The position numbers and the translations under genes are program-made. A model generated the notes under the pieces. That model worked only from the letters and a program-made list of their open reading frames with translations. It made no database searches and was not told the DNA's origin. Positions 1 through 64,000 of a stretch of 64,000 nucleotides of DNA are shown here, piece by piece. The stretch's first letter is position 1. Each line of letters begins with the position of its first letter. The stretch spans positions 558,001-622,000 of the forward strand of contig NZ_JACHTM010000002.1 in NCBI RefSeq assembly GCF_015354055.1, written 5' to 3'. Source of the stretch: Thermaurantiacus tibetensis. Lineage in GTDB: Bacteria; Pseudomonadota; Alphaproteobacteria; Sphingomonadales; Sphingomonadaceae.

Positions 1-436
1 ACAGGTCGAACACCTCGTCGAGCACCGCCTGGGGCCGCGCGTCGGGCCGGTCGACCTTGTTGACGACCACGATGGGCCTCAAGCCCAGGGCAAGCGCCTT
101 CGACAGGACGAACTTGGTCTGCGGCATCGGCCCCTCGGCGGCATCGACGAGGAGGAGCACGCCATCGACCATGGAGAGGATGCGCTCCACCTCGCCGCCG
201 AAGTCCGCGTGGCCGGGCGTGTCGACGATGTTGATGCGGGTGCCGCACCAGTCGACGCTCGTGCACTTGGCGAGGATGGTGATGCCGCGCTCGCGCTCGA
301 GGTCGTTCGAGTCCATGGCGCGTTCGGCCACCTTCTGGTTGTCGCGGAAGGTGCCCGACGCGCGAAACATCTGGTCGACGAGCGTGGTCTTGCCGTGGTC
401 GACATGGGCGATGATCGCCACGTTGCGGAGCGGCAT
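1..436 (-). CDS. typA: TypA/BipA ribosome-associated GTPase, N-terminal part
   Basis: This is the first ~145 residues of a translational GTPase; the gene runs off the left edge of the window. The protein begins [20 protein letters not shown], which contains the G1 P-loop. RGITI (G2), [12 protein letters not shown] (G3) and NKVDRP (G4) follow. The combination of [15 protein letters not shown] and VLDEVFDL is typical of TypA/BipA rather than LepA or EF-G. TypA binds ribosomes and aids translation or ribosome assembly under stress. The ATG lies at 434-436. The identification is firm; the C-terminal domains are not visible. Confidence 0.93.
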
Positions 437-608
437 GGAACAGGTTCCGGCTGCAGGGGCGGAAAGGGCGAGGGCGGCATAGCCGGCCCCCTCGGCGCCG
501 GCAAGGCCGGGCCGGGCCGGGACCGCCGTCATCACCCGGCCGAGCCCGCCTTTCATCGGTCTTTCATGGAGTTCGTCTAGCACGCTTGACTCGGGTCGGA
601 GCTGCGCC

Positions 609-1652
609 ATGGAGAGGCGGATGGCGTTGCCGGGTGAGAGCGTGCCGGGCGGGCGGCGGTCTGCGGACGCAGACCTCCCCGATGAAGCGGCGTGCGCGCG
701 CGGCCACGACGGCGCAGCACCCGACGACGACGCGGTCCCGGCGGGGGCGGAGACACGAGCGGAGGGCGCGCGGGCAGGCGCAGAGGCGGAAGAAGCCGGG
801 AGCGCACAAGACGGCACCGGCGCGAGCGGCGACTTCCCCGACAATGTCCGGCCGTTTCCGGTCGCGGAGCCCGCAAGCCTCGGCGCCGACCTGCGCCGCG
901 CCCGCGAGCGGGCCGGACTCTCGATCGCCGACGTGGCCGACCGCACCAAGGTCAGGCCCGGAATCCTTGCCAGCATCGAGGCGGACGCCCACGACCGGCT
1001 CCCGGCCATGACCTACACGCTCGGGTTCGTGAAAGCCTACGCCCGGACCGTGGGCCTTGACCCGGCAGAGGCAGCCGAGCGCTACCGCCGCGAATCCCGG
1101 CGCAGCGACCCCGAGCCGACGCTTGTCGACATCGAACCCCTCGACGCCCGGCGAATGCCCGGCCGCGGGCTCGTCATGGCCTCGGTTGCCGCCGGCCTCC
1201 TCGGCATCGGCCTTCTCGTCGCCTGGGGCGCAGGAGCCTTCGACCCTCCCGCCCCGCCGCCGCCCTCCGGTTCCGCGGCACCCCCAGCGCTGGCGGAGCC
1301 CGCGCCTCCGCCGCCCGCGCCGGCCGCGCCTGCACCGGCAGACGGCCCGGTGCGGCTCGCGGCACGCGAGGACGTCTGGATCCGCGTGCAGGAAGGCCCG
1401 CGGGGCGAGCGGCTGTTCGAGGGCACGCTGAAGAAGGGGGAGGCGCTCGATATCCCGCCCGGCCGGCCGTGGGTGCTGCGCGCCGGGCGCGCGGGCGCGC
1501 TCGAGGTGACGATCGGCGGCGCGCCGCTGCCGCCGCTCGGGGGGCCGGGGGAAGTGCTGGCCGCCCAGTCGCTGCTGCCGGAAGACCTTCGCGCCCGCGT
1601 CGGCGAGGGCAAGCCCGAGAACGTGGCGAAAGAGCCGGGCGGAGCCGGCTGA
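609..1652 (+). CDS. RodZ-like helix-turn-helix membrane protein
   Basis: A 347-residue protein with the RodZ architecture. It has an acidic low-complexity N-terminus (~1-90), an HTH_25-type domain (~95-165, with [22 protein letters not shown]), a single membrane helix (~190-210), a Pro/Ala-rich linker and a C-terminal DUF4115-type beta domain (~250-330). RodZ links MreB to the cell envelope for shape control; the HTH is used for protein contact. The N-terminal extension before the HTH is unusually long, and the true start could be downstream of 609. It is transcribed towards cpoB and tilS. The 172-bp gap separating it from typA holds no recognisable gene. Confidence 0.8.
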
Positions 1653-1723
1653 CCCGCCGATTCAGCTTGCGCTCAGCATGCCGGGGGCCTTCAGGGGGCC
1701 CATTGCGCGAGAAAGGGGAAGGA

Positions 1724-2659
1724 ATGCGGGTTCGCCTGCCGCTCGCCGCCATTGCCGGGCTCGCCGCGGGAGCGGCGGCCGCGCAGGGGGTCTCGGTCGC
1801 CACTGCCGAGCAGTTCCGCAACGTGGAGAAGCGGGTCTCCACCCTCGAGAGCCAGATGCGTGCCGTCCAGCGGAAGGTGTTCCCGGGCGGCGACCCGCGC
1901 TTCTTCGCCGCCGAGCCGGCCCCGCCGCCCGCCCCGCCTCCGGAGGCGGCGCCGGCCGATGCCGGCCCGCAGCTGTTCGAGCTCGTGCAGAGGATCGACC
2001 GCCTCGAGGCGCAGCAGCGGACGCTGACCGGCCAGGTGGAGGAGCTGCAGTTCCGCCTCAAGACCCTCGAAACCGCCCTCGAGCGCGCGCGCGCCGACAC
2101 CGAGTTCCGGCTCGACTCGCTCGAAGGCAGGCGGCCGGCCGCAGCCAGCCCCGGCGCAAGCGCCCCCGCCCCGGCCGAAGCGCCGAAGCCCCCTGCGGCC
2201 GGCGGCCCAGCCGCTCCGCCCGCAACCGCGCCCACGCCGGCGCCGCGCCCGGCCCCGCCTGCCGCCACCGACCCCGAGGCCCGCTATCTTGCCGCCTATG
2301 GCCTCTACACCGCGCGCGACTACCAGAAGGCCGCCGCCGAGCTCGAGGCCTTCGCCAAGGCCCACCCCGACCACCCGCGGGCGTCGAACGCCCAGTACTG
2401 GGCGGGCCGCTCGCAGATGCAGCTCGGCCGGCATGCCGAGGCGGCCAAGCTCTTCCTCGCCGGCTACCAGACCTGGCCGCGCGGCCAGCGCGCGGCCGAG
2501 AGCCTGCTCTGGCTGGGCAAGGCGCTGACGGCGATGAAGCAGCCGAAGGCGGCCTGCCAGGCGCTCGACCAGCTGCGCACGGCCTACCCGGAGCGGCTGA
2601 CCGGCGCACTCGAGGCCGAAAACCGCAGGGCCCGCGCAGACGCCCAATGCGGACCCTGA
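1724..2659 (+). CDS. cpoB: Tol-Pal cell division coordinator CpoB (YbgF)
   Basis: A 311-residue periplasmic protein. It has a cleavable signal peptide (MRVRLPLAAIAGLAAGAAAA), a coiled-coil segment (~25-125), a Pro/Ala-rich linker and C-terminal TPR repeats (~185-300, with YLAAYGLYTARDYQKAAAEL and NAQYWAGRSQMQLG). CpoB couples the Tol-Pal system to peptidoglycan synthesis at the septum. The start at 1724 is chosen because it gives a clean signal peptide and follows a GAAAGGGGAAGGA ribosome-binding site; the frame stays open upstream. The end overlaps tilS by 13 bp. tol and pal are not in the window. Confidence 0.88.
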   Translation: MRVRLPLAAIAGLAAGAAAAQGVSVATAEQFRNVEKRVSTLESQMRAVQRKVFPGGDPRFFAAEPAPPPAPPPEAAPADAGPQLFELVQRIDRLEAQQRTLTGQVEELQFRLKTLETALERARADTEFRLDSLEGRRPAAASPGASAPAPAEAPKPPAAGGPAAPPATAPTPAPRPAPPAATDPEARYLAAYGLYTARDYQKAAAELEAFAKAHPDHPRASNAQYWAGRSQMQLGRHAEAAKLFLAGYQTWPRGQRAAESLLWLGKALTAMKQPKAACQALDQLRTAYPERLTGALEAENRRARADAQCGP

Positions 2660-3624
2660 CGTCCGGGCACTTCGCGGCAACCGTCCACGCGCTTCTCGGC
2701 CCCGCGGCCGACCCATCGGCGCCGCTGGCGCTCGCCGTCTCGGGCGGCGCGGATTCGCTTGCCCTCCTCGTCCTTGCCGCGGAGGCCTTCGCGGGCCGCG
2801 TGGCCGCACTCACCGTCGACCACGGGCTCCGGCCGGAGGCCCGCGCGGAAGCCGAGGCCGTGGCGCGGGCCGCGGCCGCGCGCGGCGTGCCCCACGCCAT
2901 CCTCGCCATCGCCCCGCCGGGACCTTCGAACCTGCAGGCGGACGCGCGGGCCGCGCGCTACGCGGCCATGGCCGACTGGTGCCGGAGCAACGGCATGGCG
3001 GCACTCCTCACGGCGCACCACCTGGACGACCAGGCCGAGACGCTCCTGCTGCGCCTCGCGCGCGGCAGCGGCCTTGCCGGGCTTGCCGGGATCCGGGCGC
3101 GGGCGGTGATTGCCGGCCTCCCCGTGCTCCGGCCCCTGCTCGACTGGCCCCGGGCCACGCTTGCCCGCATCACCCGCGAGGCGGGGCTCGTTCCGGCAGA
3201 CGATCCCTCGAACCGCGACCCCCGCTTCGACCGCACGCGCGCACGCGCGCTCCTCGGTTCGTGCCGGTGGCTGGCACCGGCGCGGCTCGCCGCCAGCGCC
3301 GCGCATCTCGCCGACGCGGAAGAGGCGCTCGCCTGGGCGGCGGAGCGGGCCTGGGCGTCACGCGCCCGAGCGCAGGGCGGCGGCTGGGAGCTGGACCCGG
3401 AGGCCCTGCCGGGCGAGCTCAGGCGACGGCTGCTGCTCAAAGGCTTCGCTGCGCTTGGGGCGCCGGCGCCGCGCGGGCCGGCGCTCGCGCGGCTCATCGC
3501 TTCTCTCGAGGCGGGGCGCCGCGCGACGCTGGGCGGCATCGCCGCGCGGCCCCTGGCCGATGGCCGGTGGCGGCTTCTCCCCGCGCCGCCCCGGCGCCGC
3601 CCGGCCGGGCACCCGAGCGCCTAG
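2647..3624 (+). CDS. tilS: tRNA(Ile)-lysidine synthetase
   Basis: A 325-residue protein with the PP-loop SGGADS at residues 32-37, followed by LTVDHGLRPEA and LTAHHLDDQAETLLLRLARG, the TilS signature. The enzyme attaches lysine to C34 of the CAU-anticodon tRNA(Ile), so that it reads AUA; it is essential. The C-terminal substrate-binding region is short, as in many alphaproteobacteria. It starts inside the end of cpoB, an arrangement (cpoB-tilS) common in this class. Its stop codon overlaps the convergent lpoA-like gene. Confidence 0.93.
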   Translation: MRTLTSGHFAATVHALLGPAADPSAPLALAVSGGADSLALLVLAAEAFAGRVAALTVDHGLRPEARAEAEAVARAAAARGVPHAILAIAPPGPSNLQADARAARYAAMADWCRSNGMAALLTAHHLDDQAETLLLRLARGSGLAGLAGIRARAVIAGLPVLRPLLDWPRATLARITREAGLVPADDPSNRDPRFDRTRARALLGSCRWLAPARLAASAAHLADAEEALAWAAERAWASRARAQGGGWELDPEALPGELRRRLLLKGFAALGAPAPRGPALARLIASLEAGRRATLGGIAARPLADGRWRLLPAPPRRRPAGHPSA

Positions 3625-4862
3625 AAGCTGGTGGGCGCCGGCGACTCGGTCACGAAGCCGGAGGGCGTGATGCGCCGGACCTCGAGCCCGCGCTCGACGA
3701 CATTGTCGCGGAAGCGGAAGATGCCGTCGACGCCGGCGAAGCCCTTGGGGTCGCGCAAGAGCGCCGGCGGGAAGGGCGTGCCGATCTCCCACCGGCCGGC
3801 AAGCCCGATCGCGAGCAGCGTCGCATCGTAGGCAAGGCTGGCAAGGCGCGAGGGGTTGGAGCCGAACCGCTCGCGGTAGCGGCGCTCGAAGGCAGCGAAA
3901 CGCGAATCGGGGACGGCGGCGAAGAGCGCCCCGTGAAACGCCGGCACGCGCGCAAGGCCCGGGTCGGCGGCCCAGAGCTCGGTGCCGAGAAGCATGACCT
4001 GCGGCGGGCGTGCGCCGAACTGGGCAAGGCTTGGCACGAGCGCGTTGGCGGTTGCGCCGGAGTCGGCGATGAGGAGCGCCTGGAAGCCGATGGGAGCCGG
4101 GTTCCCCGGCGTCCCCGCCTTGACGCGGGCGTCATAGGCGGTGATGCGGCGGGCCGCGGCAGGGAGCTGCTCGCGGGCCCGGGCGAAGCTGGTGACGGCC
4201 GCCACCTCGCCGCCGCCTGCCTGGACAGCGCGCGTGAAGGCTACCGCCGCGCGCTCGCCATAGGCGCCGTTCGGGACCAGGGCCGCGAACCGGGTGATGC
4301 CCCGGCCGCGCGCATGCGCCACCACCCGCTCGATCGACTGGGCGGGCTGGAAGCCGAGGACGTAGACATTGTCCCGCGCCAGCGCGGCATCGTTCGAGAA
4401 GGCGAGCACGGCCACGCCGCGCTGGGCGGCAGGTGCGGCAACAGAAGGGATGTCGGCCGCCAGCAGCGGACCAAGGATGAGCTTCGCGCCGTCAGCGAGC
4501 GCGCGGCCGGCAGCAGCGGCCGCGCCCCCGGGGGCGGCGGTGTCGTAGCTGGTGATCCGTACGGTGGTGCGGCCGGTGTCGGCGAGCGCGAGGTTGGCGG
4601 CGTTCGCAAGCGACTGGCCGACGGCGGCATTGGCACCGGAAAGGGGGACGAGCACGGCCACCTGGTGGCGGCGCTCGGGCGGCGGGGCATCGGGCGGCGC
4701 CTCCTCGACGACGGGCGGCGGCGGGGGCGACGGCGCGGGGGGCGGCGTCCGCGGCGCGCAGGCCGCAAGCGCCGCCAGCGCGGCGAGCGCGAGCCCGCGC
4801 CAGGCGCCACGGCCGCCCGGCAACCGGACCGAGGCTTGCGCCCCTTCGAGCATCGTCGCCAT
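3621..4862 (-). CDS. LpoA/LppC-like penicillin-binding protein activator lipoprotein
   Basis: A 413-residue lipoprotein. The N-terminus (~20-36) is hydrophobic and ends in LAALAAC, a lipobox. A Pro-rich tether follows, then a periplasmic-binding-fold domain (~65-400, with VAVLVPLSGANAAVGQSLANAANLALAD). The family (LppC, PF04348-like) includes LpoA, the outer-membrane activator of PBP1A; in alphaproteobacteria this role is inferred. Its start is 10 bp from the divergent rsmI start, a conserved pairing, so the two share a promoter region. Confidence 0.85.
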   Translation of the reverse strand: MATMLEGAQASVRLPGGRGAWRGLALAALAALAACAPRTPPPAPSPPPPPVVEEAPPDAPPPERRHQVAVLVPLSGANAAVGQSLANAANLALADTGRTTVRITSYDTAAPGGAAAAAGRALADGAKLILGPLLAADIPSVAAPAAQRGVAVLAFSNDAALARDNVYVLGFQPAQSIERVVAHARGRGITRFAALVPNGAYGERAAVAFTRAVQAGGGEVAAVTSFARAREQLPAAARRITAYDARVKAGTPGNPAPIGFQALLIADSGATANALVPSLAQFGARPPQVMLLGTELWAADPGLARVPAFHGALFAAVPDSRFAAFERRYRERFGSNPSRLASLAYDATLLAIGLAGRWEIGTPFPPALLRDPKGFAGVDGIFRFRDNVVERGLEVRRITPSGFVTESPAPTSF

Positions 4863-4872
4863 AGCTCCTCCC

Positions 4873-5763
4873 GTGACCGCCCCTCGCGATGGCCCCGCGG
4901 CCCCGGCTCCGCTGGCGCCCGGGCTCTACATCGTTGCTACGCCCATCGGCAACCTCGCCGACCTGTCGCCGCGGGGAGCCGACATCCTCCGCCGGGCCGA
5001 CCTCATCGCCTGCGAGGACACGCGGGTGACCGCAACTCTCCTGCGCGCGGCCGGAAGCCGGCGGCCGATGCTGCGGCTCGACGACCATCGCGAGCGCGCA
5101 CGCACCGACGCGCTCGTCGCGCGCATGGCCCGCGAGTCGGTCGCGCTCGTCTCCGATGCGGGCACGCCGCTCGTCTCCGACCCGGGCTTCGTGCTGGTGC
5201 GGGCAGCGCGGGAGGCGGGGGTTCCGGTCACCACCGCGCCCGGCCCCTGTGCTGCGGTCGCCGCGCTCAGCATCTCGGGCCTGCCCGCCGACCGCTTCTT
5301 CTTCGCCGGCTTCCTGCCCGCCGCTCCCCGCGCGCGCGAGGCGGCCATCGCCGCGCTCGCCGCCGTACCCGGCACGCTCATCTTCCACGAGACGGCGCCG
5401 CGGCTTGCCGCAACGCTCGCAGCGCTCGCGGCGATTCTCGGCGACCGGCCGGCGGCGGTCGCCCGGGAACTGACGAAGCGCCACGAGGAGGTGGTGACCG
5501 GCCGGCTCGCCGAGCTTGCGGCGCGCTTCGCCCAGTCCCCGCCCCGGGGCGAGATCGTGGTGCTGGTGGGCCCGCGGGCCGAGGAGGCGGCCACCGATGA
5601 CGAGGTCGAGGCAGCGCTCAGACGCGCGCTCGCCACGATGCCGCCGGGGCGGGCGGCAGCGAGCGTGGCGGCCGCCTTCGGCGTGCCGCGCGGAGCGCTC
5701 TACGCCCGGGCGCTTGCGCTTGCCGCCGAAGACGAGGGGGAGGGCGGGTGTGACGCGACGTGA
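4873..5763 (+). CDS. rsmI: 16S rRNA (cytidine1402-2'-O)-methyltransferase RsmI
   Basis: A 296-residue tetrapyrrole-methylase-fold enzyme. Motifs are LYIVATPIGNLADLSPR at the N-terminus, CEDTRVT, LVSDAGTPLVSDPGF (SAM binding), and HETAPRLAATL with ELTKRHEEVVTG in the C-terminal half. It 2'-O-methylates C1402 of 16S rRNA. A GTG start at 4873 gives the normal family length; the frame is open upstream into the lpoA antisense strand. The 3' end overlaps yraN by 14 bp. Confidence 0.92.
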   Translation: MTAPRDGPAAPAPLAPGLYIVATPIGNLADLSPRGADILRRADLIACEDTRVTATLLRAAGSRRPMLRLDDHRERARTDALVARMARESVALVSDAGTPLVSDPGFVLVRAAREAGVPVTTAPGPCAAVAALSISGLPADRFFFAGFLPAAPRAREAAIAALAAVPGTLIFHETAPRLAATLAALAAILGDRPAAVARELTKRHEEVVTGRLAELAARFAQSPPRGEIVVLVGPRAEEAATDDEVEAALRRALATMPPGRAAASVAAAFGVPRGALYARALALAAEDEGEGGCDAT

Positions 5764-6124
5764 CCGCGCTTCGGCCGAGCAGGCCGGGCGGTGGGCCGAA
5801 CGCGTGGCCGCGCTCTATCTCCAGCTCAAGGGCTACCGCATCCGCGGCCGCCGGATCCGCCGGGCGCCGATCGAGATCGATCTTCTCGCCGAGAAGGGGG
5901 ACACGCTCGTCGTCGTCGAGGTGAAGTACCGGCGCACGCTGGACGAAGCCGTGTTCGCCCTGAAGCCCGAGGCGGTGCGCCGGCTCGAGCGCCTGGCCAG
6001 CCAGCTTGCCGCCGAGGCCGGCTGGCGGCGCTGGCCACGCCCGGTCGCGGCAAACGTGCGCGTGGACCTGATTGCACTGGCGCCCTGGGCCTGGCCGCGC
6101 CATATTCGCGGCGTGCGCCCATGA
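5750..6124 (+). CDS. yraN: YraN/UPF0102 family putative endonuclease
   Basis: A 124-residue protein with the family's restriction-endonuclease-like core: EQAGRWAERVAALYLQLKGY, then IEIDLLAEKGDTLVVVEVKYRR carrying the D and ExK residues of the fold. The biochemical role of UPF0102 is not established. It follows rsmI directly (GTG start inside the rsmI end), the usual order, and its TGA overlaps the ATG of the next gene. Confidence 0.88.
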   Translation: MTRRDRASAEQAGRWAERVAALYLQLKGYRIRGRRIRRAPIEIDLLAEKGDTLVVVEVKYRRTLDEAVFALKPEAVRRLERLASQLAAEAGWRRWPRPVAANVRVDLIALAPWAWPRHIRGVRP

Positions 6125-6939
6125 CCGACGTGCCCGGCCCCGACGCGCTTGCCGCCATCGGCCTCCTCGACGAGGCGGACATCGTGCTCGACGAGGCGGC
6201 GCTGGTCGTGGCCGCTGCCGACCGGGCGCGGCCCGACCTCGGCCGGGCCCGGAGCCTCATCGGCGGGTTCGCGCAGCGCCTTGCGGCCATGGCGGGCACT
6301 GCCAGCGGCACGGCGGAGCGCGCCGAGGCGCTGGTGACGCTTCTCGCCCACGAGGAAGGCTTCACCGGCGACAGCCACACCTACGACGCGCCGGAGAATG
6401 CCGACTTCCTCGCGCTCCTGAAGCGGCGGCGCGGCCTGCCCGTGACACTCGCCATCCTCTACGTGGGGCTCGCCCGCCGCATGGGGTGGAAGGCGGCACC
6501 GATCGGGCTTCCCGGGCACGTCATCGTGCGCCTCGGCGGCACCGCCGATTCGGTCCTGCTCGACCCCTTCACCCACGGCCGCACGCTGGGGGCGGCAGGG
6601 CTCGAGATGCTGGTCGCCCGCGCGCTCGGCCGCAACGCCCGGCCCGAGGCGCGGCACCTCCAGCCGCTCTCCAACCGCGAGACGCTCGTGCGCCTGCTCT
6701 CCAACCAGGCGGTGCGCGCGCGCAAGGCCGGCGACCTTGCCCGGGCGCGGACTCTTGCCGAGCGGCTCACGCTGATCGCCCCGGCCTCGGCCGAGCTGTG
6801 GTGGGAACGGGCGCGGCTGGAGCAGCTCGCTGGCGACAAGGCGGCCGCGCGCCGGTCGCTCTCGAGCATGCGCGAGACGACCCGCGAGCCTGCGGTGCTG
6901 AAGCGCATCCGCGCGGCGGAAGACGCCCTCGCCCGCTAG
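6121..6939 (+). CDS. SirB1 family transglutaminase-like / TPR protein
   Basis: A 272-residue protein with a Transglut_core2 domain (~40-160, with HEEGFTGDSHTYDAPENADFL, RRGLPVTLAILYVGLARRMGW and GLPGHVIVR) and TPR-like helices at the C-terminus (~195-270). Members of this family are widespread; their molecular function is not settled. It is coupled to yraN by an ATGA overlap and precedes gshB, a common alphaproteobacterial neighbourhood. Confidence 0.82.
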   Translation: MTDVPGPDALAAIGLLDEADIVLDEAALVVAAADRARPDLGRARSLIGGFAQRLAAMAGTASGTAERAEALVTLLAHEEGFTGDSHTYDAPENADFLALLKRRRGLPVTLAILYVGLARRMGWKAAPIGLPGHVIVRLGGTADSVLLDPFTHGRTLGAAGLEMLVARALGRNARPEARHLQPLSNRETLVRLLSNQAVRARKAGDLARARTLAERLTLIAPASAELWWERARLEQLAGDKAAARRSLSSMRETTREPAVLKRIRAAEDALAR

Positions 6940-7077
6940 GCCGGGGGCGAGGGGCGGCAGCGCACCGGGCCGGGGGCGGAGGTGGGCGTGCCACGCGAGG
7001 GGCCCGGGCGCGGAGGGAGGTGCCGCGCCGCGTGGGCGTGCTAGGCACGGCCGTCAGCGGCCGCTAGGGCGGGGCGC

Positions 7078-8049
7078 ATGGCCCGGCCGCTCAGGATCGC
7101 CGTCCAGATGGACGCCATCGAGGGAATCAACGTCGCCGGCGATTCGACCTTCGCCCTCATGCTCGAGGCCGAGGCCCGGGGCCACGCCATCGCCCACTAT
7201 CTGCCGGGCGACCTCGACTGGGTGGAAGGCCGGGTCGAGGCGACCGTCCGCGACATTAGCGTGCGTCGCCCCGCGGCACCCGGCGAACCCCACTTTCGCT
7301 GGCTCGGCCCGCCCCGCCGGGCGGAGCTCGCGCGCGCCTTCGATGTGGTCCTCATGCGGCAGGACCCGCCGTTCGACATGGCCTATGTGACGGCCACCCA
7401 CCTGCTCGAGCGCGCCGCAACCGAGGGCCTTCTCGTCGTCAATGATCCGGCGTCGGTCAGGAACGCGCCGGAGAAGCTCTTCGTCCTCGCGTTCGCCGAC
7501 CTCATGCCCCCCACCCTCGTCACCCGCTCGCTCGAGGCCGCGCAGGCGTTCCGCGCCCGCCACGGCGAGGTGGTGGTAAAGCCGCTCTACGGAAATGCCG
7601 GCACGGCCGTGTTCCACGTGGCGCGGACGGATGCCAACCTCGCCGCGCTCGTCGAGATGTTCCGCCACGTCTGGCGCGAGCCCTTCATGGTGCAGGCCTT
7701 CCTCCCCGAGGTGGCGCAGGGCGACAAGCGCATCATCCTCGTCGACGGCGAGCCGGCGGGCGCCATCAACCGCCTGCCCCGCGACGGCGAGATCCGCTCG
7801 AACCTCGCCGCCGGCGGCTCGGCCCACGCCACCACGCTGACACCGCGCGAGAAGGCCATCTGCGACCGGCTGGGGCCGCATCTCAGGGACCTCGGCCTCG
7901 TGTTCGTCGGCATCGACGTGATCGGCGGGTGGCTCACCGAGATCAACGTGACCTCGCCGACCGGCATCGTCGCCATGGACGCGTTCAATGGCACCAACAC
8001 CGCCGGCCGGATCTGGGACGCGATCGAGCGGCGGAGAGCAGCACGATGA
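7078..8049 (+). CDS. gshB: Glutathione synthetase
   Basis: A 323-residue ATP-grasp enzyme. It starts MARPLRIAVQMDAIEGINVAGDST, has MRQDPPFDMAYVTATHLLE, the ATP-grasp segment GEVVVKPLYGNAGTAVF and the Mg-binding end GIDVIGGWLTEINVTSPTG. It joins glycine to gamma-glutamylcysteine, the last step of glutathione synthesis, in the cytoplasm. The length and motif order match the proteobacterial GshB family. It is coupled to the downstream aldehyde dehydrogenase by an ATGA overlap. Confidence 0.94.
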   Translation: MARPLRIAVQMDAIEGINVAGDSTFALMLEAEARGHAIAHYLPGDLDWVEGRVEATVRDISVRRPAAPGEPHFRWLGPPRRAELARAFDVVLMRQDPPFDMAYVTATHLLERAATEGLLVVNDPASVRNAPEKLFVLAFADLMPPTLVTRSLEAAQAFRARHGEVVVKPLYGNAGTAVFHVARTDANLAALVEMFRHVWREPFMVQAFLPEVAQGDKRIILVDGEPAGAINRLPRDGEIRSNLAAGGSAHATTLTPREKAICDRLGPHLRDLGLVFVGIDVIGGWLTEINVTSPTGIVAMDAFNGTNTAGRIWDAIERRRAAR

Positions 8050-9467
8050 AGGTCAGGAATCCGCGGACCGGGGCCTTCGACCATGCCATCGCCCCGCTCG
8101 ACGGCGCGGCGCTCGCCGCCATTGCCGCCGGGCTGCGCGCGCGCCAGCCGGCGTGGGAGGCGCTGGGCCCCGAGGGCCGGGCCGGCCGCCTCGTCGCGCT
8201 CGCCGACGCGATCGAAGCGGGGCGGCCGGCCCTCCAGGCCGCGCTCGAGGCCGACACCGGCCGGCGCGCCCTTTCCGCCCGCGAGATCGACACGGTGACG
8301 GCAAGTCTCCGCCGCTGGGCCGCCCGCGCCCCCGCCCTGATCGCAGAAGCAGCCGTCCGCGACCGGCCGGGCGCGATGCCCGGCGTCACCCACAGCGTCT
8401 CGCTTGTTCCCTACCCGCTGGTCGGCGTCATCAGCCCGTGGAACTTCCCGCTGCTTCTTGGCCTTGCCGACGCGGTGCCGGCACTGGCCGCGGGCTGCGC
8501 CGTACTGGTCAAGCCCTCGGAAGTGACCCCGCGCTTCATCCGCCCGCTGATGGCCGCAGTGGAGGCCGTGGGCGACGTTCCGCTTGCGGTGGTGGAAGGG
8601 GATGGCGCAACCGGGGCGGCGCTGGTGCCGCTCGTCGACTTCCTCGCCTTCACCGGCTCGGTTGCGACCGGTCGCAGGGTGGCCGAGGCCGCGGCGCGCG
8701 CCTTCGTGCCAGCGAGCCTCGAGCTTGGCGGCAAGGATCCGCTCCTCGTGCTGGCCTCGGCCGACCCGGAGCGGGCGGCCGCCATCGCACTCTCGGCCTC
8801 GTGCCGGGCAACCGGCCAGGCCTGCCAGTCGATCGAGAGGATCCTCGTCGCCCGGCCCCTCCTCGAGCCCTTCCTCGCCGCGCTGGTGCCCGCGGCCGAG
8901 GCGGTCACGCTCAACTGGCCCGACATCGACTCGGGCGATCTCGGCCCCTTCATCTTCGCGAAGCAGGCGGAGATCGTGGCCGCCCAGATCGCAGACGCCG
9001 TGGCGAAGGGCGCGCGGGTGCTGACGGGCGGCCGCATCGAGGACCATGGCGGGCTGTGGCTGCGCCCGACCGTGATCGTCGACGTCACGCCCGACATGGC
9101 GGTGTGGCGCGAGGAGACCTTTGGCCCGGTGATGCCGGTGATGCCGTTCGACACCGAGGAGGAGGCAGTCGCGCTCGCCAACGCCGGGGACTATGGCCTC
9201 TCGGCCGCGGTGGTGGCCGGCAGCCTTGCCGAGGCCGAGGCGGTGGGCCGGCGGCTCGAGGCGGGTGCGGTCTCGCTCAACGACGGCGCGCTCACCTCGC
9301 TCCTCGCCGACGCACCAAAGACGAACTTTCGGCTCTCCGGTCTCGGGCCGTCGCGCGCCGGCGACGAGGGGCTGCTCCGCTTCCTCCGGCGCCGGGTGCT
9401 CTACGCGCAGGGCGGCACGCCGCTGCCGCTTGCCGCCTTCAGCGAGGCGCAGCGAACACCCGCCTGA
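8046..9467 (+). CDS. NAD(P)-dependent aldehyde dehydrogenase
   Basis: A 473-residue member of the ALDH superfamily. It shows the cofactor loop VISPWNFPLLLG, KPSEVTP, FTGSVATGRRVAE, the catalytic Glu in LELGGKDP, the catalytic Cys in TGQACQSIERI, and EETFGPVMPVMPF. The substrate cannot be told from sequence; it is a medium-length, non-acylating ALDH. The ATGA overlap with gshB suggests joint expression, but there is no obvious pathway link. Its 3' end overlaps the convergent dapE by 29 bp. Confidence 0.85.
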   Translation: MKVRNPRTGAFDHAIAPLDGAALAAIAAGLRARQPAWEALGPEGRAGRLVALADAIEAGRPALQAALEADTGRRALSAREIDTVTASLRRWAARAPALIAEAAVRDRPGAMPGVTHSVSLVPYPLVGVISPWNFPLLLGLADAVPALAAGCAVLVKPSEVTPRFIRPLMAAVEAVGDVPLAVVEGDGATGAALVPLVDFLAFTGSVATGRRVAEAAARAFVPASLELGGKDPLLVLASADPERAAAIALSASCRATGQACQSIERILVARPLLEPFLAALVPAAEAVTLNWPDIDSGDLGPFIFAKQAEIVAAQIADAVAKGARVLTGGRIEDHGGLWLRPTVIVDVTPDMAVWREETFGPVMPVMPFDTEEEAVALANAGDYGLSAAVVAGSLAEAEAVGRRLEAGAVSLNDGALTSLLADAPKTNFRLSGLGPSRAGDEGLLRFLRRRVLYAQGGTPLPLAAFSEAQRTPA

Positions 9468-10578
9468 GGACGGCGTCGTAGACGTCGGCGAGCGCCGCGA
9501 TGTCGGCGAGCGACGCCTGCTCGTCGACCCGGTGCATCGTCTCGCCCGGGAGGCCGAACTCGACCACGGGGCAGAGCCGGCGGATGAACCGCGCGTCCGA
9601 CGTGCCGCCCGAGGTGGAGAGCGCAGGGCTCACCCCCGTCACTTCCTCGACCGCGTCCTGCACGAGGGTCGAGAAGGGGCCCGGCTCGGTCAGGAAGGCC
9701 TCGCCCGAAATGCGCACCTTCACTTCCGCCGCGGGCGCGTGGGTGGCGACCACCTGCTCGATCCAGCCGGCGAGCTCGGCCCCCCGGTGCTGGTCGTTGA
9801 AGCGGATGTTGAGCCGGGCGGAAGCCCTGGCGGGGATGAGGTTGGTGGCGGGGTTGCCGACCTCGAGGTCGGTCACCTCGAGGTTCGAGGGCGCGAACCA
9901 GGCGCTCCCTTCGTCGAGCCGGCGGGACTGGAGCTCGGCGAGAATCCGCACGAGGCGCCGCACCGGGTTGTCGGCCCGGTCAGGGTAGGCGACATGGCCC
10001 TGGGCGCCGAGCACGGTGATCCAGGCGTTGAGGCTGCCGCGGCGGCCGATCTTCACGCAATCGCCCAGGCGGCGGACGGAGGTGGGCTCGCCGACGAGGC
10101 AGAAGTCGGGCACGTGGCCGTGCGCTGCCATCCAGTCGAGGAGGCGGTCGGTGCCGAAGGTGGCCGGGCCCTCCTCGTCGCCGGTGACGAGGAAGGATAG
10201 CGATCCGGGGCTCCCGCGCGCGACATGGCGGCGGGCGGCCTCGACCATCGCGGCGAGCGCGCCCTTCATGTCGGCAGCGCCGCGGCCGACGAGGACTCCG
10301 CCCTCGACATGGCCGGCGAAGGGGTCGACCGACCAGCGCGAAAGGTCCCCCGGCGGGACGACGTCGGTATGGCCGGCAAACGCGAAGTGCGGGGCGCCGT
10401 TGCCGAGGCGGGCAAAGAGATTCTCGACCGGCCCGTCGGGGGCCTCGCCGAAGCGGAGGCGGAAGGTCTGGAAGCCGAGCGCGGCAAGCTCGGCCTCGAG
10501 GAGCGGGATGGCGCCGGCGTCAGCGGGTGTGACGCTGGGGCAGCGGACGAGGGCGCGGGCAAGCTCGATGACGCTCAC
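9439..10578 (-). CDS. dapE: Succinyl-diaminopimelate desuccinylase
   Basis: A 379-residue M20-family zinc hydrolase. Metal ligands and catalytic residues are in AGHTDVVPPGD, GRGAADMKGALAAM, TGDEEGPATFGT and the C-terminal GETMHRVDEQAS. SGGTSDARFI near the C-terminus is specific to DapE. It releases succinate from N-succinyl-LL-2,6-diaminoheptanedioate in lysine and peptidoglycan precursor synthesis. The start codon is GTG. It lies at the end of the minus-strand stretch below the broken glutathione S-transferase. Confidence 0.94.
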   Translation of the reverse strand: MSVIELARALVRCPSVTPADAGAIPLLEAELAALGFQTFRLRFGEAPDGPVENLFARLGNGAPHFAFAGHTDVVPPGDLSRWSVDPFAGHVEGGVLVGRGAADMKGALAAMVEAARRHVARGSPGSLSFLVTGDEEGPATFGTDRLLDWMAAHGHVPDFCLVGEPTSVRRLGDCVKIGRRGSLNAWITVLGAQGHVAYPDRADNPVRRLVRILAELQSRRLDEGSAWFAPSNLEVTDLEVGNPATNLIPARASARLNIRFNDQHRGAELAGWIEQVVATHAPAAEVKVRISGEAFLTEPGPFSTLVQDAVEEVTGVSPALSTSGGTSDARFIRRLCPVVEFGLPGETMHRVDEQASLADIAALADVYDAVLRRVFAAPR

Positions 10579-10630
10579 CGGTTTGCCCTAGCGCAGGGCA
10601 GCAGCGCTGCAAGGCGGAGCGGCGTCGCGG

Positions 10631-11287
10631 TCAACGCTCGTAGCGCGCAAGGACGTGGCCCTCGGTTTCGGCGGCCGCGCACCATTCGGCCATGAAGGGG
10701 TGGGCCATGAGGCGCTGGCGCAGCCCCTCGGCCGCCGGGGACAGGGCGACATCATAGGTGGTGAAGCGGCTGGCGACGGGGGTGAACATGATGTCCGCCG
10801 CGCCCCAGTCCGGGCCTGCGAGCCACGGCCCGCCGAAGCGGGCGAGGCCTTCCTCCCACAGCGCCTCGACGCGGCGGACATCGGCCCTGGCATCGGCCGC
10901 GAGGGCGAAGCCCGGATACTGCCGGCGCGTGTTCATGGGGCAGAAGCCGCGCAGCGCCTGAAAGCCCGCCTGCATCTCGGCCGCGACCGAGACCGCGAAG
11001 GCGCGCGCGGCCGAGTCCGCCGGCCAGAAGCGGGTGCCGCCCGAGAGGCGGTCGAGATGGTCGATGATTCCAAGCGCGTTTCACGACGCCACCGCGCCAT
11101 CCCAGAGGATGGGGACCTTGCCGCCCGAGGGTGCAAGCTCGGCCCGGCGCCTCGTCTCCTCCCAGTCGGCTTCGTAGAGCGGCAGGAAGATCTCCTCGAA
11201 GGGGAGGCCCGACTGCTTCGCAGCGAGCCAGCCGCGCAGCGACCAGGAGGAATAGGCGCGGTTGCCGATGAACAGGCGAAGCGTCAT
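10631..11287 (-). pseudogene. Glutathione S-transferase gene interrupted by in-frame TGA
   Basis: The reading frame starts MTLRLFIGNRAYSSWSLRGW and continues to LARYER at 10631 without any frameshift, 219 codons, the normal length of this GST type. Codon 69 is TGA (plus-strand tca at 11081-11083). The interrupted segment reads WDGAVAS-stop-NALGIIDHLDRL. In relatives the corresponding segment is of the form VWDSLAI, so the stop falls where a tryptophan is expected and a single TGG-to-TGA change explains it. Both halves keep good GST similarity (N-terminal thioredoxin fold, then the helical domain with FWPADSAARAFAVSVAAEMQ). Either the gene is recently inactivated or the base is a sequencing error. 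Confidence 0.8.
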
Positions 11288-11312
11288 CGCGAAAACCCCG
11301 GTCAGGCGGGCG

Positions 11313-12254
11313 TCAGAGCGCGCCCATCTTCAGGAACTTCTCCCGCCGGGCCTCGCGCAGCGCCGCACGCGGCTGGGCCTCGAGCGCGGCCAGCTCCTCG
11401 GCAAGCGCGGTTCTCACCCGGGTCATGGTGAGCGCGTGGTCGCGGTGGGCGCCGCCCACGGGCTCGTAGACGATGCGGTCGATGACGCCGAGCCGCAGCA
11501 GGTCGGCAGCCGTCACCTTCATCGCCTCGGCGGCTTCCGGGGCCTTGCTGCCGCGGCCCGCGGGCGTGCGCCAGAGGATCGAGGCGCAGCCTTCGGGCGA
11601 GATGACGGAGTAGATGCTGTGCTCCAGCATGAGCACGCGGTTGCCTGCGGCGATGGCGACGGCGCCGCCCGAGCCGCCCTCGCCGACGATGAGGGCAACC
11701 AGCGGGACGCCGATGGCAAGGCAGGTCTCGGTGGTCCGGGCGATCGCCTCGGCCTGGCCGCGCTCCTCGGCATCCACGCCGGGGAAGGCGCCCGGCGTGT
11801 CGACGAAGGTGATGACGGGCAGGCCGAAACGGTCGGCGAGCTGCATCAGGCGCTGCGCCTTCCGATAGCCCTCGGGCCGGGCCATGCCGAAGTTGTGGCG
11901 CAGGCGGCTCTCGGTATCCTCCCCCTTGGCGTGGCCGATGACGACGACGCTCTGGCCCTCGAAGCGGGCGAGCGCGCCGACGATCGCCGGATCCTCGCCA
12001 TAGAGCCGGTCGCCGGCGAGCGGCATCACCTCGGTGAAGAGGCCTGCGAGATAGTGGGGGATGTGCGGGCGCGCCGGGTGGCGGGCGACGAGCGTCCGCT
12101 GCCAGGGGGTGAGGCGCGCATAGAGGTCCTTCAGCTGGCGGGTGGCGCGCTCGCGAAGCTCGGCGGCCTCGGCCGCCCTGCCCTCGCCTTCCGCCCGTGC
12201 CGCGCTCGTCTCGAGCGCTGCCACGCCCGCCTCGAATTCGAGATAGGTGCTCAC
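11313..12254 (-). CDS. accA: Acetyl-CoA carboxylase carboxyltransferase subunit alpha
   Basis: A 313-residue AccA with YLEFEAGVAALE, the LTPWQRTLVARHPARP helix, VVIGHAKGEDTESR, FVDTPGAFPGVDAEERGQAEAIA, IGEGGSGGAVAIA-like VGEGGSGGAVAIAAGN and the oxyanion region SVISPEGCASILWR. With AccD it transfers carboxyl from biotin to acetyl-CoA, giving malonyl-CoA. The start is a GTG inside the mcr stop (GTGA overlap at 12251-12254), so it is translationally coupled to the enzyme that consumes malonyl-CoA. accB, accC and accD are not in the window. Whether the genome has a second accA cannot be seen here. Confidence 0.94.
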   Translation of the reverse strand: MSTYLEFEAGVAALETSAARAEGEGRAAEAAELRERATRQLKDLYARLTPWQRTLVARHPARPHIPHYLAGLFTEVMPLAGDRLYGEDPAIVGALARFEGQSVVVIGHAKGEDTESRLRHNFGMARPEGYRKAQRLMQLADRFGLPVITFVDTPGAFPGVDAEERGQAEAIARTTETCLAIGVPLVALIVGEGGSGGAVAIAAGNRVLMLEHSIYSVISPEGCASILWRTPAGRGSKAPEAAEAMKVTAADLLRLGVIDRIVYEPVGGAHRDHALTMTRVRTALAEELAALEAQPRAALREARREKFLKMGAL

Positions 12255-15200
12255 ACCGTCATGGCCATGCCGCGATAGATGCGGGCGCGGTAGCGGGAAT
12301 CCTCGGCGTCGGGAAGCGGTGCGCCAGCGAGCAGGACGGCGCGCGCGAACCGTTTCACTTCCTCCAGATGCTCATCGAGGTTGCGCGGCTCCTCCGAGCG
12401 GACCCGGCGGGTCATGCTGATCTGGTTCACTGGCACGTCGTGCACCAGCCGCTCGTTCTCGACCGCGAGCGTGACGGTGAAGGCGTGCAGCGTGGTCTTG
12501 AGGAAATTGGCCAGCGCGAAGGCAGGGCCGGGCGTTCCCATGGGCACGTCGGGCGAGCAGATGACAAGCTGGCAGCCGTCGTAGAGCGAGGCCTTGCGCG
12601 CCACCCGGAAATGGTGGGTGAGGTTGTCTTCCACCATCTGGCGGAAAGCCTCGGGCTCGAGCGGGTGCTCGGGCTCGAACAGCCGGTCGGGAAGTGGCGC
12701 AAAGGGGGTGGAGACGACCGTGGTCGGCCGGCCCCAGCGGGCCAGCGCCTCGTCCATCGCCGCCTCGACCCCGGGCGCGCAGAGGAGGCATTCAAGGCCG
12801 CTTCCGGCGAGTTCGCCGAGCTGCCGCTGGAGCGCCTCCACACCCGCCTCGCTCGCGGCGAGGAAGACGACTCGGGCGACATGGCAGTCCTCGAGTAGCT
12901 GGCGGGCGGCCTCGGCGAGATAGTCGGTCAGGTGCTCGCCGATGAGCCACACGGTCTTGCCGCGCATCATGTCGAGCCGTTCCTGCTTGGGGCTGCCGAA
13001 GAGTTCCCGCTCGGTGGTCGAACGCTCGACCGAAAGCCCGCCAGAAGGCATGAAGGTCTCGCCCGACACCGCCCGGTCGGCAAGGAAGAAGACGGTCGCC
13101 TGGGCGACGTCGGCCTCGGTCGGCATGCGGCCGAGGTGGAGCTGGGAGAGGACGCCGGAGCGCACCTTGACTGCCTCGCCCCGGATTCGCTCGGGGGGCA
13201 GCCAGGGGACGTCCTCGGGCGGCACGCGCAGGAGCCAGCCCTCGTTGGCCTCGGGCGTGTCGGGCCGGTCGCTCCAGCCCGGCGCATCGAGGAAATAGCC
13301 GCCGAGCCGTAGCCGGCCGACGAGCCGGGCTGCGACCTTGGGCGTCAGCAGGTAGCGGTCCCAGGTGCACACGCCGTCGCCTTCGCGGGCGCAGGCAAGG
13401 GCGAGGTCGCGAAGCTCGCGCGGCGAGTTCGGGTCATGGCTCAGCTGTGCGGTGTCGTTGCGGGCAAGGCGGGCCAGCACCGCCTCGACGCGCGCGCCGC
13501 GCCTGACCGCCTTCACCACCGCGGCGTGGACCGCGTTCAGCCGCTTGTTCTCGAGGATGAGCCGGCCGCGCCGCTCGAACAGGCCCGGCTTGCCGCCCGT
13601 GCCCTGCAGCCGGTCGCCATCGACCGGGCCGGGGGCGATGGCGTTGAACTGGATCTCGGGGCCGAGATAGCGGGCGAGGCTCTCGACCATGGCGCGCTGG
13701 CCGGCCTTGGAGACGGCATAGTCGGCGCGGTTGGGGTAGGCGACGGCCAGGAACTTCTCCCCCCCGAAATAGCTCGAGACATTGAGCACATAGCCCGAGC
13801 CCTGCGCCTTCATGAGCGGCACCACATGGTGCATGAGGACATAGTTGGAGACGAGGTTGGCATCGAGCGTGCGGCGCCAGGCCTCCGGGTCCATGTCGAC
13901 CACCATCTCCTCGGCGCCGGCGATGCCGGCATTGTTGATGAGATAGTCGATGCGGCCGAAGGCCTTCACCGTCTCGTCGACGGCGCGCTGGAGCGAGTCG
14001 AAGTCGGCGACGTCGATGCCGGAGAGCGTGCGCACGCGCCGCTCAACGCCGGCGAAGCCCACGTCCTCGAGCTCGGAGACGATACGCGCACGGGCCACCG
14101 CCAGCTCGCTCTCGCGCCGCGCAACCATCATTACCTTGCCGCCGGCGAGCGCGAGCAGCCGCGCGACCTGCCCGCCGATGCCGGCCGAGCCGCCGGTAAT
14201 CAGGGCGACCTTGCCACGATGGAGGCCGGTGATGTTCTCCGAGAAGCCCGGCATGGCCTTGCGCGCGCCGGTCGCCTCGCCGATCTTCTGCGGCAGGTAG
14301 AGCGTCACTTCCTGGATCCGGTTCTCCTTGAGCAGGATCCGCGCCGCGTGCCCGGCGGCGAAGCGCAGGTTCTCCGCCTCGTCGTTCGTGAAGCGGACGA
14401 TCTGGTTGCCCCACTCGGCCTGGCGGCGGCGGCCATACTTCACGTCGAGCTCGGACTCGTCCCGCCACACCCGGATGAGCTGTTCGAGCCCGGCGCGCAG
14501 CAGGTTGGCCACGATGTCGCCCCGGCCGTCGGTCGGGTTGGAGAGGAAGACGAAGCGCGGGTCCTGCACCAGGCTGTCGTGCCGCTTCCAGTAGCGGCTG
14601 AGCGTCCGCGCAATCGCGATCGCGCCAAGGAGCTCGACGTCCATGAAGGCAGTCACGTCCTCGTCGCTCGCGTCGACCACGGTGCCGGCAAGCACGCCCG
14701 GCCCCCTGGCCGGCATGACGAGCGCGGAGGTGACGGGAAGTGCCTCCGCGGTGAAGTCCTCGAGCGCCTGCTCCATGCCGGGAAGGTCGGTGCGGTTGAA
14801 GCGGACGATCGAAAGGCGCTCGGTCGCGCCCTCGGCCCGGGCGCGGGCCTGGGCCAGCGCGACATCGGCCTGGCGCGAGAGGCCGAGGAGCACGTGGGCG
14901 CCGGCCGCCACCTTCACCTTCGCGATCTCGAGCGCGTCCTCCCACTGCTCGCCCCCGGCGATGAGCACGGCAAGCCCGGTGCCGTCCATCGAGCGCATGG
15001 TCGGTCGGGCGAGCCAGGTCGAGCGGCTTTCCTTGCGCACGGTCATGCCGTGCGTCACCTCGATGTCGTGGCCGTTCAAGGCGGCGCTCGCGTCCGAGCC
15101 GAGGAAGACGATGGTGGCCGCCACATCGGCGGGCGTCGGGAAGGCCTTCTCGCCGTCGGTGCGGGAGAGGTCCCGGTTGAGCGACATCATGTCCGAATAT

Positions 15201-15961
15201 TGCTTGGCGGTGGTGCCCGGCGGGTCGCCGCGCATCCGGTCCATTGCGGCGAACACGGTCCGAATGCGGTCGCTCTCGATCGGGCCGGGGTAGACGAGGT
15301 TGACGCGGATGCCCTTCGGCCCGAGCTCGAGGCTGAGCTCGCGCGAGAGCGCGTTGAGCGCTGCCTTGGGCACCACATAGGCGGTGCGGCCGAAGTAGGG
15401 CGTGCGCGAGAAGATGGTGGAGACGTTGATGATGCTCCCCCCGGCACGCATGTGGGGCGCCGAGGCGCGCGCCATGTTCCAGGCAACGCCCAGGATGTTG
15501 CGGATGGCGGCCGGCACCGTCTCGTCGTCGGCAAGCCCCCGGGCCCTGAGGGCCGCAAGCTCGTCTTCGGTGATGGGCACATTCTCGAGCGGCTGCTTCG
15601 GCCCGGCCGACCCGGCGTTGTTGACGAGGATGTCGATGCGGCCGAAGCGGGCGACCACCTCGGCAACCCCGGCGCGGACCGAGTCCGGGTCGGCACCGTC
15701 GAGGACGACGGTCGCGACCTGCTCGGGGTGAGCGCCGGTTGCCGCCAGCACCGCCTCGCGCGCCGCCTCGATGCGCGAGGGCGTACGCCCCGTCATCACG
15801 ACGATCGCGCCTTCCTTCAGATACTGGCGGGTGATCTCGCCGCCGATGTTGCCGGCCGCACCCGTCACCACCGCGACCTTTCCGGCCAGCCGGCCGGTGA
15901 GCTCGGGCATGGCGCCGGCCTTCCTCGCCGGGCGCCTGCGTGCGGCCGCCATCGTCGTCAT
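12251..15961 (-). CDS. mcr: Bifunctional malonyl-CoA reductase (two fused SDR modules)
   Basis: A 1236-residue protein, close to the ~1220 residues of Chloroflexus MCR. The N-terminal half has an SDR nucleotide site TGAAGNIG (33-40), NNAG (~114), Ser181 and Tyr195/Lys199. The C-terminal half has TGGSAGIG (589-596), NNAG (~676), SS at 729-730 and Tyr748/Lys752. A non-catalytic SDR-like segment follows each. In the characterised enzymes the C-terminal half reduces malonyl-CoA to malonate semialdehyde and the N-terminal half reduces that to 3-hydroxypropionate, both with NADPH. Both active-site sets are intact here. It lies 16 bp behind pcs and overlaps accA. The family assignment is strong from length, tandem layout and neighbours; an unrelated fused SDR is unlikely. 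Confidence 0.93.
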   Translation of the reverse strand: MTTMAAARRRPARKAGAMPELTGRLAGKVAVVTGAAGNIGGEITRQYLKEGAIVVMTGRTPSRIEAAREAVLAATGAHPEQVATVVLDGADPDSVRAGVAEVVARFGRIDILVNNAGSAGPKQPLENVPITEDELAALRARGLADDETVPAAIRNILGVAWNMARASAPHMRAGGSIINVSTIFSRTPYFGRTAYVVPKAALNALSRELSLELGPKGIRVNLVYPGPIESDRIRTVFAAMDRMRGDPPGTTAKQYSDMMSLNRDLSRTDGEKAFPTPADVAATIVFLGSDASAALNGHDIEVTHGMTVRKESRSTWLARPTMRSMDGTGLAVLIAGGEQWEDALEIAKVKVAAGAHVLLGLSRQADVALAQARARAEGATERLSIVRFNRTDLPGMEQALEDFTAEALPVTSALVMPARGPGVLAGTVVDASDEDVTAFMDVELLGAIAIARTLSRYWKRHDSLVQDPRFVFLSNPTDGRGDIVANLLRAGLEQLIRVWRDESELDVKYGRRRQAEWGNQIVRFTNDEAENLRFAAGHAARILLKENRIQEVTLYLPQKIGEATGARKAMPGFSENITGLHRGKVALITGGSAGIGGQVARLLALAGGKVMMVARRESELAVARARIVSELEDVGFAGVERRVRTLSGIDVADFDSLQRAVDETVKAFGRIDYLINNAGIAGAEEMVVDMDPEAWRRTLDANLVSNYVLMHHVVPLMKAQGSGYVLNVSSYFGGEKFLAVAYPNRADYAVSKAGQRAMVESLARYLGPEIQFNAIAPGPVDGDRLQGTGGKPGLFERRGRLILENKRLNAVHAAVVKAVRRGARVEAVLARLARNDTAQLSHDPNSPRELRDLALACAREGDGVCTWDRYLLTPKVAARLVGRLRLGGYFLDAPGWSDRPDTPEANEGWLLRVPPEDVPWLPPERIRGEAVKVRSGVLSQLHLGRMPTEADVAQATVFFLADRAVSGETFMPSGGLSVERSTTERELFGSPKQERLDMMRGKTVWLIGEHLTDYLAEAARQLLEDCHVARVVFLAASEAGVEALQRQLGELAGSGLECLLCAPGVEAAMDEALARWGRPTTVVSTPFAPLPDRLFEPEHPLEPEAFRQMVEDNLTHHFRVARKASLYDGCQLVICSPDVPMGTPGPAFALANFLKTTLHAFTVTLAVENERLVHDVPVNQISMTRRVRSEEPRNLDEHLEEVKRFARAVLLAGAPLPDAEDSRYRARIYRGMAMTV

Positions 15962-15977
15962 CCCCGTCTCCCCGGTG

Positions 15978-18900
15978 TCAGGCGGACCCGGGCGTCACGC
16001 CCGCGGCCCAGAGTTCGAACAGCTCGTCGCGGCTTCTGAGGCCCAGCGCCGGCAGCGCGTGGTTGACGACATAGGTCGCGCCCGAATGGCGGTTCTCCCA
16101 CATCGCCTGGTGCGCCTGCGGCAGCTCCGCCCACGGCACCACCGTCGGCTCGGTCACCTCGAGGAGGCCGGCCGCGATCATGTCGTTCATGCGGCTGACC
16201 TCCCAGGCGTTGCACAGATGCGTGCCGAGGATGGAGGCGGTCGGCATGAGGATCTTCCGCTGGCGGGTCCAGACCTGCGGCGCGTAGAAGGTGAAGCGCC
16301 GGCCCGACATGTCCTCGGCGTAGAGCACCCGGCCCAGGAAGGGCTTGACCAGGCTGGTCGAGACGCCGAGGGAATCCTGGTGGGCCCGCTCGAACACGAG
16401 GTCGGGGGCGCCGCGGGGGTTGTCGGCCGAGCGGAGGATCCGCCCGACCGCGTTGCCGAAGGGCTTGAGCGTCCGCTCCTGATAGTCGCGCACGCCGGCG
16501 CGGAACCGGTCGATATCCGCCTTGGCATCCGGCAGGCGGGGCATGGTCTCGGGCCAGTGGAAGGCGCTGCCGCTGCGACGGGCGATGTCCTCGAGACTGA
16601 CGAGGCCCTCGACGGCATCCTCGAGGCCGAGCCCGGCGAGGAAGGCGCGCTGGCCTTCGGTTGCGGTGGCGACCACGGTCCTGAGAGAAAAGCGCCTGGC
16701 CGCCTCGATCATCTCGAGCCCGGTCTCATCCAGCAGTGCGCCACCGGGCGTGCCGTAGAAGACGAGGAGCGCCTCGCCGCCCCGCGCCTCGGCCCGCCTG
16801 AGCATCTCCTCCGGGCTCGCCCGGCCGGGCTTCCCCATGAAGGAGAAGTGATAGCCCGACGACGCGCCGTAGAAGGCGAGCCGGCCCCCTTCGGCGAGCA
16901 GCTGGAAGGTGCGGGGGAAAGCGGTCTCGCCGGCGTGGGAGACGGCATAGTCGGCAAGCCGGCCGCCGTTCAGCTCGCGCATCGCGGCAAGGAGCGGTTC
17001 GCCGGCGGCCTCCCAGGCTGCCCATTCGGCCGGGTCCTCGGGCACGGGCGTGAAGGCGTCTGCCCAGCGCGGGTCCCGCCGGTTGATGGCGCCGACCGCG
17101 CCCTGCCCCGTCACGAAGGCGGCGCGCTCCGCCGAGGAGACGAGGCCGGTCGCGTGGAGGCCGGTGCGAACGGCCGACTTCAGCGCGTCGAGCCCGGTGC
17201 CGGTCGCCGAACCCTCGACGAAGATGGTGCGGTCGGGCTGGACCTTGAGCGTGGTGAACAGGCAGCGCACCACCGTGCCGAGGTTCAGCACATAGCTTCC
17301 CGCCTGCTCGAGCGTGAGGTCGGCCGGCACCGGGTGGAGCTGCGGCGCCTGCACCTTCAGGAACTGGGCGTGGCTGCCGGTGTCGGTCTCGTAGCCCTGG
17401 ATCGCGAAGTCGGCGAACATGGGGTCGAGCCCGACCATGGGGGAAAGAAGGTCGTTGGTGCCCGAATAGACGGCGACGAGATCGCCGACCTTGAGCCGCC
17501 CTTCCGCGCGCGCTTCGCTGCCCAGCTTCGCGACAAGGCCGATCCCGCCCGAGCCGGTCGTCTGGAAATCCTCCTCGTGGTTGTCGAAGGGGGAGACGGG
17601 AATGCCGGTCAGCGCCCAGATGTCGTTGAAGTTGACCTCGGACGTCAGCATGTAGACGAGGGCGTCATTGGGCCCCGGCTCGGGCACGGGGACGACGAGC
17701 TCGCGTTCGTGGGTGGCGGGCGGGCCGAAGCGGGGCGCGCCGGTCTCGGGGTCGCGGGCGATGCCGTGGGCAAGCTGGAATGGCGGCACCGGCGTGACAC
17801 CGGGGAAGAAGGGCGCGCCGACCGGCAGGAGCTTGCCCGCCGCTGCGAGCGCCGCGGCGCGCTCCTGCTGCGCAGCATAGTCGAAGATTCCGTCGCGGCG
17901 GACGGGGAGCGGCGGGCTCACCTTCTCGACGAACTGGCGGATGCCCGCCTTGCCGCCCTCGGGGTCGACGATGGCTTGCGCGAAGTGGCGCGCCTCGGCC
18001 GCGAGCCCGGCGGCCATCCCCTCGCGCCAGCCGGTGCGAATGGCATCGAGCGCGCGCGCCCCTGCCCTCCCCCGCCCGGCCCAGGCGAGCTGGCGAAGGA
18101 TGCGGGCGACGTGAGGGTCGGCCTCGGCTTCGGCGAGATCGGCGGTGGTCGCCGGCAGCTCCCAGCGCGCGGTCATCGCCTGCCGCGCGGCAAAGGCCGC
18201 CCCGAGCACGCTCGCCTCGCCCTCCGCGAGGAAGGCGCGCACGAGTGCGTGGGCGCGGGAGAGTGCATCGTCGGCTCCCTCCACCACCTCCTCGACGAGG
18301 CCCATGGCCAGCGCCGCCTCGGCGTCGATGCTGCGGCCGCCGAGGATGAGCTCGAGCGCGTCGACGAGGCCGGCGGTGCCGCGCCGCTCGGCGAGCAGCC
18401 GGGGGAGGCGCTGGGTGCCGCCGTAGCCGGGGAGCAGGCGCAGCCGGATCTCGGGCTGGCCGAAGCGCGCGGTCGGCTCGGCGACGCGGACATGGCAGGC
18501 CAGCGCGAACTCCATGCCGCCGCCGAGCGCGACCCCCTGGATCGCGGCGATACAGGGTTTTCCCATCCGCTCGATCCGCGCGAAGGCGAGCTGCGCGGTG
18601 TTGGGCAGCACGCGCGCTTCCTCCTCGTCGTGGATTTCCTCCAGCATCTGGCGGATGTCGGCGCCCGCCACGAACGAGGCCGAGCCCTCGCCGGTGAAGA
18701 CCACGGCGGCCACCGCGTCGTTCCGCGCGAGATGCTCGACGACGATGGCGAGCTCGTCGAGCGCGCGCTCGTTCAATGCGTTGACCGGCGGGTTGGTGAC
18801 GGTGACGGTTGCGACCGTGCGGCCCGACACCGCGTTGTACTGCACCCGGAAGTAGCGGTGGCGCTCGAAGATCTGCTGCGTGTCGGCAAGCTGCTGGCGG

Positions 18901-21491
18901 CGCTGCCAGGCGGCGATGGCGGCCCGGAGTTCGTCGAGACTCTCGGGGTTGCGCAGGGTGGAGGCATCGCCGATGTCGCCGCCCTCGACGAGCGCGCGCA
19001 CCATGCGGCGCATGTACTTGCCCGACCGCGTCTCGGGGAACTGCGAGACCTCGAGGAAGTCCTGGGGCACCGCGACTGCGCCCTTCTCGCTGCGGACGAG
19101 CTCGGCAAGGCGCTTCCTGTCCTCGTGGGTGAGCCTCCGGCCCGGTGCGGGCACGACGAAGGCGAGCGGCGTCAGGCCCTTCTCGCGGTGGGGCGCGCCG
19201 ACGACGAGGACATTGCCCACCGGCGAGCCGGGGTCGAGCGCCTTGTCGCGCAAGATCGCGCCCTCGATCTCCTCGGTGCCCATGCGGTGGCCGGAGACGT
19301 TGATGACGTCGTCCGAGCGGCCGTGGAACGAGAAGCTGCCGTCGGGGTGGCGGATGGCGAAGTCGCCCTGGGTGTAGGCGTAGCCGCCGCGCCAGCGCGT
19401 CCAGTAGTTCGCCTCCCAGCGCGCCGCATCCCCCTTCCAGCCGGGAGCGACGCGGCCATCCTCGACACGGAAGTTCTCGGCATCGCCCCAGACGGTGCGC
19501 GCGAGATAGGGGTAGGGCGCAAGAAGGACGATCTCGCCCTTCTCGCCATCGGCGGCGCGGCGGAAGGGCACGCCGCCCGTGTCCGCGCGGCGGAAAGGAA
19601 GCGGCACGCCCGCGCCCTCTGCATCCTCGACGAACACGTCCCCCACCACCCAGGGCAGCGCCCAGCAGTGGGCGTCGGCGCGCAGCGGGAAGTCGGCGTT
19701 GCCGAACATGTGGGTAAACGCGATCCCGCCATGCTCGGTCGCCCAGTAGCTGTTGATGTACCAGGGCGTGACTTCGGCCATGGCGAAGGCCTGGACCGCG
19801 GGCGAGGTGGGCTCGGCGCAGAAGCTGGCGACGCGCAGGCGCGAGAGGTCGTAGCGGCGAAGGTCGGCAAGGTTCGCCGGGTCGGCCATGATCGACTTGA
19901 GAAACGTGACGCCCGCCTTGAAGATGGTGACGCCGTGGCGCTCGATCATCGCCGCGAAGCGGCCGGCGTGGGGGAAGACGGGCGAGCCTTCGGCAACGAG
20001 CGTGGTCACCCTCGTCAGGAGTGGCGCGGAGATGAGGTAGCTCTGGCCAGTGATCCAGCCCGGATCGGCGACGACGAAGAGCGTGTCCCCGGGCCGGGCG
20101 TCGAAGGCGACCGCCATCGTGTGGGCGATGCCGGCGGTGTAGCCATGGACGTGGACGACGCCCTTGGGCTTCCCCGTCGAGCCCGAGGTATAGATGAAGA
20201 AGAGCGGGTAATCGGCATCGACGGGCAACGGCGGCACGCTCGCCCAGATGGCGCGGACGAGATCGCGGTCGGAAAGGGCGAGGAGCTCGGCTTCGGTCGC
20301 AACCGAAAAGCCCGCGGCCCGCGCGTTGGCGAGCAGGGTCTCGAGCGCGGCGGCGGTGAGCTCATGGGCCCAGCGGTCGCGGCCCTCGCGCCAGACGAGG
20401 TCAGGAACGCCGGCGTGGCGGCAGACGATGACCGCCTCGACCCGGGGCGGGGTTGCGACCAGCGCCGCGGCGGCGGCAATCCGCACCCGGGCGGCCGCCG
20501 CGGAGTCGAGCCGGCCTTCCTTCCCCAGCGCAGCAAGCGCGCGGCCGACCCCGCGCATCGCATCCGCCCGCTCGACCGTGACTTCGCCGGCGAGCGTTGC
20601 CTCGACCGTCTCGAGCACGCGGTCGCGATGGGCCTCGGCAAGGCCGAGCGCCGGGTCGGCAAGCGCCTTGCCAAGCGTCTCGAGCACCACCGGCACCGGC
20701 ACGAAATTGTCGAGCGCAGGGTCGGTGTAGGCGGCCTTGAAGGGGACGACCTGGGCGTTCCTGTAGCCGCCGTCGGCAGTGATGACGATGCGCGCGCCAG
20801 CGTCGGCGATGCGGTCGGACAGCGTCTTGTCGGAGAAGCCGCCGAAGACGGGCGTGTAGAGGATGCCGAGGCGCTTCGCTGCCTCGGTCCAGAAGATCTG
20901 CGCCGGGATGGACGGCATGTTGAGGGCGATCCGGTCGCCGGCGCGAAGCCCGAGCGCCTGGAGCGCGACCGCGCACTTGGCGGTCTCGACGAGGAGCTCG
21001 CGGCGCGAGACCGACCAGCAGTCGACCGGCCCGCCCCGGCCGCCATCCAAGGACATGTCCCAGCGGTCGCCCTCGAAGACGAGGGCGGTCTCGGCACCGA
21101 AGCCGGCGATCACGTGCCGGTCGACCTCGTTGAAGCCGGCGTTGGTGCGCCCGCCCTCGAACCAGCGGAAGTGTGGCGCTTCATCGGCGTTGAAGGCGCG
21201 GCGCCACGGCACCGCATCTGCCGGCAGGTCGGCAACGAGCGGCTCGAGCGTGGCGGCGTCCCAGCCGGTCCAGCGGCCCGAGGCCTCGTCACGCGCGAGC
21301 CAGGCGCCGGCCGGCCCCACCTCGGGCCAGAACCAGTGGAGGAGGCGCGCGGCAATCGCGCCGTGAAAGGCCCCCGGGTCGGCAAGGACGGCTGCGCGGG
21401 CGCGCTCGAAGGCGGCGCGGGTGCGCAACGGGTTCACCTGCGCCTCCGGCACCGCGGGGCGGAACGGGCGCGGATCGGGCTGGTCGGCCAT
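15978..21491 (-). CDS. pcs: Trifunctional propionyl-CoA synthase
   Basis: An 1837-residue fusion that turns 3-hydroxypropionate into propionyl-CoA. Acyl-CoA synthetase domain (~100-860): P-loop YTSGSTGKPKG at 434-444, SGHRMGTEEIEGAI (~733) and the adenylation Lys825 in RSGKYMRR. Crotonase/dehydratase domain (~885-1130): GADIRQM, GGGMEFAL with Glu994 and FGQPEIRL with Glu1014, the two catalytic glutamates of hydratases. C-terminal zinc-free MDR-type acrylyl-CoA reductase (~1290-1837): SEVNFNDIWALTG and EGSATGTG. Length and order match the Chloroflexus and Erythrobacter enzymes. The latter is known to enclose acrylyl-CoA in a reaction chamber. An AAGGGGAG ribosome site precedes the ATG. It is first gene of the pcs-mcr-accA operon. 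Confidence 0.95.
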   Translation of the reverse strand: MADQPDPRPFRPAVPEAQVNPLRTRAAFERARAAVLADPGAFHGAIAARLLHWFWPEVGPAGAWLARDEASGRWTGWDAATLEPLVADLPADAVPWRRAFNADEAPHFRWFEGGRTNAGFNEVDRHVIAGFGAETALVFEGDRWDMSLDGGRGGPVDCWSVSRRELLVETAKCAVALQALGLRAGDRIALNMPSIPAQIFWTEAAKRLGILYTPVFGGFSDKTLSDRIADAGARIVITADGGYRNAQVVPFKAAYTDPALDNFVPVPVVLETLGKALADPALGLAEAHRDRVLETVEATLAGEVTVERADAMRGVGRALAALGKEGRLDSAAAARVRIAAAAALVATPPRVEAVIVCRHAGVPDLVWREGRDRWAHELTAAALETLLANARAAGFSVATEAELLALSDRDLVRAIWASVPPLPVDADYPLFFIYTSGSTGKPKGVVHVHGYTAGIAHTMAVAFDARPGDTLFVVADPGWITGQSYLISAPLLTRVTTLVAEGSPVFPHAGRFAAMIERHGVTIFKAGVTFLKSIMADPANLADLRRYDLSRLRVASFCAEPTSPAVQAFAMAEVTPWYINSYWATEHGGIAFTHMFGNADFPLRADAHCWALPWVVGDVFVEDAEGAGVPLPFRRADTGGVPFRRAADGEKGEIVLLAPYPYLARTVWGDAENFRVEDGRVAPGWKGDAARWEANYWTRWRGGYAYTQGDFAIRHPDGSFSFHGRSDDVINVSGHRMGTEEIEGAILRDKALDPGSPVGNVLVVGAPHREKGLTPLAFVVPAPGRRLTHEDRKRLAELVRSEKGAVAVPQDFLEVSQFPETRSGKYMRRMVRALVEGGDIGDASTLRNPESLDELRAAIAAWQRRQQLADTQQIFERHRYFRVQYNAVSGRTVATVTVTNPPVNALNERALDELAIVVEHLARNDAVAAVVFTGEGSASFVAGADIRQMLEEIHDEEEARVLPNTAQLAFARIERMGKPCIAAIQGVALGGGMEFALACHVRVAEPTARFGQPEIRLRLLPGYGGTQRLPRLLAERRGTAGLVDALELILGGRSIDAEAALAMGLVEEVVEGADDALSRAHALVRAFLAEGEASVLGAAFAARQAMTARWELPATTADLAEAEADPHVARILRQLAWAGRGRAGARALDAIRTGWREGMAAGLAAEARHFAQAIVDPEGGKAGIRQFVEKVSPPLPVRRDGIFDYAAQQERAAALAAAGKLLPVGAPFFPGVTPVPPFQLAHGIARDPETGAPRFGPPATHERELVVPVPEPGPNDALVYMLTSEVNFNDIWALTGIPVSPFDNHEEDFQTTGSGGIGLVAKLGSEARAEGRLKVGDLVAVYSGTNDLLSPMVGLDPMFADFAIQGYETDTGSHAQFLKVQAPQLHPVPADLTLEQAGSYVLNLGTVVRCLFTTLKVQPDRTIFVEGSATGTGLDALKSAVRTGLHATGLVSSAERAAFVTGQGAVGAINRRDPRWADAFTPVPEDPAEWAAWEAAGEPLLAAMRELNGGRLADYAVSHAGETAFPRTFQLLAEGGRLAFYGASSGYHFSFMGKPGRASPEEMLRRAEARGGEALLVFYGTPGGALLDETGLEMIEAARRFSLRTVVATATEGQRAFLAGLGLEDAVEGLVSLEDIARRSGSAFHWPETMPRLPDAKADIDRFRAGVRDYQERTLKPFGNAVGRILRSADNPRGAPDLVFERAHQDSLGVSTSLVKPFLGRVLYAEDMSGRRFTFYAPQVWTRQRKILMPTASILGTHLCNAWEVSRMNDMIAAGLLEVTEPTVVPWAELPQAHQAMWENRHSGATYVVNHALPALGLRSRDELFELWAAGVTPGSA

Positions 21492-21716
21492 CAGTTGCTC
21501 CCCTTCCGGCCCCGCCGTGCGAATCGGTCATGGCTGTCATGCGTGCGTGGCATCGGCGGCCGATTCCACAAAAGCCGCGCCGCCGGAAGCCTTCCCGCCC
21601 GCATTTGCAACGAATGCTGCCTGCGCGATGTGGCGGTGCATCATCGCGCGTGCGGCACGCTCGACGGACCCAGGCTCCGCGGCTAGGCTTGGGTCTCGGG
21701 CAAGGAGGCGGAGTCA
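21492..21716. promoter_or_regulatory. Divergent pcs / iorA-like control region
   Basis: A 225-bp gap between two divergently transcribed operons, so promoters for both must lie here. It is somewhat AT-richer than its surroundings at ~21575-21620. A short perfect dyad occurs at 21601-21617 (GCATT, 7-bp spacer, AATGC), a possible operator. No clear -35/-10 pair or known riboswitch was identified. Confidence 0.4.
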
Positions 21717-22166
21717 TTGGCGAAGCTGGTGGTGAATGGCGAGACGCGGAGGGTCGACGCCCCAGGGGACATGCCGCTTCTCTGGGTGCTGCGGGACCTG
21801 CTTGACCTCAAGGGCGCGAAATATGGCTGCGGGATCGGCCAGTGCGGCGCCTGCACCGTGCTGGTGGACGGCGGGGCAGTCCGAAGCTGCATCACTCCGC
21901 TCGAAGCGGTCGCAGGGAGCGAAGTGACGACGATCGAGGGGCTTGGGGGGGACCATCCGCTCCAGAAGGCGTGGATCGCGCTGCAGGTGCCCCAGTGCGG
22001 CTACTGCCAGCCGGGGCAGATCATGCAGGCCGCTGCCCTGCTTGCCGAGACGCCGCAGCCGACCGACGCCGAGATCGACACCGCCATGGCCGGGAACCTC
22101 TGCCGCTGCGGCACCTATCTTCGCATCCGCGCTGCCATCCGGGCGGCCGCCGGGGCTGCGGCATGA
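21717..22166 (+). CDS. [2Fe-2S] subunit of a molybdenum hydroxylase (IorA/CoxS-like)
   Basis: A 149-residue protein with the plant-type [2Fe-2S] loop [15 protein letters not shown] and a second four-Cys helical cluster, CGYCQPGQ ... NLCRCGTY. This is the small electron-transfer subunit of the xanthine oxidase family, closest in layout to isoquinoline 1-oxidoreductase alpha. Translation starts at a TTG behind AAGGAGG. It overlaps the large subunit gene by 4 bp. There is no FAD (CoxM-type) subunit, as expected for the two-subunit Ior type, which passes electrons to a cytochrome or other carrier. Confidence 0.88.
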
Positions 22167-24268
22167 CCACCCGCCGGGAGTTCCTTGCCGCGACCGGCGC
22201 GCTGGTGGTGGCGCTTGCCGTCCGCCCCGCCTCGGCCGCGCCGGGCGCCGGCTCCGCTCAGCTCACGGCCTTCCTCGAGGTGGCGCCCGACGGGCGCGTC
22301 AGGCTCTGGTCCCCCACCACCGAGATGGGCCAGGGCACCCACACGGCGCACGCGCTCCTGGTGGCCGGCGAGCTCGGCGTGCCGCTTGCCGCAGTGACCG
22401 TCGAGACCGCCCATCCCGCCGACCCGTTCCGGCGCAACGGGCAGATGTCGTCGGGCGGCAGCTGGGGCGTGCGCGCCTGGGAGGGCCCGCTGCGCCGGGC
22501 CGCGGCGCAGGCGCGGGCCGTGCTGCTTGCCGAGGCGGGCGCACGGCACGGCCTCGACCCGGCCGCGCTCGATATCGCCGAGGGCGAGGTCCGGCACGGT
22601 ACCCGGGTTCTGGGCGGGATCGGCGCCTATGCAGCAGGCGCTGCCGCGCGGCCGCTGCCGGCGGACCCGGTGCTGCGCGCGCGCCACCCGCTCGCCGGCA
22701 CGGCAGTGGCCCGCCTCGACATTCCGGCGAAGGTCAGGGGCGAGCCGGTCTTCTGTTCCGACATGACGCTGCCGGCCCTCGTCCATGCCTGGGCGCGGCT
22801 CGGGCCGATGACCGGTGCCGAGGTCGAGGCGGTCGACGACCGGGCCGCGCGCGCCATTCCCGGCGTCCTCGACGTGGTGCGCCTCCCGACCGGGGCCGCC
22901 GTGGTCGCAACGAGCAACTGGGCAGCGATCCGCGGTGCCGAGGCGCTTCGGCTCCGCTTCCGGGCAAACCCCCATGACCGCCTCGACAGCGCCGCCATCT
23001 CGAAGGGCATGGCCGCTGCGCTCGGTCGAGCGGAGGCGGCGGCCGCCCCGCGCGCCGACGGCGACTTCGCGGCCGCGCGGGCGGCAGCCGCGCGGGTCAT
23101 CGAGGCGGACTACGAGGTGCCCTATCTCGCCCATGCGCCGCTCGAGCCCTGGAACTGCATCGTGCGCTTTCATGCCGACGGCAGCCTCGAGGTCTGGGCG
23201 CCGACCCAGGCGCAGGATCGCCTCATGGCCGCAATCACGGCGGCCGCGGGCCTTCCGGCGGAAAAGGTGCGCATCCACACCACGCTGCTCGGCGGCGGCT
23301 TCGGACGGCGGCTGCGCGACATGGAGGGGATGCGCGATGCCGTGCTCGTGGCGAAGGCGGTGAAGCGCCCGGTCCACTTCCACTGGTCGCGGGAAGAGGA
23401 GCTCGGTCAGGGCTGGTTCCGGCCTGCGCAGATGGCACGGATGCAGGCCGCGCTGGCGGAAGACGGCCGGCTGCTCGGCCTTTCCATCCGCACCGCCGGC
23501 CCGTCGATGGTGATGGACTTTGCAGCACCCGCCACGCCCATCCCCGAGGGCGGGCTCGATGCCAGCTCGGTGCAGTCGCTCGCCGACACCCGCTACCGCT
23601 TCGGGGCCTACCGGCTCGACTATGCGATGGCGCGCTTTCCCGTTCCCACCGCGCCGTGGCGGGCGGTGGGGTCCACCCAGAACGGCTACTTCCTCGAATG
23701 CTTCCTCGACGAGGTGGCGAAGGCGGCGGGCGTGGACCCCTGGCGGTTCCGGCGCAGGCTCCTTGCCCATGATGCGCGCGCGCTCCGCGTGCTCGACACC
23801 GCAGCGCAGGAGGCCGGCTGGGGAACGCCGCTGCCCCCGGGCCACGCCCGCGGCATCGCCTATGTCGAGAGCTACGGGAGCCTCTGCGCCGAAGTGGTGG
23901 AGGCAAGCCTCGAGGAGGGCCTGCCGAAAGTGCACCGGGTGACGGTCGCGCTTGACTGCGGCCGCGTCATCAGCCGCGACGGCACGCTGGCGCAGGTGGA
24001 AGGCGGCGTGGTGCAGGGCCTGTCGGCCGCGCTCGGCGAGGCGGTCGAGATTGCCGGCGGTGCGGTCGCCAACCGCAACTTCGATGGCTACCGGCTGCTC
24101 AGGATGCCCGATGCGCCCACCCGGATCGACGTGCACCTCATCGAATCTGGCGAGGCGATCGGCGGTGTGGGCGAGCCGCCGCTGCCGCCAGCGGCGCCGG
24201 CGCTCGTCAACGCGCTCTTCGCGCTGACCGGCCGGCCCATCCGCCGGCTGCCCATCCTTTCCGCCTAG
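22163..24268 (+). CDS. Molybdopterin-binding large subunit (IorB-like), Tat-exported
   Basis: A 701-residue large subunit of an isoquinoline 1-oxidoreductase-type aldehyde or N-heterocycle dehydrogenase. The N-terminus [11 protein letters not shown] is a twin-arginine signal, so the complex with the upstream [2Fe-2S] subunit acts in the periplasm. [38 protein letters not shown] and the catalytic Glu in [19 protein letters not shown] mark the molybdenum cofactor domains. The true substrate is unknown; IorB-like paralogues oxidise many aldehydes and heterocycles. The 3' end overlaps the convergent hydroxyacid dehydrogenase by 4 bp. Confidence 0.85.
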
Positions 24269-25437
24269 CGCCAGCGGAGATTGTCGCGGGAGAGCTCGTC
24301 GAGGCGGCGCTTGCCCATGAGCTTCATGTCGCGCTCGATCTCGGCCCTGAGCAGGCCGAGCGCGCGCATCACGCCCGCCTCGCCACCGGCGGCGAGGGCA
24401 TAGAGGTAGAGCCGGCCGCCCGAGCAGGCCCGGGCGCCGACCGAGAGCGCCTTCAGCACATGCGTGCCGCGGCGGATTCCGCCGTCGCAGATCACCTCGA
24501 TCCGGTCGCCCACGGCATCGACGATCTCGGCAAGCTGGTCGAAGGGCGCGCGCGACCCGTCGAGCTGGCGGCCGCCGTGGTTCGAGACCATGATGGCATC
24601 GGCGCCAATGGCGACCGCCCGGCGCGCATCGGCCACGCTCATGATGCCCTTGAGGCAGAAGGGCCCGCCCCAGGCACGGCGGATGGCCTCGGCCTTCGCC
24701 CAGTCGAGCGCGGGGTCGAGCATCTTCGTGAAATAGTCGCCGATCCCCATCGCCGTGCGGCTGCCTTCGGCGAGGTGGGTGTCGAGGTTGGGCAGGCGGA
24801 AGCGCTCGCGGCCGAAGAAGTCGAACACCCAGCGCGGGCGGGTCGCGTAGGAGAGGAACGAGGCCGGGGTGATGCGCGGGGGGGAGGTGAAGCCGGTCTT
24901 CAGGCACCGCTCGCGGTTGCCGCCCACCTGGGTGTCGACGGTGACGGTCAGCGCATCGAAGCCGGCGGCCTTCGCCCGCTCGATGAGGCTGCGGTTCAGG
25001 CCCTCGTCCCGGTGGACGTAGAACTGGAACATCTTCGGGGCGCTGACAGTGCGGCCGATCTCCTCGAGGCTGACGGTGGCAAGGCTCGAGATGCCGAAGA
25101 AGGTGCCGAAAGCCTCGGCCGCGCGGCCGACGGCGCGCTCGCCCTCATGGTGGAACAGGCGCTGGAGGGCGGTGGGCGAGAGAAAGAGCGGCATGGCGAT
25201 GCGCTGGCCGAGCACGCGGGTCGAGAGGTCCACCTCGGCCACGCCCCGGAGCACGTCGGGCACCAGATCGCAGGCCTCGAAGGCCGCAGTGTTGCGCGCC
25301 TTCGTCACCTCGTCGTCAGCACCGCCGTCGATGTAGTGGAACACGGGCGCGGGCAGCCGCCGGCGGGCGAGCTGCCGGAAATCCTCGACATTGTGGCAGT
25401 CGGCGAGCCGGCGCGGCGCGCCGCCGGGCCGGCTCAT
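24265..25437 (-). CDS. FMN-dependent alpha-hydroxy acid dehydrogenase (LldD-like)
   Basis: A 390-residue member of the L-lactate dehydrogenase / glycolate oxidase family. Seen are FHYIDGGADDE at the N-terminus, SPTALQRLFHHEGE, FQFYVHRD, TVDTQVGGNRER, the catalytic His in SNHGGRQLDG, and the FMN phosphate site ICDGGIRRGTHVLKAL. It oxidises a short (S)-2-hydroxyacid to the 2-oxoacid. The specificity is not readable; calling it lactate dehydrogenase would be a guess. It is the last gene of a three-gene operon and overlaps the preceding hydrolase gene by ATGA. Confidence 0.88.
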   Translation of the reverse strand: MSRPGGAPRRLADCHNVEDFRQLARRRLPAPVFHYIDGGADDEVTKARNTAAFEACDLVPDVLRGVAEVDLSTRVLGQRIAMPLFLSPTALQRLFHHEGERAVGRAAEAFGTFFGISSLATVSLEEIGRTVSAPKMFQFYVHRDEGLNRSLIERAKAAGFDALTVTVDTQVGGNRERCLKTGFTSPPRITPASFLSYATRPRWVFDFFGRERFRLPNLDTHLAEGSRTAMGIGDYFTKMLDPALDWAKAEAIRRAWGGPFCLKGIMSVADARRAVAIGADAIMVSNHGGRQLDGSRAPFDQLAEIVDAVGDRIEVICDGGIRRGTHVLKALSVGARACSGGRLYLYALAAGGEAGVMRALGLLRAEIERDMKLMGKRRLDELSRDNLRWR

Positions 25438-26330
25438 GCCGTCTGCTGCCGCCAGTGGGCAAGGATGGCGCTGGGGCCCGCGAACCAGCCGCGCGGAGCG
25501 AGATGGTCGAGGAGCGCCTCGAAGGCGGCGATCCGGTAGGGCAGGCCGATGATGTAGGGCGTGAGCTCGAGCGCCAGCACCCGGCCGCCCTCGGCGGCGA
25601 GACAGTCGGCGGCGTCCACGATCTGCTCGGCATAGCTGTCGACCGACGCCTGGCAGACGTTGAGAATCTGCCGGTCGGAGAGCTCGTGGTTCAGGGCCAG
25701 GTTCCACAGCCCATTGGCGAAGCGCCAGGGCTGGTCGTCGTTCACCCAGTCGAGCGTGAAGCCGAACCCGTGCTTCACCAGGATGTCGGGCGTGCGGAAG
25801 CTCTGCGAGCGGGCGATTGCATGCCAGCCCTGCGGCCGCTCGCCGAGCGCCGCCCAGCGGGCGACCGTCTCGGCGACGAGCGCTTCCTCGGCCTCGGGCG
25901 GGAGGCTGCCGTCGACGGTTCCGTTCATGTCGGTCGAATGGGCGACGATCTCGTGGCCCTCGGCGCGGATGGCGGCAAGGAGCGCCGGCGCCCGCTCGGC
26001 AAGCGCCACGTTCATCGCGACCGAGGCCGCGAGGCCCCTCGCGCGGAAGGCATCGAGCAGGCGCCAGATGCCGACCCGGCTGCCATAGTCGCGCGCGGTG
26101 AAGTGGCGGTAGTCGGGGAAGGCCGTCTGCATGTGGCCGGGCGCGCGGAACGGCGTGTCCACGGGCGTGAGGGGAAAGAACTCGGCCTTGATCACGGCCA
26201 TCACTGCAAGCGGCCTGCCCTCGGGCCATTGCACCGGCGGGCGCAGGTGCGCGGCCGACCAGGGGTAGAGATCATGGTCATAGCCGTGGCGGCGGCGCGG
26301 ATAGGCGAGGTAGGCGGGCCCCAGCGTCAT
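25434..26330 (-). CDS. PuuE-like NodB-fold hydrolase (polysaccharide deacetylase superfamily)
   Basis: A 298-residue protein with the NodB/CE4 barrel: RFGVW-like SRVGIWRLLDAFRARGL, GHEIVAHSTD, and SFRTPDIL. The canonical CE4 metal triad (Asp-Asp motif and HxxxH) is absent. The first motif reads VIKAEFF (Glu50) and the second has a single His131. Loss of this triad is also reported for the metal-independent allantoinase PuuE, so an amide or ureide substrate is more likely than a polysaccharide. It sits between a paralogue and an FMN hydroxyacid dehydrogenase, with ATGA overlaps on both sides. Confidence 0.78.
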   Translation of the reverse strand: MTLGPAYLAYPRRRHGYDHDLYPWSAAHLRPPVQWPEGRPLAVMAVIKAEFFPLTPVDTPFRAPGHMQTAFPDYRHFTARDYGSRVGIWRLLDAFRARGLAASVAMNVALAERAPALLAAIRAEGHEIVAHSTDMNGTVDGSLPPEAEEALVAETVARWAALGERPQGWHAIARSQSFRTPDILVKHGFGFTLDWVNDDQPWRFANGLWNLALNHELSDRQILNVCQASVDSYAEQIVDAADCLAAEGGRVLALELTPYIIGLPYRIAAFEALLDHLAPRGWFAGPSAILAHWRQQTA

Positions 26331-27199
26331 GGCGCCACCTGTGCGCGGAAGGCATCGACGATTTCGCCCGCTGTCGTGATCCAGGCGCGGCCGTCGCGGG
26401 CGATGTGGCGCAGCGCGTCGCGGAACGGGCCGATGCGGTGCGGCTGGCCGATGAGGTAGGAATGGAGCGGGATGCACATGACGGTGCCACCCGCCTCGCC
26501 TTCGGCGGCAAGGCGCTCGTACTGGCGGATCAGCGTCTCGGCATATTCGCGGGGGCTCATGTTGTAGACGAAGAAGCCGTAGTGGTCGTTCACCTCGAGG
26601 CTGTAGGGAATGGCGACGAGCGGGCCGTTCCGGGTCGTGACCCAGGTCGGCTGGTCGTCGTGGTAGAGGTCGCAGGTGTACGCGAGCCCGGCCTCGGCGA
26701 GGAGGTCGAGCGTGTTGACCGTGTGGGTCAGGGCAGGTGCGAGCCAGCCGCGGATAGTCTGGCCTGTGGCGGCGCGGACGGTCTCGATCGAATCGCGGAT
26801 GATGGCCCGCTCCTCGTCCGGCTCCATGTCGTAGGCGTAGCGGGTGTTGTAGATGCCGTGGCTGAAGAATTCCCAGCCGCGCGCAGCGGCGTCGGCCACC
26901 ACCTCGGGGTGATGCTGGCAGAGCGCGACCGAAAGCGAGACCGAGCCGGGAAAGCCGAACTCCGACATGGCGTCCGCCATGCGCCAGTGGCCCACGCGGT
27001 TGGCATAGTCGCGGTGGGAGAACCCCACGACATCCGGGTGGGGGCGGGCCCAGGCGCGGCGCTTCGGGTGGGGCGGCGGGTCGATCTCGTAATATTCAAG
27101 GTTGGGGGCGACCCAGACGGCAATCGGCTTGCCGCCGGGCCAGACGAGCTTCGCGCGGTCACGCCAGCCGCGGTAGGGATAGAGGCCCGGATCCTGCAT
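26327..27199 (-). CDS. PuuE-like NodB-fold hydrolase, first gene of the operon
   Basis: A 290-residue CE4-superfamily protein, paralogous to the next gene (shared YANRVGHWRMADAMSEFGF-type block, IRGWLAPALTHT, and a histidine at 114 in FFSHGIYN). As in the paralogue, the zinc-binding Asp pair is replaced (WVAPNLEYYEID, Glu35) and the second His of HxxxH is missing. It resembles the PuuE/allantoinase-like branch annotated as putative urate catabolism proteins. The operon contains no uricase or other purine gene, so the real substrate is open. Confidence 0.78.
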   Translation of the reverse strand: MQDPGLYPYRGWRDRAKLVWPGGKPIAVWVAPNLEYYEIDPPPHPKRRAWARPHPDVVGFSHRDYANRVGHWRMADAMSEFGFPGSVSLSVALCQHHPEVVADAAARGWEFFSHGIYNTRYAYDMEPDEERAIIRDSIETVRAATGQTIRGWLAPALTHTVNTLDLLAEAGLAYTCDLYHDDQPTWVTTRNGPLVAIPYSLEVNDHYGFFVYNMSPREYAETLIRQYERLAAEGEAGGTVMCIPLHSYLIGQPHRIGPFRDALRHIARDGRAWITTAGEIVDAFRAQVAP

Positions 27200-27240
27200 G
27201 CGCGGGGCCTATGGCCGCGCCCGGGGCCGCTTGCCAAGCC

Positions 27241-28476
27241 TCAGCTGCCGGTGAGCCATGCCTCGGCGGCACGGGCGATGCCCTCGCCGAGCAGGCGCTG
27301 GCCCTCGCGCGAGAAGAGGAAGGCCGAATCCTCGGCGTTGGAGAGATAGCCGCACTCGAGGAGGACGGCGGGGACGCCGAGGTTGCGCAGCACCCGGAAG
27401 CCGGCGAAGCGGTGGAACTGGCTACGGAAGCGGATGCCCATGGGCTCCATGCGCTGCTGGAGCGCCTGGGCGAAGTCGGCACTTGCGTTCATCGAATCGC
27501 GAAGCGCAAGGTCGATGAGGACGCCCTGCGCCTCGCCATCAACGGCAGAGAGGTCGCGCCCGGCGATCGCATCCGCGCGGTTCTCCTTGGCGGCAAGCCG
27601 CGCCGCCTCGCGGTCCGAGGCCGTCTCCGAGAGGGTGTAGACGCTGGCGCCGCGTGCCTCGGGGTTGGGCGCGCTGTCGGCATGGATGGAGATGAAGAGC
27701 GAGGCGCCCCAGGCGCGGGCGAGCGCGACGCGTTCGCCGAGCGTCAGGAAGCGGTCGTCGCTGCGGGTCAGGCGCACCTCGACCCTCCCTGAGCGTTCCA
27801 GCACGCGGGCTGCTGCCCGGGCAACGGCCAGCGTCACGTCCTTCTCATGACCGCCGGTCACGCTGATGGCGCCCACGTCGCGGCCGCCGTGGCCCGGGTC
27901 GAGGACGACGACAGGACGGCGGGCTGCCCGGCGGACGGCTTCGGCCGGCACCGCGGCCGGGGTGGCGGGCGGGCCGGCGCTGCCGTCGAGGAGCGCGGCG
28001 ATCTCGGCAAGCGGCCCGGGCTCGGGCCGGGCGAGGGCAAGCGTGGCGCGCCCCTGCCGGACCGCGGCGGCGAATGCCGCGGCGTCGGTTGCGGCCACAT
28101 CGAGCTCGAGAACGGTGCTGCCCGAAGGACCGGGAACGAACCGGGCGCCGGCAAGCCGCAAGGGGCCGGCGCCCTCCACCACCAGCCGGACGGTCTGGGC
28201 GTCGAACTGGGCGACGCGCGCTGCCCGCACCGGTCCGGTGCCGGGGGCCTCCCGCCGGTCGGCCCGCGCGCCGGCAATGTCGACGACGAGGCGCTCGGGG
28301 CTGGTCAGGTGGAACCGTGTCACCTCGCCCGCCGGCGCGCGCCCCAGCCCGAGGCGCACCCGGGCACCCTCGGCCGTTGCCTCGACCGCCAGCGACCGGG
28401 CCACGGCGACGGGCTGCGCCACGGCGCCGACGGCACCAAGCAGGAGCAGCACGACGAGCAGGATCCGGCCGGGCAT
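27241..28476 (-). CDS. amiC: N-acetylmuramoyl-L-alanine amidase with AMIN domain (AmiC-type)
   Basis: A 411-residue exported zinc amidase. It has a signal peptide (residues 1-20, ending AVAQ), an N-terminal AMIN domain (~25-130) for septal targeting, and an Amidase_3 domain (~190-408). Zinc and catalytic residues lie in LDPGHGGRDVGA, GHEKDVTLAV, SIHADSAPN and LLECGYLSN. It cleaves the stem peptide from N-acetylmuramic acid during daughter-cell separation. The helix that autoinhibits such amidases until EnvC/NlpD activation would lie in SAVDGEAQGVLIDLALRDS; this is inferred. It lies between the hydrolase operon and the flagellar operon, same strand. Confidence 0.9.
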   Translation of the reverse strand: MPGRILLVVLLLLGAVGAVAQPVAVARSLAVEATAEGARVRLGLGRAPAGEVTRFHLTSPERLVVDIAGARADRREAPGTGPVRAARVAQFDAQTVRLVVEGAGPLRLAGARFVPGPSGSTVLELDVAATDAAAFAAAVRQGRATLALARPEPGPLAEIAALLDGSAGPPATPAAVPAEAVRRAARRPVVVLDPGHGGRDVGAISVTGGHEKDVTLAVARAAARVLERSGRVEVRLTRSDDRFLTLGERVALARAWGASLFISIHADSAPNPEARGASVYTLSETASDREAARLAAKENRADAIAGRDLSAVDGEAQGVLIDLALRDSMNASADFAQALQQRMEPMGIRFRSQFHRFAGFRVLRNLGVPAVLLECGYLSNAEDSAFLFSREGQRLLGEGIARAAEAWLTGS

Positions 28477-28510
28477 CGGTCAGCGCCCATGCCACCGCCG
28501 GCATGAACGC

Positions 28511-29665
28511 TCAAACAGCGGCTTCGCGACGCCCCTCGGAATCGTAGCGCAGTCCTGGCGGCACCTCGACCTCGGGCGGATGGTCCCACGCGCGTGCATC
28601 GGCCGGCCGCTCGTTCATGCGCATCACGAAGGCGAGGATGGTGGCGACTGCGACGTAGAGATCGGCGCGGATGGCCTGGCCAACGCGGCCGGTGAAGTAG
28701 AGGGCGCGGGCGACGGCGGGGTAGGCAAGTGTCACCACCCCGAGTTCCTGGGCGAGGGCGCGGATGGCAAGTGCCACCGGGCCGCGCCCGCGGGCGACGA
28801 TGACCGGAGCGGCATCCTCGCCCGGGCGGTAGCGCAGCGCAACCGCGAAGTGGCTGGGGTTCACGAGGACGACCGAGGCCTCGGCGACGGCCTTGCGGTT
28901 GGCGGCCTTCAGCACTTGCGCCTGCATCCGCCGCAAAGCCGCCTTCACCTCGGGCCGGCCCTCGGTTTGCTTCATCTCGTCCTTGAGCTCCTGACGTGTC
29001 ATGCGGAGCTTCCGCAGCCACTGCAGGAACTGGACGGGGAGGTCCCCGCCGGCGATCACGACGAGCCCGGCGGCCAGAGTCAGGAAGAGGAGCGCGGCGC
29101 GATCGGCAAGCGCCGGCATGGCCGCCTCGAGCGGCACGGCGGAAAGCCCGAGGAGCAGGCCGCGGGCGTTCCAGAGGAAGGCCGCGCCGACGCCAAGGAG
29201 GAGGGCGGCCTTGGCGAGCGACTTCACGAGCTCGATCGCGCCCTGGCGGCCGAAGATCCGCGCCAAGCCCTTGAGCGGGTCGAGCCGTTCCGGCTTGGGC
29301 ACGAGCAGCTTCGCGGAGAAGACGAGCCCGCCGGTGACGGCCCGGCCGGCGACAACGGCCACGATCACCATCAGGGCCAGGGCGGCGAGCGGGATGGCGA
29401 TGGCGCCCAGGAGGCCGAGGAGCGTGGCGACCGGGTTCCAGCCGACGAGATCGTCGTGGCCGAAGGCGAGCGCGTGGGCGCCGGCGTCACGGAAGCGGCC
29501 GGAGAGCGACTCTCCGAACAGGAAGAGCCACAGGGCACCGGCCACGCCGCTCAAGGCAGTGCCAAGCTCGCGCGAGGCGAGCAGGTCCCCCTCGCGGCGC
29601 GCCTCCTCCTTCCGCCGCTGGGTCGGCGCCTCGGTCTTTTCGTCCTTGTCGGGCTGCTCAGCCAA
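28511..29665 (-). CDS. flhB: Flagellar export switch protein FlhB
   Basis: A 384-residue inner-membrane export-gate protein. It starts MAEQPDKDEKTEAPTQRR with a cytoplasmic tail, then four membrane helices (~35-55, ~82-108, ~145-170, ~185-205), then the FlhB cytoplasmic domain. The autocleavage motif, normally N-P-T-H, reads NPSH at residues 269-272. The start is a TTG overlapping the fliR stop by 8 bp. It is last in the flagellar operon. Confidence 0.93.
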   Translation of the reverse strand: MAEQPDKDEKTEAPTQRRKEEARREGDLLASRELGTALSGVAGALWLFLFGESLSGRFRDAGAHALAFGHDDLVGWNPVATLLGLLGAIAIPLAALALMVIVAVVAGRAVTGGLVFSAKLLVPKPERLDPLKGLARIFGRQGAIELVKSLAKAALLLGVGAAFLWNARGLLLGLSAVPLEAAMPALADRAALLFLTLAAGLVVIAGGDLPVQFLQWLRKLRMTRQELKDEMKQTEGRPEVKAALRRMQAQVLKAANRKAVAEASVVLVNPSHFAVALRYRPGEDAAPVIVARGRGPVALAIRALAQELGVVTLAYPAVARALYFTGRVGQAIRADLYVAVATILAFVMRMNERPADARAWDHPPEVEVPPGLRYDSEGRREAAV

Positions 29666-30446
29666 GGAGCACCGCCCGGAGCATTGTCTGGAGGTCGAGG
29701 AGGGTGTTGCCGAGCGCGGTCGCCATGCCGGGAAGGGCAAGCGGCAGGGCGACGATGCCACCCGCGAGCATGAGCGGAAAGCCCACGGCGAAGAGGTTGA
29801 GCTGGGGGGCTGACTTGGCGGCAACGGCGATGACGAGGTTGACGAGGAGGAGGGCGCCGCCCATCGGCAGCGCCGCGACGAGACCGCTCGCGAGGGCGAA
29901 CCCGCCCCAGCCGATGATGGCGGACAGGCGCTCGGGCTCGAGGAGCGCGCCGGCCGAGGGCATGGCGCGGTAGCTCTCGACCACCACCTCGATGACGAGA
30001 AGGTGGCCGCCGGCGGCGAGGAAGAGGGTCCAGGCCAGAAGCAGGAAGAGCGCGCCGAGCACCGACATGGGCCCGGCGGTCGGGTTCACCACCATGGCAA
30101 AGCCGAGGCCCATGGACTGGGCGATCCATTCGCCGGCGACCAGTGCCGCGGCGAAGGCGGCATGGAGGGCAAGCGCGATGGCAAGGCCGATGAGAAGCTC
30201 GCCGGCCGCGCCGAGGAGCCCGGCGGGGCCGAGGAGGTCGGCGGGCGGCCGGGGTGGTTCGGGCCCGGCGAGCAGGAAGGCGCCGACCGCAGCCGCAAGG
30301 CCCACCCGGACCTGGACGGGGATCGACTGACCGCCGAGCGAGGGGAGAAGGGCGAGCGCCCCGCCGGCGCGGAGCGAGCACCAGAGCAGGCCGACGAGAT
30401 AGGCTTCCGGGTCGGCGACGGCGCGCGAAAGGTCGGGCGAGAGCAT
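29658..30446 (-). CDS. fliR: Flagellar export apparatus protein FliR
   Basis: A 262-residue polytopic membrane protein with six predicted helices. VRVGLAAAVGAFLLAG, LVAGEWIAQSMGLGFAMVVNP and LDLQTMLRAVLLG are typical of FliR. It belongs to the FliPQR core of the export gate. It follows fliQ by 4 bp and overlaps flhB by 8 bp. Confidence 0.93.
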   Translation of the reverse strand: MLSPDLSRAVADPEAYLVGLLWCSLRAGGALALLPSLGGQSIPVQVRVGLAAAVGAFLLAGPEPPRPPADLLGPAGLLGAAGELLIGLAIALALHAAFAAALVAGEWIAQSMGLGFAMVVNPTAGPMSVLGALFLLLAWTLFLAAGGHLLVIEVVVESYRAMPSAGALLEPERLSAIIGWGGFALASGLVAALPMGGALLLVNLVIAVAAKSAPQLNLFAVGFPLMLAGGIVALPLALPGMATALGNTLLDLQTMLRAVLLG

Positions 30447-30450
30447 CGTG

Positions 30451-30720
30451 TCAGCGGACGAGCGCGGGGATCGCCTCGATCGCCTCGCGGGTGAAGTCGA
30501 CGAGGAGGCCGCCGATCAGCCCGCCGAACAGGACGAGCACGAGGAAGACCCCGACGAGCTTGGGGACGAAGGAGAGGGTGGCCTCGTTGATGGAGGTTGC
30601 GGCCTGCACGAGGCCGATGACGAGCCCGATGGCCAGCGCGGCGCCGAGCGGCGGAAGCGCGGCAAGGGTCAGCACCAGAAGGCCGCGGCGCGCGAGGTCG
30701 TAGAGGAGGTCCTCGCCCAT
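30451..30720 (-). CDS. fliQ: Flagellar export apparatus protein FliQ
   Basis: An 89-residue protein with two membrane helices (~17-42 and ~54-76) and the FliQ signature IGLVIGLVQAATSINEATLSF. It starts MGEDLLYDLARRG with ATG at 30718-30720, 5 bp after fliP. It is part of the FliPQR gate complex. Confidence 0.92.
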   Translation of the reverse strand: MGEDLLYDLARRGLLVLTLAALPPLGAALAIGLVIGLVQAATSINEATLSFVPKLVGVFLVLVLFGGLIGGLLVDFTREAIEAIPALVR

Positions 30721-30725
30721 GCGGC

Positions 30726-31538
30726 TTACCCGCCGGCGAAGCTTGCCGCGAGCGAGGCCATCACCAGGCTCCAGCCGTCGACCGCAACGAAGAGCATGAG
30801 CTTGAAGGGGAGAGCGATCATGACGGGGGAGACCATCATCATGCCGAGCGCCATGAGGACGCTTGCGACCACGAGGTCGATGACGAGGAAGGGCAGGAAG
30901 AGCAGGACGCCGATCTGGAAGGCGGTCTTGAGCTCGGAGGTGGCGAAGGCCGGCAGGAGCACCCGCATCGGCACCTCGTCGGGCTTCGCGAAGGGGCCGG
31001 CGCCGGCCATGTCGGCGAAGAGCTTGAGGTCGGTCGCCCGCGTGTTGGCCATCATGAAGCCGTGCAGCACGTCGCCGGCGCGGGCGATGGCGACCTCGGC
31101 CGGAATGCGGTCCGCTGCCCAGGGCTGCACAGCCTCGGCGTTGATGGCCGAAAGCGAAGGCTGCATCACGAAGAAGGTCATGAAGAGGGCGAGCCCCACG
31201 AGGAGCTGGTTGGGCGGGGCCTGCTGCAGCCCGAGCGCCTGCCTGAGGATGGCCAGCACGATGATGATGCGCAGGAAGGCGGTCATCATGAGCATGATCG
31301 ACGGCAGCACCGTGAGCAGGCTCATGAGGAGCAGCACCTGGAGCGAGAGCGACAGGGCGCCCCGATCCCCGCCGGCCTCGGCCAGCGCCTTCAGCCCGCC
31401 GAACAGGGTGCCCTCGGCCTCGGCCGGGGCGATGCCCTGCGCCCGGGCGGCCCCGGCCGCGAACAGCGCGGCAACGCCAAGCGCGAGCACCGCGAGGTGG
31501 CGCAGCGGGCGGGCGGACGAGGCGAGGCGGCCGGTCAT
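30726..31538 (-). CDS. fliP: Flagellar export apparatus protein FliP
   Basis: A 270-residue protein with a signal peptide (~1-34, ending ARAQG), then LLLMSLLTVLPSIMLMMTAFLRIIIVL, the family hallmark, GLALFMTFFVMQP, and C-terminal FLPFLVIDLVVASVLMALGMMM. FliP forms the pentameric pore of the export gate. It overlaps fliO by 4 bp (ATGA). Confidence 0.94.
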   Translation of the reverse strand: MTGRLASSARPLRHLAVLALGVAALFAAGAARAQGIAPAEAEGTLFGGLKALAEAGGDRGALSLSLQVLLLMSLLTVLPSIMLMMTAFLRIIIVLAILRQALGLQQAPPNQLLVGLALFMTFFVMQPSLSAINAEAVQPWAADRIPAEVAIARAGDVLHGFMMANTRATDLKLFADMAGAGPFAKPDEVPMRVLLPAFATSELKTAFQIGVLLFLPFLVIDLVVASVLMALGMMMVSPVMIALPFKLMLFVAVDGWSLVMASLAASFAGG

Positions 31539-31900
31539 GCCGCCGCTCCGCTGCGGACCGGCCGGAGGAGGGGCTCGGCGACGGCTTCGGTCGGTGCCGG
31601 CTCGGAGCCGAGCACCGTGACGCCCTGGGGCGAGACAGCAAGGAGATGGTCGCGCCCGGCGTGGCGCAGCAGCACGACGCGGACGCCCGGCTGGAGCATG
31701 CGGCTGGCCACGATGTCGAGCCGGGAACCGCAGGGCTCGGCCGAGGCGCCGCCGCGCCCGGCGCCAGCCGCTCGCCAGCGGGCCGCAAGCTCGGCGGGAA
31801 GCGGCAGCCAGCCGCGGCGCATGAGGAGAAGGGCGCCGACGGCAAGACCAAGCACGAGCGGCAGGGCGACGAGAAGCCGCAGGAGGAAGTCGGCGATCAC
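31535..31900 (-). CDS. fliO: Flagellar biosynthesis protein FliO
   Basis: A 121-residue protein with one N-terminal membrane helix (~3-26) and a small cytoplasmic beta domain (LDIVASRMLQPGVRVVLLRHAGRDHLLAV). This matches the FliO/MopB family, which assists FliP assembly. The assignment rests on topology, the domain pattern and its position between fliN and fliP. It starts with GTG in a GTGA overlap with the fliN stop. Confidence 0.82.
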   Translation of the reverse strand: MIADFLLRLLVALPLVLGLAVGALLLMRRGWLPLPAELAARWRAAGAGRGGASAEPCGSRLDIVASRMLQPGVRVVLLRHAGRDHLLAVSPQGVTVLGSEPAPTEAVAEPLLRPVRSGAAA

Positions 31901-32562
31901 GGCAGGTCTCCGGAGTCGACGAGTTCGGTGAGCCGAACGCCGAAGCGGTCGCCGATGGCGACGATCTCGCCTTTCGCGAACGGCTTGCCGTTGACGAGGA
32001 CGTCGACGGGTGCGTCGGCCATGCGGTCGAGCGCGACGAGTTCGCCCGGCTCGATGGAGACGAGATCGGCGAGGGTGAGCCGGGTGCGGCCGACCTCGAC
32101 GGCAACCGTCACCTCGATCTTCGCAAGCGGCACGGGAATGCCGAGGAGCCGCGCCGCAGCGGCCGGGTCGGCCCGGCGGGTGCCCGGACGGGCCGCGCCT
32201 GACGGCGCACCGCACGCACCTTCTGCATCGACCCCGCGCCCGGTCTCCCGCGCATCCGCACCACGCCCGGCCGGAGCCCCGGGGAGAGCGAACGGATCGG
32301 CTGCCGGAACTTCGGGTTCGGCTGGGCCGGGCGCGGCGCTTTCGCTCCCTTCGTCGAGGTGTTCGAGGTTGGGCGTCTGGCGAGCATCGTTTCCCGGCTC
32401 GCCTGCAGCCGCGCGTTGGCGCGGTGCGGACGCGGCCGCATCGGCAAGGTCCTCGAGTGGATCGGCCTCGGGGTCGAAGGCGATCTCGAGCCCCTGGCGC
32501 TTGCCCGGCCGGACCGGCCTTGCCTTTTCGGGCGACATCCGCCCTGGGGTCATCTGGTTCAT
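31897..32562 (-). CDS. fliN: Flagellar motor switch protein FliN with long N-terminal extension
   Basis: A 221-residue protein. The SpoA domain that defines FliN lies at ~140-215 (LLGIPVPLAKIEVTVAVEVG, LVALDRMADAPVDVLVNGKP, AIGDRFGVRLTEL). The first ~135 residues are charged and Pro/Ala/Gly-rich with no recognised domain; usual FliN proteins are ~100-140 residues in total. FliN forms the lower C-ring with FliM and binds FliH for export. ATGA overlap with fliM. Confidence 0.88.
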   Translation of the reverse strand: MNQMTPGRMSPEKARPVRPGKRQGLEIAFDPEADPLEDLADAAASAPRQRAAAGEPGNDARQTPNLEHLDEGSESAAPGPAEPEVPAADPFALPGAPAGRGADARETGRGVDAEGACGAPSGAARPGTRRADPAAAARLLGIPVPLAKIEVTVAVEVGRTRLTLADLVSIEPGELVALDRMADAPVDVLVNGKPFAKGEIVAIGDRFGVRLTELVDSGDLP

Positions 32563-33449
32563 TGGCCGGTCTCCTCGGCGGATCCGGCGGCGCGGCCGGG
32601 CAGCGGCAGCGGCTCGCCCTCCACGGTGAGGCCGAGCGAGGCGGGCGGCGCGATGGGAAGGATGCTGCCCGGCTTCAGCGCCAGCACCTCGGCGAGCGGC
32701 AGCCGCAGCTCGGCAACGCGCACGCCGACGGCCATCTCGACGCTGCGGGCAAGCCGCATGGCCCGCGCGCGCCATTCGGCGGAATCGGGCGTCGCGGGCT
32801 GGCGGGCGGCGGCATCGGCCCGAGCGGCCGCGGGGGGCTCCGCAGCCTGCCCGTCGACGCCGGCAGAGGGCGCCGCCGTGTTCGGGGCGGGGACCGGCGA
32901 CAGTGCGAGGCTGCCGGGCCGGCCAGCAACCAGGAGATCGAACCACAGGTGCGGGACGCTGCGGTCCGCGGGCTCGGCGAGGATGCGGGGCGGGGGCACG
33001 GCCGCCCCGGTCGGTCGCGTTCCGGAGGCCGCGAGCCCGGCTGCCATGGCCTGGCTGATGAGGCGGCCGGCCGCGACCCAGGTGCCGCTCGACGGCGGCA
33101 GGCGAAGGATTGTGGCCCGGTGCGGGCTCATCGACGGCGTGCCGCCGAACATCGCCTCGACCATGGCCTCGAGTGCATCCTGGTCGAGGAGGATGCGCAT
33201 GGACTGCCCAGCGAGCGGAAGGCGAACGATTTCGACGAGGTCCGGGCATTCCTCCGGCCAGCCCCTGGCCCGGAGCGAGACCCTGGCGCCGATGAGCCGC
33301 GTGAGGTCTGGCGCGACGGACCCGATGAAGGCCGGAAGATCGACGGTGCCCGGCGGGAGGGTCGGCGGAGGCGGTGGCGGCGGCGGCGCGGACGCGGGTT
33401 CGGCCCTCGCCGGCCGCCAGCGGAGCGCGGACCGGGCCTCTGCCATCAC
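32559..33449 (-). CDS. fliM: Divergent flagellar motor switch protein FliM
   Basis: A 296-residue protein in the fliM position. A C-terminal SpoA domain is clear (~225-285, MRLARSVEMAVGVRVAELRL and EVLALKPGSILPI). A weak FliM middle domain is visible (~40-190, with LEAMVEAMFGGTP). The N-terminus is a poly-proline stretch, and the LSQ-EIDALL-type motif that binds CheY-P in ordinary FliM is not present. It starts GTG-ATG in a GTGA overlap with fliL. Confidence in the role comes largely from operon position. Confidence 0.82.
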   Translation of the reverse strand: MMAEARSALRWRPARAEPASAPPPPPPPPTLPPGTVDLPAFIGSVAPDLTRLIGARVSLRARGWPEECPDLVEIVRLPLAGQSMRILLDQDALEAMVEAMFGGTPSMSPHRATILRLPPSSGTWVAAGRLISQAMAAGLAASGTRPTGAAVPPPRILAEPADRSVPHLWFDLLVAGRPGSLALSPVPAPNTAAPSAGVDGQAAEPPAAARADAAARQPATPDSAEWRARAMRLARSVEMAVGVRVAELRLPLAEVLALKPGSILPIAPPASLGLTVEGEPLPLPGRAAGSAEETGQ

Positions 33450-33988
33450 TGCACCACGAAGCTCGTCAGGAAGACGTCGTCGATGCCGGCCGCGCCCGAC
33501 TTTCGCATGAGGACGTCGTTGATGGCCATGCGGATGCGCGTGGCCAGCCGGTCGCGGCCACCTGGCGCCTCGAGGTCCTCGCTCGTCGTGTCGGCGAGGA
33601 CGGCGAGCGTTGCGGCGACGATGGCCACCTTGTGCTGCTCGACCGCCTTGGCGACGGGATCGCCGCCGTGGGTCGACATGGCGATCTTGATCTGGATGTA
33701 GCGGCCGCTGCCCTTGAGGTTGGCGGTGAAGCTGTTGTCCAGCTCGATGTAGCTGAGCGGCGCATGCTTCACCTTGCGCGGCTTGGGTGCGGCACCCTCC
33801 CCCTCGCCCTCCCCGGCGGTGGAGGGGAAGAGGTCGGGGAAGAGCGTGGGCGCGACGAGCATGCCGCCGGCGCCGAGACCGAGGCCGAGGACGAGGAGCA
33901 GGAGCGGCAGGAGGAGCCGCTTGAGGAGCCCCGGCTTCTTGGCCGGGGGTGCGGGAGCGTCCTCGGTGATGGTGAGCGCCTCAGCCAT
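33446..33988 (-). CDS. fliL: Flagellar basal body-associated protein FliL
   Basis: A 180-residue single-pass membrane protein. The N-terminus is cytoplasmic (MAEALTITEDAPAPPAKKPG), a membrane helix spans ~24-46, and a periplasmic FliL domain follows (YIELDNSFTANL, RYIQIKIAMSTHG, ending INDVLMRKSG and FLTSFVVQ). FliL stabilises stator units. The start at 33988 gives the usual N-terminus and has GGAG 9 bases upstream. An upstream ATG at 34042 would overlap the fliK stop by 4 bp and adds 18 residues; it is the alternative start. Confidence 0.9.
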   Translation of the reverse strand: MAEALTITEDAPAPPAKKPGLLKRLLLPLLLLVLGLGLGAGGMLVAPTLFPDLFPSTAGEGEGEGAAPKPRKVKHAPLSYIELDNSFTANLKGSGRYIQIKIAMSTHGGDPVAKAVEQHKVAIVAATLAVLADTTSEDLEAPGGRDRLATRIRMAINDVLMRKSGAAGIDDVFLTSFVVQ

Positions 33989-34038
33989 GGCGGGCGGCTC
34001 CGTCAGCGAAACGGCGCGCGGACGCGGCTGCACGTGCC

Positions 34039-35259
34039 TCATGCATAGCGGTCAACCTTTCCCCCGTCGGCCCGGCGGAGCTGGCCTGCCCCGCGCGCCG
34101 GATGCTCGCCCGGGACATCGGGCTGCCGGAGCGCTGCCGGCTTCTGCGGCGGCGCCGGCTCCCAGGGTGCTCCACCACCCTGCCCCGGGCCGGGATGCTG
34201 CCCGCCGGCCGCATCCCCACGCCCATCTGGGTTAACGCGGGGGGCGAGGTCCACGCGGATTGCCTCCACTCTGGCGCCAGCGGCGGAGAGGTCGGCTGCG
34301 AGCTGGCCGGTTTCGCGCTCGAGGAGGTCGCGGCTGGCCGCCGAGGCAGCGGCAAGGGTGACGAGGAGGCGGTCGGAACTGCCCACGGCAAGCCGCGCCC
34401 CCACCACATGCCCCGAAGGCGGCGCAGTTTCGGCCGCTTCGGCGGGAGAGTCGGGCAAGGAGAAGGACGCGGGGTCTTCGGGTGGGCTGTCGGTCCATTC
34501 CGGACCTGTCTGACCTGTCTGCAAGCCTTGCGAACCGGGGGATGGGGCGGGGGCGAGGGGAAGCGGCACGGGCGCCAGGAGGCGCGCCGGGCCTGCCGAC
34601 TCGGCAAGCGCAGGGGCGGGGGCGGCCGCGCCCGCGGGTCGCAGCGACCGGCTGGCAGCCGCGTCCGCACCCTTCGCGGGACGGTCGGGGCGGGGAGGAT
34701 CGACAGTGATGGCGAACGGCGGGCCCGGCGAGGCAGGCTGGGGCGAAGGCCGAGGCGACGGCGCGGCCAACGGTGCCGCAGCCGAGGGCGCCGGACGCGC
34801 AGGCGCGGGGTCGAGGGCGGCCGCGGCCGAGATCTGCGGCAGCGGCGGCGCCGCTCCGCCTGGCCCGGCGGGCGGCTCGGCGGCCGACACCGCGGGGCCG
34901 GAGGCGGGCATGTGCGCGGGCAACTCCCCCGATGCGGCGGGAGACGCCTCGAGGACGTCCGCCCCCGTGCCCGGTGCGCCGCCAGGCGGAAGCTCGGCGG
35001 AGGGAGACGGGGCAACGGCAGGCTCTGCCGAGACGGCGATCAGGGCGGCGAGCGGCGAAGGGAGCTGCGCCTCGGCGGAGACATCGGAGCCCTGCCCGAG
35101 GCTGCGCCGGCGCGCGGCACTTGGCGCCGTTGCGGCGACCTCGGCCGCCTCAGCGTCGGCAGTGGCAAGCAGCAGGTCGAATCCATCGTCGGGCTCGGGG
35201 CCGGAGTCCGGAGTTCCGGCGGGGAAGCGCGGGAGGTCGGGCGGAAGGACCGGGATCAT
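34039..35259 (-). CDS. fliK: Flagellar hook-length control protein FliK
   Basis: A 406-residue protein that is Pro/Ala-rich and low-complexity for ~300 residues, as in FliK molecular rulers. A short C-terminal domain follows (~310-380, with ARLAVGSSDRLLVTLAA, LAADLSAAGARVEAIRVDL). The assignment relies on composition, this C-terminal FliK-type motif and its place between fliJ and fliL. It starts MIPVLPPDLPRF in an ATGA overlap with fliJ. The sequence is poorly conserved, as usual for the family. Confidence 0.75.
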   Translation of the reverse strand: MIPVLPPDLPRFPAGTPDSGPEPDDGFDLLLATADAEAAEVAATAPSAARRRSLGQGSDVSAEAQLPSPLAALIAVSAEPAVAPSPSAELPPGGAPGTGADVLEASPAASGELPAHMPASGPAVSAAEPPAGPGGAAPPLPQISAAAALDPAPARPAPSAAAPLAAPSPRPSPQPASPGPPFAITVDPPRPDRPAKGADAAASRSLRPAGAAAPAPALAESAGPARLLAPVPLPLAPAPSPGSQGLQTGQTGPEWTDSPPEDPASFSLPDSPAEAAETAPPSGHVVGARLAVGSSDRLLVTLAAASAASRDLLERETGQLAADLSAAGARVEAIRVDLAPRVNPDGRGDAAGGQHPGPGQGGGAPWEPAPPQKPAALRQPDVPGEHPARGAGQLRRADGGKVDRYA

Positions 35260-35693
35260 GGGGCGGGCTCCGGGGCGCGGGCGCAGGAGGGACGGGGAGA
35301 ATCGGCCGCGTCGGCGGCTTCGCGTTCGGCAAGCGCCTCGGCGTGCACGCGGCGTTCGGCGCGGCGGGCTGAGTCCGCCCGGGCGCGGGCTGCAGCGGCG
35401 GCACGTGCCTGGGCGTCGGCTGCGACCGCCGCGTCGCGACGGCGCGCCTCGGCATCGACGAGGACGGGCGCGAGGAGCGCGCGAAGCGCAGCACCGGCGG
35501 CGAGCGTGGCGGCCGGGACCGCCCCGGCGGGCGGCCCGGCGGTGGTGACGAGAGCCCGAGCCCGCTGCGCGAGCGCCTCGGCCTGGCCTGCGGCCACCAG
35601 CCGGGCGGCGAGAAGGCGGGCGGCGGCCTCCGCCTCCCGCGCGCGGAGCGCGGCAAGGCGCCCGGCCCGCCGTTGCCGGAGGCGCGCCGTCAT
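35256..35693 (-). CDS. fliJ: FliJ-like flagellar export chaperone
   Basis: A 145-residue, almost entirely alpha-helical, Ala/Arg-rich protein (MTARLRQRRAGRLAALRARE), consistent with the two-helix coiled coil of FliJ, the central stalk of the FliHI ATPase. Sequence conservation is too low for a firm call on its own; position directly after fliI and before fliK supports it. ATGA overlaps on both sides. Confidence 0.68.
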   Translation of the reverse strand: MTARLRQRRAGRLAALRAREAEAAARLLAARLVAAGQAEALAQRARALVTTAGPPAGAVPAATLAAGAALRALLAPVLVDAEARRRDAAVAADAQARAAAAARARADSARRAERRVHAEALAEREAADAADSPRPSCARAPEPAP

Positions 35694-37060
35694 GGCGCCT
35701 CTCCTGCCGGCTCGCCCCAGGTGGCGAGGAGCCGGGCAAGCGTCGTCTCCATGGGTTCGGGCGTGCCGGGCGGCTGGGTAAGGAACTGCTCGATGAGCGA
35801 CGCGCGGGCCATGGCGCGGTCGAGCACCGGGTCCTGGCCGGCGGCGTAGGCGCCCATGGCGACGAGGTCGCGGTTGGCCTCGACTAGGGCTGCGTCGCGC
35901 TGGAAGGCCGCGGCCGCGGCGCGGTGCGCCGGGTCGACGCAGGCGGCCATGGTGCGGCTCACGGAGGCCGAGGTGTCGATGGCGGGGAAGCGGCCGCGGG
36001 CGGCGAGCTCGCGGGTGAGGACGATGTGGCCGTCGAGCACGCCGCGGGCGGCATCGACCACGGGGTCGGCCACAAGGTCGTCACCGTCGGCCAGCACGGT
36101 GAAGACGGCGGTGATGGCGCCGCCGCTCCGGCGGTCGCAGCCGGCCCGCTCGACGAGCCGGGGAATGAGGCCCAGCGCCGAGGCGGGGTAGCCGCGCTGG
36201 CCGGGCGGCTCGCCGGCGGCAAGGCCCACCTCGCGCTGGGCGTGGGCCACGCGGGTCAGGCTGTCCATGACGAGAAGGACGTGCGCGCCCTGGCCACGGA
36301 AGCCTTCGGCAACCGCGAGCGCCCGGCGCGCGCCGCGGACGCGCAAGGGGGCGGCCTCATCCGCCGGCACGGCAATGACATGGACGCGGGACGCCTCGCC
36401 GAGACCGGCGACGAACCCCGAGATCTCCCGGCCGCGCTCGCCGACGAGGGCGACCACGGTCACGTCGGCGCGCACGCCGCGGACGAGATCCTGCATGAGG
36501 GTGGACTTGCCCACCCCGGTTCCAGCGATGAGGCCGATGCGCTGGCCGCGGCCGAGGGTGAGGAGGGCGTCGATCGCCCGCACGCCCGTGGGCACGGCTT
36601 CGCGCACCTCGGCGCGGTCGAGGGGCGCGACCGGCCGGCCGTCGAGCGGAACCGAGGCGGCGGCGCGGATCGGGCCGGCGGAGTCGACCGGCCGGCCCAT
36701 CGCATCGACGACGCGGCCAAGGAGCTCGGGGCCCAGGGCGACGCGGTCGGCCCGGCCCACCCGGCGGGCTCGGGCGCCGGGCCGCACCGAGCCGCGGGCA
36801 AGCGCCATCGCAAGAAGGGCATCGCGGCGGAAGCCGATGACCTCGGCAGGAAGCGGCGGGCCTTCCGCCTCCACTTCGAGAAGCACGCCGGGCCCGTCGG
36901 CCAGGCCCTCGACCGTGAGCAGCAGGCCATCGAAGGCGGTGACGACGCCGGACTCGACGGGCGGGAAGACCAGGCCGGCGGCGGCATCCTTCAGAACGGC
37001 GGCGGCCACGGCCGCCCGCGCGGCGGCCGCATGAGCGCGCGGGAGAAGCTCGACGCTCAT
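35690..37060 (-). CDS. fliI: Flagellum-specific ATPase FliI
   Basis: A 456-residue F1-type ATPase. Walker A is IAGTGVGKSTLMQ; VALVGERGREISGFV, HVLLVMDSLTRVAHAQREVGLAAGEPP (Walker B and family signature) and GYPASALGLIPRLVERAG follow. It energises delivery of export substrates with FliH and FliJ. It overlaps fliH and fliJ by 4 bp each. Confidence 0.95.
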   Translation of the reverse strand: MSVELLPRAHAAAARAAVAAAVLKDAAAGLVFPPVESGVVTAFDGLLLTVEGLADGPGVLLEVEAEGPPLPAEVIGFRRDALLAMALARGSVRPGARARRVGRADRVALGPELLGRVVDAMGRPVDSAGPIRAAASVPLDGRPVAPLDRAEVREAVPTGVRAIDALLTLGRGQRIGLIAGTGVGKSTLMQDLVRGVRADVTVVALVGERGREISGFVAGLGEASRVHVIAVPADEAAPLRVRGARRALAVAEGFRGQGAHVLLVMDSLTRVAHAQREVGLAAGEPPGQRGYPASALGLIPRLVERAGCDRRSGGAITAVFTVLADGDDLVADPVVDAARGVLDGHIVLTRELAARGRFPAIDTSASVSRTMAACVDPAHRAAAAAFQRDAALVEANRDLVAMGAYAAGQDPVLDRAMARASLIEQFLTQPPGTPEPMETTLARLLATWGEPAGEAP

Positions 37061-37620
37061 GCGCGGCCTGCGAGCTCGCCGGCGGCGTGGGCGAGGCGCT
37101 CGGCAAGGCTGGCGAGGATCTGGCGGCTGCCGAGCTCCGCCCTGACCTCGTGCCGATCGAGCGTCGGGTCGCCGAGGAGGACCCAGCCGGGGGGCTCGGC
37201 CCCGGCGAGGTGGGGCAGGGCCTCGGGGTGGAGATGAAGGCGGCCGCGCGCCTCGGCGGGGGCTGCGGCCAGCACGTCGGCGACGAGGCGGCGGACCAGC
37301 TCCGGCCGCACCGCCGGCTCGCCGGCGAGCACGGCCCGAGCGACCGCGAGTGCCGTCTCGGCCAGCGCATCGGTGAGCGAGTCGAGAAGCGCCGCAGCGG
37401 CCGCGTCGGCGGCCGCGCGCTCAAGGCGATGACGTTCCTCGGCGGCCGCCAGCGCCGCCTCCGCCTCGGCGCGGGCGGCCGCTACGCCGGCCTCGAACCC
37501 GTCGCGGAAGAGGGCCTCCGGGTCGGGCGGAGGCGGGGGCGGAGGCTCGGCCGGGGGCGCGTCCCCGCCAAGGAAGAGCCGGAGCGGCACCGGCCGCACG
37601 GGCGGGCCGGCCTCAGACAT
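37057..37620 (-). CDS. fliH: Flagellar assembly protein FliH
   Basis: A 187-residue protein. It has a Pro-rich N-terminus, a long Ala/Glu-rich helix containing FRDGFEAGVAAARAEAEAAL (GxxxG-like repeats of FliH), and a C-terminal FliH/YscL domain (RLHLHPEALPHL, LGDPTLDRHEVRAELGSRQI). It is the regulator and stator of FliI. It overlaps fliG by 8 bp and fliI by 4 bp. Confidence 0.85.
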   Translation of the reverse strand: MSEAGPPVRPVPLRLFLGGDAPPAEPPPPPPPDPEALFRDGFEAGVAAARAEAEAALAAAEERHRLERAAADAAAAALLDSLTDALAETALAVARAVLAGEPAVRPELVRRLVADVLAAAPAEARGRLHLHPEALPHLAGAEPPGWVLLGDPTLDRHEVRAELGSRQILASLAERLAHAAGELAGRA

Positions 37621-38644
37621 AGGCCGGGCCCTTGCCGGGGAGGCTGATCACGCCGTCCGCGGAGAGGCGGCGCGCGGCAGCGGCAATGGCCTTCTTGGCG
37701 GCCTCGGCGTCCTCCACCCGGACCGGGCCGCGGTTGGCGATCTCGTCCTCGAGCGCCTGGGCGGCGCGCGCCGGCATCGCCTTCAGGATCCGGCTCTTCA
37801 GCGCCTCGCTCGCGGCGCGGATGGCGGGCACGAGCACGTCGGCCTCGACGTTGCGGATGACGGTCTGGAGCGCCTTGTCGTCGAGCCGGTCGAGATCCTC
37901 GAAGGTGAAGAGGGTCTCGGCGAGGATGTCGGCGGCATCCGGGTCGGCCTCGCCCAGCGCGGCGAGCGCCAGCTCCTCGTCGAGACCGGAGAGGTTGATG
38001 AGGTCGGCGGCCCGCTTCATCCCGCCGAGGTCGGTGATGGGCTGGCGCGGTGGGGAGGCGGCAAGCCGGGCGGAAAGGGCGTCGTCGAGGGCGTCGACCA
38101 CGTGCTGGCTGACTGGCCCCATGGTGGCGACCCGGCGCACGAGGTCGGGCTGGAGCTCGGCGGGAAGCTGGGCAAGCACGCGCGCCGCCCGCTCGGGCGG
38201 AAGGTGGGCAAGCACGAGCGCCTGGGCCTGCGGATGCTCCGTCTCGAGCACGGTCGCGATGGCGAAGGGCTCGATCCAGCCGAGCCGGGCGAAGGCCTGG
38301 GGGCGTGCCTTTTCGCCGAGCCGGTCGATCATGCCGCCGGCGCGGTCGTCGCCAAGGGCCTTGCCGAAAAGCTGGCGGACGGTCTGAGGACCCTCGCCGA
38401 GCGCGACCGTCTCATCCGCGATGGCCAGCACTTCGTCGAGCAGGCGGTCGACGGTGGCGGGGTTCGCTTCCGCGACATCGAGCATGGCCCTGCCGACCGC
38501 CTCGACTTCCGCGGGCTCGAGGCGGGCGAGGAGGGCTGCCGCCTGGTCCTCCTCGAGGAGCAGGAGAAGAAGGGCGGTCTTCTGCGCGCCGGTGAGCTTC
38601 GCCGGCTCGGCGAGGCTGAGGGTGGGGCCGGGGAGCTGCGGCAC
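37613..38644 (-). CDS. fliG: Flagellar motor switch protein FliG
   Basis: A 343-residue C-ring protein with the armadillo repeats of FliG: KTALLLLLLEEDQAAALLARL, the EHPQ motif in ETEHPQAQALVLAHL, and the C-terminal torque helix region LFTFEDLDRLDDKALQTVIRNV that faces the stators. The start is GTG, 3 bp after the fliF stop. All three FliG domains are present at normal length. Confidence 0.95.
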   Translation of the reverse strand: MPQLPGPTLSLAEPAKLTGAQKTALLLLLLEEDQAAALLARLEPAEVEAVGRAMLDVAEANPATVDRLLDEVLAIADETVALGEGPQTVRQLFGKALGDDRAGGMIDRLGEKARPQAFARLGWIEPFAIATVLETEHPQAQALVLAHLPPERAARVLAQLPAELQPDLVRRVATMGPVSQHVVDALDDALSARLAASPPRQPITDLGGMKRAADLINLSGLDEELALAALGEADPDAADILAETLFTFEDLDRLDDKALQTVIRNVEADVLVPAIRAASEALKSRILKAMPARAAQALEDEIANRGPVRVEDAEAAKKAIAAAARRLSADGVISLPGKGPAYV

Positions 38645-38647
38645 GGC

Positions 38648-40246
38648 TCAGACATCCTCCTCGGCCAGGAGCCGCCTTGCGACGGCGGTGGCCCGGGCAG
38701 CGTCGGTCGAGGCAAGGAGCCGGGCCTCGGTCAGCTTCGCGGAATAGTCGATCACCCGGGGCTCGAGCCGGATGGCGGTCTCGACCGGCCTGGGGCGCTG
38801 GGGCGCGGGGGCCTCCCTCGGCCACTTCGCAAGCAGCGGCCGCACGACGAAGAGGAGGATGGCGACGGCAACGAGCGCGGCGGCAAGCCACTTCGCGCCC
38901 TCGATCACCAGCGGCTCGCGCCAGACGGGCACCGTCTCGACCGCGGGCGGGGCGAAGGGGCGGGCGACGACCGTGACGCGGTCCCCGCGCGCCTGGTCGT
39001 AGCCGATGGCGCCCTGGACGAGGGCCTCCATCTGCCGCAGCATCGCAGCGCGCTGCGCAGGCGGCCCGAGCGCATCGTCGCGGATGACGACGGCCGCCGT
39101 CATGCGACGGATGGTACCGCCCGCGTTCGCCATCACCTCGACCGAGCGGCCGAGCTCGTAGTTGCGGGTGGCGGATTCGCTGCGGGTGGTGGACTCGGTC
39201 GGCCCCGTCGCGGGCGGCGGGGCCTGGGCCGTCATCTGGGGCGCGGCCGGCGTGGTGTTGGTGAGCGCGCCGGGGATGCCGATGGCGCGCGGCTCGGTCG
39301 CCGTCGAGGAGGAGAGGGATTCCGAGCGGAGCGCGCCGTCCCGGTCGAAGCGCTCGGTCGCCGCCTCGCGGGTGGAGAGGTCGAGCTCGATCGCGACCTC
39401 GGCGGTCAGCGCCTCGGGCCCGACGATGGGGCCGAGAAGGGCGAGGATGGCGTCGCGCGCGCGCTGCTCCATGCGCAGCTGGAGCTCGAGGCGCCGGGCA
39501 AGCGCGGTCTGGCTGGCGCTCCCCGGGCCGCCGGCGAGCAGGCGGCCGGTCTGATCGGCGATTGCGACCGAGTCGGCGGCAAGCCCGGGCACCGCCCCGG
39601 CGACCAGATGGGCGATGGCCCGGGTCTCCTCGGCGGACAGCGAGCGCCCGCGCGCGAGCGTCACGGTCACCGAAGCCTTGGGCTCGGGCCGCTCACGCAC
39701 GAAGGGCGAGGGCTCGGGCACGGCGAGAATGACGCGCGCGCGCTCGACGCCGTCGAGCGTCTCGATCGCGCGGGCGAGCTCCTGCTCGCCGGCCTTGCGG
39801 ATCTTCGCCGCCTCGACCGCGCGCGACGTGCCGAGCGGCATGTCACCCAGCATGTCGAGCGCGCCGGGCGCCGCCTTGGGCAGGCCTTCCGCGGCAAGCA
39901 GCATCCGCGCCCGGGCGTGGTCCTGCGGCGGCAGGAGGACGGCGCCGCTCTTCGGATCGAGCGCGACGTCGAGGCCGTTCGCCTCGAGGGCCGCGAAGAC
40001 CGCGGCCTTGTCGGCATCGGGCAGGTTGCGGAAGAGGGCCGTGCGCTCGGCAGGCGCGAACAGCAGCCAGAGCATGGCGGCAAGCACGAGGGCCGCCACG
40101 CCGAGCGCAGGCAGAAGCGCGCGGGAGAGGAGCGGGTTCTCGCGCAGCCGGGCGAGCGGGCCGGCGAGGAAGGCCGGCAGCCGGGTGGCGCGTGGCGCCT
40201 CCGCGCCGTCGGCGCCGGGGGCAAGGGCGGGAACGGGATCGGCCAC
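38648..40246 (-). CDS. fliF: Flagellar MS-ring protein FliF
   Basis: A 532-residue protein with two membrane helices (~45-65 and ~435-455) flanking the ring-building domains (LFRNLPDADKAAVFAALEANG, RAVEAAKIRKAGEQELARAI, ERARVILAVPEPSPF). The C-terminal cytoplasmic tail DYSAKLTEARLLASTDAARA is the FliG-binding segment. The start is GTG. FliF forms the base on which the C-ring and export gate assemble. Confidence 0.95.
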   Translation of the reverse strand: MADPVPALAPGADGAEAPRATRLPAFLAGPLARLRENPLLSRALLPALGVAALVLAAMLWLLFAPAERTALFRNLPDADKAAVFAALEANGLDVALDPKSGAVLLPPQDHARARMLLAAEGLPKAAPGALDMLGDMPLGTSRAVEAAKIRKAGEQELARAIETLDGVERARVILAVPEPSPFVRERPEPKASVTVTLARGRSLSAEETRAIAHLVAGAVPGLAADSVAIADQTGRLLAGGPGSASQTALARRLELQLRMEQRARDAILALLGPIVGPEALTAEVAIELDLSTREAATERFDRDGALRSESLSSSTATEPRAIGIPGALTNTTPAAPQMTAQAPPPATGPTESTTRSESATRNYELGRSVEVMANAGGTIRRMTAAVVIRDDALGPPAQRAAMLRQMEALVQGAIGYDQARGDRVTVVARPFAPPAVETVPVWREPLVIEGAKWLAAALVAVAILLFVVRPLLAKWPREAPAPQRPRPVETAIRLEPRVIDYSAKLTEARLLASTDAARATAVARRLLAEEDV

Positions 40247-40256
40247 GGGCGCCCCC

Positions 40257-40595
40257 TCAGACCGGCATGTTCATGATGTCGCGGTAGGCGCCGAGCAGGC
40301 GGTTGCGCGCCTGGAGCGTCGCCTCGAAGGCGATGGAGGCCTTCTGCCGGGCGAGCATCACCTCGGCGAGATCGTGGGTCTCGCCGCGCTCGAAGGCAGC
40401 GGTCTTCGCCTCGCTTGCCTTCTGGAGGCGGTTCACGGCTGCAAGCGCGTCGGCGAAGCTCGCGCTGCCGCTCTCGGAGGGCGCGCTCGCGGAGGCCGCA
40501 AGCGTTGCCTTGCCGAGAGTCTGGCTGCGCTCGAGGAGCTGGGCGCGCAGTGCCAGCACGCCGGAAAGGCCGAGCCGGGCGTCGATCGCGCTCAT
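40257..40595 (-). CDS. fliE: Flagellar hook-basal body protein FliE
   Basis: A 112-residue protein with the FliE C-terminus [27 protein letters not shown] and YRDIMNMPV. FliE joins the MS ring to the proximal rod and is an early export substrate. It overlaps the activator gene by ATGA and is 10 bp upstream of fliF. Confidence 0.93.
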
Positions 40596-41788
40596 TGGAG
40601 CGTGTCTCCGCCGCGGGTGCTGCCGCCGGCGGCCCGCCGCCGGCCGTCGCCCGGCGTGCGCGGCCGCCCGGCGAGGGCGGCGAGCTTGTAGCGCAGGGTG
40701 CGCTCGCTGATGCCGAGGCGGGCGGCCGCCAGCCCCTTGCGGCCGCCGGTGGCGGCGATCGCCTCGCGGATGGCCTCGGCCTCGCGCAGGCGGACGGCGA
40801 GGATGAGGCCGCCGGCGCTCTCGGGATCGTGGGCGGCGCCGACGGGCGCGACGGCCGGGGACGGCAGCCCGAGGTCGAGCCGGCCGATGGGTGCAGCGCC
40901 GGCGACGATCGCCGCGCGCTGGAGGCGGTTGTCGAGCTCGCGGGCGTTGCCGGGGAAGCCATGGTCGAGGAGCGCCTCGAGCGCGCCGTCGTCGGGCACG
41001 GGGAGCGGCCGGCCCTCGGCACGGGCGAAGCGCAGGAGGAAGCTTGCGGCGAGCGGCAGGATGTCGGCCGGGCGCTCGGCAAGCGGCCGCGTGCGCAGCG
41101 GGAAGACGGCAAGCCGCCAGTAGAGATCCTCGCGGAACCGGCCTTCCGCGACCGCGGCGGCCAAGTCGCGGTTGGTGGCCGCGACGAGGCGGACGTCGAC
41201 GGGGACGGGGCGGACGGCACCGATCGCGAGCACCTCGCGCTCCTGGATGACGCGGAGCAGCTTGGCCTGGAGTGGGAGCGGCAGCTCGCCGAGCTCGTCG
41301 AGGAAGAGGGTGCCGCCGTCAGCCGCGCGGACGAGGCCGATGGAGGCACCCGCCGCCCCGGTGAAGGCCCCCTTCTCGTGGCCGAAGAGGAGCGCCTCGA
41401 GCATCGTCTCGGGGAGGGCGGCGCAGTTGACGGCAACGAACGGGCCGGTGGCGCGGGCGCTGGCCGCGTGGACGGCGCGGGCGACGAGCTCCTTGCCGGT
41501 GCCCGACGGGCCCTCGATGAGCACGCTCACCTGGGTGGCGGCGGCGCGGGCGGCCTCGCGGAACAGGGCCTGGCTTGCCGGGTCTTCGGCGACAGGCGCA
41601 TCCGGGGCGGCAAGCACGCGGGCAAGCACCGCGCGGAAGCGGCGCTGCAGCGGGCTGTCGGCCGGCCATGCGGGCGGGCTGACGCCGGCGCGCGCGAGCG
41701 CTTCGGCAAGCTGCGCGGGCGATGCCGGATCCGCGCCCAAGTCGGGGACGTCGGAGTGGCAGAGGCGGTCCAGGTTCGTCTCTTCCAA
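40592..41788 (-). CDS. Sigma-54-dependent flagellar activator, FlbD/FlrC-like, no receiver domain
   Basis: A 398-residue bacterial enhancer-binding protein. The AAA+ domain (~68-300) has Walker A GPSGTGKE (93-100), the sigma-54 contact loop GAFTGA (140-145), Walker [10 protein letters not shown] and the [11 protein letters not shown] sensor. The C-terminus (~335-375) has a Fis-type HTH ([17 protein letters not shown]). The first ~65 residues do not form a response-regulator receiver; no Asp-Asp/Asp/Lys set is visible. It starts at TTG behind GGGAG. Its place at the head of the fli operon suggests it activates the operon from the sites upstream. Whether it is FlbD, FlrC or another homologue cannot be fixed. 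Confidence 0.88.
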
Positions 41789-41859
41789 GGCGTTTCTCCC
41801 GGATCTTGCCGGGTTCCGCGCAACCCTTGCGGACCCCGGCCGTTACCGGGGCGGAGGGG

Positions 41860-41876
41860 TGCAAGTTCCGTGCCAA
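41860..41876 (-). promoter_or_regulatory. Sigma-54 promoter of the flagellar operon
   Basis: Read on the minus strand, the sequence is TTGGCACGGAACTTGCA. It matches the sigma-54 consensus TTGGCACG-N4-TTGCA with the invariant GG and GC correctly spaced. It lies 72 bp upstream of the activator gene and points into it; the predicted transcript start is near 41849. No other flagellar promoter was seen inside the operon. Confidence 0.88.
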
Positions 41877-41926
41877 CCCCCGGTCCCTCGGGCGGCAGGG
41901 CCCCGGGGGCCGCGGGCGGGCGGAAA

Positions 41927-41946
41927 GCCGTCAAGACGTTGACGGC
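41927..41946. promoter_or_regulatory. Palindromic enhancer candidate 1
   Basis: A perfect inverted repeat, GCCGTCAA-GACG-TTGACGGC, centred ~70 bp upstream of the sigma-54 promoter. That is the usual position for a bacterial enhancer-binding protein site. The activator encoded by the first gene of the operon is the likely ligand (inference). Confidence 0.65.
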
Positions 41947-41950
41947 GGAA

Positions 41951-41968
41951 GCGTCAGGAAATTGACGC
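41951..41968. promoter_or_regulatory. Palindromic enhancer candidate 2
   Basis: GCGTCAGGAAATTGACGC, an inverted repeat with the same core as site 1 (CGTCAR-N4-TTGACG). Its centre is 23 bp from that of site 1, about two helical turns, which would place two dimers on one DNA face. Confidence 0.6.
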
Positions 41969-42133
41969 TCCCGAGGCGGGAAAAGCCGGCCGGGGAGGGG
42001 CGGGCGGGGCGGCGCGGCAGCCAAGGGGACGAGCGGCGGGGCGGGGGCACAGCGGAACCAGCGCAGCGGCCGGCCATGCCATGCGGCGGCCAGGCCTGTT
42101 GGTGGCCGGCGCCCGCCATGCTACGCGCGCGCG

Positions 42134-44368
42134 ATGCTGCAGCGGTCCTCCCCTGAACCCGCCCCTGCGCGCGGCGCACGCGTCAGCCGGCGCGGCTTCC
42201 TCATCGGCGCCGGGGCAACGCTCGGGGTTGCCATCGGCTTCCTCGTCTGGCCGCGCGACTGGGGCGCGCCGCCGCTGGCGCGGGACGGGGAGGTCGCGCT
42301 CAACGCCTGGGTGCGCGTCTCGCCCGAGGGCCGGGTGATCCTCGCCCTGCCGCAGGCCGAGATGGGCCAGGGCGCCTGGTCGGGCCTTGCCCAGATCCTC
42401 GCCGACGAGATGGGCGCCGACTGGCGGACGGTCGCCGTCGAGCCCGCGCCTCTCCACCCGGCCTATGCGCACGTCGGCATGGCGAAGCTGGGGACCGCCG
42501 GGCTGCCGCCGGTCATCCGCGACATCGCTGCCTTCGCCGGGGCCGAAGTGATCCGCCGGATGAACCTGCAGCTGACCGGCGGCAGCACCTCCATCCGCGG
42601 CTACCATGACATCCTGCGCGAGGCAGGCGCCGCAGCGCGCGCCATGCTCTGCGGCGCGGCGGCAAGAGCGTGGGGCGTGCCGGCGGATGCCGTCGACGCC
42701 CGGGACGGGTTCGTCATCCACAAGGCGAACCGCATGCCCTTTGCCGACGCAGTCCGCGTGGCGGACCCGGCAGATGCCGAGCATGCAACGCTTCGGCCGG
42801 AGGGAGAGCGGCGGCTGGTGGGCCGGCCGCTGCCGCGGCTTGACCTGCCGCCCAAGGTGGACGGCTCGGCGCGCTTCGGCGCCGACGTGCGCGTGCCCGG
42901 CATGGTCTTCGCCGCGATCGCCCACGGCCCCGCGGGCAACGGCCGGCTGGTGACGGTCAGGGGGCCCGAGGGCAGCCGGGCCATTCGCGGCGCGAACTGG
43001 GTGGCGACGACGGGAGCGACGACCTTCGAGGCGATGCGCGCGCTCGAACGGCTCGAGCCGGTGTGGGAGACCGACGGGGAGCCGGCCGGCGACTGGATTG
43101 CCGCCGCGCTCGAGGCGGCCGCCGCAGGCGACACCGGGGGCAAGCGGGTGGCGGGGGCGGACTCGGTGGAGGAGGCGCTTGGTGCGCGGCCGCTTGTTGC
43201 CGACTATGCCGTGCCCTTCCTCGCCCACGCCTGCATGGAGCCGATGGTCGCCACCTGCCGTATCGAGGAGGGGCGTGTCGAGCTCTGGGGGCCCACCCAG
43301 TCGCTCACGCTTGCCGTCATGGCCGTCGCCCGCGCGCTCGGCGTGCCCGAGGAGCAGGTCACCGTGCATCCGACGCTCTTGGGCGGCGGCTTCGGCCGGA
43401 AGGCCGAGGCCGATCACTTCGTCGAGGCCGCGCTCATCGCCAAGGCCATCGGCCGGCCGGTGCAGCTGCAGTGGAGCCGCGGGGAGGACTTCCAGGCCGA
43501 CCGCTTCCGCCCTGCCGCAGCGGCGCGGCTGCGCGGCGCGCTTGGGCAGGACGGGCGCGTTGCGGCCCTCGACGTGCGGATCGCGGTGCCGAACCTCTCG
43601 GCGAGCTTCATGAGCCGCAACATGCCCCGCTTCGCCCCTGCGCCGGACTCGGCGAGCGCCCAGGCGATCGAGGGGGCGGAGACCATCCCTTACGCAACCG
43701 GCGCCTTCCGGGCCACCCACGTGCCGGTCGTGACCCCGGTGCCGCTCGGCTACTGGCGCTCGGTCGGCCACAGCTTCTCGGCCTTCTTCGTCGAGTGCTT
43801 CATGGACGAGCTGGCGGAGCGGGCAGGCAAGGACCCGGTGGCCTTCCGCCTCGCCCACCTCGAGGAGCGGCCGCGCCACGCCGCGGTGCTGCGCGCCGTC
43901 GCCGAGGACAGCCGGTTCCGCGAGCCCTCGCCGGAAGGCCTCGCCAAGGGCGTGGCGCTCCACGAGAGCTTCGGCTCCATCGTGGGCGTCGTCGTCGAGG
44001 CCGGCGTCGTCGACGGCGCGGTGCGCATCGCCCGGGTGTGGTCGGCGATCGACTGCGGACGGGCCATCAACCCGGATTCGGTGAAGGCGCAGGTGGAGGG
44101 CGGGGTGCTGCAGGGCCTGTGCGCGGCGCTCCACGGGCGGGTGGACTTCGAGGACGGCATGGCGGTCCAGCGCAACTTCGACACCCACCCCCTGCTGCGG
44201 CTTGCCGAAACGCCGGTCATGACCACCCGGATCATCGAAGGCGGCGGGCCGCTCGGCGGCGTGGGAGAGGCGGGCACGCCGCCGGCTGCGCCGGCCCTTG
44301 CGAACGCGCTCGCCCGGGCGACGGGGACCCGCGCGCGGAGACTGCCGCTTGCTGATGCAGACGCCTGA
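42134..44368 (+). CDS. Orphan IorB-like molybdopterin-binding large subunit, Tat-exported
   Basis: A 744-residue large subunit of the isoquinoline 1-oxidoreductase type. The N-terminus has a twin-arginine signal (VSRRGFLIGAG, Arg19-Arg20). [54 protein letters not shown] and the catalytic Glu in GVGEAGTPPAAPALANAL show intact molybdenum domains. It lacks the neighbouring [2Fe-2S] subunit that such enzymes need, so it may borrow one from elsewhere, such as the IorA-like protein at 21717-22166. The substrate is unknown. The 3' end overlaps hemH by 14 bp. Confidence 0.82.
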   Translation: MLQRSSPEPAPARGARVSRRGFLIGAGATLGVAIGFLVWPRDWGAPPLARDGEVALNAWVRVSPEGRVILALPQAEMGQGAWSGLAQILADEMGADWRTVAVEPAPLHPAYAHVGMAKLGTAGLPPVIRDIAAFAGAEVIRRMNLQLTGGSTSIRGYHDILREAGAAARAMLCGAAARAWGVPADAVDARDGFVIHKANRMPFADAVRVADPADAEHATLRPEGERRLVGRPLPRLDLPPKVDGSARFGADVRVPGMVFAAIAHGPAGNGRLVTVRGPEGSRAIRGANWVATTGATTFEAMRALERLEPVWETDGEPAGDWIAAALEAAAAGDTGGKRVAGADSVEEALGARPLVADYAVPFLAHACMEPMVATCRIEEGRVELWGPTQSLTLAVMAVARALGVPEEQVTVHPTLLGGGFGRKAEADHFVEAALIAKAIGRPVQLQWSRGEDFQADRFRPAAAARLRGALGQDGRVAALDVRIAVPNLSASFMSRNMPRFAPAPDSASAQAIEGAETIPYATGAFRATHVPVVTPVPLGYWRSVGHSFSAFFVECFMDELAERAGKDPVAFRLAHLEERPRHAAVLRAVAEDSRFREPSPEGLAKGVALHESFGSIVGVVVEAGVVDGAVRIARVWSAIDCGRAINPDSVKAQVEGGVLQGLCAALHGRVDFEDGMAVQRNFDTHPLLRLAETPVMTTRIIEGGGPLGGVGEAGTPPAAPALANALARATGTRARRLPLADADA

Positions 44369-45419
44369 GCGGGGCAGCGACCCGCACCGGCCGGCGGACC
44401 ATCCGCCCGTCTCGGTCGGCCGGGTCGGCGTGCTCCTCATCAATCTCGGGTCGCCTGAGGCGCCGACCGCTGCTGCCGTGCGGCCGTGGCTGCGCCAGTT
44501 CCTCTCGGACCCGCGGGTGGTCGAGCTCCCCCGCGCCATCTGGCTGCCGGTGCTCCACGGCTTCGTGCTGTTGAGCCGGCCGGCGCGGACGGCCGAGGCC
44601 TATGCCGCCATCTGGGACCGCGAGGCGGACGACAGCCCGCTTCGCGTCATCACCCGGGCGCAGGCCGAGGCGCTCGCCGCCCGGCTCGGCCCTGAGGTCC
44701 ATGTCGACTTCGCCATGCGCTACGGCGCGCCGGCGATCGCCGAGCGGCTGCGGGCGATGCGCGAGGCCGGCTGCGACCGGATCCTCGTGGCCCCCCTCTA
44801 CCCGCAGTACTCGAGCGCGACGACGGGAACGGCCCTCGAGGAGCTGTTCCGCCAGCTGGCCGGCGAGCGCTGGATGCCGGCGCTGCGCACGCTTCCCCCC
44901 TATTTCGACCACCCGGCGCACATTGCCGCACTTGCGCGGCTCGTCGGAGACCAGCTCGCCGCCCTGCCCTTCGTGCCCGAGCGGCTCGTCATGAGCTTCC
45001 ACGGCATGCCGGTCTCGACCCTTCTCAAGGGGGACCCCTACCACTGCCAGTGCCGCAAGACGGCGCGCCTCCTCGGCGAGGCGCTCGGCATGGCCGACCG
45101 GGTGGAAGTGACCTTCCAGTCGCGCTTCGGGCCGGCCGAGTGGCTCCAGCCCTACACCGAGCCGCGCCTTCTCGAGCTTGCCGCCGCCGGCGTGCGGCGC
45201 GTGGCGGTCACCTGCCCGGGCTTCTCCGCCGACTGCCTCGAGACGCTCGAGGAAATCGCGATCGAGGCGCGCGCGGCGTTCCTTGCCGCGGGCGGAACCG
45301 ACTATGCCTACCTCCCCTGCCTCAATGCGACGGAGACGGGCATGGAGATGCTGGAAGTGCTGGTGCGGCAGGAGCTTTCCGGCTGGCTCCAGCTTGAAGG
45401 GGTGACGGGCGCGGTCTAG
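44355..45419 (+). CDS. hemH: Ferrochelatase
   Basis: A 354-residue enzyme inserting iron into protoporphyrin IX. Motifs are VGVLLINLGSPEAPT, LYPQYSSATTGTA, the active-site His in MSFHGMP, HCQCRKTARLL, FQSRFGPAEWLQPYTE and CPGFSADCLETLEEI with its catalytic Glu. ATG at 44355 lies within the end of the upstream oxidoreductase gene, so co-transcription is likely. The length is normal. Confidence 0.95.
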   Translation: MQTPERGSDPHRPADHPPVSVGRVGVLLINLGSPEAPTAAAVRPWLRQFLSDPRVVELPRAIWLPVLHGFVLLSRPARTAEAYAAIWDREADDSPLRVITRAQAEALAARLGPEVHVDFAMRYGAPAIAERLRAMREAGCDRILVAPLYPQYSSATTGTALEELFRQLAGERWMPALRTLPPYFDHPAHIAALARLVGDQLAALPFVPERLVMSFHGMPVSTLLKGDPYHCQCRKTARLLGEALGMADRVEVTFQSRFGPAEWLQPYTEPRLLELAAAGVRRVAVTCPGFSADCLETLEEIAIEARAAFLAAGGTDYAYLPCLNATETGMEMLEVLVRQELSGWLQLEGVTGAV

Positions 45420-45448
45420 GGTTCCTGCCGGGAGAGAGGGAGGAACCG

Positions 45449-46171
45449 ATGGAACGGCTTGCGCTGGTGACGGGGGGAACGCGGGGCATCGGCGAGGCGA
45501 TCTCGCTGGCGCTGAAGGAGGCGGGCCGGCGCGTGGTGGCCAACTACGTGGGCAGCGAGGAGCGGGCGAAGGCCTTCACCGAGCGCACCGGCATCCCCGC
45601 CTACCGCTGGAACGTGGCCGACCATCAGGCCTGTCTCGATTCGGTCGCGCGGATCGAGGCGGAGCACGGCCCGGTCGAGATCCTCGTCAACAACGCCGGG
45701 ATCACGCGCGACGCGACGCTTCTCAAGATGACCTACGAGATGTGGAAGGAGGTCATCGACGTGAACCTCGGCGGCTGCTTCAACATGGCGAAGGCGGTGT
45801 TCCCCGGCATGCGCGAGCGGCAGTGGGGCCGCATCGTCAACATCGGCTCGATCAACGGCCAGGCCGGCCAGATCGGCCAGGTGAACTATGCCGCGGCCAA
45901 GTCGGGCATCCACGGCTTCACCAAGGCGCTCGCCCAGGAGGGGGCGCGCTTCGGCGTGACGGTGAACGCGGTGGCGCCCGGCTACATCGACACCGACATG
46001 GTGGCCGCCGTGCCGCCGAACGTGCTCGAGAAGATCGTGGCGAAGATCCCCATGGGCCGCCTCGGCCAGGCCCACGAGATCGCCCGGGGCGTCGTGTTCC
46101 TCGCCGCCGAGGACGCCGGCTTCATCACCGGCTCGACGCTCTCGATCAACGGCGGCCAGCACATGTACTGA
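45449..46171 (+). CDS. phaB: Acetoacetyl-CoA reductase, PhaB type
   Basis: A 240-residue SDR: VTGGTRGIGEAISL, LVNNAGITRDATLLKM, IVNIGSINGQAGQIGQVNYAAAKSG (Ser, Tyr and Lys of the triad), PGYIDTDMV, and the C-terminus SLSINGGQHMY, which is characteristic of PhaB. It makes (R)-3-hydroxybutyryl-CoA with NADPH for polyhydroxyalkanoate. FabG is the alternative, but the C-terminus and the RDATLLKMTYEMW block favour PhaB. A good ribosome site (GAGGGAGGA) precedes it. phaA and phaC are not adjacent. Confidence 0.88.
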   Translation: MERLALVTGGTRGIGEAISLALKEAGRRVVANYVGSEERAKAFTERTGIPAYRWNVADHQACLDSVARIEAEHGPVEILVNNAGITRDATLLKMTYEMWKEVIDVNLGGCFNMAKAVFPGMRERQWGRIVNIGSINGQAGQIGQVNYAAAKSGIHGFTKALAQEGARFGVTVNAVAPGYIDTDMVAAVPPNVLEKIVAKIPMGRLGQAHEIARGVVFLAAEDAGFITGSTLSINGGQHMY

Positions 46172-46281
46172 GGCCGGCGGCCGGGGGTCGGCGGGGCCGG
46201 AGCGGCGGGGCAGGGACAAAGCGGCCCCCGGGCCGGGCGAGAGGCGCCGGCCCTTCCGGAGCCGGGGAGGAAGGTCTGCCC

Positions 46282-46503
46282 ATGCCGGGGCGCGACGACG
46301 GGCTCGAGAAGCGCAGCCTCACCATCCAGGGCCACCGCACCTCGGTCGCGCTCGAGCCGGAATTCTGGGCCGTGCTCGACGCCGCGGCCGCGCGGCGCGG
46401 TGTGCCAACGAGCGCACTCGTGGCGCAGGTGGACGAGGCGCGCAGCGTGCCGCTCGCCCGCGCGCTCCGGCTCTTCGCACTCGAGGAAGCGCTCGGGCGC
46501 TGA
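46282..46503 (+). CDS. Small ribbon-helix-helix protein
   Basis: A 73-residue protein matching the RHH_4-type family: KRSLTIQGHRTSVALEPEFWAVLDAAAARRG, then LVAQVDEARS and SVPLARALRLFALEEAL. These are short DNA-binding dimers of unknown target, common in alphaproteobacteria. It starts behind GGGGAGGAAGG. It lies 110 bp downstream of phaB; no antitoxin partner arrangement is seen. Confidence 0.75.
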   Translation: MPGRDDGLEKRSLTIQGHRTSVALEPEFWAVLDAAAARRGVPTSALVAQVDEARSVPLARALRLFALEEALGR

Positions 46504-46518
46504 ACCGGCGGCCGGCCC

Positions 46519-47007
46519 TCAGCCCGGCCCTGCCACGCGGCGCTCGGCACACAGCGTGCGCCGCACCAGCCGCCCGCCGCGGAACCAGTGCCAGGTGCGC
46601 GCGCGCTCCTTGCCGCCCTCTCCCAGCACGATCGCCTCGGTGAAGGAGAGGCCCGGGGCGTCGCGGCGGTCGAGGCGGAGCAGGATGACGCCCTCGCCGC
46701 CCTCCCAGGCGCAGCCGGCAAAGGCCTGCACGTCCCACCACAGCCGGCCCTCCCGAAGCACGCCCGGAAGCTCGGCGCTGCGCTCCCGCCCGTCCGCCCA
46801 GCGGAACAGGTTGCGCTGGACATAGTGGAACGGTCCGTCGTCGGGGAAATGGCATTCCACCCGGGCGTGGTGCCGGTCGAGAAGCGCCCCGTCCGCGTCA
46901 AGGTGGAGATACTCCCCCTCCCACACGCCTTCGTGGGCCAGGAGCGAGGGCATGGCGGCGGCGACCGCGGCGCGGTTGCCGGCACCCGTCGGGGCAGGCG
47001 ACGTCAT
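46519..47007 (-). CDS. Lipocalin-like DUF3598 family protein
   Basis: A 162-residue beta-rich protein: LAHEGVWEGEYLHLDADG, RVECHFPDDGPFHYVQRN, LREGRLWWDVQAFAG and ARTWHWFRGGRLVRRT. This pattern matches DUF3598 proteins, predicted small lipocalin-like binding or catalytic proteins without settled function. It is the last gene of a four-gene operon and overlaps the Nudix gene by 4 bp. Confidence 0.65.
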   Translation of the reverse strand: MTSPAPTGAGNRAAVAAAMPSLLAHEGVWEGEYLHLDADGALLDRHHARVECHFPDDGPFHYVQRNLFRWADGRERSAELPGVLREGRLWWDVQAFAGCAWEGGEGVILLRLDRRDAPGLSFTEAIVLGEGGKERARTWHWFRGGRLVRRTLCAERRVAGPG

Positions 47008-47537
47008 GGCAGCAGCGGCAGGAGCGCGAGGAGGCGCGTGTCGATGGCGCAGCCGCGCGCGCGGGCGGCGGCGACGAACGCCGGCACCTCGGCAAGCGGC
47101 ACGAGGTGCACGGTGATCCGCTCGTCGCCCGCGCCGCCGCCGGGCCCGACGCGCTCGAGGCCGGTCGCGCGGAAGAAGTGGAAGATCTCCCCCAGCATGC
47201 CGGGCGAGGAGGCGAAGGTGCCGAAATCCTCCCATCGCCGCGCCATGAAGCCGGTCTCCTCGAGAAGCTCGCGCCGCGCGCTCGAAAGCGGATCCTCGCC
47301 CGCCGTCTCGTCGCCGACGAGCCCCGCGGGAAGCTCGATCGCCGGCCTGCCGAGCGGCGGCCGGTGCTGCTCGACGAGCACCACCTCGCGGGCATCGGTC
47401 ACGGCGAGGATGACGGCCGCCGCGATGCGGTTCACCCGCGTCACATATTCCCAGCGCCCGCCCTCGCCCCAGGGCGCCGCGTGGACTTCGAGGAACCGGC
47501 CCTGCCAGAGCCGTTCCGCCGCCTTCCCCCCGTTCAT
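47004..47537 (-). CDS. Nudix hydrolase (ADP-ribose pyrophosphatase-like)
   Basis: A 177-residue protein with a full Nudix box (from GDETAGEDP to RRELLEETGF) and the upstream REVVLVEQHRPPLGRPAIELPAGLV segment seen in ADP-ribose and related nucleoside-diphosphate hydrolases. The substrate is not certain. ATG lies in the stop of the acyl-CoA dehydrogenase gene (ATGA). Confidence 0.85.
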   Translation of the reverse strand: MNGGKAAERLWQGRFLEVHAAPWGEGGRWEYVTRVNRIAAAVILAVTDAREVVLVEQHRPPLGRPAIELPAGLVGDETAGEDPLSSARRELLEETGFMARRWEDFGTFASSPGMLGEIFHFFRATGLERVGPGGGAGDERITVHLVPLAEVPAFVAAARARGCAIDTRLLALLPLLP

Positions 47538-48763
47538 TCGGCCGCGCGCGGGAGCGCGTCGTCGGCTTCGGGGGTTGCCGTGAACGCGCTTCCCGCGCGC
47601 ATCAGCTGGCGGCCGATGGCGTATTTGTGAACCTCGGTCGGGCCGTCGTAGAGGCGGAAGCCGCGCATGTCGCGGTAGATCATCTCGACCACCGTCTCGT
47701 CCGTCGTGCCGATGCCGCCCAGCACCTGGACGCAGCGGTCGGCGACCCGGAACAGCCGCTCCGAGACCTCGGCCTTGGCGATCGAGCTCTCGTGGCGCGC
47801 CTTCTCGCCCCGGTCCATGCGCCATGCCGTCTCCCAGACGAGGAGGCGCGAGACCTTGAGGTCGATCTCGTTCTCCGCGAGCATGAACGAGACCCCCTGG
47901 TGCTCGCCCAGCACCTTGCCGAAGGCGGTGCGCCGCCGGGCGTGATCGAGGGCAATGGCCTGCGCACGGCTGGCCGCGCCGAGCCAGCGCATGCAGTGCG
48001 TCATCCGCGCCGGCGCAAGGCGCATCTGGGCGTAGCGGAAGGCCTCGCCCACCTCGCCCAGCACCGCCTCGGGCGGCAGGCGCAGGCCCTCGAACCGCAC
48101 CACCGCATGGCCCTCCACATAGTTGCGGTCCATCGAGTTCATCCGCCGCTCGATGACGATGCCAGGCGTGCCGCCCTCGCAGAGGAACAGGGTCGGGCCC
48201 GAGGGGCCGTGCGGATTGTCGGCGACGCGGGCCATGATGATCCAGGTCTTCGCCCCTTCCGCACCGGTGATGAGCCACTTGCGCCCCGTGATGCTGTAGG
48301 CCTCGCCGTCGAAGACCGCCTCGGTCTTCAGCTGGCCCGGGTCGGAGCCGGCGCCGTCGGGCTCGGTCATGGCGAAGACCGAGCGCCGCTCGCCGCGGAT
48401 CATGGGAAGGAGGAAGCGCTCCACCTGGTCGGGCCGGGCGATCCTCGAAAGCAGGAACATGTTGCCCTCGTCCGGCGCAGCGCAGTTCATGGCGATGGGC
48501 CCCAGCGTGGACCAGCCGGCCGCTTCGAACACGAGCGCCTGCTCGACGTGGGAGAGGCCCATGCCGCCGAGGGCCTTCGGCGCCTGGATGGTCAGCAGGC
48601 CGGCGGCGCGCGCCTTCCCGACGAGCTCGGCGCGCAGCGCATCGGTCGGGCCGTGGTGGGTGAGCCGCGGGTCCCGCTCGTAGGGCACGATCTCGTCGGC
48701 GACGAAGGCGCGCACGCGGGCAGCGAGCGCGGCGAGGGCAGGCGGAACGGCAAAGTCGATCAT
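47534..48763 (-). CDS. Acyl-CoA dehydrogenase, ACAD10/11-like
   Basis: A 409-residue flavoprotein. The FAD site VFAMTEPDGAGSD, ITGRKWLITGA, FRYAQMRLAPARMTHCMRW, the QVLGGIGTTDET segment and the C-terminal FRLYDGPTEVHKYAIGRQL are present. The DGPTEVHKYAI end is typical of the ACAD10/11 branch, whose vertebrate members carry a fused phosphotransferase domain. Here that kinase is the separate gene upstream (ATGA overlap). By analogy it could eliminate phosphate from a phosphorylated hydroxyacyl-CoA, but a plain acyl-CoA dehydrogenase role is possible. Confidence 0.85.
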   Translation of the reverse strand: MIDFAVPPALAALAARVRAFVADEIVPYERDPRLTHHGPTDALRAELVGKARAAGLLTIQAPKALGGMGLSHVEQALVFEAAGWSTLGPIAMNCAAPDEGNMFLLSRIARPDQVERFLLPMIRGERRSVFAMTEPDGAGSDPGQLKTEAVFDGEAYSITGRKWLITGAEGAKTWIIMARVADNPHGPSGPTLFLCEGGTPGIVIERRMNSMDRNYVEGHAVVRFEGLRLPPEAVLGEVGEAFRYAQMRLAPARMTHCMRWLGAASRAQAIALDHARRRTAFGKVLGEHQGVSFMLAENEIDLKVSRLLVWETAWRMDRGEKARHESSIAKAEVSERLFRVADRCVQVLGGIGTTDETVVEMIYRDMRGFRLYDGPTEVHKYAIGRQLMRAGSAFTATPEADDALPRAAE

Positions 48764-49806
48764 GGCTCCTCTCCGAACTGGTCGAGCGCCTGGGCGAGGA
48801 TTGCGCCGGCGAGCCGGGCGAACCCGCTGTAGCGCGCGCCCTCGAGGCTGCCGCGCTGCCAAAGCCGATAGAGCTGCATCCAGGCCGTCGCCAGCCGGAG
48901 CCGCGCGAGCGCGAGGTGCCAGCCGAGGTGCGGCGGGCGCTGGCCGGCGGCTGCGGCATAGGCGGCGACGACGGCGGCACGCCCCGGCCAGCCCGGTGCC
49001 AGCGAGGGCACGGCCTGGAGCGCGTGGGTCGCCGGCGGATCGCCCGGCTCGATCCAGTAGGAGAGCAGCACCGCAAGATCGAAGGTGGGGGGCCCGCGCG
49101 TCGCCATGTCCCAGTCGATGAGCGCGGTGGCGGTGGCGGCAGAGGGATCGACGAGCAGGTTGTCGAACTTCGGGTCCATGTGGAGGAGCCGCGCGGGGAC
49201 GTCGGGGGGCAGGGTTGCCTCTAGCCGGGCAAGAAGGGGGGACAGCGCCGGCGGCGCCTCGTCGGCGAAGGCGGCGTGCGCCCGGCGCGCCCAGCCCGAG
49301 AGCTGGCGCGCGGCGAAGCCCTCGGCGCGGCCGAGGTCGCCAAGGCCGACCCCGGCCGGGTCGAGCCGGTGCAGCGCGGCGAGCGCCCCCACGAGGGCCG
49401 GGAGCATCCAGCGATGGGCCTGCGCGCCGAGGCCGGGCGGCAGTTCGCCAGCGACAGCGAGGCCGGGCCGCCATTCGAGGAGCTGGAAGGGCACGCCGAT
49501 GACGCTGGCGTCGGGGCAGAAGGCAAGCAGCCGGGGCGCCAGCGGAAAGACCGGGTGGAGCGCCGCCAGCACCTTCGCCTCGCGCACCATGTCGGACGCA
49601 CCATGGGCAAGCGGCCCTGGCGGCGGGCGGCGGAAGACTGCAGGCGCGCCGTCGAGCCGCACGCGGTAGTTGAGGTTCGCAAGGCCGCCGGCGAACTGCC
49701 GCGGCGGCTCGGCGAGATCGAGCGCGTGGCCACGCGCGGCAAGCGAGGCGGCGATCGCCGGCCAGTCTTGCGGGGTGGCGGCGGGGCGGAACGGCTCCTC
49801 CATCAT
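48760..49806 (-). CDS. APH-family phosphotransferase, partner of the acyl-CoA dehydrogenase
   Basis: A 348-residue kinase-fold protein. The substrate-phosphate site LLHMDPKFDNLLVD is the Brenner motif HxDxxxxN, and IDWDMATRGPPTFDLAVLL holds the metal-binding Asp. The N-terminal lobe has FAGGLANLNYRVRL. This is the ACAD10/11 N-terminal-domain type, not an antibiotic kinase. Two ATGs lie at 49806 and 49803; the first is used. It heads a four-gene operon and is divergent from rpiB. Confidence 0.83.
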   Translation of the reverse strand: MMEEPFRPAATPQDWPAIAASLAARGHALDLAEPPRQFAGGLANLNYRVRLDGAPAVFRRPPPGPLAHGASDMVREAKVLAALHPVFPLAPRLLAFCPDASVIGVPFQLLEWRPGLAVAGELPPGLGAQAHRWMLPALVGALAALHRLDPAGVGLGDLGRAEGFAARQLSGWARRAHAAFADEAPPALSPLLARLEATLPPDVPARLLHMDPKFDNLLVDPSAATATALIDWDMATRGPPTFDLAVLLSYWIEPGDPPATHALQAVPSLAPGWPGRAAVVAAYAAAAGQRPPHLGWHLALARLRLATAWMQLYRLWQRGSLEGARYSGFARLAGAILAQALDQFGEEP

Positions 49807-49894
49807 GGCCGCGATGCCACCGGCGGGCGCGCTTGGCCATGGCCAGAAGTTGGTGCATAGGACTTGCCTGTCCACCAGCGCTTGAGGTCGCGCC

Positions 49895-50323
49895 TTGCGC
49901 ATTGCCATCGCCTCCGATCATGCGGGCTTTTCCTTGAAGGCGCTGCTTGCCGAGGATCTGCGCGCCGGCGGGCACGCGCTCGAGGATCTGGGCGCCCATG
50001 ACGCCGAGACCTCGGTCGACTACCCGGACTTCGGCCGCGCCTGCGCCGAGGCGGTGGCCGGCGGCCGGGCCGACCTGGGCGTCGTCGTCTGCGGGTCGGG
50101 CATCGGCATTGCGATCGCCGCCAACCGGGTGCCCGGCGTGCGCTGCGCGCTCGTCCACGACCATCTCTCCGCGCGCCTCGCCCGCGAGCACAACGATGCC
50201 AACATGATTGCGCTCGGCGCCCGCCTCGTGGGCACCGAGACGGCGCGCGATGCGCTGGCCACCTTCCTTGCCACCCCCTTCGCCGGCGGCCGCCACGCCG
50301 CCCGCGTCGCCAAGCTGGGATAG
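49895..50323 (+). CDS. rpiB: Ribose-5-phosphate isomerase B
   Basis: A 142-residue RpiB/LacAB protein: MRIAIASDHAGFSLK, VDYPDFGRACAEAV, the active-site Cys in VVVCGSGIGIAIAANRV and ARLAREHNDANMIALGARL. It interconverts ribose 5-phosphate and ribulose 5-phosphate. It starts at TTG, 6 bases after GAGGT. It ends 3 bp before glyA, a frequent pairing in alphaproteobacteria. Confidence 0.94.
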   Translation: MRIAIASDHAGFSLKALLAEDLRAGGHALEDLGAHDAETSVDYPDFGRACAEAVAGGRADLGVVVCGSGIGIAIAANRVPGVRCALVHDHLSARLAREHNDANMIALGARLVGTETARDALATFLATPFAGGRHAARVAKLG

Positions 50324-50326
50324 ACG

Positions 50327-51622
50327 ATGAGCACCCAACCGCTGCCCCTCTTCGACGGCTTCTTCACCGACTCGCTTGCCGAGGCCGACCCGGCGGTCGC
50401 CGCCGCCGTCAGGGGCGAGCTTGCCCGCCAGCAGGAGCAGATCGAGCTCATTGCGTCAGAGAACATCGTGAGCCGGGCCGTTCTCGAAGCGCAGGGCTCG
50501 GTCTTCACCAACAAATATGCCGAGGGCTATCCGGGCAAGCGCTACTACCAGGGCTGCGCGCACGCCGACATCGTCGAGAGCCTCGCGATCGAGCGGGCGA
50601 AGGCCCTCTTCGGCTGCGCCTTCGCCAACGTCCAGCCCCACTCGGGCGCGCAGGCCAATGGCGCGGTGTTCCTCGCGCTGCTCAAGCCGGGGGACACGAT
50701 CATGGGCCTGTCGCTCGACGCCGGCGGCCACCTCACCCACGGGGCGAAGGCGGCGCAGTCGGGCAAGTGGTTCCGCGCCGTCCACTATGGCGTCCACCCC
50801 GAGACCCACCGGATCGACTATGACGCCGTCGAGGCACAGGCGGTGGCCGAGCAGCCTCGCCTCATCATCGCCGGGGGGTCTGCCTATCCGCGCATCATCG
50901 ACTTCGCGGCGATGCGCGCGATCGCCGACCGGGTCGGCGCCTATCTCATGGTCGACATGGCGCATTTCGCCGGGCTGGTCGCGGCCGGAGTCCACCCCTC
51001 GCCCTTCCCCCACGCCCATGTGGTGACGACGACCACCCACAAGACGCTCCGAGGCCCGCGCGGCGGGATGATCCTCGCCAACGACCCGGACCTTGCCAAG
51101 AAGCTGAATGCGGCCGTGTTTCCCGGCCTTCAGGGCGGTCCGCTCATGCACGTGATCGCGGCGAAGGCCGTCGCCTTCGGCGAGGCGCTGCGGCCGGCCT
51201 TCCGCGACTATGCAGCGGCCGTCGTCGCCAATGCCAAGACGCTTGCGGCCACGCTCGAGCGGCGCGGCTGCGCGCTGGTCGCCGGCGGCACCGACACCCA
51301 CCTCGCCCTCGTCGACCTGCGGCCCAAGGGCCTGACCGGGGCGGACGCCGACGAGGCGCTCGAGCGCGCCGGCATCACCTGCAACAAGAACGGCGTGCCG
51401 AACGACCCGCTGCCGCCTACGAAAACGAGCGGGATCCGCGTCGGCTCGCCGGCCGGCACCACCCGCGGCTTCGGCCAGGCCGAGTTCGCCGCGATCGGCG
51501 AGATGATCGCCGACGTGCTCGACGGCCTCAGGGCCAACGGCCACGAGGGCAACGGCAAGGTGGAAGCCGAAGTGCGCGCGCGGGTGAAGGCGCTCACCGC
51601 CCGCTTCCCCATCTACGCATGA
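50327..51622 (+). CDS. glyA: Serine hydroxymethyltransferase
   Basis: A 431-residue PLP enzyme: [68 protein letters not shown] with the PLP lysine, and [16 protein letters not shown]. It converts serine and tetrahydrofolate to glycine and methylene-tetrahydrofolate. Length and all motifs are normal. Confidence 0.97.
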
Positions 51623-51647
51623 CGCGCCAGCGCGGGAGGACCGAGAG

Positions 51648-52160
51648 ATGACCGAGGAGGCGCCGAAGCCCAGGGTCCGCCGCAAGCCGGCCGCTGCTGC
51701 CGCTCCGGATGCGCCCGCCAAGCCGAAGACGCCGCGCAAGCCGCGCGCGCCGAAGGCGGACGCGAAGGCGCCGACCGACGGCGCGACGGCCGGGGCGGCT
51801 TCCCCGGCGCCGCTTGCCGAGCGGGTCGAGCAGCTGGCCGAGGAAGCGGTGGAGAAGGGCCGGAAGCTCCTCGAGACCGAGACGGGGCAGAAGGTGGCCG
51901 AGGTGGCCGACAAGGCGTTCGAGACGGCGGAGCAGGCGCTCGAACGGGCGCAGGCGGCAGGCCGCCGGGCGCTCGAGAGCGAGAAGGGCCGGGAAGTGAC
52001 GGGCACGGCGCGCGCGGTGCTCAAGACCCCGCTCGGCCGCAACGTGGCGATCGGCGCCGGGGTGGGAGCGGCGGCCGGGCTCCTCATCCTGAACCCGCTG
52101 CTCGGCGCCCTCATCGGCGGCGGGCTCGGCTACTTGCGGACCCTCACGCGGAAGGGCTGA
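51648..52160 (+). CDS. Ala/Lys/Pro-rich protein with C-terminal glycine-zipper helix
   Basis: A 170-residue protein of unknown function between glyA and nrdR. Residues ~1-50 are basic, Ala/Lys/Pro-rich and histone H1-like ([18 protein letters not shown]). Residues ~55-125 form an amphipathic Ala/Glu/Lys helix with repeated A-E-E-A patterns. Residues ~130-160 form a Gly-rich hydrophobic segment ([28 protein letters not shown]). The last two parts resemble ElaB/YqjD-type membrane-anchored proteins, but the family is not certain. The stop overlaps the nrdR start (TGATG). Confidence 0.7.
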
Positions 52161-52621
52161 TGCGCTGCCCCTTCTGCCACTCGGAAGACACCCAGGTGAA
52201 GGACAGCCGTCCGACCGAGGACGGCACCGCGATCCGTCGCCGCCGCCAGTGCCACAACTGCGGCGCGCGCTTCACCACCTTCGAGCGCGTGCAGCTGCGC
52301 GAGCTCGTCGTCATCAAGAAGTCGGGGAAGAAGGAGCCCTTCGACCGCGAGAAGCTGGCGCAGTCGATCCTGATCGCCTGCCGCAAGCGCGACATCGACC
52401 CCGACCGGATCGAGCGCTTCGTCTCCTCCGTGCAACGCCAGCTCGAGGCGCTTGGGGAGACGGAAGTGGAGGCTGGCCAGATCGGCGCGCTCGTGATGCA
52501 GGGCCTGGAGCAGCTCGACCCCGTGGCCTATGTGCGCTTCGCCAGCGTCTACAAGGACTTCCGCGAAGCGAAGGACTTCGAGACCTTCGTCGGCCAGCTG
52601 TCGAAGTCGGTCAAGGCCTGA
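52160..52621 (+). CDS. nrdR: Transcriptional repressor NrdR
   Basis: A 153-residue protein. The N-terminal zinc ribbon has Cys pairs in [18 protein letters not shown] and [15 protein letters not shown]. An ATP-cone domain follows ([20 protein letters not shown] to [13 protein letters not shown]). NrdR senses ATP/dATP and represses ribonucleotide reductase genes. It is one base from the end of the preceding gene and follows glyA, as in many alphaproteobacteria. Confidence 0.96.
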
Positions 52622-52650
52622 GACGGGCGGGAAGCGCGAGGCAGCGGGGC

Positions 52651-52742
52651 GAGGGGCCGGGGGCGCGGGGGGCCGGGGGCGCGAGGGGCCGGGGGCGCGA
52701 GGGGCCGAGGGCGCGAGGGGCCGGGGGCGCGAGGGGCCGGGG
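52651..52742. repeat. 16-bp GC-rich tandem repeat, about 5.75 copies
   Basis: The unit is GAGGGGCCGGGGGCGC. Copies start at 52651, 52667, 52683, 52699, 52715 and 52731 (partial). Copy 2 begins GG instead of GA; copy 4 has GA in place of GG in the middle. It fills the gap between the convergent nrdR and SIMPL genes and ends 1 bp before the SIMPL stop codon. The near identity suggests slippage, so copy number may vary between strains. Confidence 0.9.
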
Positions 52743-52743
52743 C

Positions 52744-53469
52744 TCAGCGGGCCGGGGCGATCTCGTAGGTGACGGTGACCCCGGCGCGGAGCTCGCTCTC
52801 GCCGGCCTCGACCGGAGGCACGGCCGAGTCCATCGGCGCGGCCGCCATGCTGCGCATCACCGGCCGGAACTCGGGTGCTGCCCCCTGCTCCTCGATCGCG
52901 AGCACGCGGACAATCCGGACACCGGCAGCGGCGGCAAGCAGCTCGGCACGAGCGCGCGCCGCCCTCACCGCTTCGGCACGCGCCTCGTCGAGGAGCGGCT
53001 CGGGCTTCTCGATCGCAAAGCTCGGCCCGTCGATGCGGTTGGCACCCTCCTTGACCAGCGCATCGACCACGGGGCCGATCCGCGCGAGATCCCGCAGCCG
53101 CACCGTCACCTGGTTTGCGGCCTGGTAGCCGGTGATCGCGGGCGCCCGGCCCTCGCCGTAGCGATACTGGGGCTGGACGGAGAGCTGGCTGGTGCGAAGA
53201 TCGCGCGGCTCGACGCCGGCCCGGCGCAGCGCGGCGACCACCGCGTTCATGCGCCGGCCGTTCTCGGCCATGGCTGCAGCGGCATCCGGCGCCTGGGTCA
53301 CCACGCCCGCGCTCAGCACCGCGAGATCGGGCGCGGCCGTGCGGGTGGCCTCGGCGCGGACCACGAGCGTCGCCGGTGGCGGGGGCGGCACCTGCGCCTT
53401 CACGGCAGGGGCTGCGGCAAGCAGGAGGAGGGCAAGGGGAAGGACGGAACGGCGGAGACGGGTGGGCAT
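52744..53469 (-). CDS. SIMPL (DUF541) domain periplasmic protein
   Basis: A 241-residue exported protein. The signal peptide is MPTRLRRSVLPLALLLLAAA with processing near VKAQ, followed by a SIMPL domain: LVVRAEATRTAAPDLAVLSAGV, NGRRMNAVVAALRRAGVEPRDLRTSQLSV, QAANQVTVRLRDLARIG and EAVRAARARAELLAAAAG. Family members (YggE/BP26-like) form ring-like periplasmic or outer-membrane assemblies; function is unclear. The start at 53469 gives the signal peptide; an upstream ATG is less likely. Confidence 0.85.
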   Translation of the reverse strand: MPTRLRRSVLPLALLLLAAAPAVKAQVPPPPPATLVVRAEATRTAAPDLAVLSAGVVTQAPDAAAAMAENGRRMNAVVAALRRAGVEPRDLRTSQLSVQPQYRYGEGRAPAITGYQAANQVTVRLRDLARIGPVVDALVKEGANRIDGPSFAIEKPEPLLDEARAEAVRAARARAELLAAAAGVRIVRVLAIEEQGAAPEFRPVMRSMAAAPMDSAVPPVEAGESELRAGVTVTYEIAPAR

Positions 53470-53556
53470 CGGGGCATGGCTCCTTCGGGCGCGGCGCTCC
53501 CTCGCCGCCGCCGGCTTTCGCAGGCATGAAGCGCGGCAGCGCGTCGCACCCACATG

Positions 53557-53820
53557 TCAGCGCCGCCGGCCGCGCTGTTCGAGCGCCCGCCACAGGACGA
53601 GCAGGAGGAGCGCGCCCGCGGTTGCGAGCAGCAGGTTGAGAAGGGTGGAGTCGGGACCTGCTCCGGCGAGCCGGCCGGCGAAGCCCCCGAGGATGCCGCC
53701 GGCGATGCCGACGAGAAGGGTCACGCCGAGGCCGCCCGGGTCCCGGCCCGGGTGGATTGCCTTCGCCAGCGCGCCGGCAACCAGCCCGACGATGATCCAG
53801 CCGAAGAGACCGTAGCCGAT
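53557..53820 (-). CDS. GlsB/YeaQ/YmgE family small membrane protein with apparent ATC start
   Basis: An 87-codon frame on the minus strand reads GYGLFGWIIVGLVAGALAK, then HPGRDPGGLGVTLLVGIAGG, then ILGGFAGRLAG and LLNLLLATAGALLLLVLW. It has three hydrophobic segments and matches the transglycosylase-associated (GlsB/YeaQ/YmgE) family well. No ATG, GTG or TTG exists between the upstream in-frame TAG and GYGLF. An ATC at 53818-53820 sits where Met is expected, 7 bases behind GGGAGG. The gene therefore either uses ATC or carries a start-codon error. These are stress-related inner-membrane proteins of unknown mechanism. Confidence 0.75.
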   Translation of the reverse strand: MGYGLFGWIIVGLVAGALAKAIHPGRDPGGLGVTLLVGIAGGILGGFAGRLAGAGPDSTLLNLLLATAGALLLLVLWRALEQRGRRR

Positions 53821-54029
53821 GGGTTCGCCTCCCTGCCCTGCGCCCTTGCGGGTCTAGCAGGTCGTGGACGCGCGCCCAACCCCGCAAGCCGGCAAGGCGG
53901 CCGACTGCTCGGGCTGGGGGCTTTCCACCTCCCCGGCCTTGATGTATGGCCGCGGGCGTCCGGTTTCTTGAGGGGAGCGACCGGGGGCTTGAGGCGTGCG
54001 CCTCGTCGAACCAAGTGGAACCTGGGCCC

Positions 54030-55226
54030 ATGAACATGCATCTCCCCTCCCAGCAGATGGACGGGCTGACGCCAGACGGTCTGGCGCGCGTCGAAAGCGC
54101 TGCGGCGCGTCCGTTCGTGGCGCGCGCGCCGTGGAAGCGGGTCGGGATCGCCCTTCTCGTCGTGGCGGCGCTTGCCGGCTTCGTCTGGTACCTGGTGGAG
54201 CGGGCGCAGGCCCCGGGGCCGACCGCCCCGCCGTCCGGGCCACCGGCCGTCTCGGTGATGGTGCCCGGGCAGGTGGAGGTGGCCGAGCGGATCCGGGTGA
54301 CGGGGACGATCGCCCCGCGGCGGGAGCTGCCGGTGGGTGTCGTCGGCGAGGGCGGCGCCATCGTCGCCATCCGCGCCGAAGCCGGCCAGTATGTCCGGGC
54401 CGGGCAGGTTCTGGCCGAGATCGACTCGGGCGTGCAGCGCGCCCAGCTCGCCCAGCTCGAGGCGGCGGTCGCCCAGGCAGAAGCCGACGTGCGCCTCGCG
54501 CAGTCGGAACTCGACCGGGCCCTCAAGCTCGTCGAGCGTGGCTTCGTGTCGCAGGCCGACATCGACCGCCGCACCGCGACGCGCGACGCGGCCCGGGCCC
54601 GGGCGGAGGTTGCGCGCGCCCAGGTGCGCGAGATGCGGGAGCGGCTCGCTCGGCTCGTCATCCGCGCGCCCGAGGCCGGCCTCGTGCTCGACCGCATGGT
54701 GGAGCCCGGGCAGGTGGTCTCGCCGGCGTCGGGCGCGCTCTTCCGCATCGCCGCCGGCGGCCAGATGGAACTGCGCGCGGAGGTCGCCGAACAGGATATG
54801 CCGGCGCTTGCCGTCGGCGAGCCGGTGATGGTGACGCCGGCCGGCGCCGCGCAGAGCGTGACCGGGACCGTCTGGCTCGTTGAGCCCCTGATCGACCCGC
54901 AGCGCAGGCTGGGGACGGCGCGCATCGCGCTTCCCTCGGATCCCTCCATCAGGGCCGGCGGCTTTGCGGTTGCGGAAATCGAGACTCGTCGCGCGCTTCG
55001 ACCGGTGCTGCCGCAGTCGGCGGTCCTCGCTGACCAGTCGGGAAGCTACGTCTACGTGGTCGATGCCGATGACCGGGTGGTGCGCCGCGACGTCCGCATC
55101 GCGAGGATCAGCGAGGCGGGCGTGGCGATCGCCGAGGGCCTCTCGGGCACCGAGAAGGTGGTCGTCTCGGCCGGCGCCTTCATCCGGCCGGGCGAGAAGG
55201 TGACCCCGGTTCTCCGGAGGGCCTGA
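54030..55226 (+). CDS. RND efflux periplasmic adaptor subunit
   Basis: A 398-residue membrane fusion protein. One N-terminal membrane anchor (~38-60) is followed by a barrel-sandwich (lipoyl-like) domain split around an alpha-hairpin: GGAIVAIRAEAGQYVRAGQVL, the coil QLAQLEAAVAQAEADVRLAQ, then LVIRAPEAGLVLDRMVEPGQVV. It links the inner-membrane pump to an outer-membrane channel. The first ATG that leaves a normal N-terminus is 54030; the frame is open to 53946. It lies 4 bp upstream of the pump gene. No outer-membrane factor is nearby. Confidence 0.88.
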   Translation: MNMHLPSQQMDGLTPDGLARVESAAARPFVARAPWKRVGIALLVVAALAGFVWYLVERAQAPGPTAPPSGPPAVSVMVPGQVEVAERIRVTGTIAPRRELPVGVVGEGGAIVAIRAEAGQYVRAGQVLAEIDSGVQRAQLAQLEAAVAQAEADVRLAQSELDRALKLVERGFVSQADIDRRTATRDAARARAEVARAQVREMRERLARLVIRAPEAGLVLDRMVEPGQVVSPASGALFRIAAGGQMELRAEVAEQDMPALAVGEPVMVTPAGAAQSVTGTVWLVEPLIDPQRRLGTARIALPSDPSIRAGGFAVAEIETRRALRPVLPQSAVLADQSGSYVYVVDADDRVVRRDVRIARISEAGVAIAEGLSGTEKVVVSAGAFIRPGEKVTPVLRRA

Positions 55227-55230
55227 GCGC

Positions 55231-58200
55231 ATGGACCTGCGCAACATCTCCAGCTGGGCAATCCGCAACCCGATCCCGCCCATCCTGCTGTTTGTGATGC
55301 TGAGCCTGCTCGGCGCGCTCAGCTTCAGCCGGATGAAGATCAACTCGATGCCGGACATCTCGGCGCCCATCGTGAACGTCCAGGTCTCGCAGCCGGGCGG
55401 CGCTCCGACCGAGATCGAGACCCAGATCACCCGCAAGATCGAGGGCGCGGTTGCCGGCATCGGCAACATCAAGTCGATCTCCTCCGTGGTGCAGGAGGGG
55501 CTGAGCCTGACGACGGTCGAGTTCCAGATCGGCACACCGGTCGACCGTGCCGTCAACGACGTGCGCGACGCCGTCACCAAGGTGCGCTCCGACCTTCCGG
55601 AGGGGATCCTCGAGCCGCAGGTGACCCGCCTCGACATCGAGGGCGGGGCGCTCGCCTATGTGGCGGTCAAGTCGACCGCCATGTCACTCGAGGAACTCTC
55701 GTGGTTCGTCGACAACACCATTGCCAAGCGGCTGGTCGCCATTCCCGGCGTTGCCCAGGTGTCGCGCGGCGGCGGAGTCTCCCGCGAGATCCGCGTCGAC
55801 CTGAAGCCCGACCGGCTGCAGGCCTATGGCATCACCGCCGCGCAGGTGAACGCGCAGCTGCGCAACCTCAACCTCGATGTGCCCGGAGGCCGCGCCGAAG
55901 TCTCGGGCGCCGAGCAGGCGGTCCGCGTGCTGGGGGGGGCGAAGAGTGCGCTGCAGCTTGGCGAGACGCGCATCTCGCTTCCCGGCGGCCGCTTCGTGCG
56001 CCTCTCCGACATCGCCGAGGTGCGCGACGGCACCTCCGAGCAGCGCACGATCGCCCGGCTCGATGGCCGGCAGGTGACGAGCTTCGGCCTGTTCAAGGCC
56101 AAGGGCGCCTCCGACGTCCAGGTTTACGAGCGGATGAACAAGGTGCTTGACGAGCTCCGCGCCGAGTATCCGGACGTGGAATTCGAAGAGCTCTTCACCA
56201 CGGTCAAGTACACGAAGGAAGAGTATCGCAGTGCCATCACCGCGATGGTCGAAGGCGCGCTTCTTGCCGTCCTCGTCGTGTTCCTGTTCCTGCGCGACTG
56301 GCGCGCGACCGTGATTGCGGCGCTCGCCATTCCGCTCTCGGCCATCCCCACCTTCTGGTTCATGGAGGTCATGGGCTTTACGCTCAACACCGTGAGCCTG
56401 CTGGCGCTCAGCCTCGTTGCCGGCATCCTCGTCGACGACGCCATCGTCGAGATCGAGAACATCGTCCGCCACATGCGCATGGGCAAGACGCCGTTTCAGG
56501 CCGCCCTCGAGGCGGCTGACGAAATCGGCCTTGCCGTGGTTGCCACCACCTTCGCGATCATCGCCGTGTTCCTGCCCGTCTCGTTCATGCCGGGCATCTC
56601 GGGCCAGTATTTCAAGCAGTTCGGGCTCACCGTCTCGGTTGCGGTGTTCATGAGCCTGCTGGTCGCCCGGCTCATCACACCGCTGTTCGCGGCCTATTTC
56701 CTGAAGCCCCACGGCGCCCGCGCCCACGGCGACGGCCCGCTTATGGACCGCTACCTCGCCTTCCTGCGCTGGTCGCTCCACAACCGCTGGAAGACGGTGG
56801 CCGTCGGCGCGCTCTCCTTCGCGCTCACCGTCCTCCTCTTCGCGCAGGTGCCGCAGACCTTCGCGCCCGACAACGACAGCGGCTCGGCACAGCTTGCCAT
56901 CGAGCTTCCGCCGGGCGCGACGCTCGCCGACACCGTCGCCAAGGTGGACGAGATCACTACCCTCCTCCGCCGCGAACCCGAGGTCCGCTCGATCTTCGAG
57001 TTCATCGGCAGCGATGGGGACGTCCGCAGGGCCACGCTCTACATCGACCTCGTCCCGCGCGAGGCGCGCGCGGTCACCACCAAGGAATGGGAACGGCGCA
57101 TCTCGCCGACGCTCACCGCGCTTCCCGACGTCAGGCTCTACTTCCAGTCGTTCGGGCCCGGCGGCGGCGGGCGCGACATCAACATCATGCTTGCCGGCGA
57201 CGACCCGGCGCTGCTCGAGGCAACCGCCCGCAAGGTCGAGAAGGAGATGCAGGGCCTTCCCTTCCTGCGCGAAGCGCGGATCCAGGGTGACCTCGACCGG
57301 CCCGAGATCCTCATCCGGCCGAAGTTCGACATCGCCGCCGAGATGGGCGTTTCGGTCGCGGACCTCTCGCGCACCATCCGCATCGCCACCATCGGCGACA
57401 TCGAGCAGAACCTCGCCAAGTTCTCGCTTTCCGACCGGCAGGTGCCGATCAGGGTCAGCCTCGTCGAGGCCGCGCGTGCCGACCTTGCCGCGCTCGAGAA
57501 CCTGCCCGTGCCCACCGCGAGCGGCGGCTCGGTGCCGCTCAAGGTGGTCGCCGACATCGGCTTCGGCACCGGGCCGACCACGCTGAGGCGCTACAACCAG
57601 AGCCGGCGCATCACCCTCGTTGCCGACCTGAACGGCATGGAGCTCGGCCCGGCGCTTGCCGAGATCAACCGGCTGCCCACCATGGCGAACCTTCCGGAAG
57701 GCGTGCGCCAGGTGAAGTTCGGCCAGGCCGAGGTGATGGAGGAGCTCGTCGCCAACTTCATTCTCGCCATCGTCGCCGGCGTGATCCTCGTGTTTGCGGT
57801 GCTCGTGCTGCTCTACCGCCGCGTGCTGCCGCCCTTCGTCAACATGGGCTCGCTGCTGCTCGCGCCGCTCGGCGGCATCATCGCCATCATCCTCACCGGC
57901 AATGTCATCTCGATGCCGGTCTACATCGGCATCCTCATGCTGCTCGGGATCGTGGCCAAGAACTCGATCCTCCTCGTCGACTTCGCGATCGAGGAGATGC
58001 GCCAGGGCGTGGACCGCGAGACCGCGATCGTCGATGCCGGCCACAAGCGCGCCCAGCCGATCATCATGACGACCATCGCCATGACGGCCGGGATGCTCCC
58101 GGTGGCGCTCGGTCTCCACGGCGACACCAGCTTCAGGGCGCCCATGGCAATCGTCGTCATCGGCGGCCTCCTGCTCTCGACCGTGCTCACCCTCATCATC

Positions 58201-58320
58201 GTTCCGGCCGGCTTCACGCTCGCTGACGATCTCGAACGCTGGATCGGGCCGCGGCTTGCCCGCCTGCTGACGGGCGGCCCGCCCGAGCCCCGGAAGGGGA
58301 TGCCGCAACCTGCGGAATGA
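55231..58320 (+). CDS. RND family efflux pump permease (AcrB type)
   Basis: A 1029-residue RND transporter with twelve membrane helices in the usual 1+5 and 1+5 layout. The proton-relay residues are present: the Asp pair in GILVDDAIVEIENIV and the Lys in GIVAKNSILLVDFAIEE. The N-terminal RNISSWAIRNPIPPILLFVM is typical of the drug-exporting subgroup rather than the metal (CusA) subgroup. Substrates are not predictable. It forms an operon with the adaptor upstream. Confidence 0.93.
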   Translation: MDLRNISSWAIRNPIPPILLFVMLSLLGALSFSRMKINSMPDISAPIVNVQVSQPGGAPTEIETQITRKIEGAVAGIGNIKSISSVVQEGLSLTTVEFQIGTPVDRAVNDVRDAVTKVRSDLPEGILEPQVTRLDIEGGALAYVAVKSTAMSLEELSWFVDNTIAKRLVAIPGVAQVSRGGGVSREIRVDLKPDRLQAYGITAAQVNAQLRNLNLDVPGGRAEVSGAEQAVRVLGGAKSALQLGETRISLPGGRFVRLSDIAEVRDGTSEQRTIARLDGRQVTSFGLFKAKGASDVQVYERMNKVLDELRAEYPDVEFEELFTTVKYTKEEYRSAITAMVEGALLAVLVVFLFLRDWRATVIAALAIPLSAIPTFWFMEVMGFTLNTVSLLALSLVAGILVDDAIVEIENIVRHMRMGKTPFQAALEAADEIGLAVVATTFAIIAVFLPVSFMPGISGQYFKQFGLTVSVAVFMSLLVARLITPLFAAYFLKPHGARAHGDGPLMDRYLAFLRWSLHNRWKTVAVGALSFALTVLLFAQVPQTFAPDNDSGSAQLAIELPPGATLADTVAKVDEITTLLRREPEVRSIFEFIGSDGDVRRATLYIDLVPREARAVTTKEWERRISPTLTALPDVRLYFQSFGPGGGGRDINIMLAGDDPALLEATARKVEKEMQGLPFLREARIQGDLDRPEILIRPKFDIAAEMGVSVADLSRTIRIATIGDIEQNLAKFSLSDRQVPIRVSLVEAARADLAALENLPVPTASGGSVPLKVVADIGFGTGPTTLRRYNQSRRITLVADLNGMELGPALAEINRLPTMANLPEGVRQVKFGQAEVMEELVANFILAIVAGVILVFAVLVLLYRRVLPPFVNMGSLLLAPLGGIIAIILTGNVISMPVYIGILMLLGIVAKNSILLVDFAIEEMRQGVDRETAIVDAGHKRAQPIIMTTIAMTAGMLPVALGLHGDTSFRAPMAIVVIGGLLLSTVLTLIIVPAGFTLADDLERWIGPRLARLLTGGPPEPRKGMPQPAE

Positions 58321-58381
58321 GGCTCCGAGCGAGCGCGAGATCGTCGCCCGCCGGCTGTGGCGGCTTGCGACCGGCCTTCTC

Positions 58382-59566
58382 GTGCTCATGGCGATCGTGC
58401 TCGCCGCCTCGACCTGGGCGATGCAGGCGATTCACCCGGGCTTCGCCTGGGTGCAGGCCTTCGCCGAGGCAGCGCTGGTCGGCGGGCTGGCCGACTGGTT
58501 CGCAGTGACCGCCCTGTTCCGCCACCCGCTCGGCCTTCCCATTCCCCACACCGCCATCATCCCGGCCAGCAAGGATCGGATCGGCAACGCGCTCGCCGCC
58601 TTCCTCCGCGACAATTTCCTGACCCCCCGGATCGTCGCGAGACGGCTCGAGCGCTTCGACGCCGCCGGCCTCCTCGGCCGCTTCCTCGCCGAAGGCGCCA
58701 CGGGGCCGGGGGATGGTGCCGCCCGCGTGCGGCAGGGCCTTGTCGGCCTCGTCCGGCAGCTGGCCGACACGCCGGCTGCCGACGCGCTCGGCGAACGGGT
58801 GAAGGCGGGCGTGCTCCGACGCCTGCGCGCGCTGGATGCCGCCCCGCTTCTTGCCGGCACGCTCGAGGCGGCGCTCGCCGAAGGCCGGCATCACCCGGTC
58901 ATCGACAGCCTCGTCGCCTGGGCGTCGCGCACGCTCGATGCCGAGGAGCCGGCGCTGAGAGCGATGATCGAGGAGCGGACCAACTGGCTGCTACGGCTGA
59001 TTGCGGTCGACGAGCGGGTAGCGAACGAGATCCTCGCCGGCCTGCGCGGCTTCCTCGCGGAGGTCGCGGCCGACCCGGAGCATCCGGTGCGCCGGCGGGC
59101 CGATCTCGCGCTCGAGACCTTCATCTTCGACCTCCGCCACCTGCCCGAGACGCAGGCCAAGGTGGAGCGGTGGAAGCAGGCGCTCATCGACAACCCCGCC
59201 GTCGGGCAGTGGGTGGAGGGGCTGTGGGAGCAGGCCCGCGCGGCGATCGGCCGGTTCGCGGAAGGAGATGGCGCGGGCGATCTCGCCCGGCGGATCGGCA
59301 CGGCGCTTCGCGAGGACCGAGCGCTGGCAAGCGCCGTCAACAGCCTTGCCCGGCGCGCCGTCGTCGGCCTGGTCCGCGACCATGGCGATGCGATCGTCGC
59401 GCTCGTCTCCGACACGGTGAAGGGCTGGGACACCGCGACGATCACCGCCAAGCTCGAGTCCGCCGTCGGCCGCGACCTCCAGTACATCCGCCTCAACGGC
59501 ACGCTGATCGGCGGCTCGATCGGGGTGCTTCTCCACGCGATTTTCGTCGCCGTCGGTGCCCACTGA
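58382..59566 (+). CDS. DUF445 family membrane protein (N-terminus uncertain)
   Basis: At least 394 residues: an N-terminal hydrophobic helix, then EAALVGGLADWFAVTALFRHPLGLPIPHTAIIP, the DUF445 hallmark, a long helical middle and a final helix YIRLNGTLIGGSIGVLLHAIFVAV. The first standard start is GTG at 58382, but that cuts into the first membrane helix. Family-like sequence continues upstream in frame (EREIVARRLWRLATGLLVLM) back to a TGA at 58268 with no ATG, GTG or TTG. A CTG at 58310 behind GGAAGGGGA is a possible start. Function of DUF445 is unknown. Confidence 0.82.
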   Translation: MLMAIVLAASTWAMQAIHPGFAWVQAFAEAALVGGLADWFAVTALFRHPLGLPIPHTAIIPASKDRIGNALAAFLRDNFLTPRIVARRLERFDAAGLLGRFLAEGATGPGDGAARVRQGLVGLVRQLADTPAADALGERVKAGVLRRLRALDAAPLLAGTLEAALAEGRHHPVIDSLVAWASRTLDAEEPALRAMIEERTNWLLRLIAVDERVANEILAGLRGFLAEVAADPEHPVRRRADLALETFIFDLRHLPETQAKVERWKQALIDNPAVGQWVEGLWEQARAAIGRFAEGDGAGDLARRIGTALREDRALASAVNSLARRAVVGLVRDHGDAIVALVSDTVKGWDTATITAKLESAVGRDLQYIRLNGTLIGGSIGVLLHAIFVAVGAH

Positions 59567-59914
59567 GGCCCGGCCGGTTGCCCTCCGTCATCATTCGGTC
59601 ATCTTGCGCGACATTTCCGCGCACCCTATGTGCGTTGGCGGGAGGCGCGCGGCGACGCGGGTCTCCTCCTGTGGCAGACTCGACGGCGCGGCGGCGTTTC
59701 CCCGCGCCGTCCTTTTTTCGCTTCGCACCGTTGCCAAGGGCGACGTGCCGGCTGCAACGCCGGAAACGATCGTTCAAACTTTTTTGCCGTCCGTTAAGAA
59801 TGTTTCTGTCGTCATTCCGGATGCAGTTTCGCTAATGTTGTGGAGTGCGGAAGAGGGGGTGACGGTTCTGCAGCAGACGCGGCGGGAGGGGCCGCGGAGA
59901 GACGGGGTTGGACC
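59567..59914. other. 348-bp AT-richer intergenic region upstream of the PEP-CTERM gene
   Basis: No coding region is supported. Base composition is clearly lower in GC at ~59690-59845, with runs CCTTTTTTCG and CAAACTTTTTTGCC. This may act as a UP-element-like or bent promoter region. A possible -35/-10 pair (TTGCGC, 17 bp, TATGTG) lies at 59604-59632. A terminator for the DUF445 gene was not identified. Confidence 0.5.
59604..59632 (+). promoter_or_regulatory. Candidate sigma-70-type promoter
   Basis: TTGCGC at 59604-59609, a 17-bp spacer and TATGTG at 59627-59632. It is a moderate match only. It would give a leader of ~275 bases before the PEP-CTERM gene. Confidence 0.3.
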
Positions 59915-60487
59915 ATGCGCATTCTCATTCCAATCGGCGCTGCCGTCCTGGCCGCTGCCTTCGCAGAAGTGCCCGCACTCGCGCTCGGGCCGGTGATCGT
60001 GCCCTGCGCGAACACCGACATCACGCCCAACGCCGTCGCCTGCGCCGGCTTCTATCAGGGCAACCTCATCGCCGGGACGGCAAGCGCCCGTGCCGACCAG
60101 CAGGCAGCGCTCGACCTCATTGGCTACGACGGCCCGCCCATCACCGCCGCCTTCTTCGGCGCAGCGCCCAGGGACGACACGGGCGACGGCCCGGCCGACT
60201 TCGGGGTGCCGATGATCGGCCAGACATGGATCGCAATCCACTTCGGCGCCGGCCGGGATGGCCCGGTGGCCGGCTTCCCCGGCGGCGGCACGGCCTTCTA
60301 TCGCCTCTACCTTCCGGGCGTGACGAATGTCATCGACCTCAACTGGGGCGCTGGCTCGACGGCCATCCTCTACAAGACCGGCGTCATCCCCGAGCCAGCC
60401 ACCTGGGCGATGCTGATCGCCGGCTTCGGGCTCGCGGGTTCGGCCATGCGCCGGCGCCGCGAGTCGGTCGCCAGCGTCAGCGCCTGA
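59915..60487 (+). CDS. PEP-CTERM sorting-domain exported protein
   Basis: A 190-residue protein with a signal peptide ([23 protein letters not shown]) and a C-terminal sorting region [20 protein letters not shown] followed by RRRR: the PEPxxWA form found in sphingomonads. Between them is a beta-rich domain with Cys pairs ([18 protein letters not shown]) of no recognised family. The EpsH/exosortase system is expected to process and anchor such proteins at the envelope, with exopolysaccharide. No exosortase gene is in the window. ATG at 59915 is chosen for the signal peptide; an earlier ATG at 59840 adds a hydrophilic leader. Confidence 0.88.
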
Positions 60488-60507
60488 CATCCAGTCGAGG
60501 GGCGGGG

Positions 60508-60531
60508 GGCCTCGCCGGCGACGGCGAGGCC
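60508..60531 (+). terminator. Strong hairpin terminator after the PEP-CTERM gene
   Basis: A perfect 10-bp stem, GGCCTCGCCG / CGGCGAGGCC, with a GCGA tetraloop (GNRA class). It lies 20 bp after the stop codon. Downstream is TTGCCGCTT rather than a pure T run, so efficiency is uncertain. Confidence 0.6.
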
Positions 60532-60546
60532 TTGCCGCTTCGGAGC

Positions 60547-60575
60547 TTGCCTTTTCCGGGCCGGGCCGCTAACGC
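60547..60575 (+). promoter_or_regulatory. Candidate promoter of the rpsF-rpsR-rplI operon
   Basis: TTGCCT at 60547-60552, a 17-bp spacer and TAACGC at 60570-60575, just behind the terminator hairpin. The resulting leader (~75 bases) contains a hairpin-capable CCCGGG-CA-CCCCGGG at ~60608-60622, where an S6:S18 autoregulatory element could lie. That last point is inference. Confidence 0.4.
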
Positions 60576-60654
60576 CGCCGCTTCACGAAGCCAGCCGGAG
60601 GGCGGAGCCCGGGCACCCCGGGCCGACCGCTGCGATCGGCAAGAGGAGTTGCCA

Positions 60655-61026
60655 GTGCCGTTCTACGAGCATGTCTACCTCGCGCGCCAGGATCTGGCGC
60701 CTGCGCAGGTCGAGGGGCTGACGGAAGCCCTGACCGCCATCATCACCGGCCAGAAGGGCAAGGTGGCCAGCACGGAGTACTGGGGCCTCAGGAACCTCGC
60801 CTACCGGATCCGCAAGAACCGCAAGGCGCACTACGTGCTCCTCAACATCGAGGCGCCGGCCACCGCGATTGCCGAGCTGGAGCGCCAGGTCGCGCTCAAC
60901 GAGGACATCATCCGCTGGCAGACGGTGAAGGTCGACGCGCTCGAGACCGAGGGCTCGGCCATGGTGCGCAAGGTCGACAAGGACCGTGGCGGCCGTGGCC
61001 GCGGCCGCGACGAGGGAGGCTGGTGA
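60655..61026 (+). CDS. rpsF: 30S ribosomal protein S6
   Basis: A 123-residue S6: [41 protein letters not shown] and [15 protein letters not shown], with an Arg/Gly-rich C-terminal tail ([12 protein letters not shown]). The start is GTG behind AAGAGGAG. Its TGA overlaps the rpsR ATG. Confidence 0.97.
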
Positions 61027-61250
61027 TGGCACGCCCCTTCTTCCGCCGTCGCAAGTCCTGCCCCTTCTCGGGTCCCAACGCGCCGAAGATCGATTACAAG
61101 GACGTCCGCCTGCTCCAGGGGTTCATCTCCGAACGCGGCAAGATCGTGCCCGCGCGCATCACGGCCGTCTCGGCGAAGAAGCAGCGCGAGCTGGCGCAGG
61201 CGATCAAGCGGGCGCGCCATCTCGGCCTCCTGCCCTTCGTCGTGCAGTAG
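61026..61250 (+). CDS. rpsR: 30S ribosomal protein S18
   Basis: A 74-residue S18: [42 protein letters not shown] and a C-terminal [12 protein letters not shown]. It binds S6 on the 30S platform. ATG at 61026 is preferred over the GTG at 61023. Confidence 0.97.
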
Positions 61251-61260
61251 GGAGGCGGAG

Positions 61261-61818
61261 ATGGAAGTCATCCTGCTCGAACGGGTGGAGAAGCTCGGCC
61301 GGATCGGCGATGTCGTGAAGGTGAAGCCGGGTTACGCCCGCAACTTCCTCCTGCCGCGCGGCAAGGCGTTGCGGGCGACCGAGGCGAACCGCGCGAAGTT
61401 CGAGGCCGAGCGCGCGCAGCTCGAGGCGGAGAATGCCCGGCGCCGGGCCGTGGCCGAAGAGGAGGCAAAGGTCATCGACGGGCTCTCGCTCGTCCTCATC
61501 CGCCAGGCCTCGAACACGGGCGCCCTCTACGGCTCGGTCGCGGCGCGCGACCTCGCCGAAGCGCTGGCCGAGGCGGGCCACAAGGTGGCGCGCCAGGCCA
61601 TCGTGCTCGACCGCCCGATCAAGACGCTGGGGCTGCACGCGGTCAAGGTGGTGCTGCACCCGGAAGTGGCGGTCATGGTGACGGCGAACGTCGCCCGCTC
61701 GGCGGAGGAAGCGGAGCTTCAGGCCCAGGGCGTGGACGTGACCGCGCTCGACCGCGCCGCGGAGGAGGAGGCCGAGGCGCCCGCCGAGGCTGCGCCGGAC
61801 GCCACGCCGGAGGCCTGA
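61261..61818 (+). CDS. rplI: 50S ribosomal protein L9
   Basis: A 185-residue L9: [20 protein letters not shown], the long connecting helix and a C-terminal domain ([22 protein letters not shown]). It carries a ~30-residue acidic tail ([18 protein letters not shown]) beyond the ~150 residues of Escherichia coli L9. It lies 10 bp after rpsR in the standard operon order. Confidence 0.97.
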
Positions 61819-61858
61819 CCCCTCGCCTCGGGTTCCCGCCCGGCAGTGCGGGCCGGCG

Positions 61859-61890
61859 GGAAGCTGCCCCGCGCGGCGGGCGGGGCTTCC
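61859..61890. terminator. Candidate terminator between rplI and the convergent CoA-transferase gene
   Basis: The left arm is GGAAGC-TGC-CCCGC and the right arm GCGGGGCTTCC, giving an 11-bp stem with a 3-base bulge and a short loop. It lies between two convergent genes and could serve both strands. No T run follows. Confidence 0.4.
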
Positions 61891-61905
61891 ACGGGCCAGG
61901 TCTTC

Positions 61906-63093
61906 TCAGATGACGCCGGCCTGCCGAAGGTCGGCCAGCTCGGCGTCGGAAAGGCCAAGCAGGCCGCGGTAGATCTCGTCGTTGTGCGCGCCGAGCGGCG
62001 GGCCCGCCCAGCGCACCGCGCCCGGCGTGGCCGACAGGCGGGGGGCGACCGCCTGCATCATCAGGCTGCCGTACTCGGGGTGGGGCACGGCCACGAGCGC
62101 CTCGCGCGCGGCGAAGTGCGGGTCTTCCAGCATGTCGGGCACGCGATAGAGCCGGCCTGCGGGCACGCCAGCCGCCTCGAGGCGCGCAAGCGCCTCGGCA
62201 ACCGCGAGGCCGGCGGTCCACGCGGCGATGCGCGCGTCGAGCTCGGCCTGGTTGGCGCCGCGGGCGGCATGGGTGGCGTAGCGCGGATCGCGCGCAAGCT
62301 CGGGCGCGCCCATTGCCTCGCACAGCCGGCGGAACACGCCATCCTGGTTGGCGCCGATCAGGATCTCGCCGTCACGGCAGGGATAGACGTTGGACGGCGC
62401 GTTGCCGGGAAGGATGCTCCCCGAGCGCTCCCGCACCACGCCGGCCTCGGTATATTCTGGCACGGTCGATTCCATCACGGCCAGCACCGCCTCGTAGATG
62501 GCGCTGTCCACCACCTGCCCCTCGCCGGTGCGGTGGCGGTGGTGAAGCGCCATCAGCGCCCCGAGGCAGGCAAATGTGGCGGCGAGCGAGTCCCCGATCG
62601 AGATGCCGACCCGCGCCGGCGGCCGGTCGGGTTCGCCGACGAGCGCGCGCAGCCCCCCCATCGCCTCGCCAATGGCCCCGAACCCCGCGCGCCGGGCATA
62701 GGGCCCGCTCTGGCCGTAGCCCGAGACCCGCACGAGGATGAGGCCCGGGTTCTCGGCCCGGAGCACCTCCCACCCGAGGTTCCAGCCCTCGAGCGTGCCG
62801 GGGCGGAAGTTCTCGACCATGATGTCGGCGCGCCGGACGAGCCGGCGTACGAGCGCCTGGCCGCGCGGGTCGGAGAGATCGAGGGTGATCGTCTTCTTGT
62901 TGCGGGCGATGACCGGAAACCACACCGGCTTGCCCTGCCCCCACTGCCGCATCGGGTCCCCGCCCGGGCGCCGCGCCGGCGGCGGCTCGATCTTGATGAC
63001 CTCCGCGCCGTGGTCGGCCAGAAGCTGGCCACAGAAGGGGCCGGCAATCAGCGTGCCGGCCTCGAGCACGCGAAGCCCCTCGAGCGCGCCCAT
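61906..63093 (-). CDS. Family III (CaiB/BaiF) CoA-transferase
   Basis: A 395-residue CoA-transferase: LEGLRVLEAGTLIAGPFCGQ, GAEVIKIEPP, FRPGTLEGWNLGWEVLRAENP, VSGYGQSGPYARRAGFG, and the catalytic Asp in RVGISIGDSLAAT. It moves CoA between an acyl-CoA donor and a carboxylic acid. The acid substrate is unknown; the SUGCT-like (glutarate or related dicarboxylate) group is one candidate from the GNAPSNVYPC block. It lies 3 bp downstream of the antiporter gene. Confidence 0.87.
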   Translation of the reverse strand: MGALEGLRVLEAGTLIAGPFCGQLLADHGAEVIKIEPPPARRPGGDPMRQWGQGKPVWFPVIARNKKTITLDLSDPRGQALVRRLVRRADIMVENFRPGTLEGWNLGWEVLRAENPGLILVRVSGYGQSGPYARRAGFGAIGEAMGGLRALVGEPDRPPARVGISIGDSLAATFACLGALMALHHRHRTGEGQVVDSAIYEAVLAVMESTVPEYTEAGVVRERSGSILPGNAPSNVYPCRDGEILIGANQDGVFRRLCEAMGAPELARDPRYATHAARGANQAELDARIAAWTAGLAVAEALARLEAAGVPAGRLYRVPDMLEDPHFAAREALVAVPHPEYGSLMMQAVAPRLSATPGAVRWAGPPLGAHNDEIYRGLLGLSDAELADLRQAGVI

Positions 63094-63096
63094 GGG

Positions 63097-64000
63097 CTAC
63101 TTCACCGCCTCGGCGACCGGGATCTCGCCGAGCGAGGTCTCGGGGTGCTCCGGCCGCCAGTCATGCCCGGGGCGGAACATCCGGTCCTGGCCTGCCATCG
63201 GGTCGCCCGAGGCGACCTGCAGCGCCAGCCGCTCGCTGTCGCGGCGCACATACTCCTCGACGATCTCGTCGATCACCTCCTCCGGCGTGCCGAGCTCCTT
63301 TAGCACGAGCCGGCCCATCTCGATCGCGCTCCAGAAGAGCTCGCGCACGACCAGCTCCTGGTCGGCGGCGATCATGCGCATGGCGTGCAGCCGGTCGTGC
63401 ACCCGGATGACGAACTTCATGTGCGGGAAGGAGAGTTTGAGCGGCTCGAGCAGCGCCGGATCCCAGGCGCCGCCCCCCGTGGTGATGATGACGAGGCGCG
63501 CCTGCTCGGCGCCGGCCGCGCGCAGCACTTCGGGACGGAAGCCGTCGCCATAGTAGACCCGCCAGCCGAACCGGCGCGAGAGATCGATCTGCTCGGGCTT
63601 CCGGTCGATGAGGACGACATCGACTCCGCGGGCGTGGAGCATCTGGGTCACGATCTGGCCGAAGCGGCCGTAGCCGATGACGATGACGGCGCCCGGCCGC
63701 GCAGGCGCGGGGCCCTCGAGGTCGGGCCGCTGGGGCTCGCGCTGCGGCCTCTCGGGCACGAAGCGCCGCACGAGGGCGAGGAGGACGAGGGTCGCCACCA
63801 TCGAGAGCGTGACGACGGCGCCGAACAGCGACGCGGCGCCCTCGGTGATGAGGAGGCCCGAGACCGCGGCCTTGAACAGCACGAACGCGAACTCGCCGCC
63901 CTGCGCGAGCAGCAGCCCCAGCCGCCACGCGGCCCGCGGGCTCGAGCCGAACAGGCGGGCAAGCGCGGCAACGAGGAGGAGCTTCGTCGCCATGAGGATC
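63097..64000 (-). CDS. Kef-type CPA2 monovalent cation:proton antiporter, C-terminal part
   Basis: Only the C-terminal ~300 residues lie in the window; the gene continues past 64000. Visible are the last membrane helices (GLLLAQGGEFAFVLFKAAVSG and FGAVVTLSMVATLVLLALV) and a TrkA-N/RCK nucleotide-binding domain: VIVIGYGRFGQIVTQMLHARGVDVVLIDRKPEQ and VYYGDGFRPEVLRAAGAE. The GGEFAFVL helix and this layout are those of KefB/KefC and YbaL proteins. Glutathione gating is inferred from the Kef family only. Confidence 0.88.
   Translation of the reverse strand, partial: ILMATKLLLVAALARLFGSSPRAAWRLGLLLAQGGEFAFVLFKAAVSGLLITEGAASLFGAVVTLSMVATLVLLALVRRFVPERPQREPQRPDLEGPAPARPGAVIVIGYGRFGQIVTQMLHARGVDVVLIDRKPEQIDLSRRFGWRVYYGDGFRPEVLRAAGAEQARLVIITTGGGAWDPALLEPLKLSFPHMKFVIRVHDRLHAMRMIAADQELVVRELFWSAIEMGRLVLKELGTPEEVIDEIVEEYVRRDSERLALQVASGDPMAGQDRMFRPGHDWRPEHPETSLGEIPVAEAVK

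Follow-up and report, generated by a model that had tools for sequence, protein, structure and literature searches.

Propionyl-CoA synthase (PCS) and malonyl-CoA reductase (MCR) are the two diagnostic enzymes of the 3-hydroxypropionate (3HP) bicycle, and an earlier note, made from the DNA alone, had found both in Thermaurantiacus tibetensis, encoded together with accA. The question raised by this locus is what such a gene set can do for its host: close an autotrophic cycle, co-assimilate bicarbonate or dispose of reductant. We addressed it in the window, by which we mean the whole stretch of 64,000 nucleotides that was analysed, in the genome around it and in related genomes.

A compact pcs-mcr-accA gene set

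The pcs, mcr and accA reading frames are uninterrupted and lie exactly where the earlier note had placed them (Table 1). Only 16 bp separate pcs from mcr; mcr and accA share 4 bp, at the stop of the one and the start of the other. Spacing is identical in two congeners (L021 and L022), and the gene order recurs in related genomes; a chance arrangement is excluded. The three genes are probably read as a single transcript. Coordinates, full-length protein matches and AccA family cut-offs all agree with the original description of complete pcs and mcr, followed by accA, in a tight minus-strand operon. Beyond pcs-mcr(-accA) the flanks of the related loci that we compared consist of lineage-specific genes, with no further conserved operon partner, and none of the 72,556 plasmids searched for carriage of the locus matched at an E value of 1e-100.

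Table 1. Features of the locus, in window coordinates.
Gene	Product	Positions	Strand	Length	Basis
pcs	trifunctional propionyl-CoA synthase	15978-21491	-	1837 aa	full-length 6eqo match and Pfam domains
mcr	bifunctional malonyl-CoA reductase, four SDR modules	12251-15961	-	1236 aa	8hi4/8hjw and 6k8s/6k8v matches
accA (operon paralogue)	acetyl-CoA carboxylase carboxyltransferase alpha subunit	11313-12254	-	313 aa	PF03255, NF004344
GST-like	glutathione S-transferase-like; 3' of accA	10631-11287	-		family named by eye

Two apparent features of these loci were discarded: a 1971-aa plus-strand frame that overlaps pcs is a shadow frame of high-GC DNA, and an mcr-accA fusion in a related locus (L045) is spurious, produced by a stretch of N. 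The glutathione S-transferase-like gene is probably a mere neighbour, outside the pathway. An in-frame TGA interrupts it at what is a tryptophan codon in the congener L022, where the frame runs intact for 218 aa, and the two genes differ by no insertion or deletion; the window copy is either a recent pseudogene or carries a base error.

Full-length PCS and MCR

PCS aligns over residues 24-1831 with the solved Erythrobacter enzyme (6eqo, 2829 bits). We take the 6eqo and 6k8s entries to come from Erythrobacter NAP1 and Porphyrobacter. The Pfam domains AMP-binding, ECH_1 and ADH_zinc_N mark the fusion of acyl-CoA synthetase, enoyl-CoA hydratase and enoyl-CoA reductase, in the architecture of about 1800 aa typical of PCS, and the motifs YTSGSTGKPKG, PETRSGKYMRR, GGGMEFAL and FGQPEIRL can be read in the protein. 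MCR has the four-SDR architecture of about 1220 aa; it aligns from end to end with 8hi4 and 8hjw, and its two halves match 6k8s and 6k8v. Of the catalytic, substrate- or cofactor-binding residues of the solved Roseiflexus MCR, 22 were mapped, and the window protein has the same amino acid at every one, including Thr165/Tyr178/Lys182, Ser731/Tyr749/Lys753 and the substrate residues Arg799 and Arg746 (Roseiflexus numbering, from PMC10470521). The first reading, a trifunctional PCS and a bifunctional MCR with their active-site motifs, is upheld by these matches, and both proteins are predicted to be active enzymes.

Phototrophy and a predicted route to succinyl-CoA

The window genome (Sphingomonadaceae; 2.75 Mb in 18 contigs, rated 100% complete) contains pufL and pufM, phototrophy genes for which the earlier note had suggested a search, and the RuBisCO large subunit was searched for in it and not found; by this combination we class the host as an aerobic anoxygenic phototroph. 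The same note had proposed a look for the enzymes downstream of propionyl-CoA. Methylmalonyl-CoA mutase is firmly there (1214 bits against an equivalog cut-off of 876), and propionyl-CoA carboxylase is represented by a PccB-like carboxyltransferase, named by family resemblance, its best NCBIfam model (mmdA) staying below its own cut-off. Inspection by eye of about 8.7 kb to each side of pccB (L148) showed no PccA-sized gene. The mutase, together with PccB by resemblance, makes up the predicted route from propionyl-CoA to succinyl-CoA. Isocitrate lyase is also encoded, and 41 of the 43 other mcr genomes searched have a match to its family.

Distribution and phylogeny

Across 84,980 species genomes at least 450 MCR relatives were found, from which the best 80 were kept. 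The closest loci, L022 and L021, both titled 'Sphingomonadaceae bacterium', share 95% and 92% MCR identity with the window. Among the best 80 of the at least 450 relatives, pcs lies directly 5' of mcr in every locus long enough to hold both, and accA lies 3' of mcr in one MCR clade only, made up of Sphingomonadaceae, Erythrobacteraceae and a few bins with other labels. The MCR tree accounts for accA linkage with two events, in the simplest case a single gain and a single loss. The MCR of the window falls among the enzymes of Erythrobacter, Porphyrobacter and Novosphingobium, within the characterised clades; a position outside them would have counted against the earlier note. Its statement that homologues occur in Erythrobacter-type alphaproteobacteria holds as well, the relatives sharing both the enzymes and the gene order. 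One locus labelled Caulobacteraceae (L053) has its mcr inside the accA-linked clade and shows no accA within the 1.3 kb available downstream, which reflects loss, transfer or mis-binning.

The pufLM genes were present in 41 of the 43 other mcr genomes, a sample biased to the window's own clade; the two exceptions are metagenome bins. They were also found in three of four same-family genomes devoid of mcr, and phototrophy is therefore possible without the operon. The pcs-mcr operon thus occurs mostly in phototrophs and is not general among them.

A proposed role in bicarbonate co-assimilation

We consider it probable that pcs-mcr-accA is a bicarbonate co-assimilation operon of an aerobic anoxygenic phototrophic sphingomonad, and not a closed autotrophic cycle. 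AccA, with AccD, AccB and AccC encoded elsewhere, would carboxylate acetyl-CoA to malonyl-CoA, which MCR would reduce to 3HP with two NADPH; PCS would then activate, dehydrate and reduce 3HP to propionyl-CoA at the expense of ATP and NADPH. Propionyl-CoA carboxylase and methylmalonyl-CoA mutase would convert propionyl-CoA to succinyl-CoA, which would enter the TCA cycle. The net reaction would be acetyl-CoA + 2 HCO3- + 3 NADPH + 3 ATP to succinyl-CoA, a stoichiometry that rests on the established reactions of acetyl-CoA carboxylase, MCR, PCS, propionyl-CoA carboxylase and methylmalonyl-CoA mutase. Such a route would be insensitive to O2, would gain carbon and consume electrons, and would pay when light supplies energy. 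Flux through the operon and its role in the light are predictions from gene content. In Porphyrobacter ULC335 the 3HP genes are upregulated by day; that strain has no complete fixation pathway, and CO2 co-assimilation with 3HP enzymes was proposed for it, as in Erythrobacter NAP1 (PMC10674011). The bicycle is likewise described as incomplete in Microcystis-associated aerobic phototrophs (PMC11089705).

Control of pcs by PpsR/CrtJ was considered and rejected: over 66 loci, sites of the type TGT-N12-ACA upstream of pcs numbered 4 against 2.9 expected, and the window has none. There is therefore no sequence evidence for light or redox control.

The operon might instead serve mainly to dispose of excess reductant, when in the light cyclic electron flow builds up the proton-motive force and the oxidation of NADH slows down. 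MCR and PCS use up three NADPH per acetyl-CoA, the operon sits mostly in phototrophic genomes and RuBisCO, as an alternative sink, was not found; however, this disposal would cost ATP and carbon, and no redox-regulator site was found upstream of pcs. As the main function we regard it as possible but doubtful. It is moreover compatible with co-assimilation and does not exclude it, and the two would not, in our judgement, be separable by sequence.

An anaplerotic route for acetate that replaces the glyoxylate bypass would agree with the net conversion of acetyl-CoA to succinyl-CoA and with the mutase and PccB-like subunit of the genome. We rejected it as improbable because isocitrate lyase is present here, and its family in nearly all other mcr genomes searched; growth on acetate should therefore not require the operon.

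Also improbable is the idea that PCS mainly assimilates external 3HP, such as the breakdown of acrylate or DMSP would release, and that MCR plays a secondary part. PCS, identified here by its 6eqo match, does by its established reaction take 3HP to propionyl-CoA alone, but mcr and accA stand with pcs in one tight set that is conserved throughout the clade, which indicates malonyl-CoA as the source of 3HP.

That the operon is part of a complete autotrophic bicycle is very improbable: both diagnostic enzymes, nine family III CoA-transferases and one HpcH/HpaI lyase are encoded, but no full pathway is reported from a related strain (PMC10674011). A profile search of the window genome for a full-length mesaconyl-C1-CoA hydratase (PF19315) found none; the sole match is partial and single-domain (positions 21-185 of 353), in a 165-aa frame that adjoins two CoA-transferases and acyl-CoA dehydrogenases in a cluster of catabolic appearance. 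None of the seven CoA-transferases scanned, of the nine, reached an NCBIfam equivalog cut-off, and the lyase had no NCBIfam family match at 1e-60. All together, the sequences support the first half of the bicycle and the predicted link from propionyl-CoA to succinyl-CoA; the second half is not supported. The caution of the earlier note, that a closed autotrophic cycle is not shown, stands: the hydratase match is partial, and our search for RuBisCO found none.

Two regions were seen in passing. At L147 (G000:C10:828000-847000, 7986-13189) a small MaoC-type hydratase, two family III CoA-transferases and two acyl-CoA dehydrogenases lie beside genes that look like those of ATP synthase, and the cluster looks catabolic. 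Upstream of the single HpcH/HpaI lyase gene, near a contig end, L150 (G000:C13:1-15000, 497-5751) holds CRISPR-associated-like genes, with Cas10-, Cas1- and Cas2-like frames by eye.

Comparison with known systems

The pcs-mcr set is already known from Erythrobacter and Porphyrobacter, and the window operon is a further example. In those genera (6eqo; 6k8s, 6k8v; L028, L033, L042) full-length enzymes, gene order and pufLM are all as in the window; their genomes, however, have a second, housekeeping accA, whereas the window genome has the operon copy only. The bicycle of Chloroflexus and Roseiflexus (MCR 8hi4, 8hjw) uses the same two multifunctional enzymes, with MCR identical at the 22 mapped sites, but in the window genome a full-length mesaconyl-CoA hydratase was not found and the second cycle is not supported. 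Blastomonas, Sandarakinorhabdus, Polymorphobacter, Burkholderiales and Gemmatimonadaceae share adjacent pcs-mcr and, in the genomes searched, pufLM; unlike the window, their operon lacks accA, and nearly all have a single accA elsewhere. The ethylmalonyl-CoA pathway of Dinoroseobacter, cited in PMC10674011, also provides CO2 co-assimilation in an aerobic anoxygenic phototroph, as proposed here, with a carboxylase and enzymes that differ from the 3HP set of the window. With this operon a compact phototrophic sphingomonad joins the organisms apparently able to fix bicarbonate via malonyl-CoA, in the presence of oxygen and without RuBisCO.

The operon accA is a distinct paralogue

The accA paralogue and its sole-copy status are additions to the earlier note. 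The window AccA passes the Pfam and NCBIfam cut-offs (PF03255, 419 bits; NF004344, 423 bits) and retains nearly all positions conserved across the operon and housekeeping kinds; two substitutions, one of them genus-wide, fall at positions otherwise at least 97% conserved. A four-residue insertion at residues 232-235 (AGRG or AGRD) occurs only in this genus (window, L021 and L022).

A second full-length accA is present in 17 of the 19 pcs-mcr-accA genomes searched, the window genome being counted among them. Only the window genome and its congener G385 depart from this pattern; G385 matches a same-genus entry (G457) that is 99% complete. In both exceptions the operon accA is the only full-length copy. 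No genome in a 60-genome sample of the family had more than one accA. In the AccA tree the operon copies, that of the window included, form one side of a branch with support 100/96, suggesting that operon AccA is a paralogue in its own right and became linked to pcs-mcr about once.

The window accA appears to be the sole accA of its genome, a state of which we found no description in the open-licence literature. Most simply, this genus would have kept the operon paralogue and lost the housekeeping accA. Alternatively, pcs-mcr may have inserted upstream of the only, housekeeping accA of this lineage, and the operon then spread to others. The deepest splits within the operon group are not resolved by the AccA tree, which leaves room for such a native-site origin, but it is not favoured, because the housekeeping accA of relatives lies in a conserved neighbourhood with an XerD-like recombinase and an M48-like peptidase (both named by eye) and the window accA has neither beside it.

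If the operon accA is indeed the only copy, fatty-acid synthesis here depends on the 3HP operon, and its product must serve both purposes. We lean towards the view that operon AccA displaced housekeeping AccA in this genus, so that membrane-lipid synthesis and light-associated bicarbonate co-assimilation would be controlled through one operon. The contrast in accA, an additional paralogue in most genomes and the sole copy here, offers a genetic handle on two questions: whether the acetyl-CoA carboxylase step governs the rate of the pathway, and how a cell divides its malonyl-CoA between lipid synthesis and the assimilation of carbon. In one further genome (G389; L112, L113) both AccA proteins lie on very long branches, showing accelerated evolution, and the housekeeping copy retains its M48-like neighbour.
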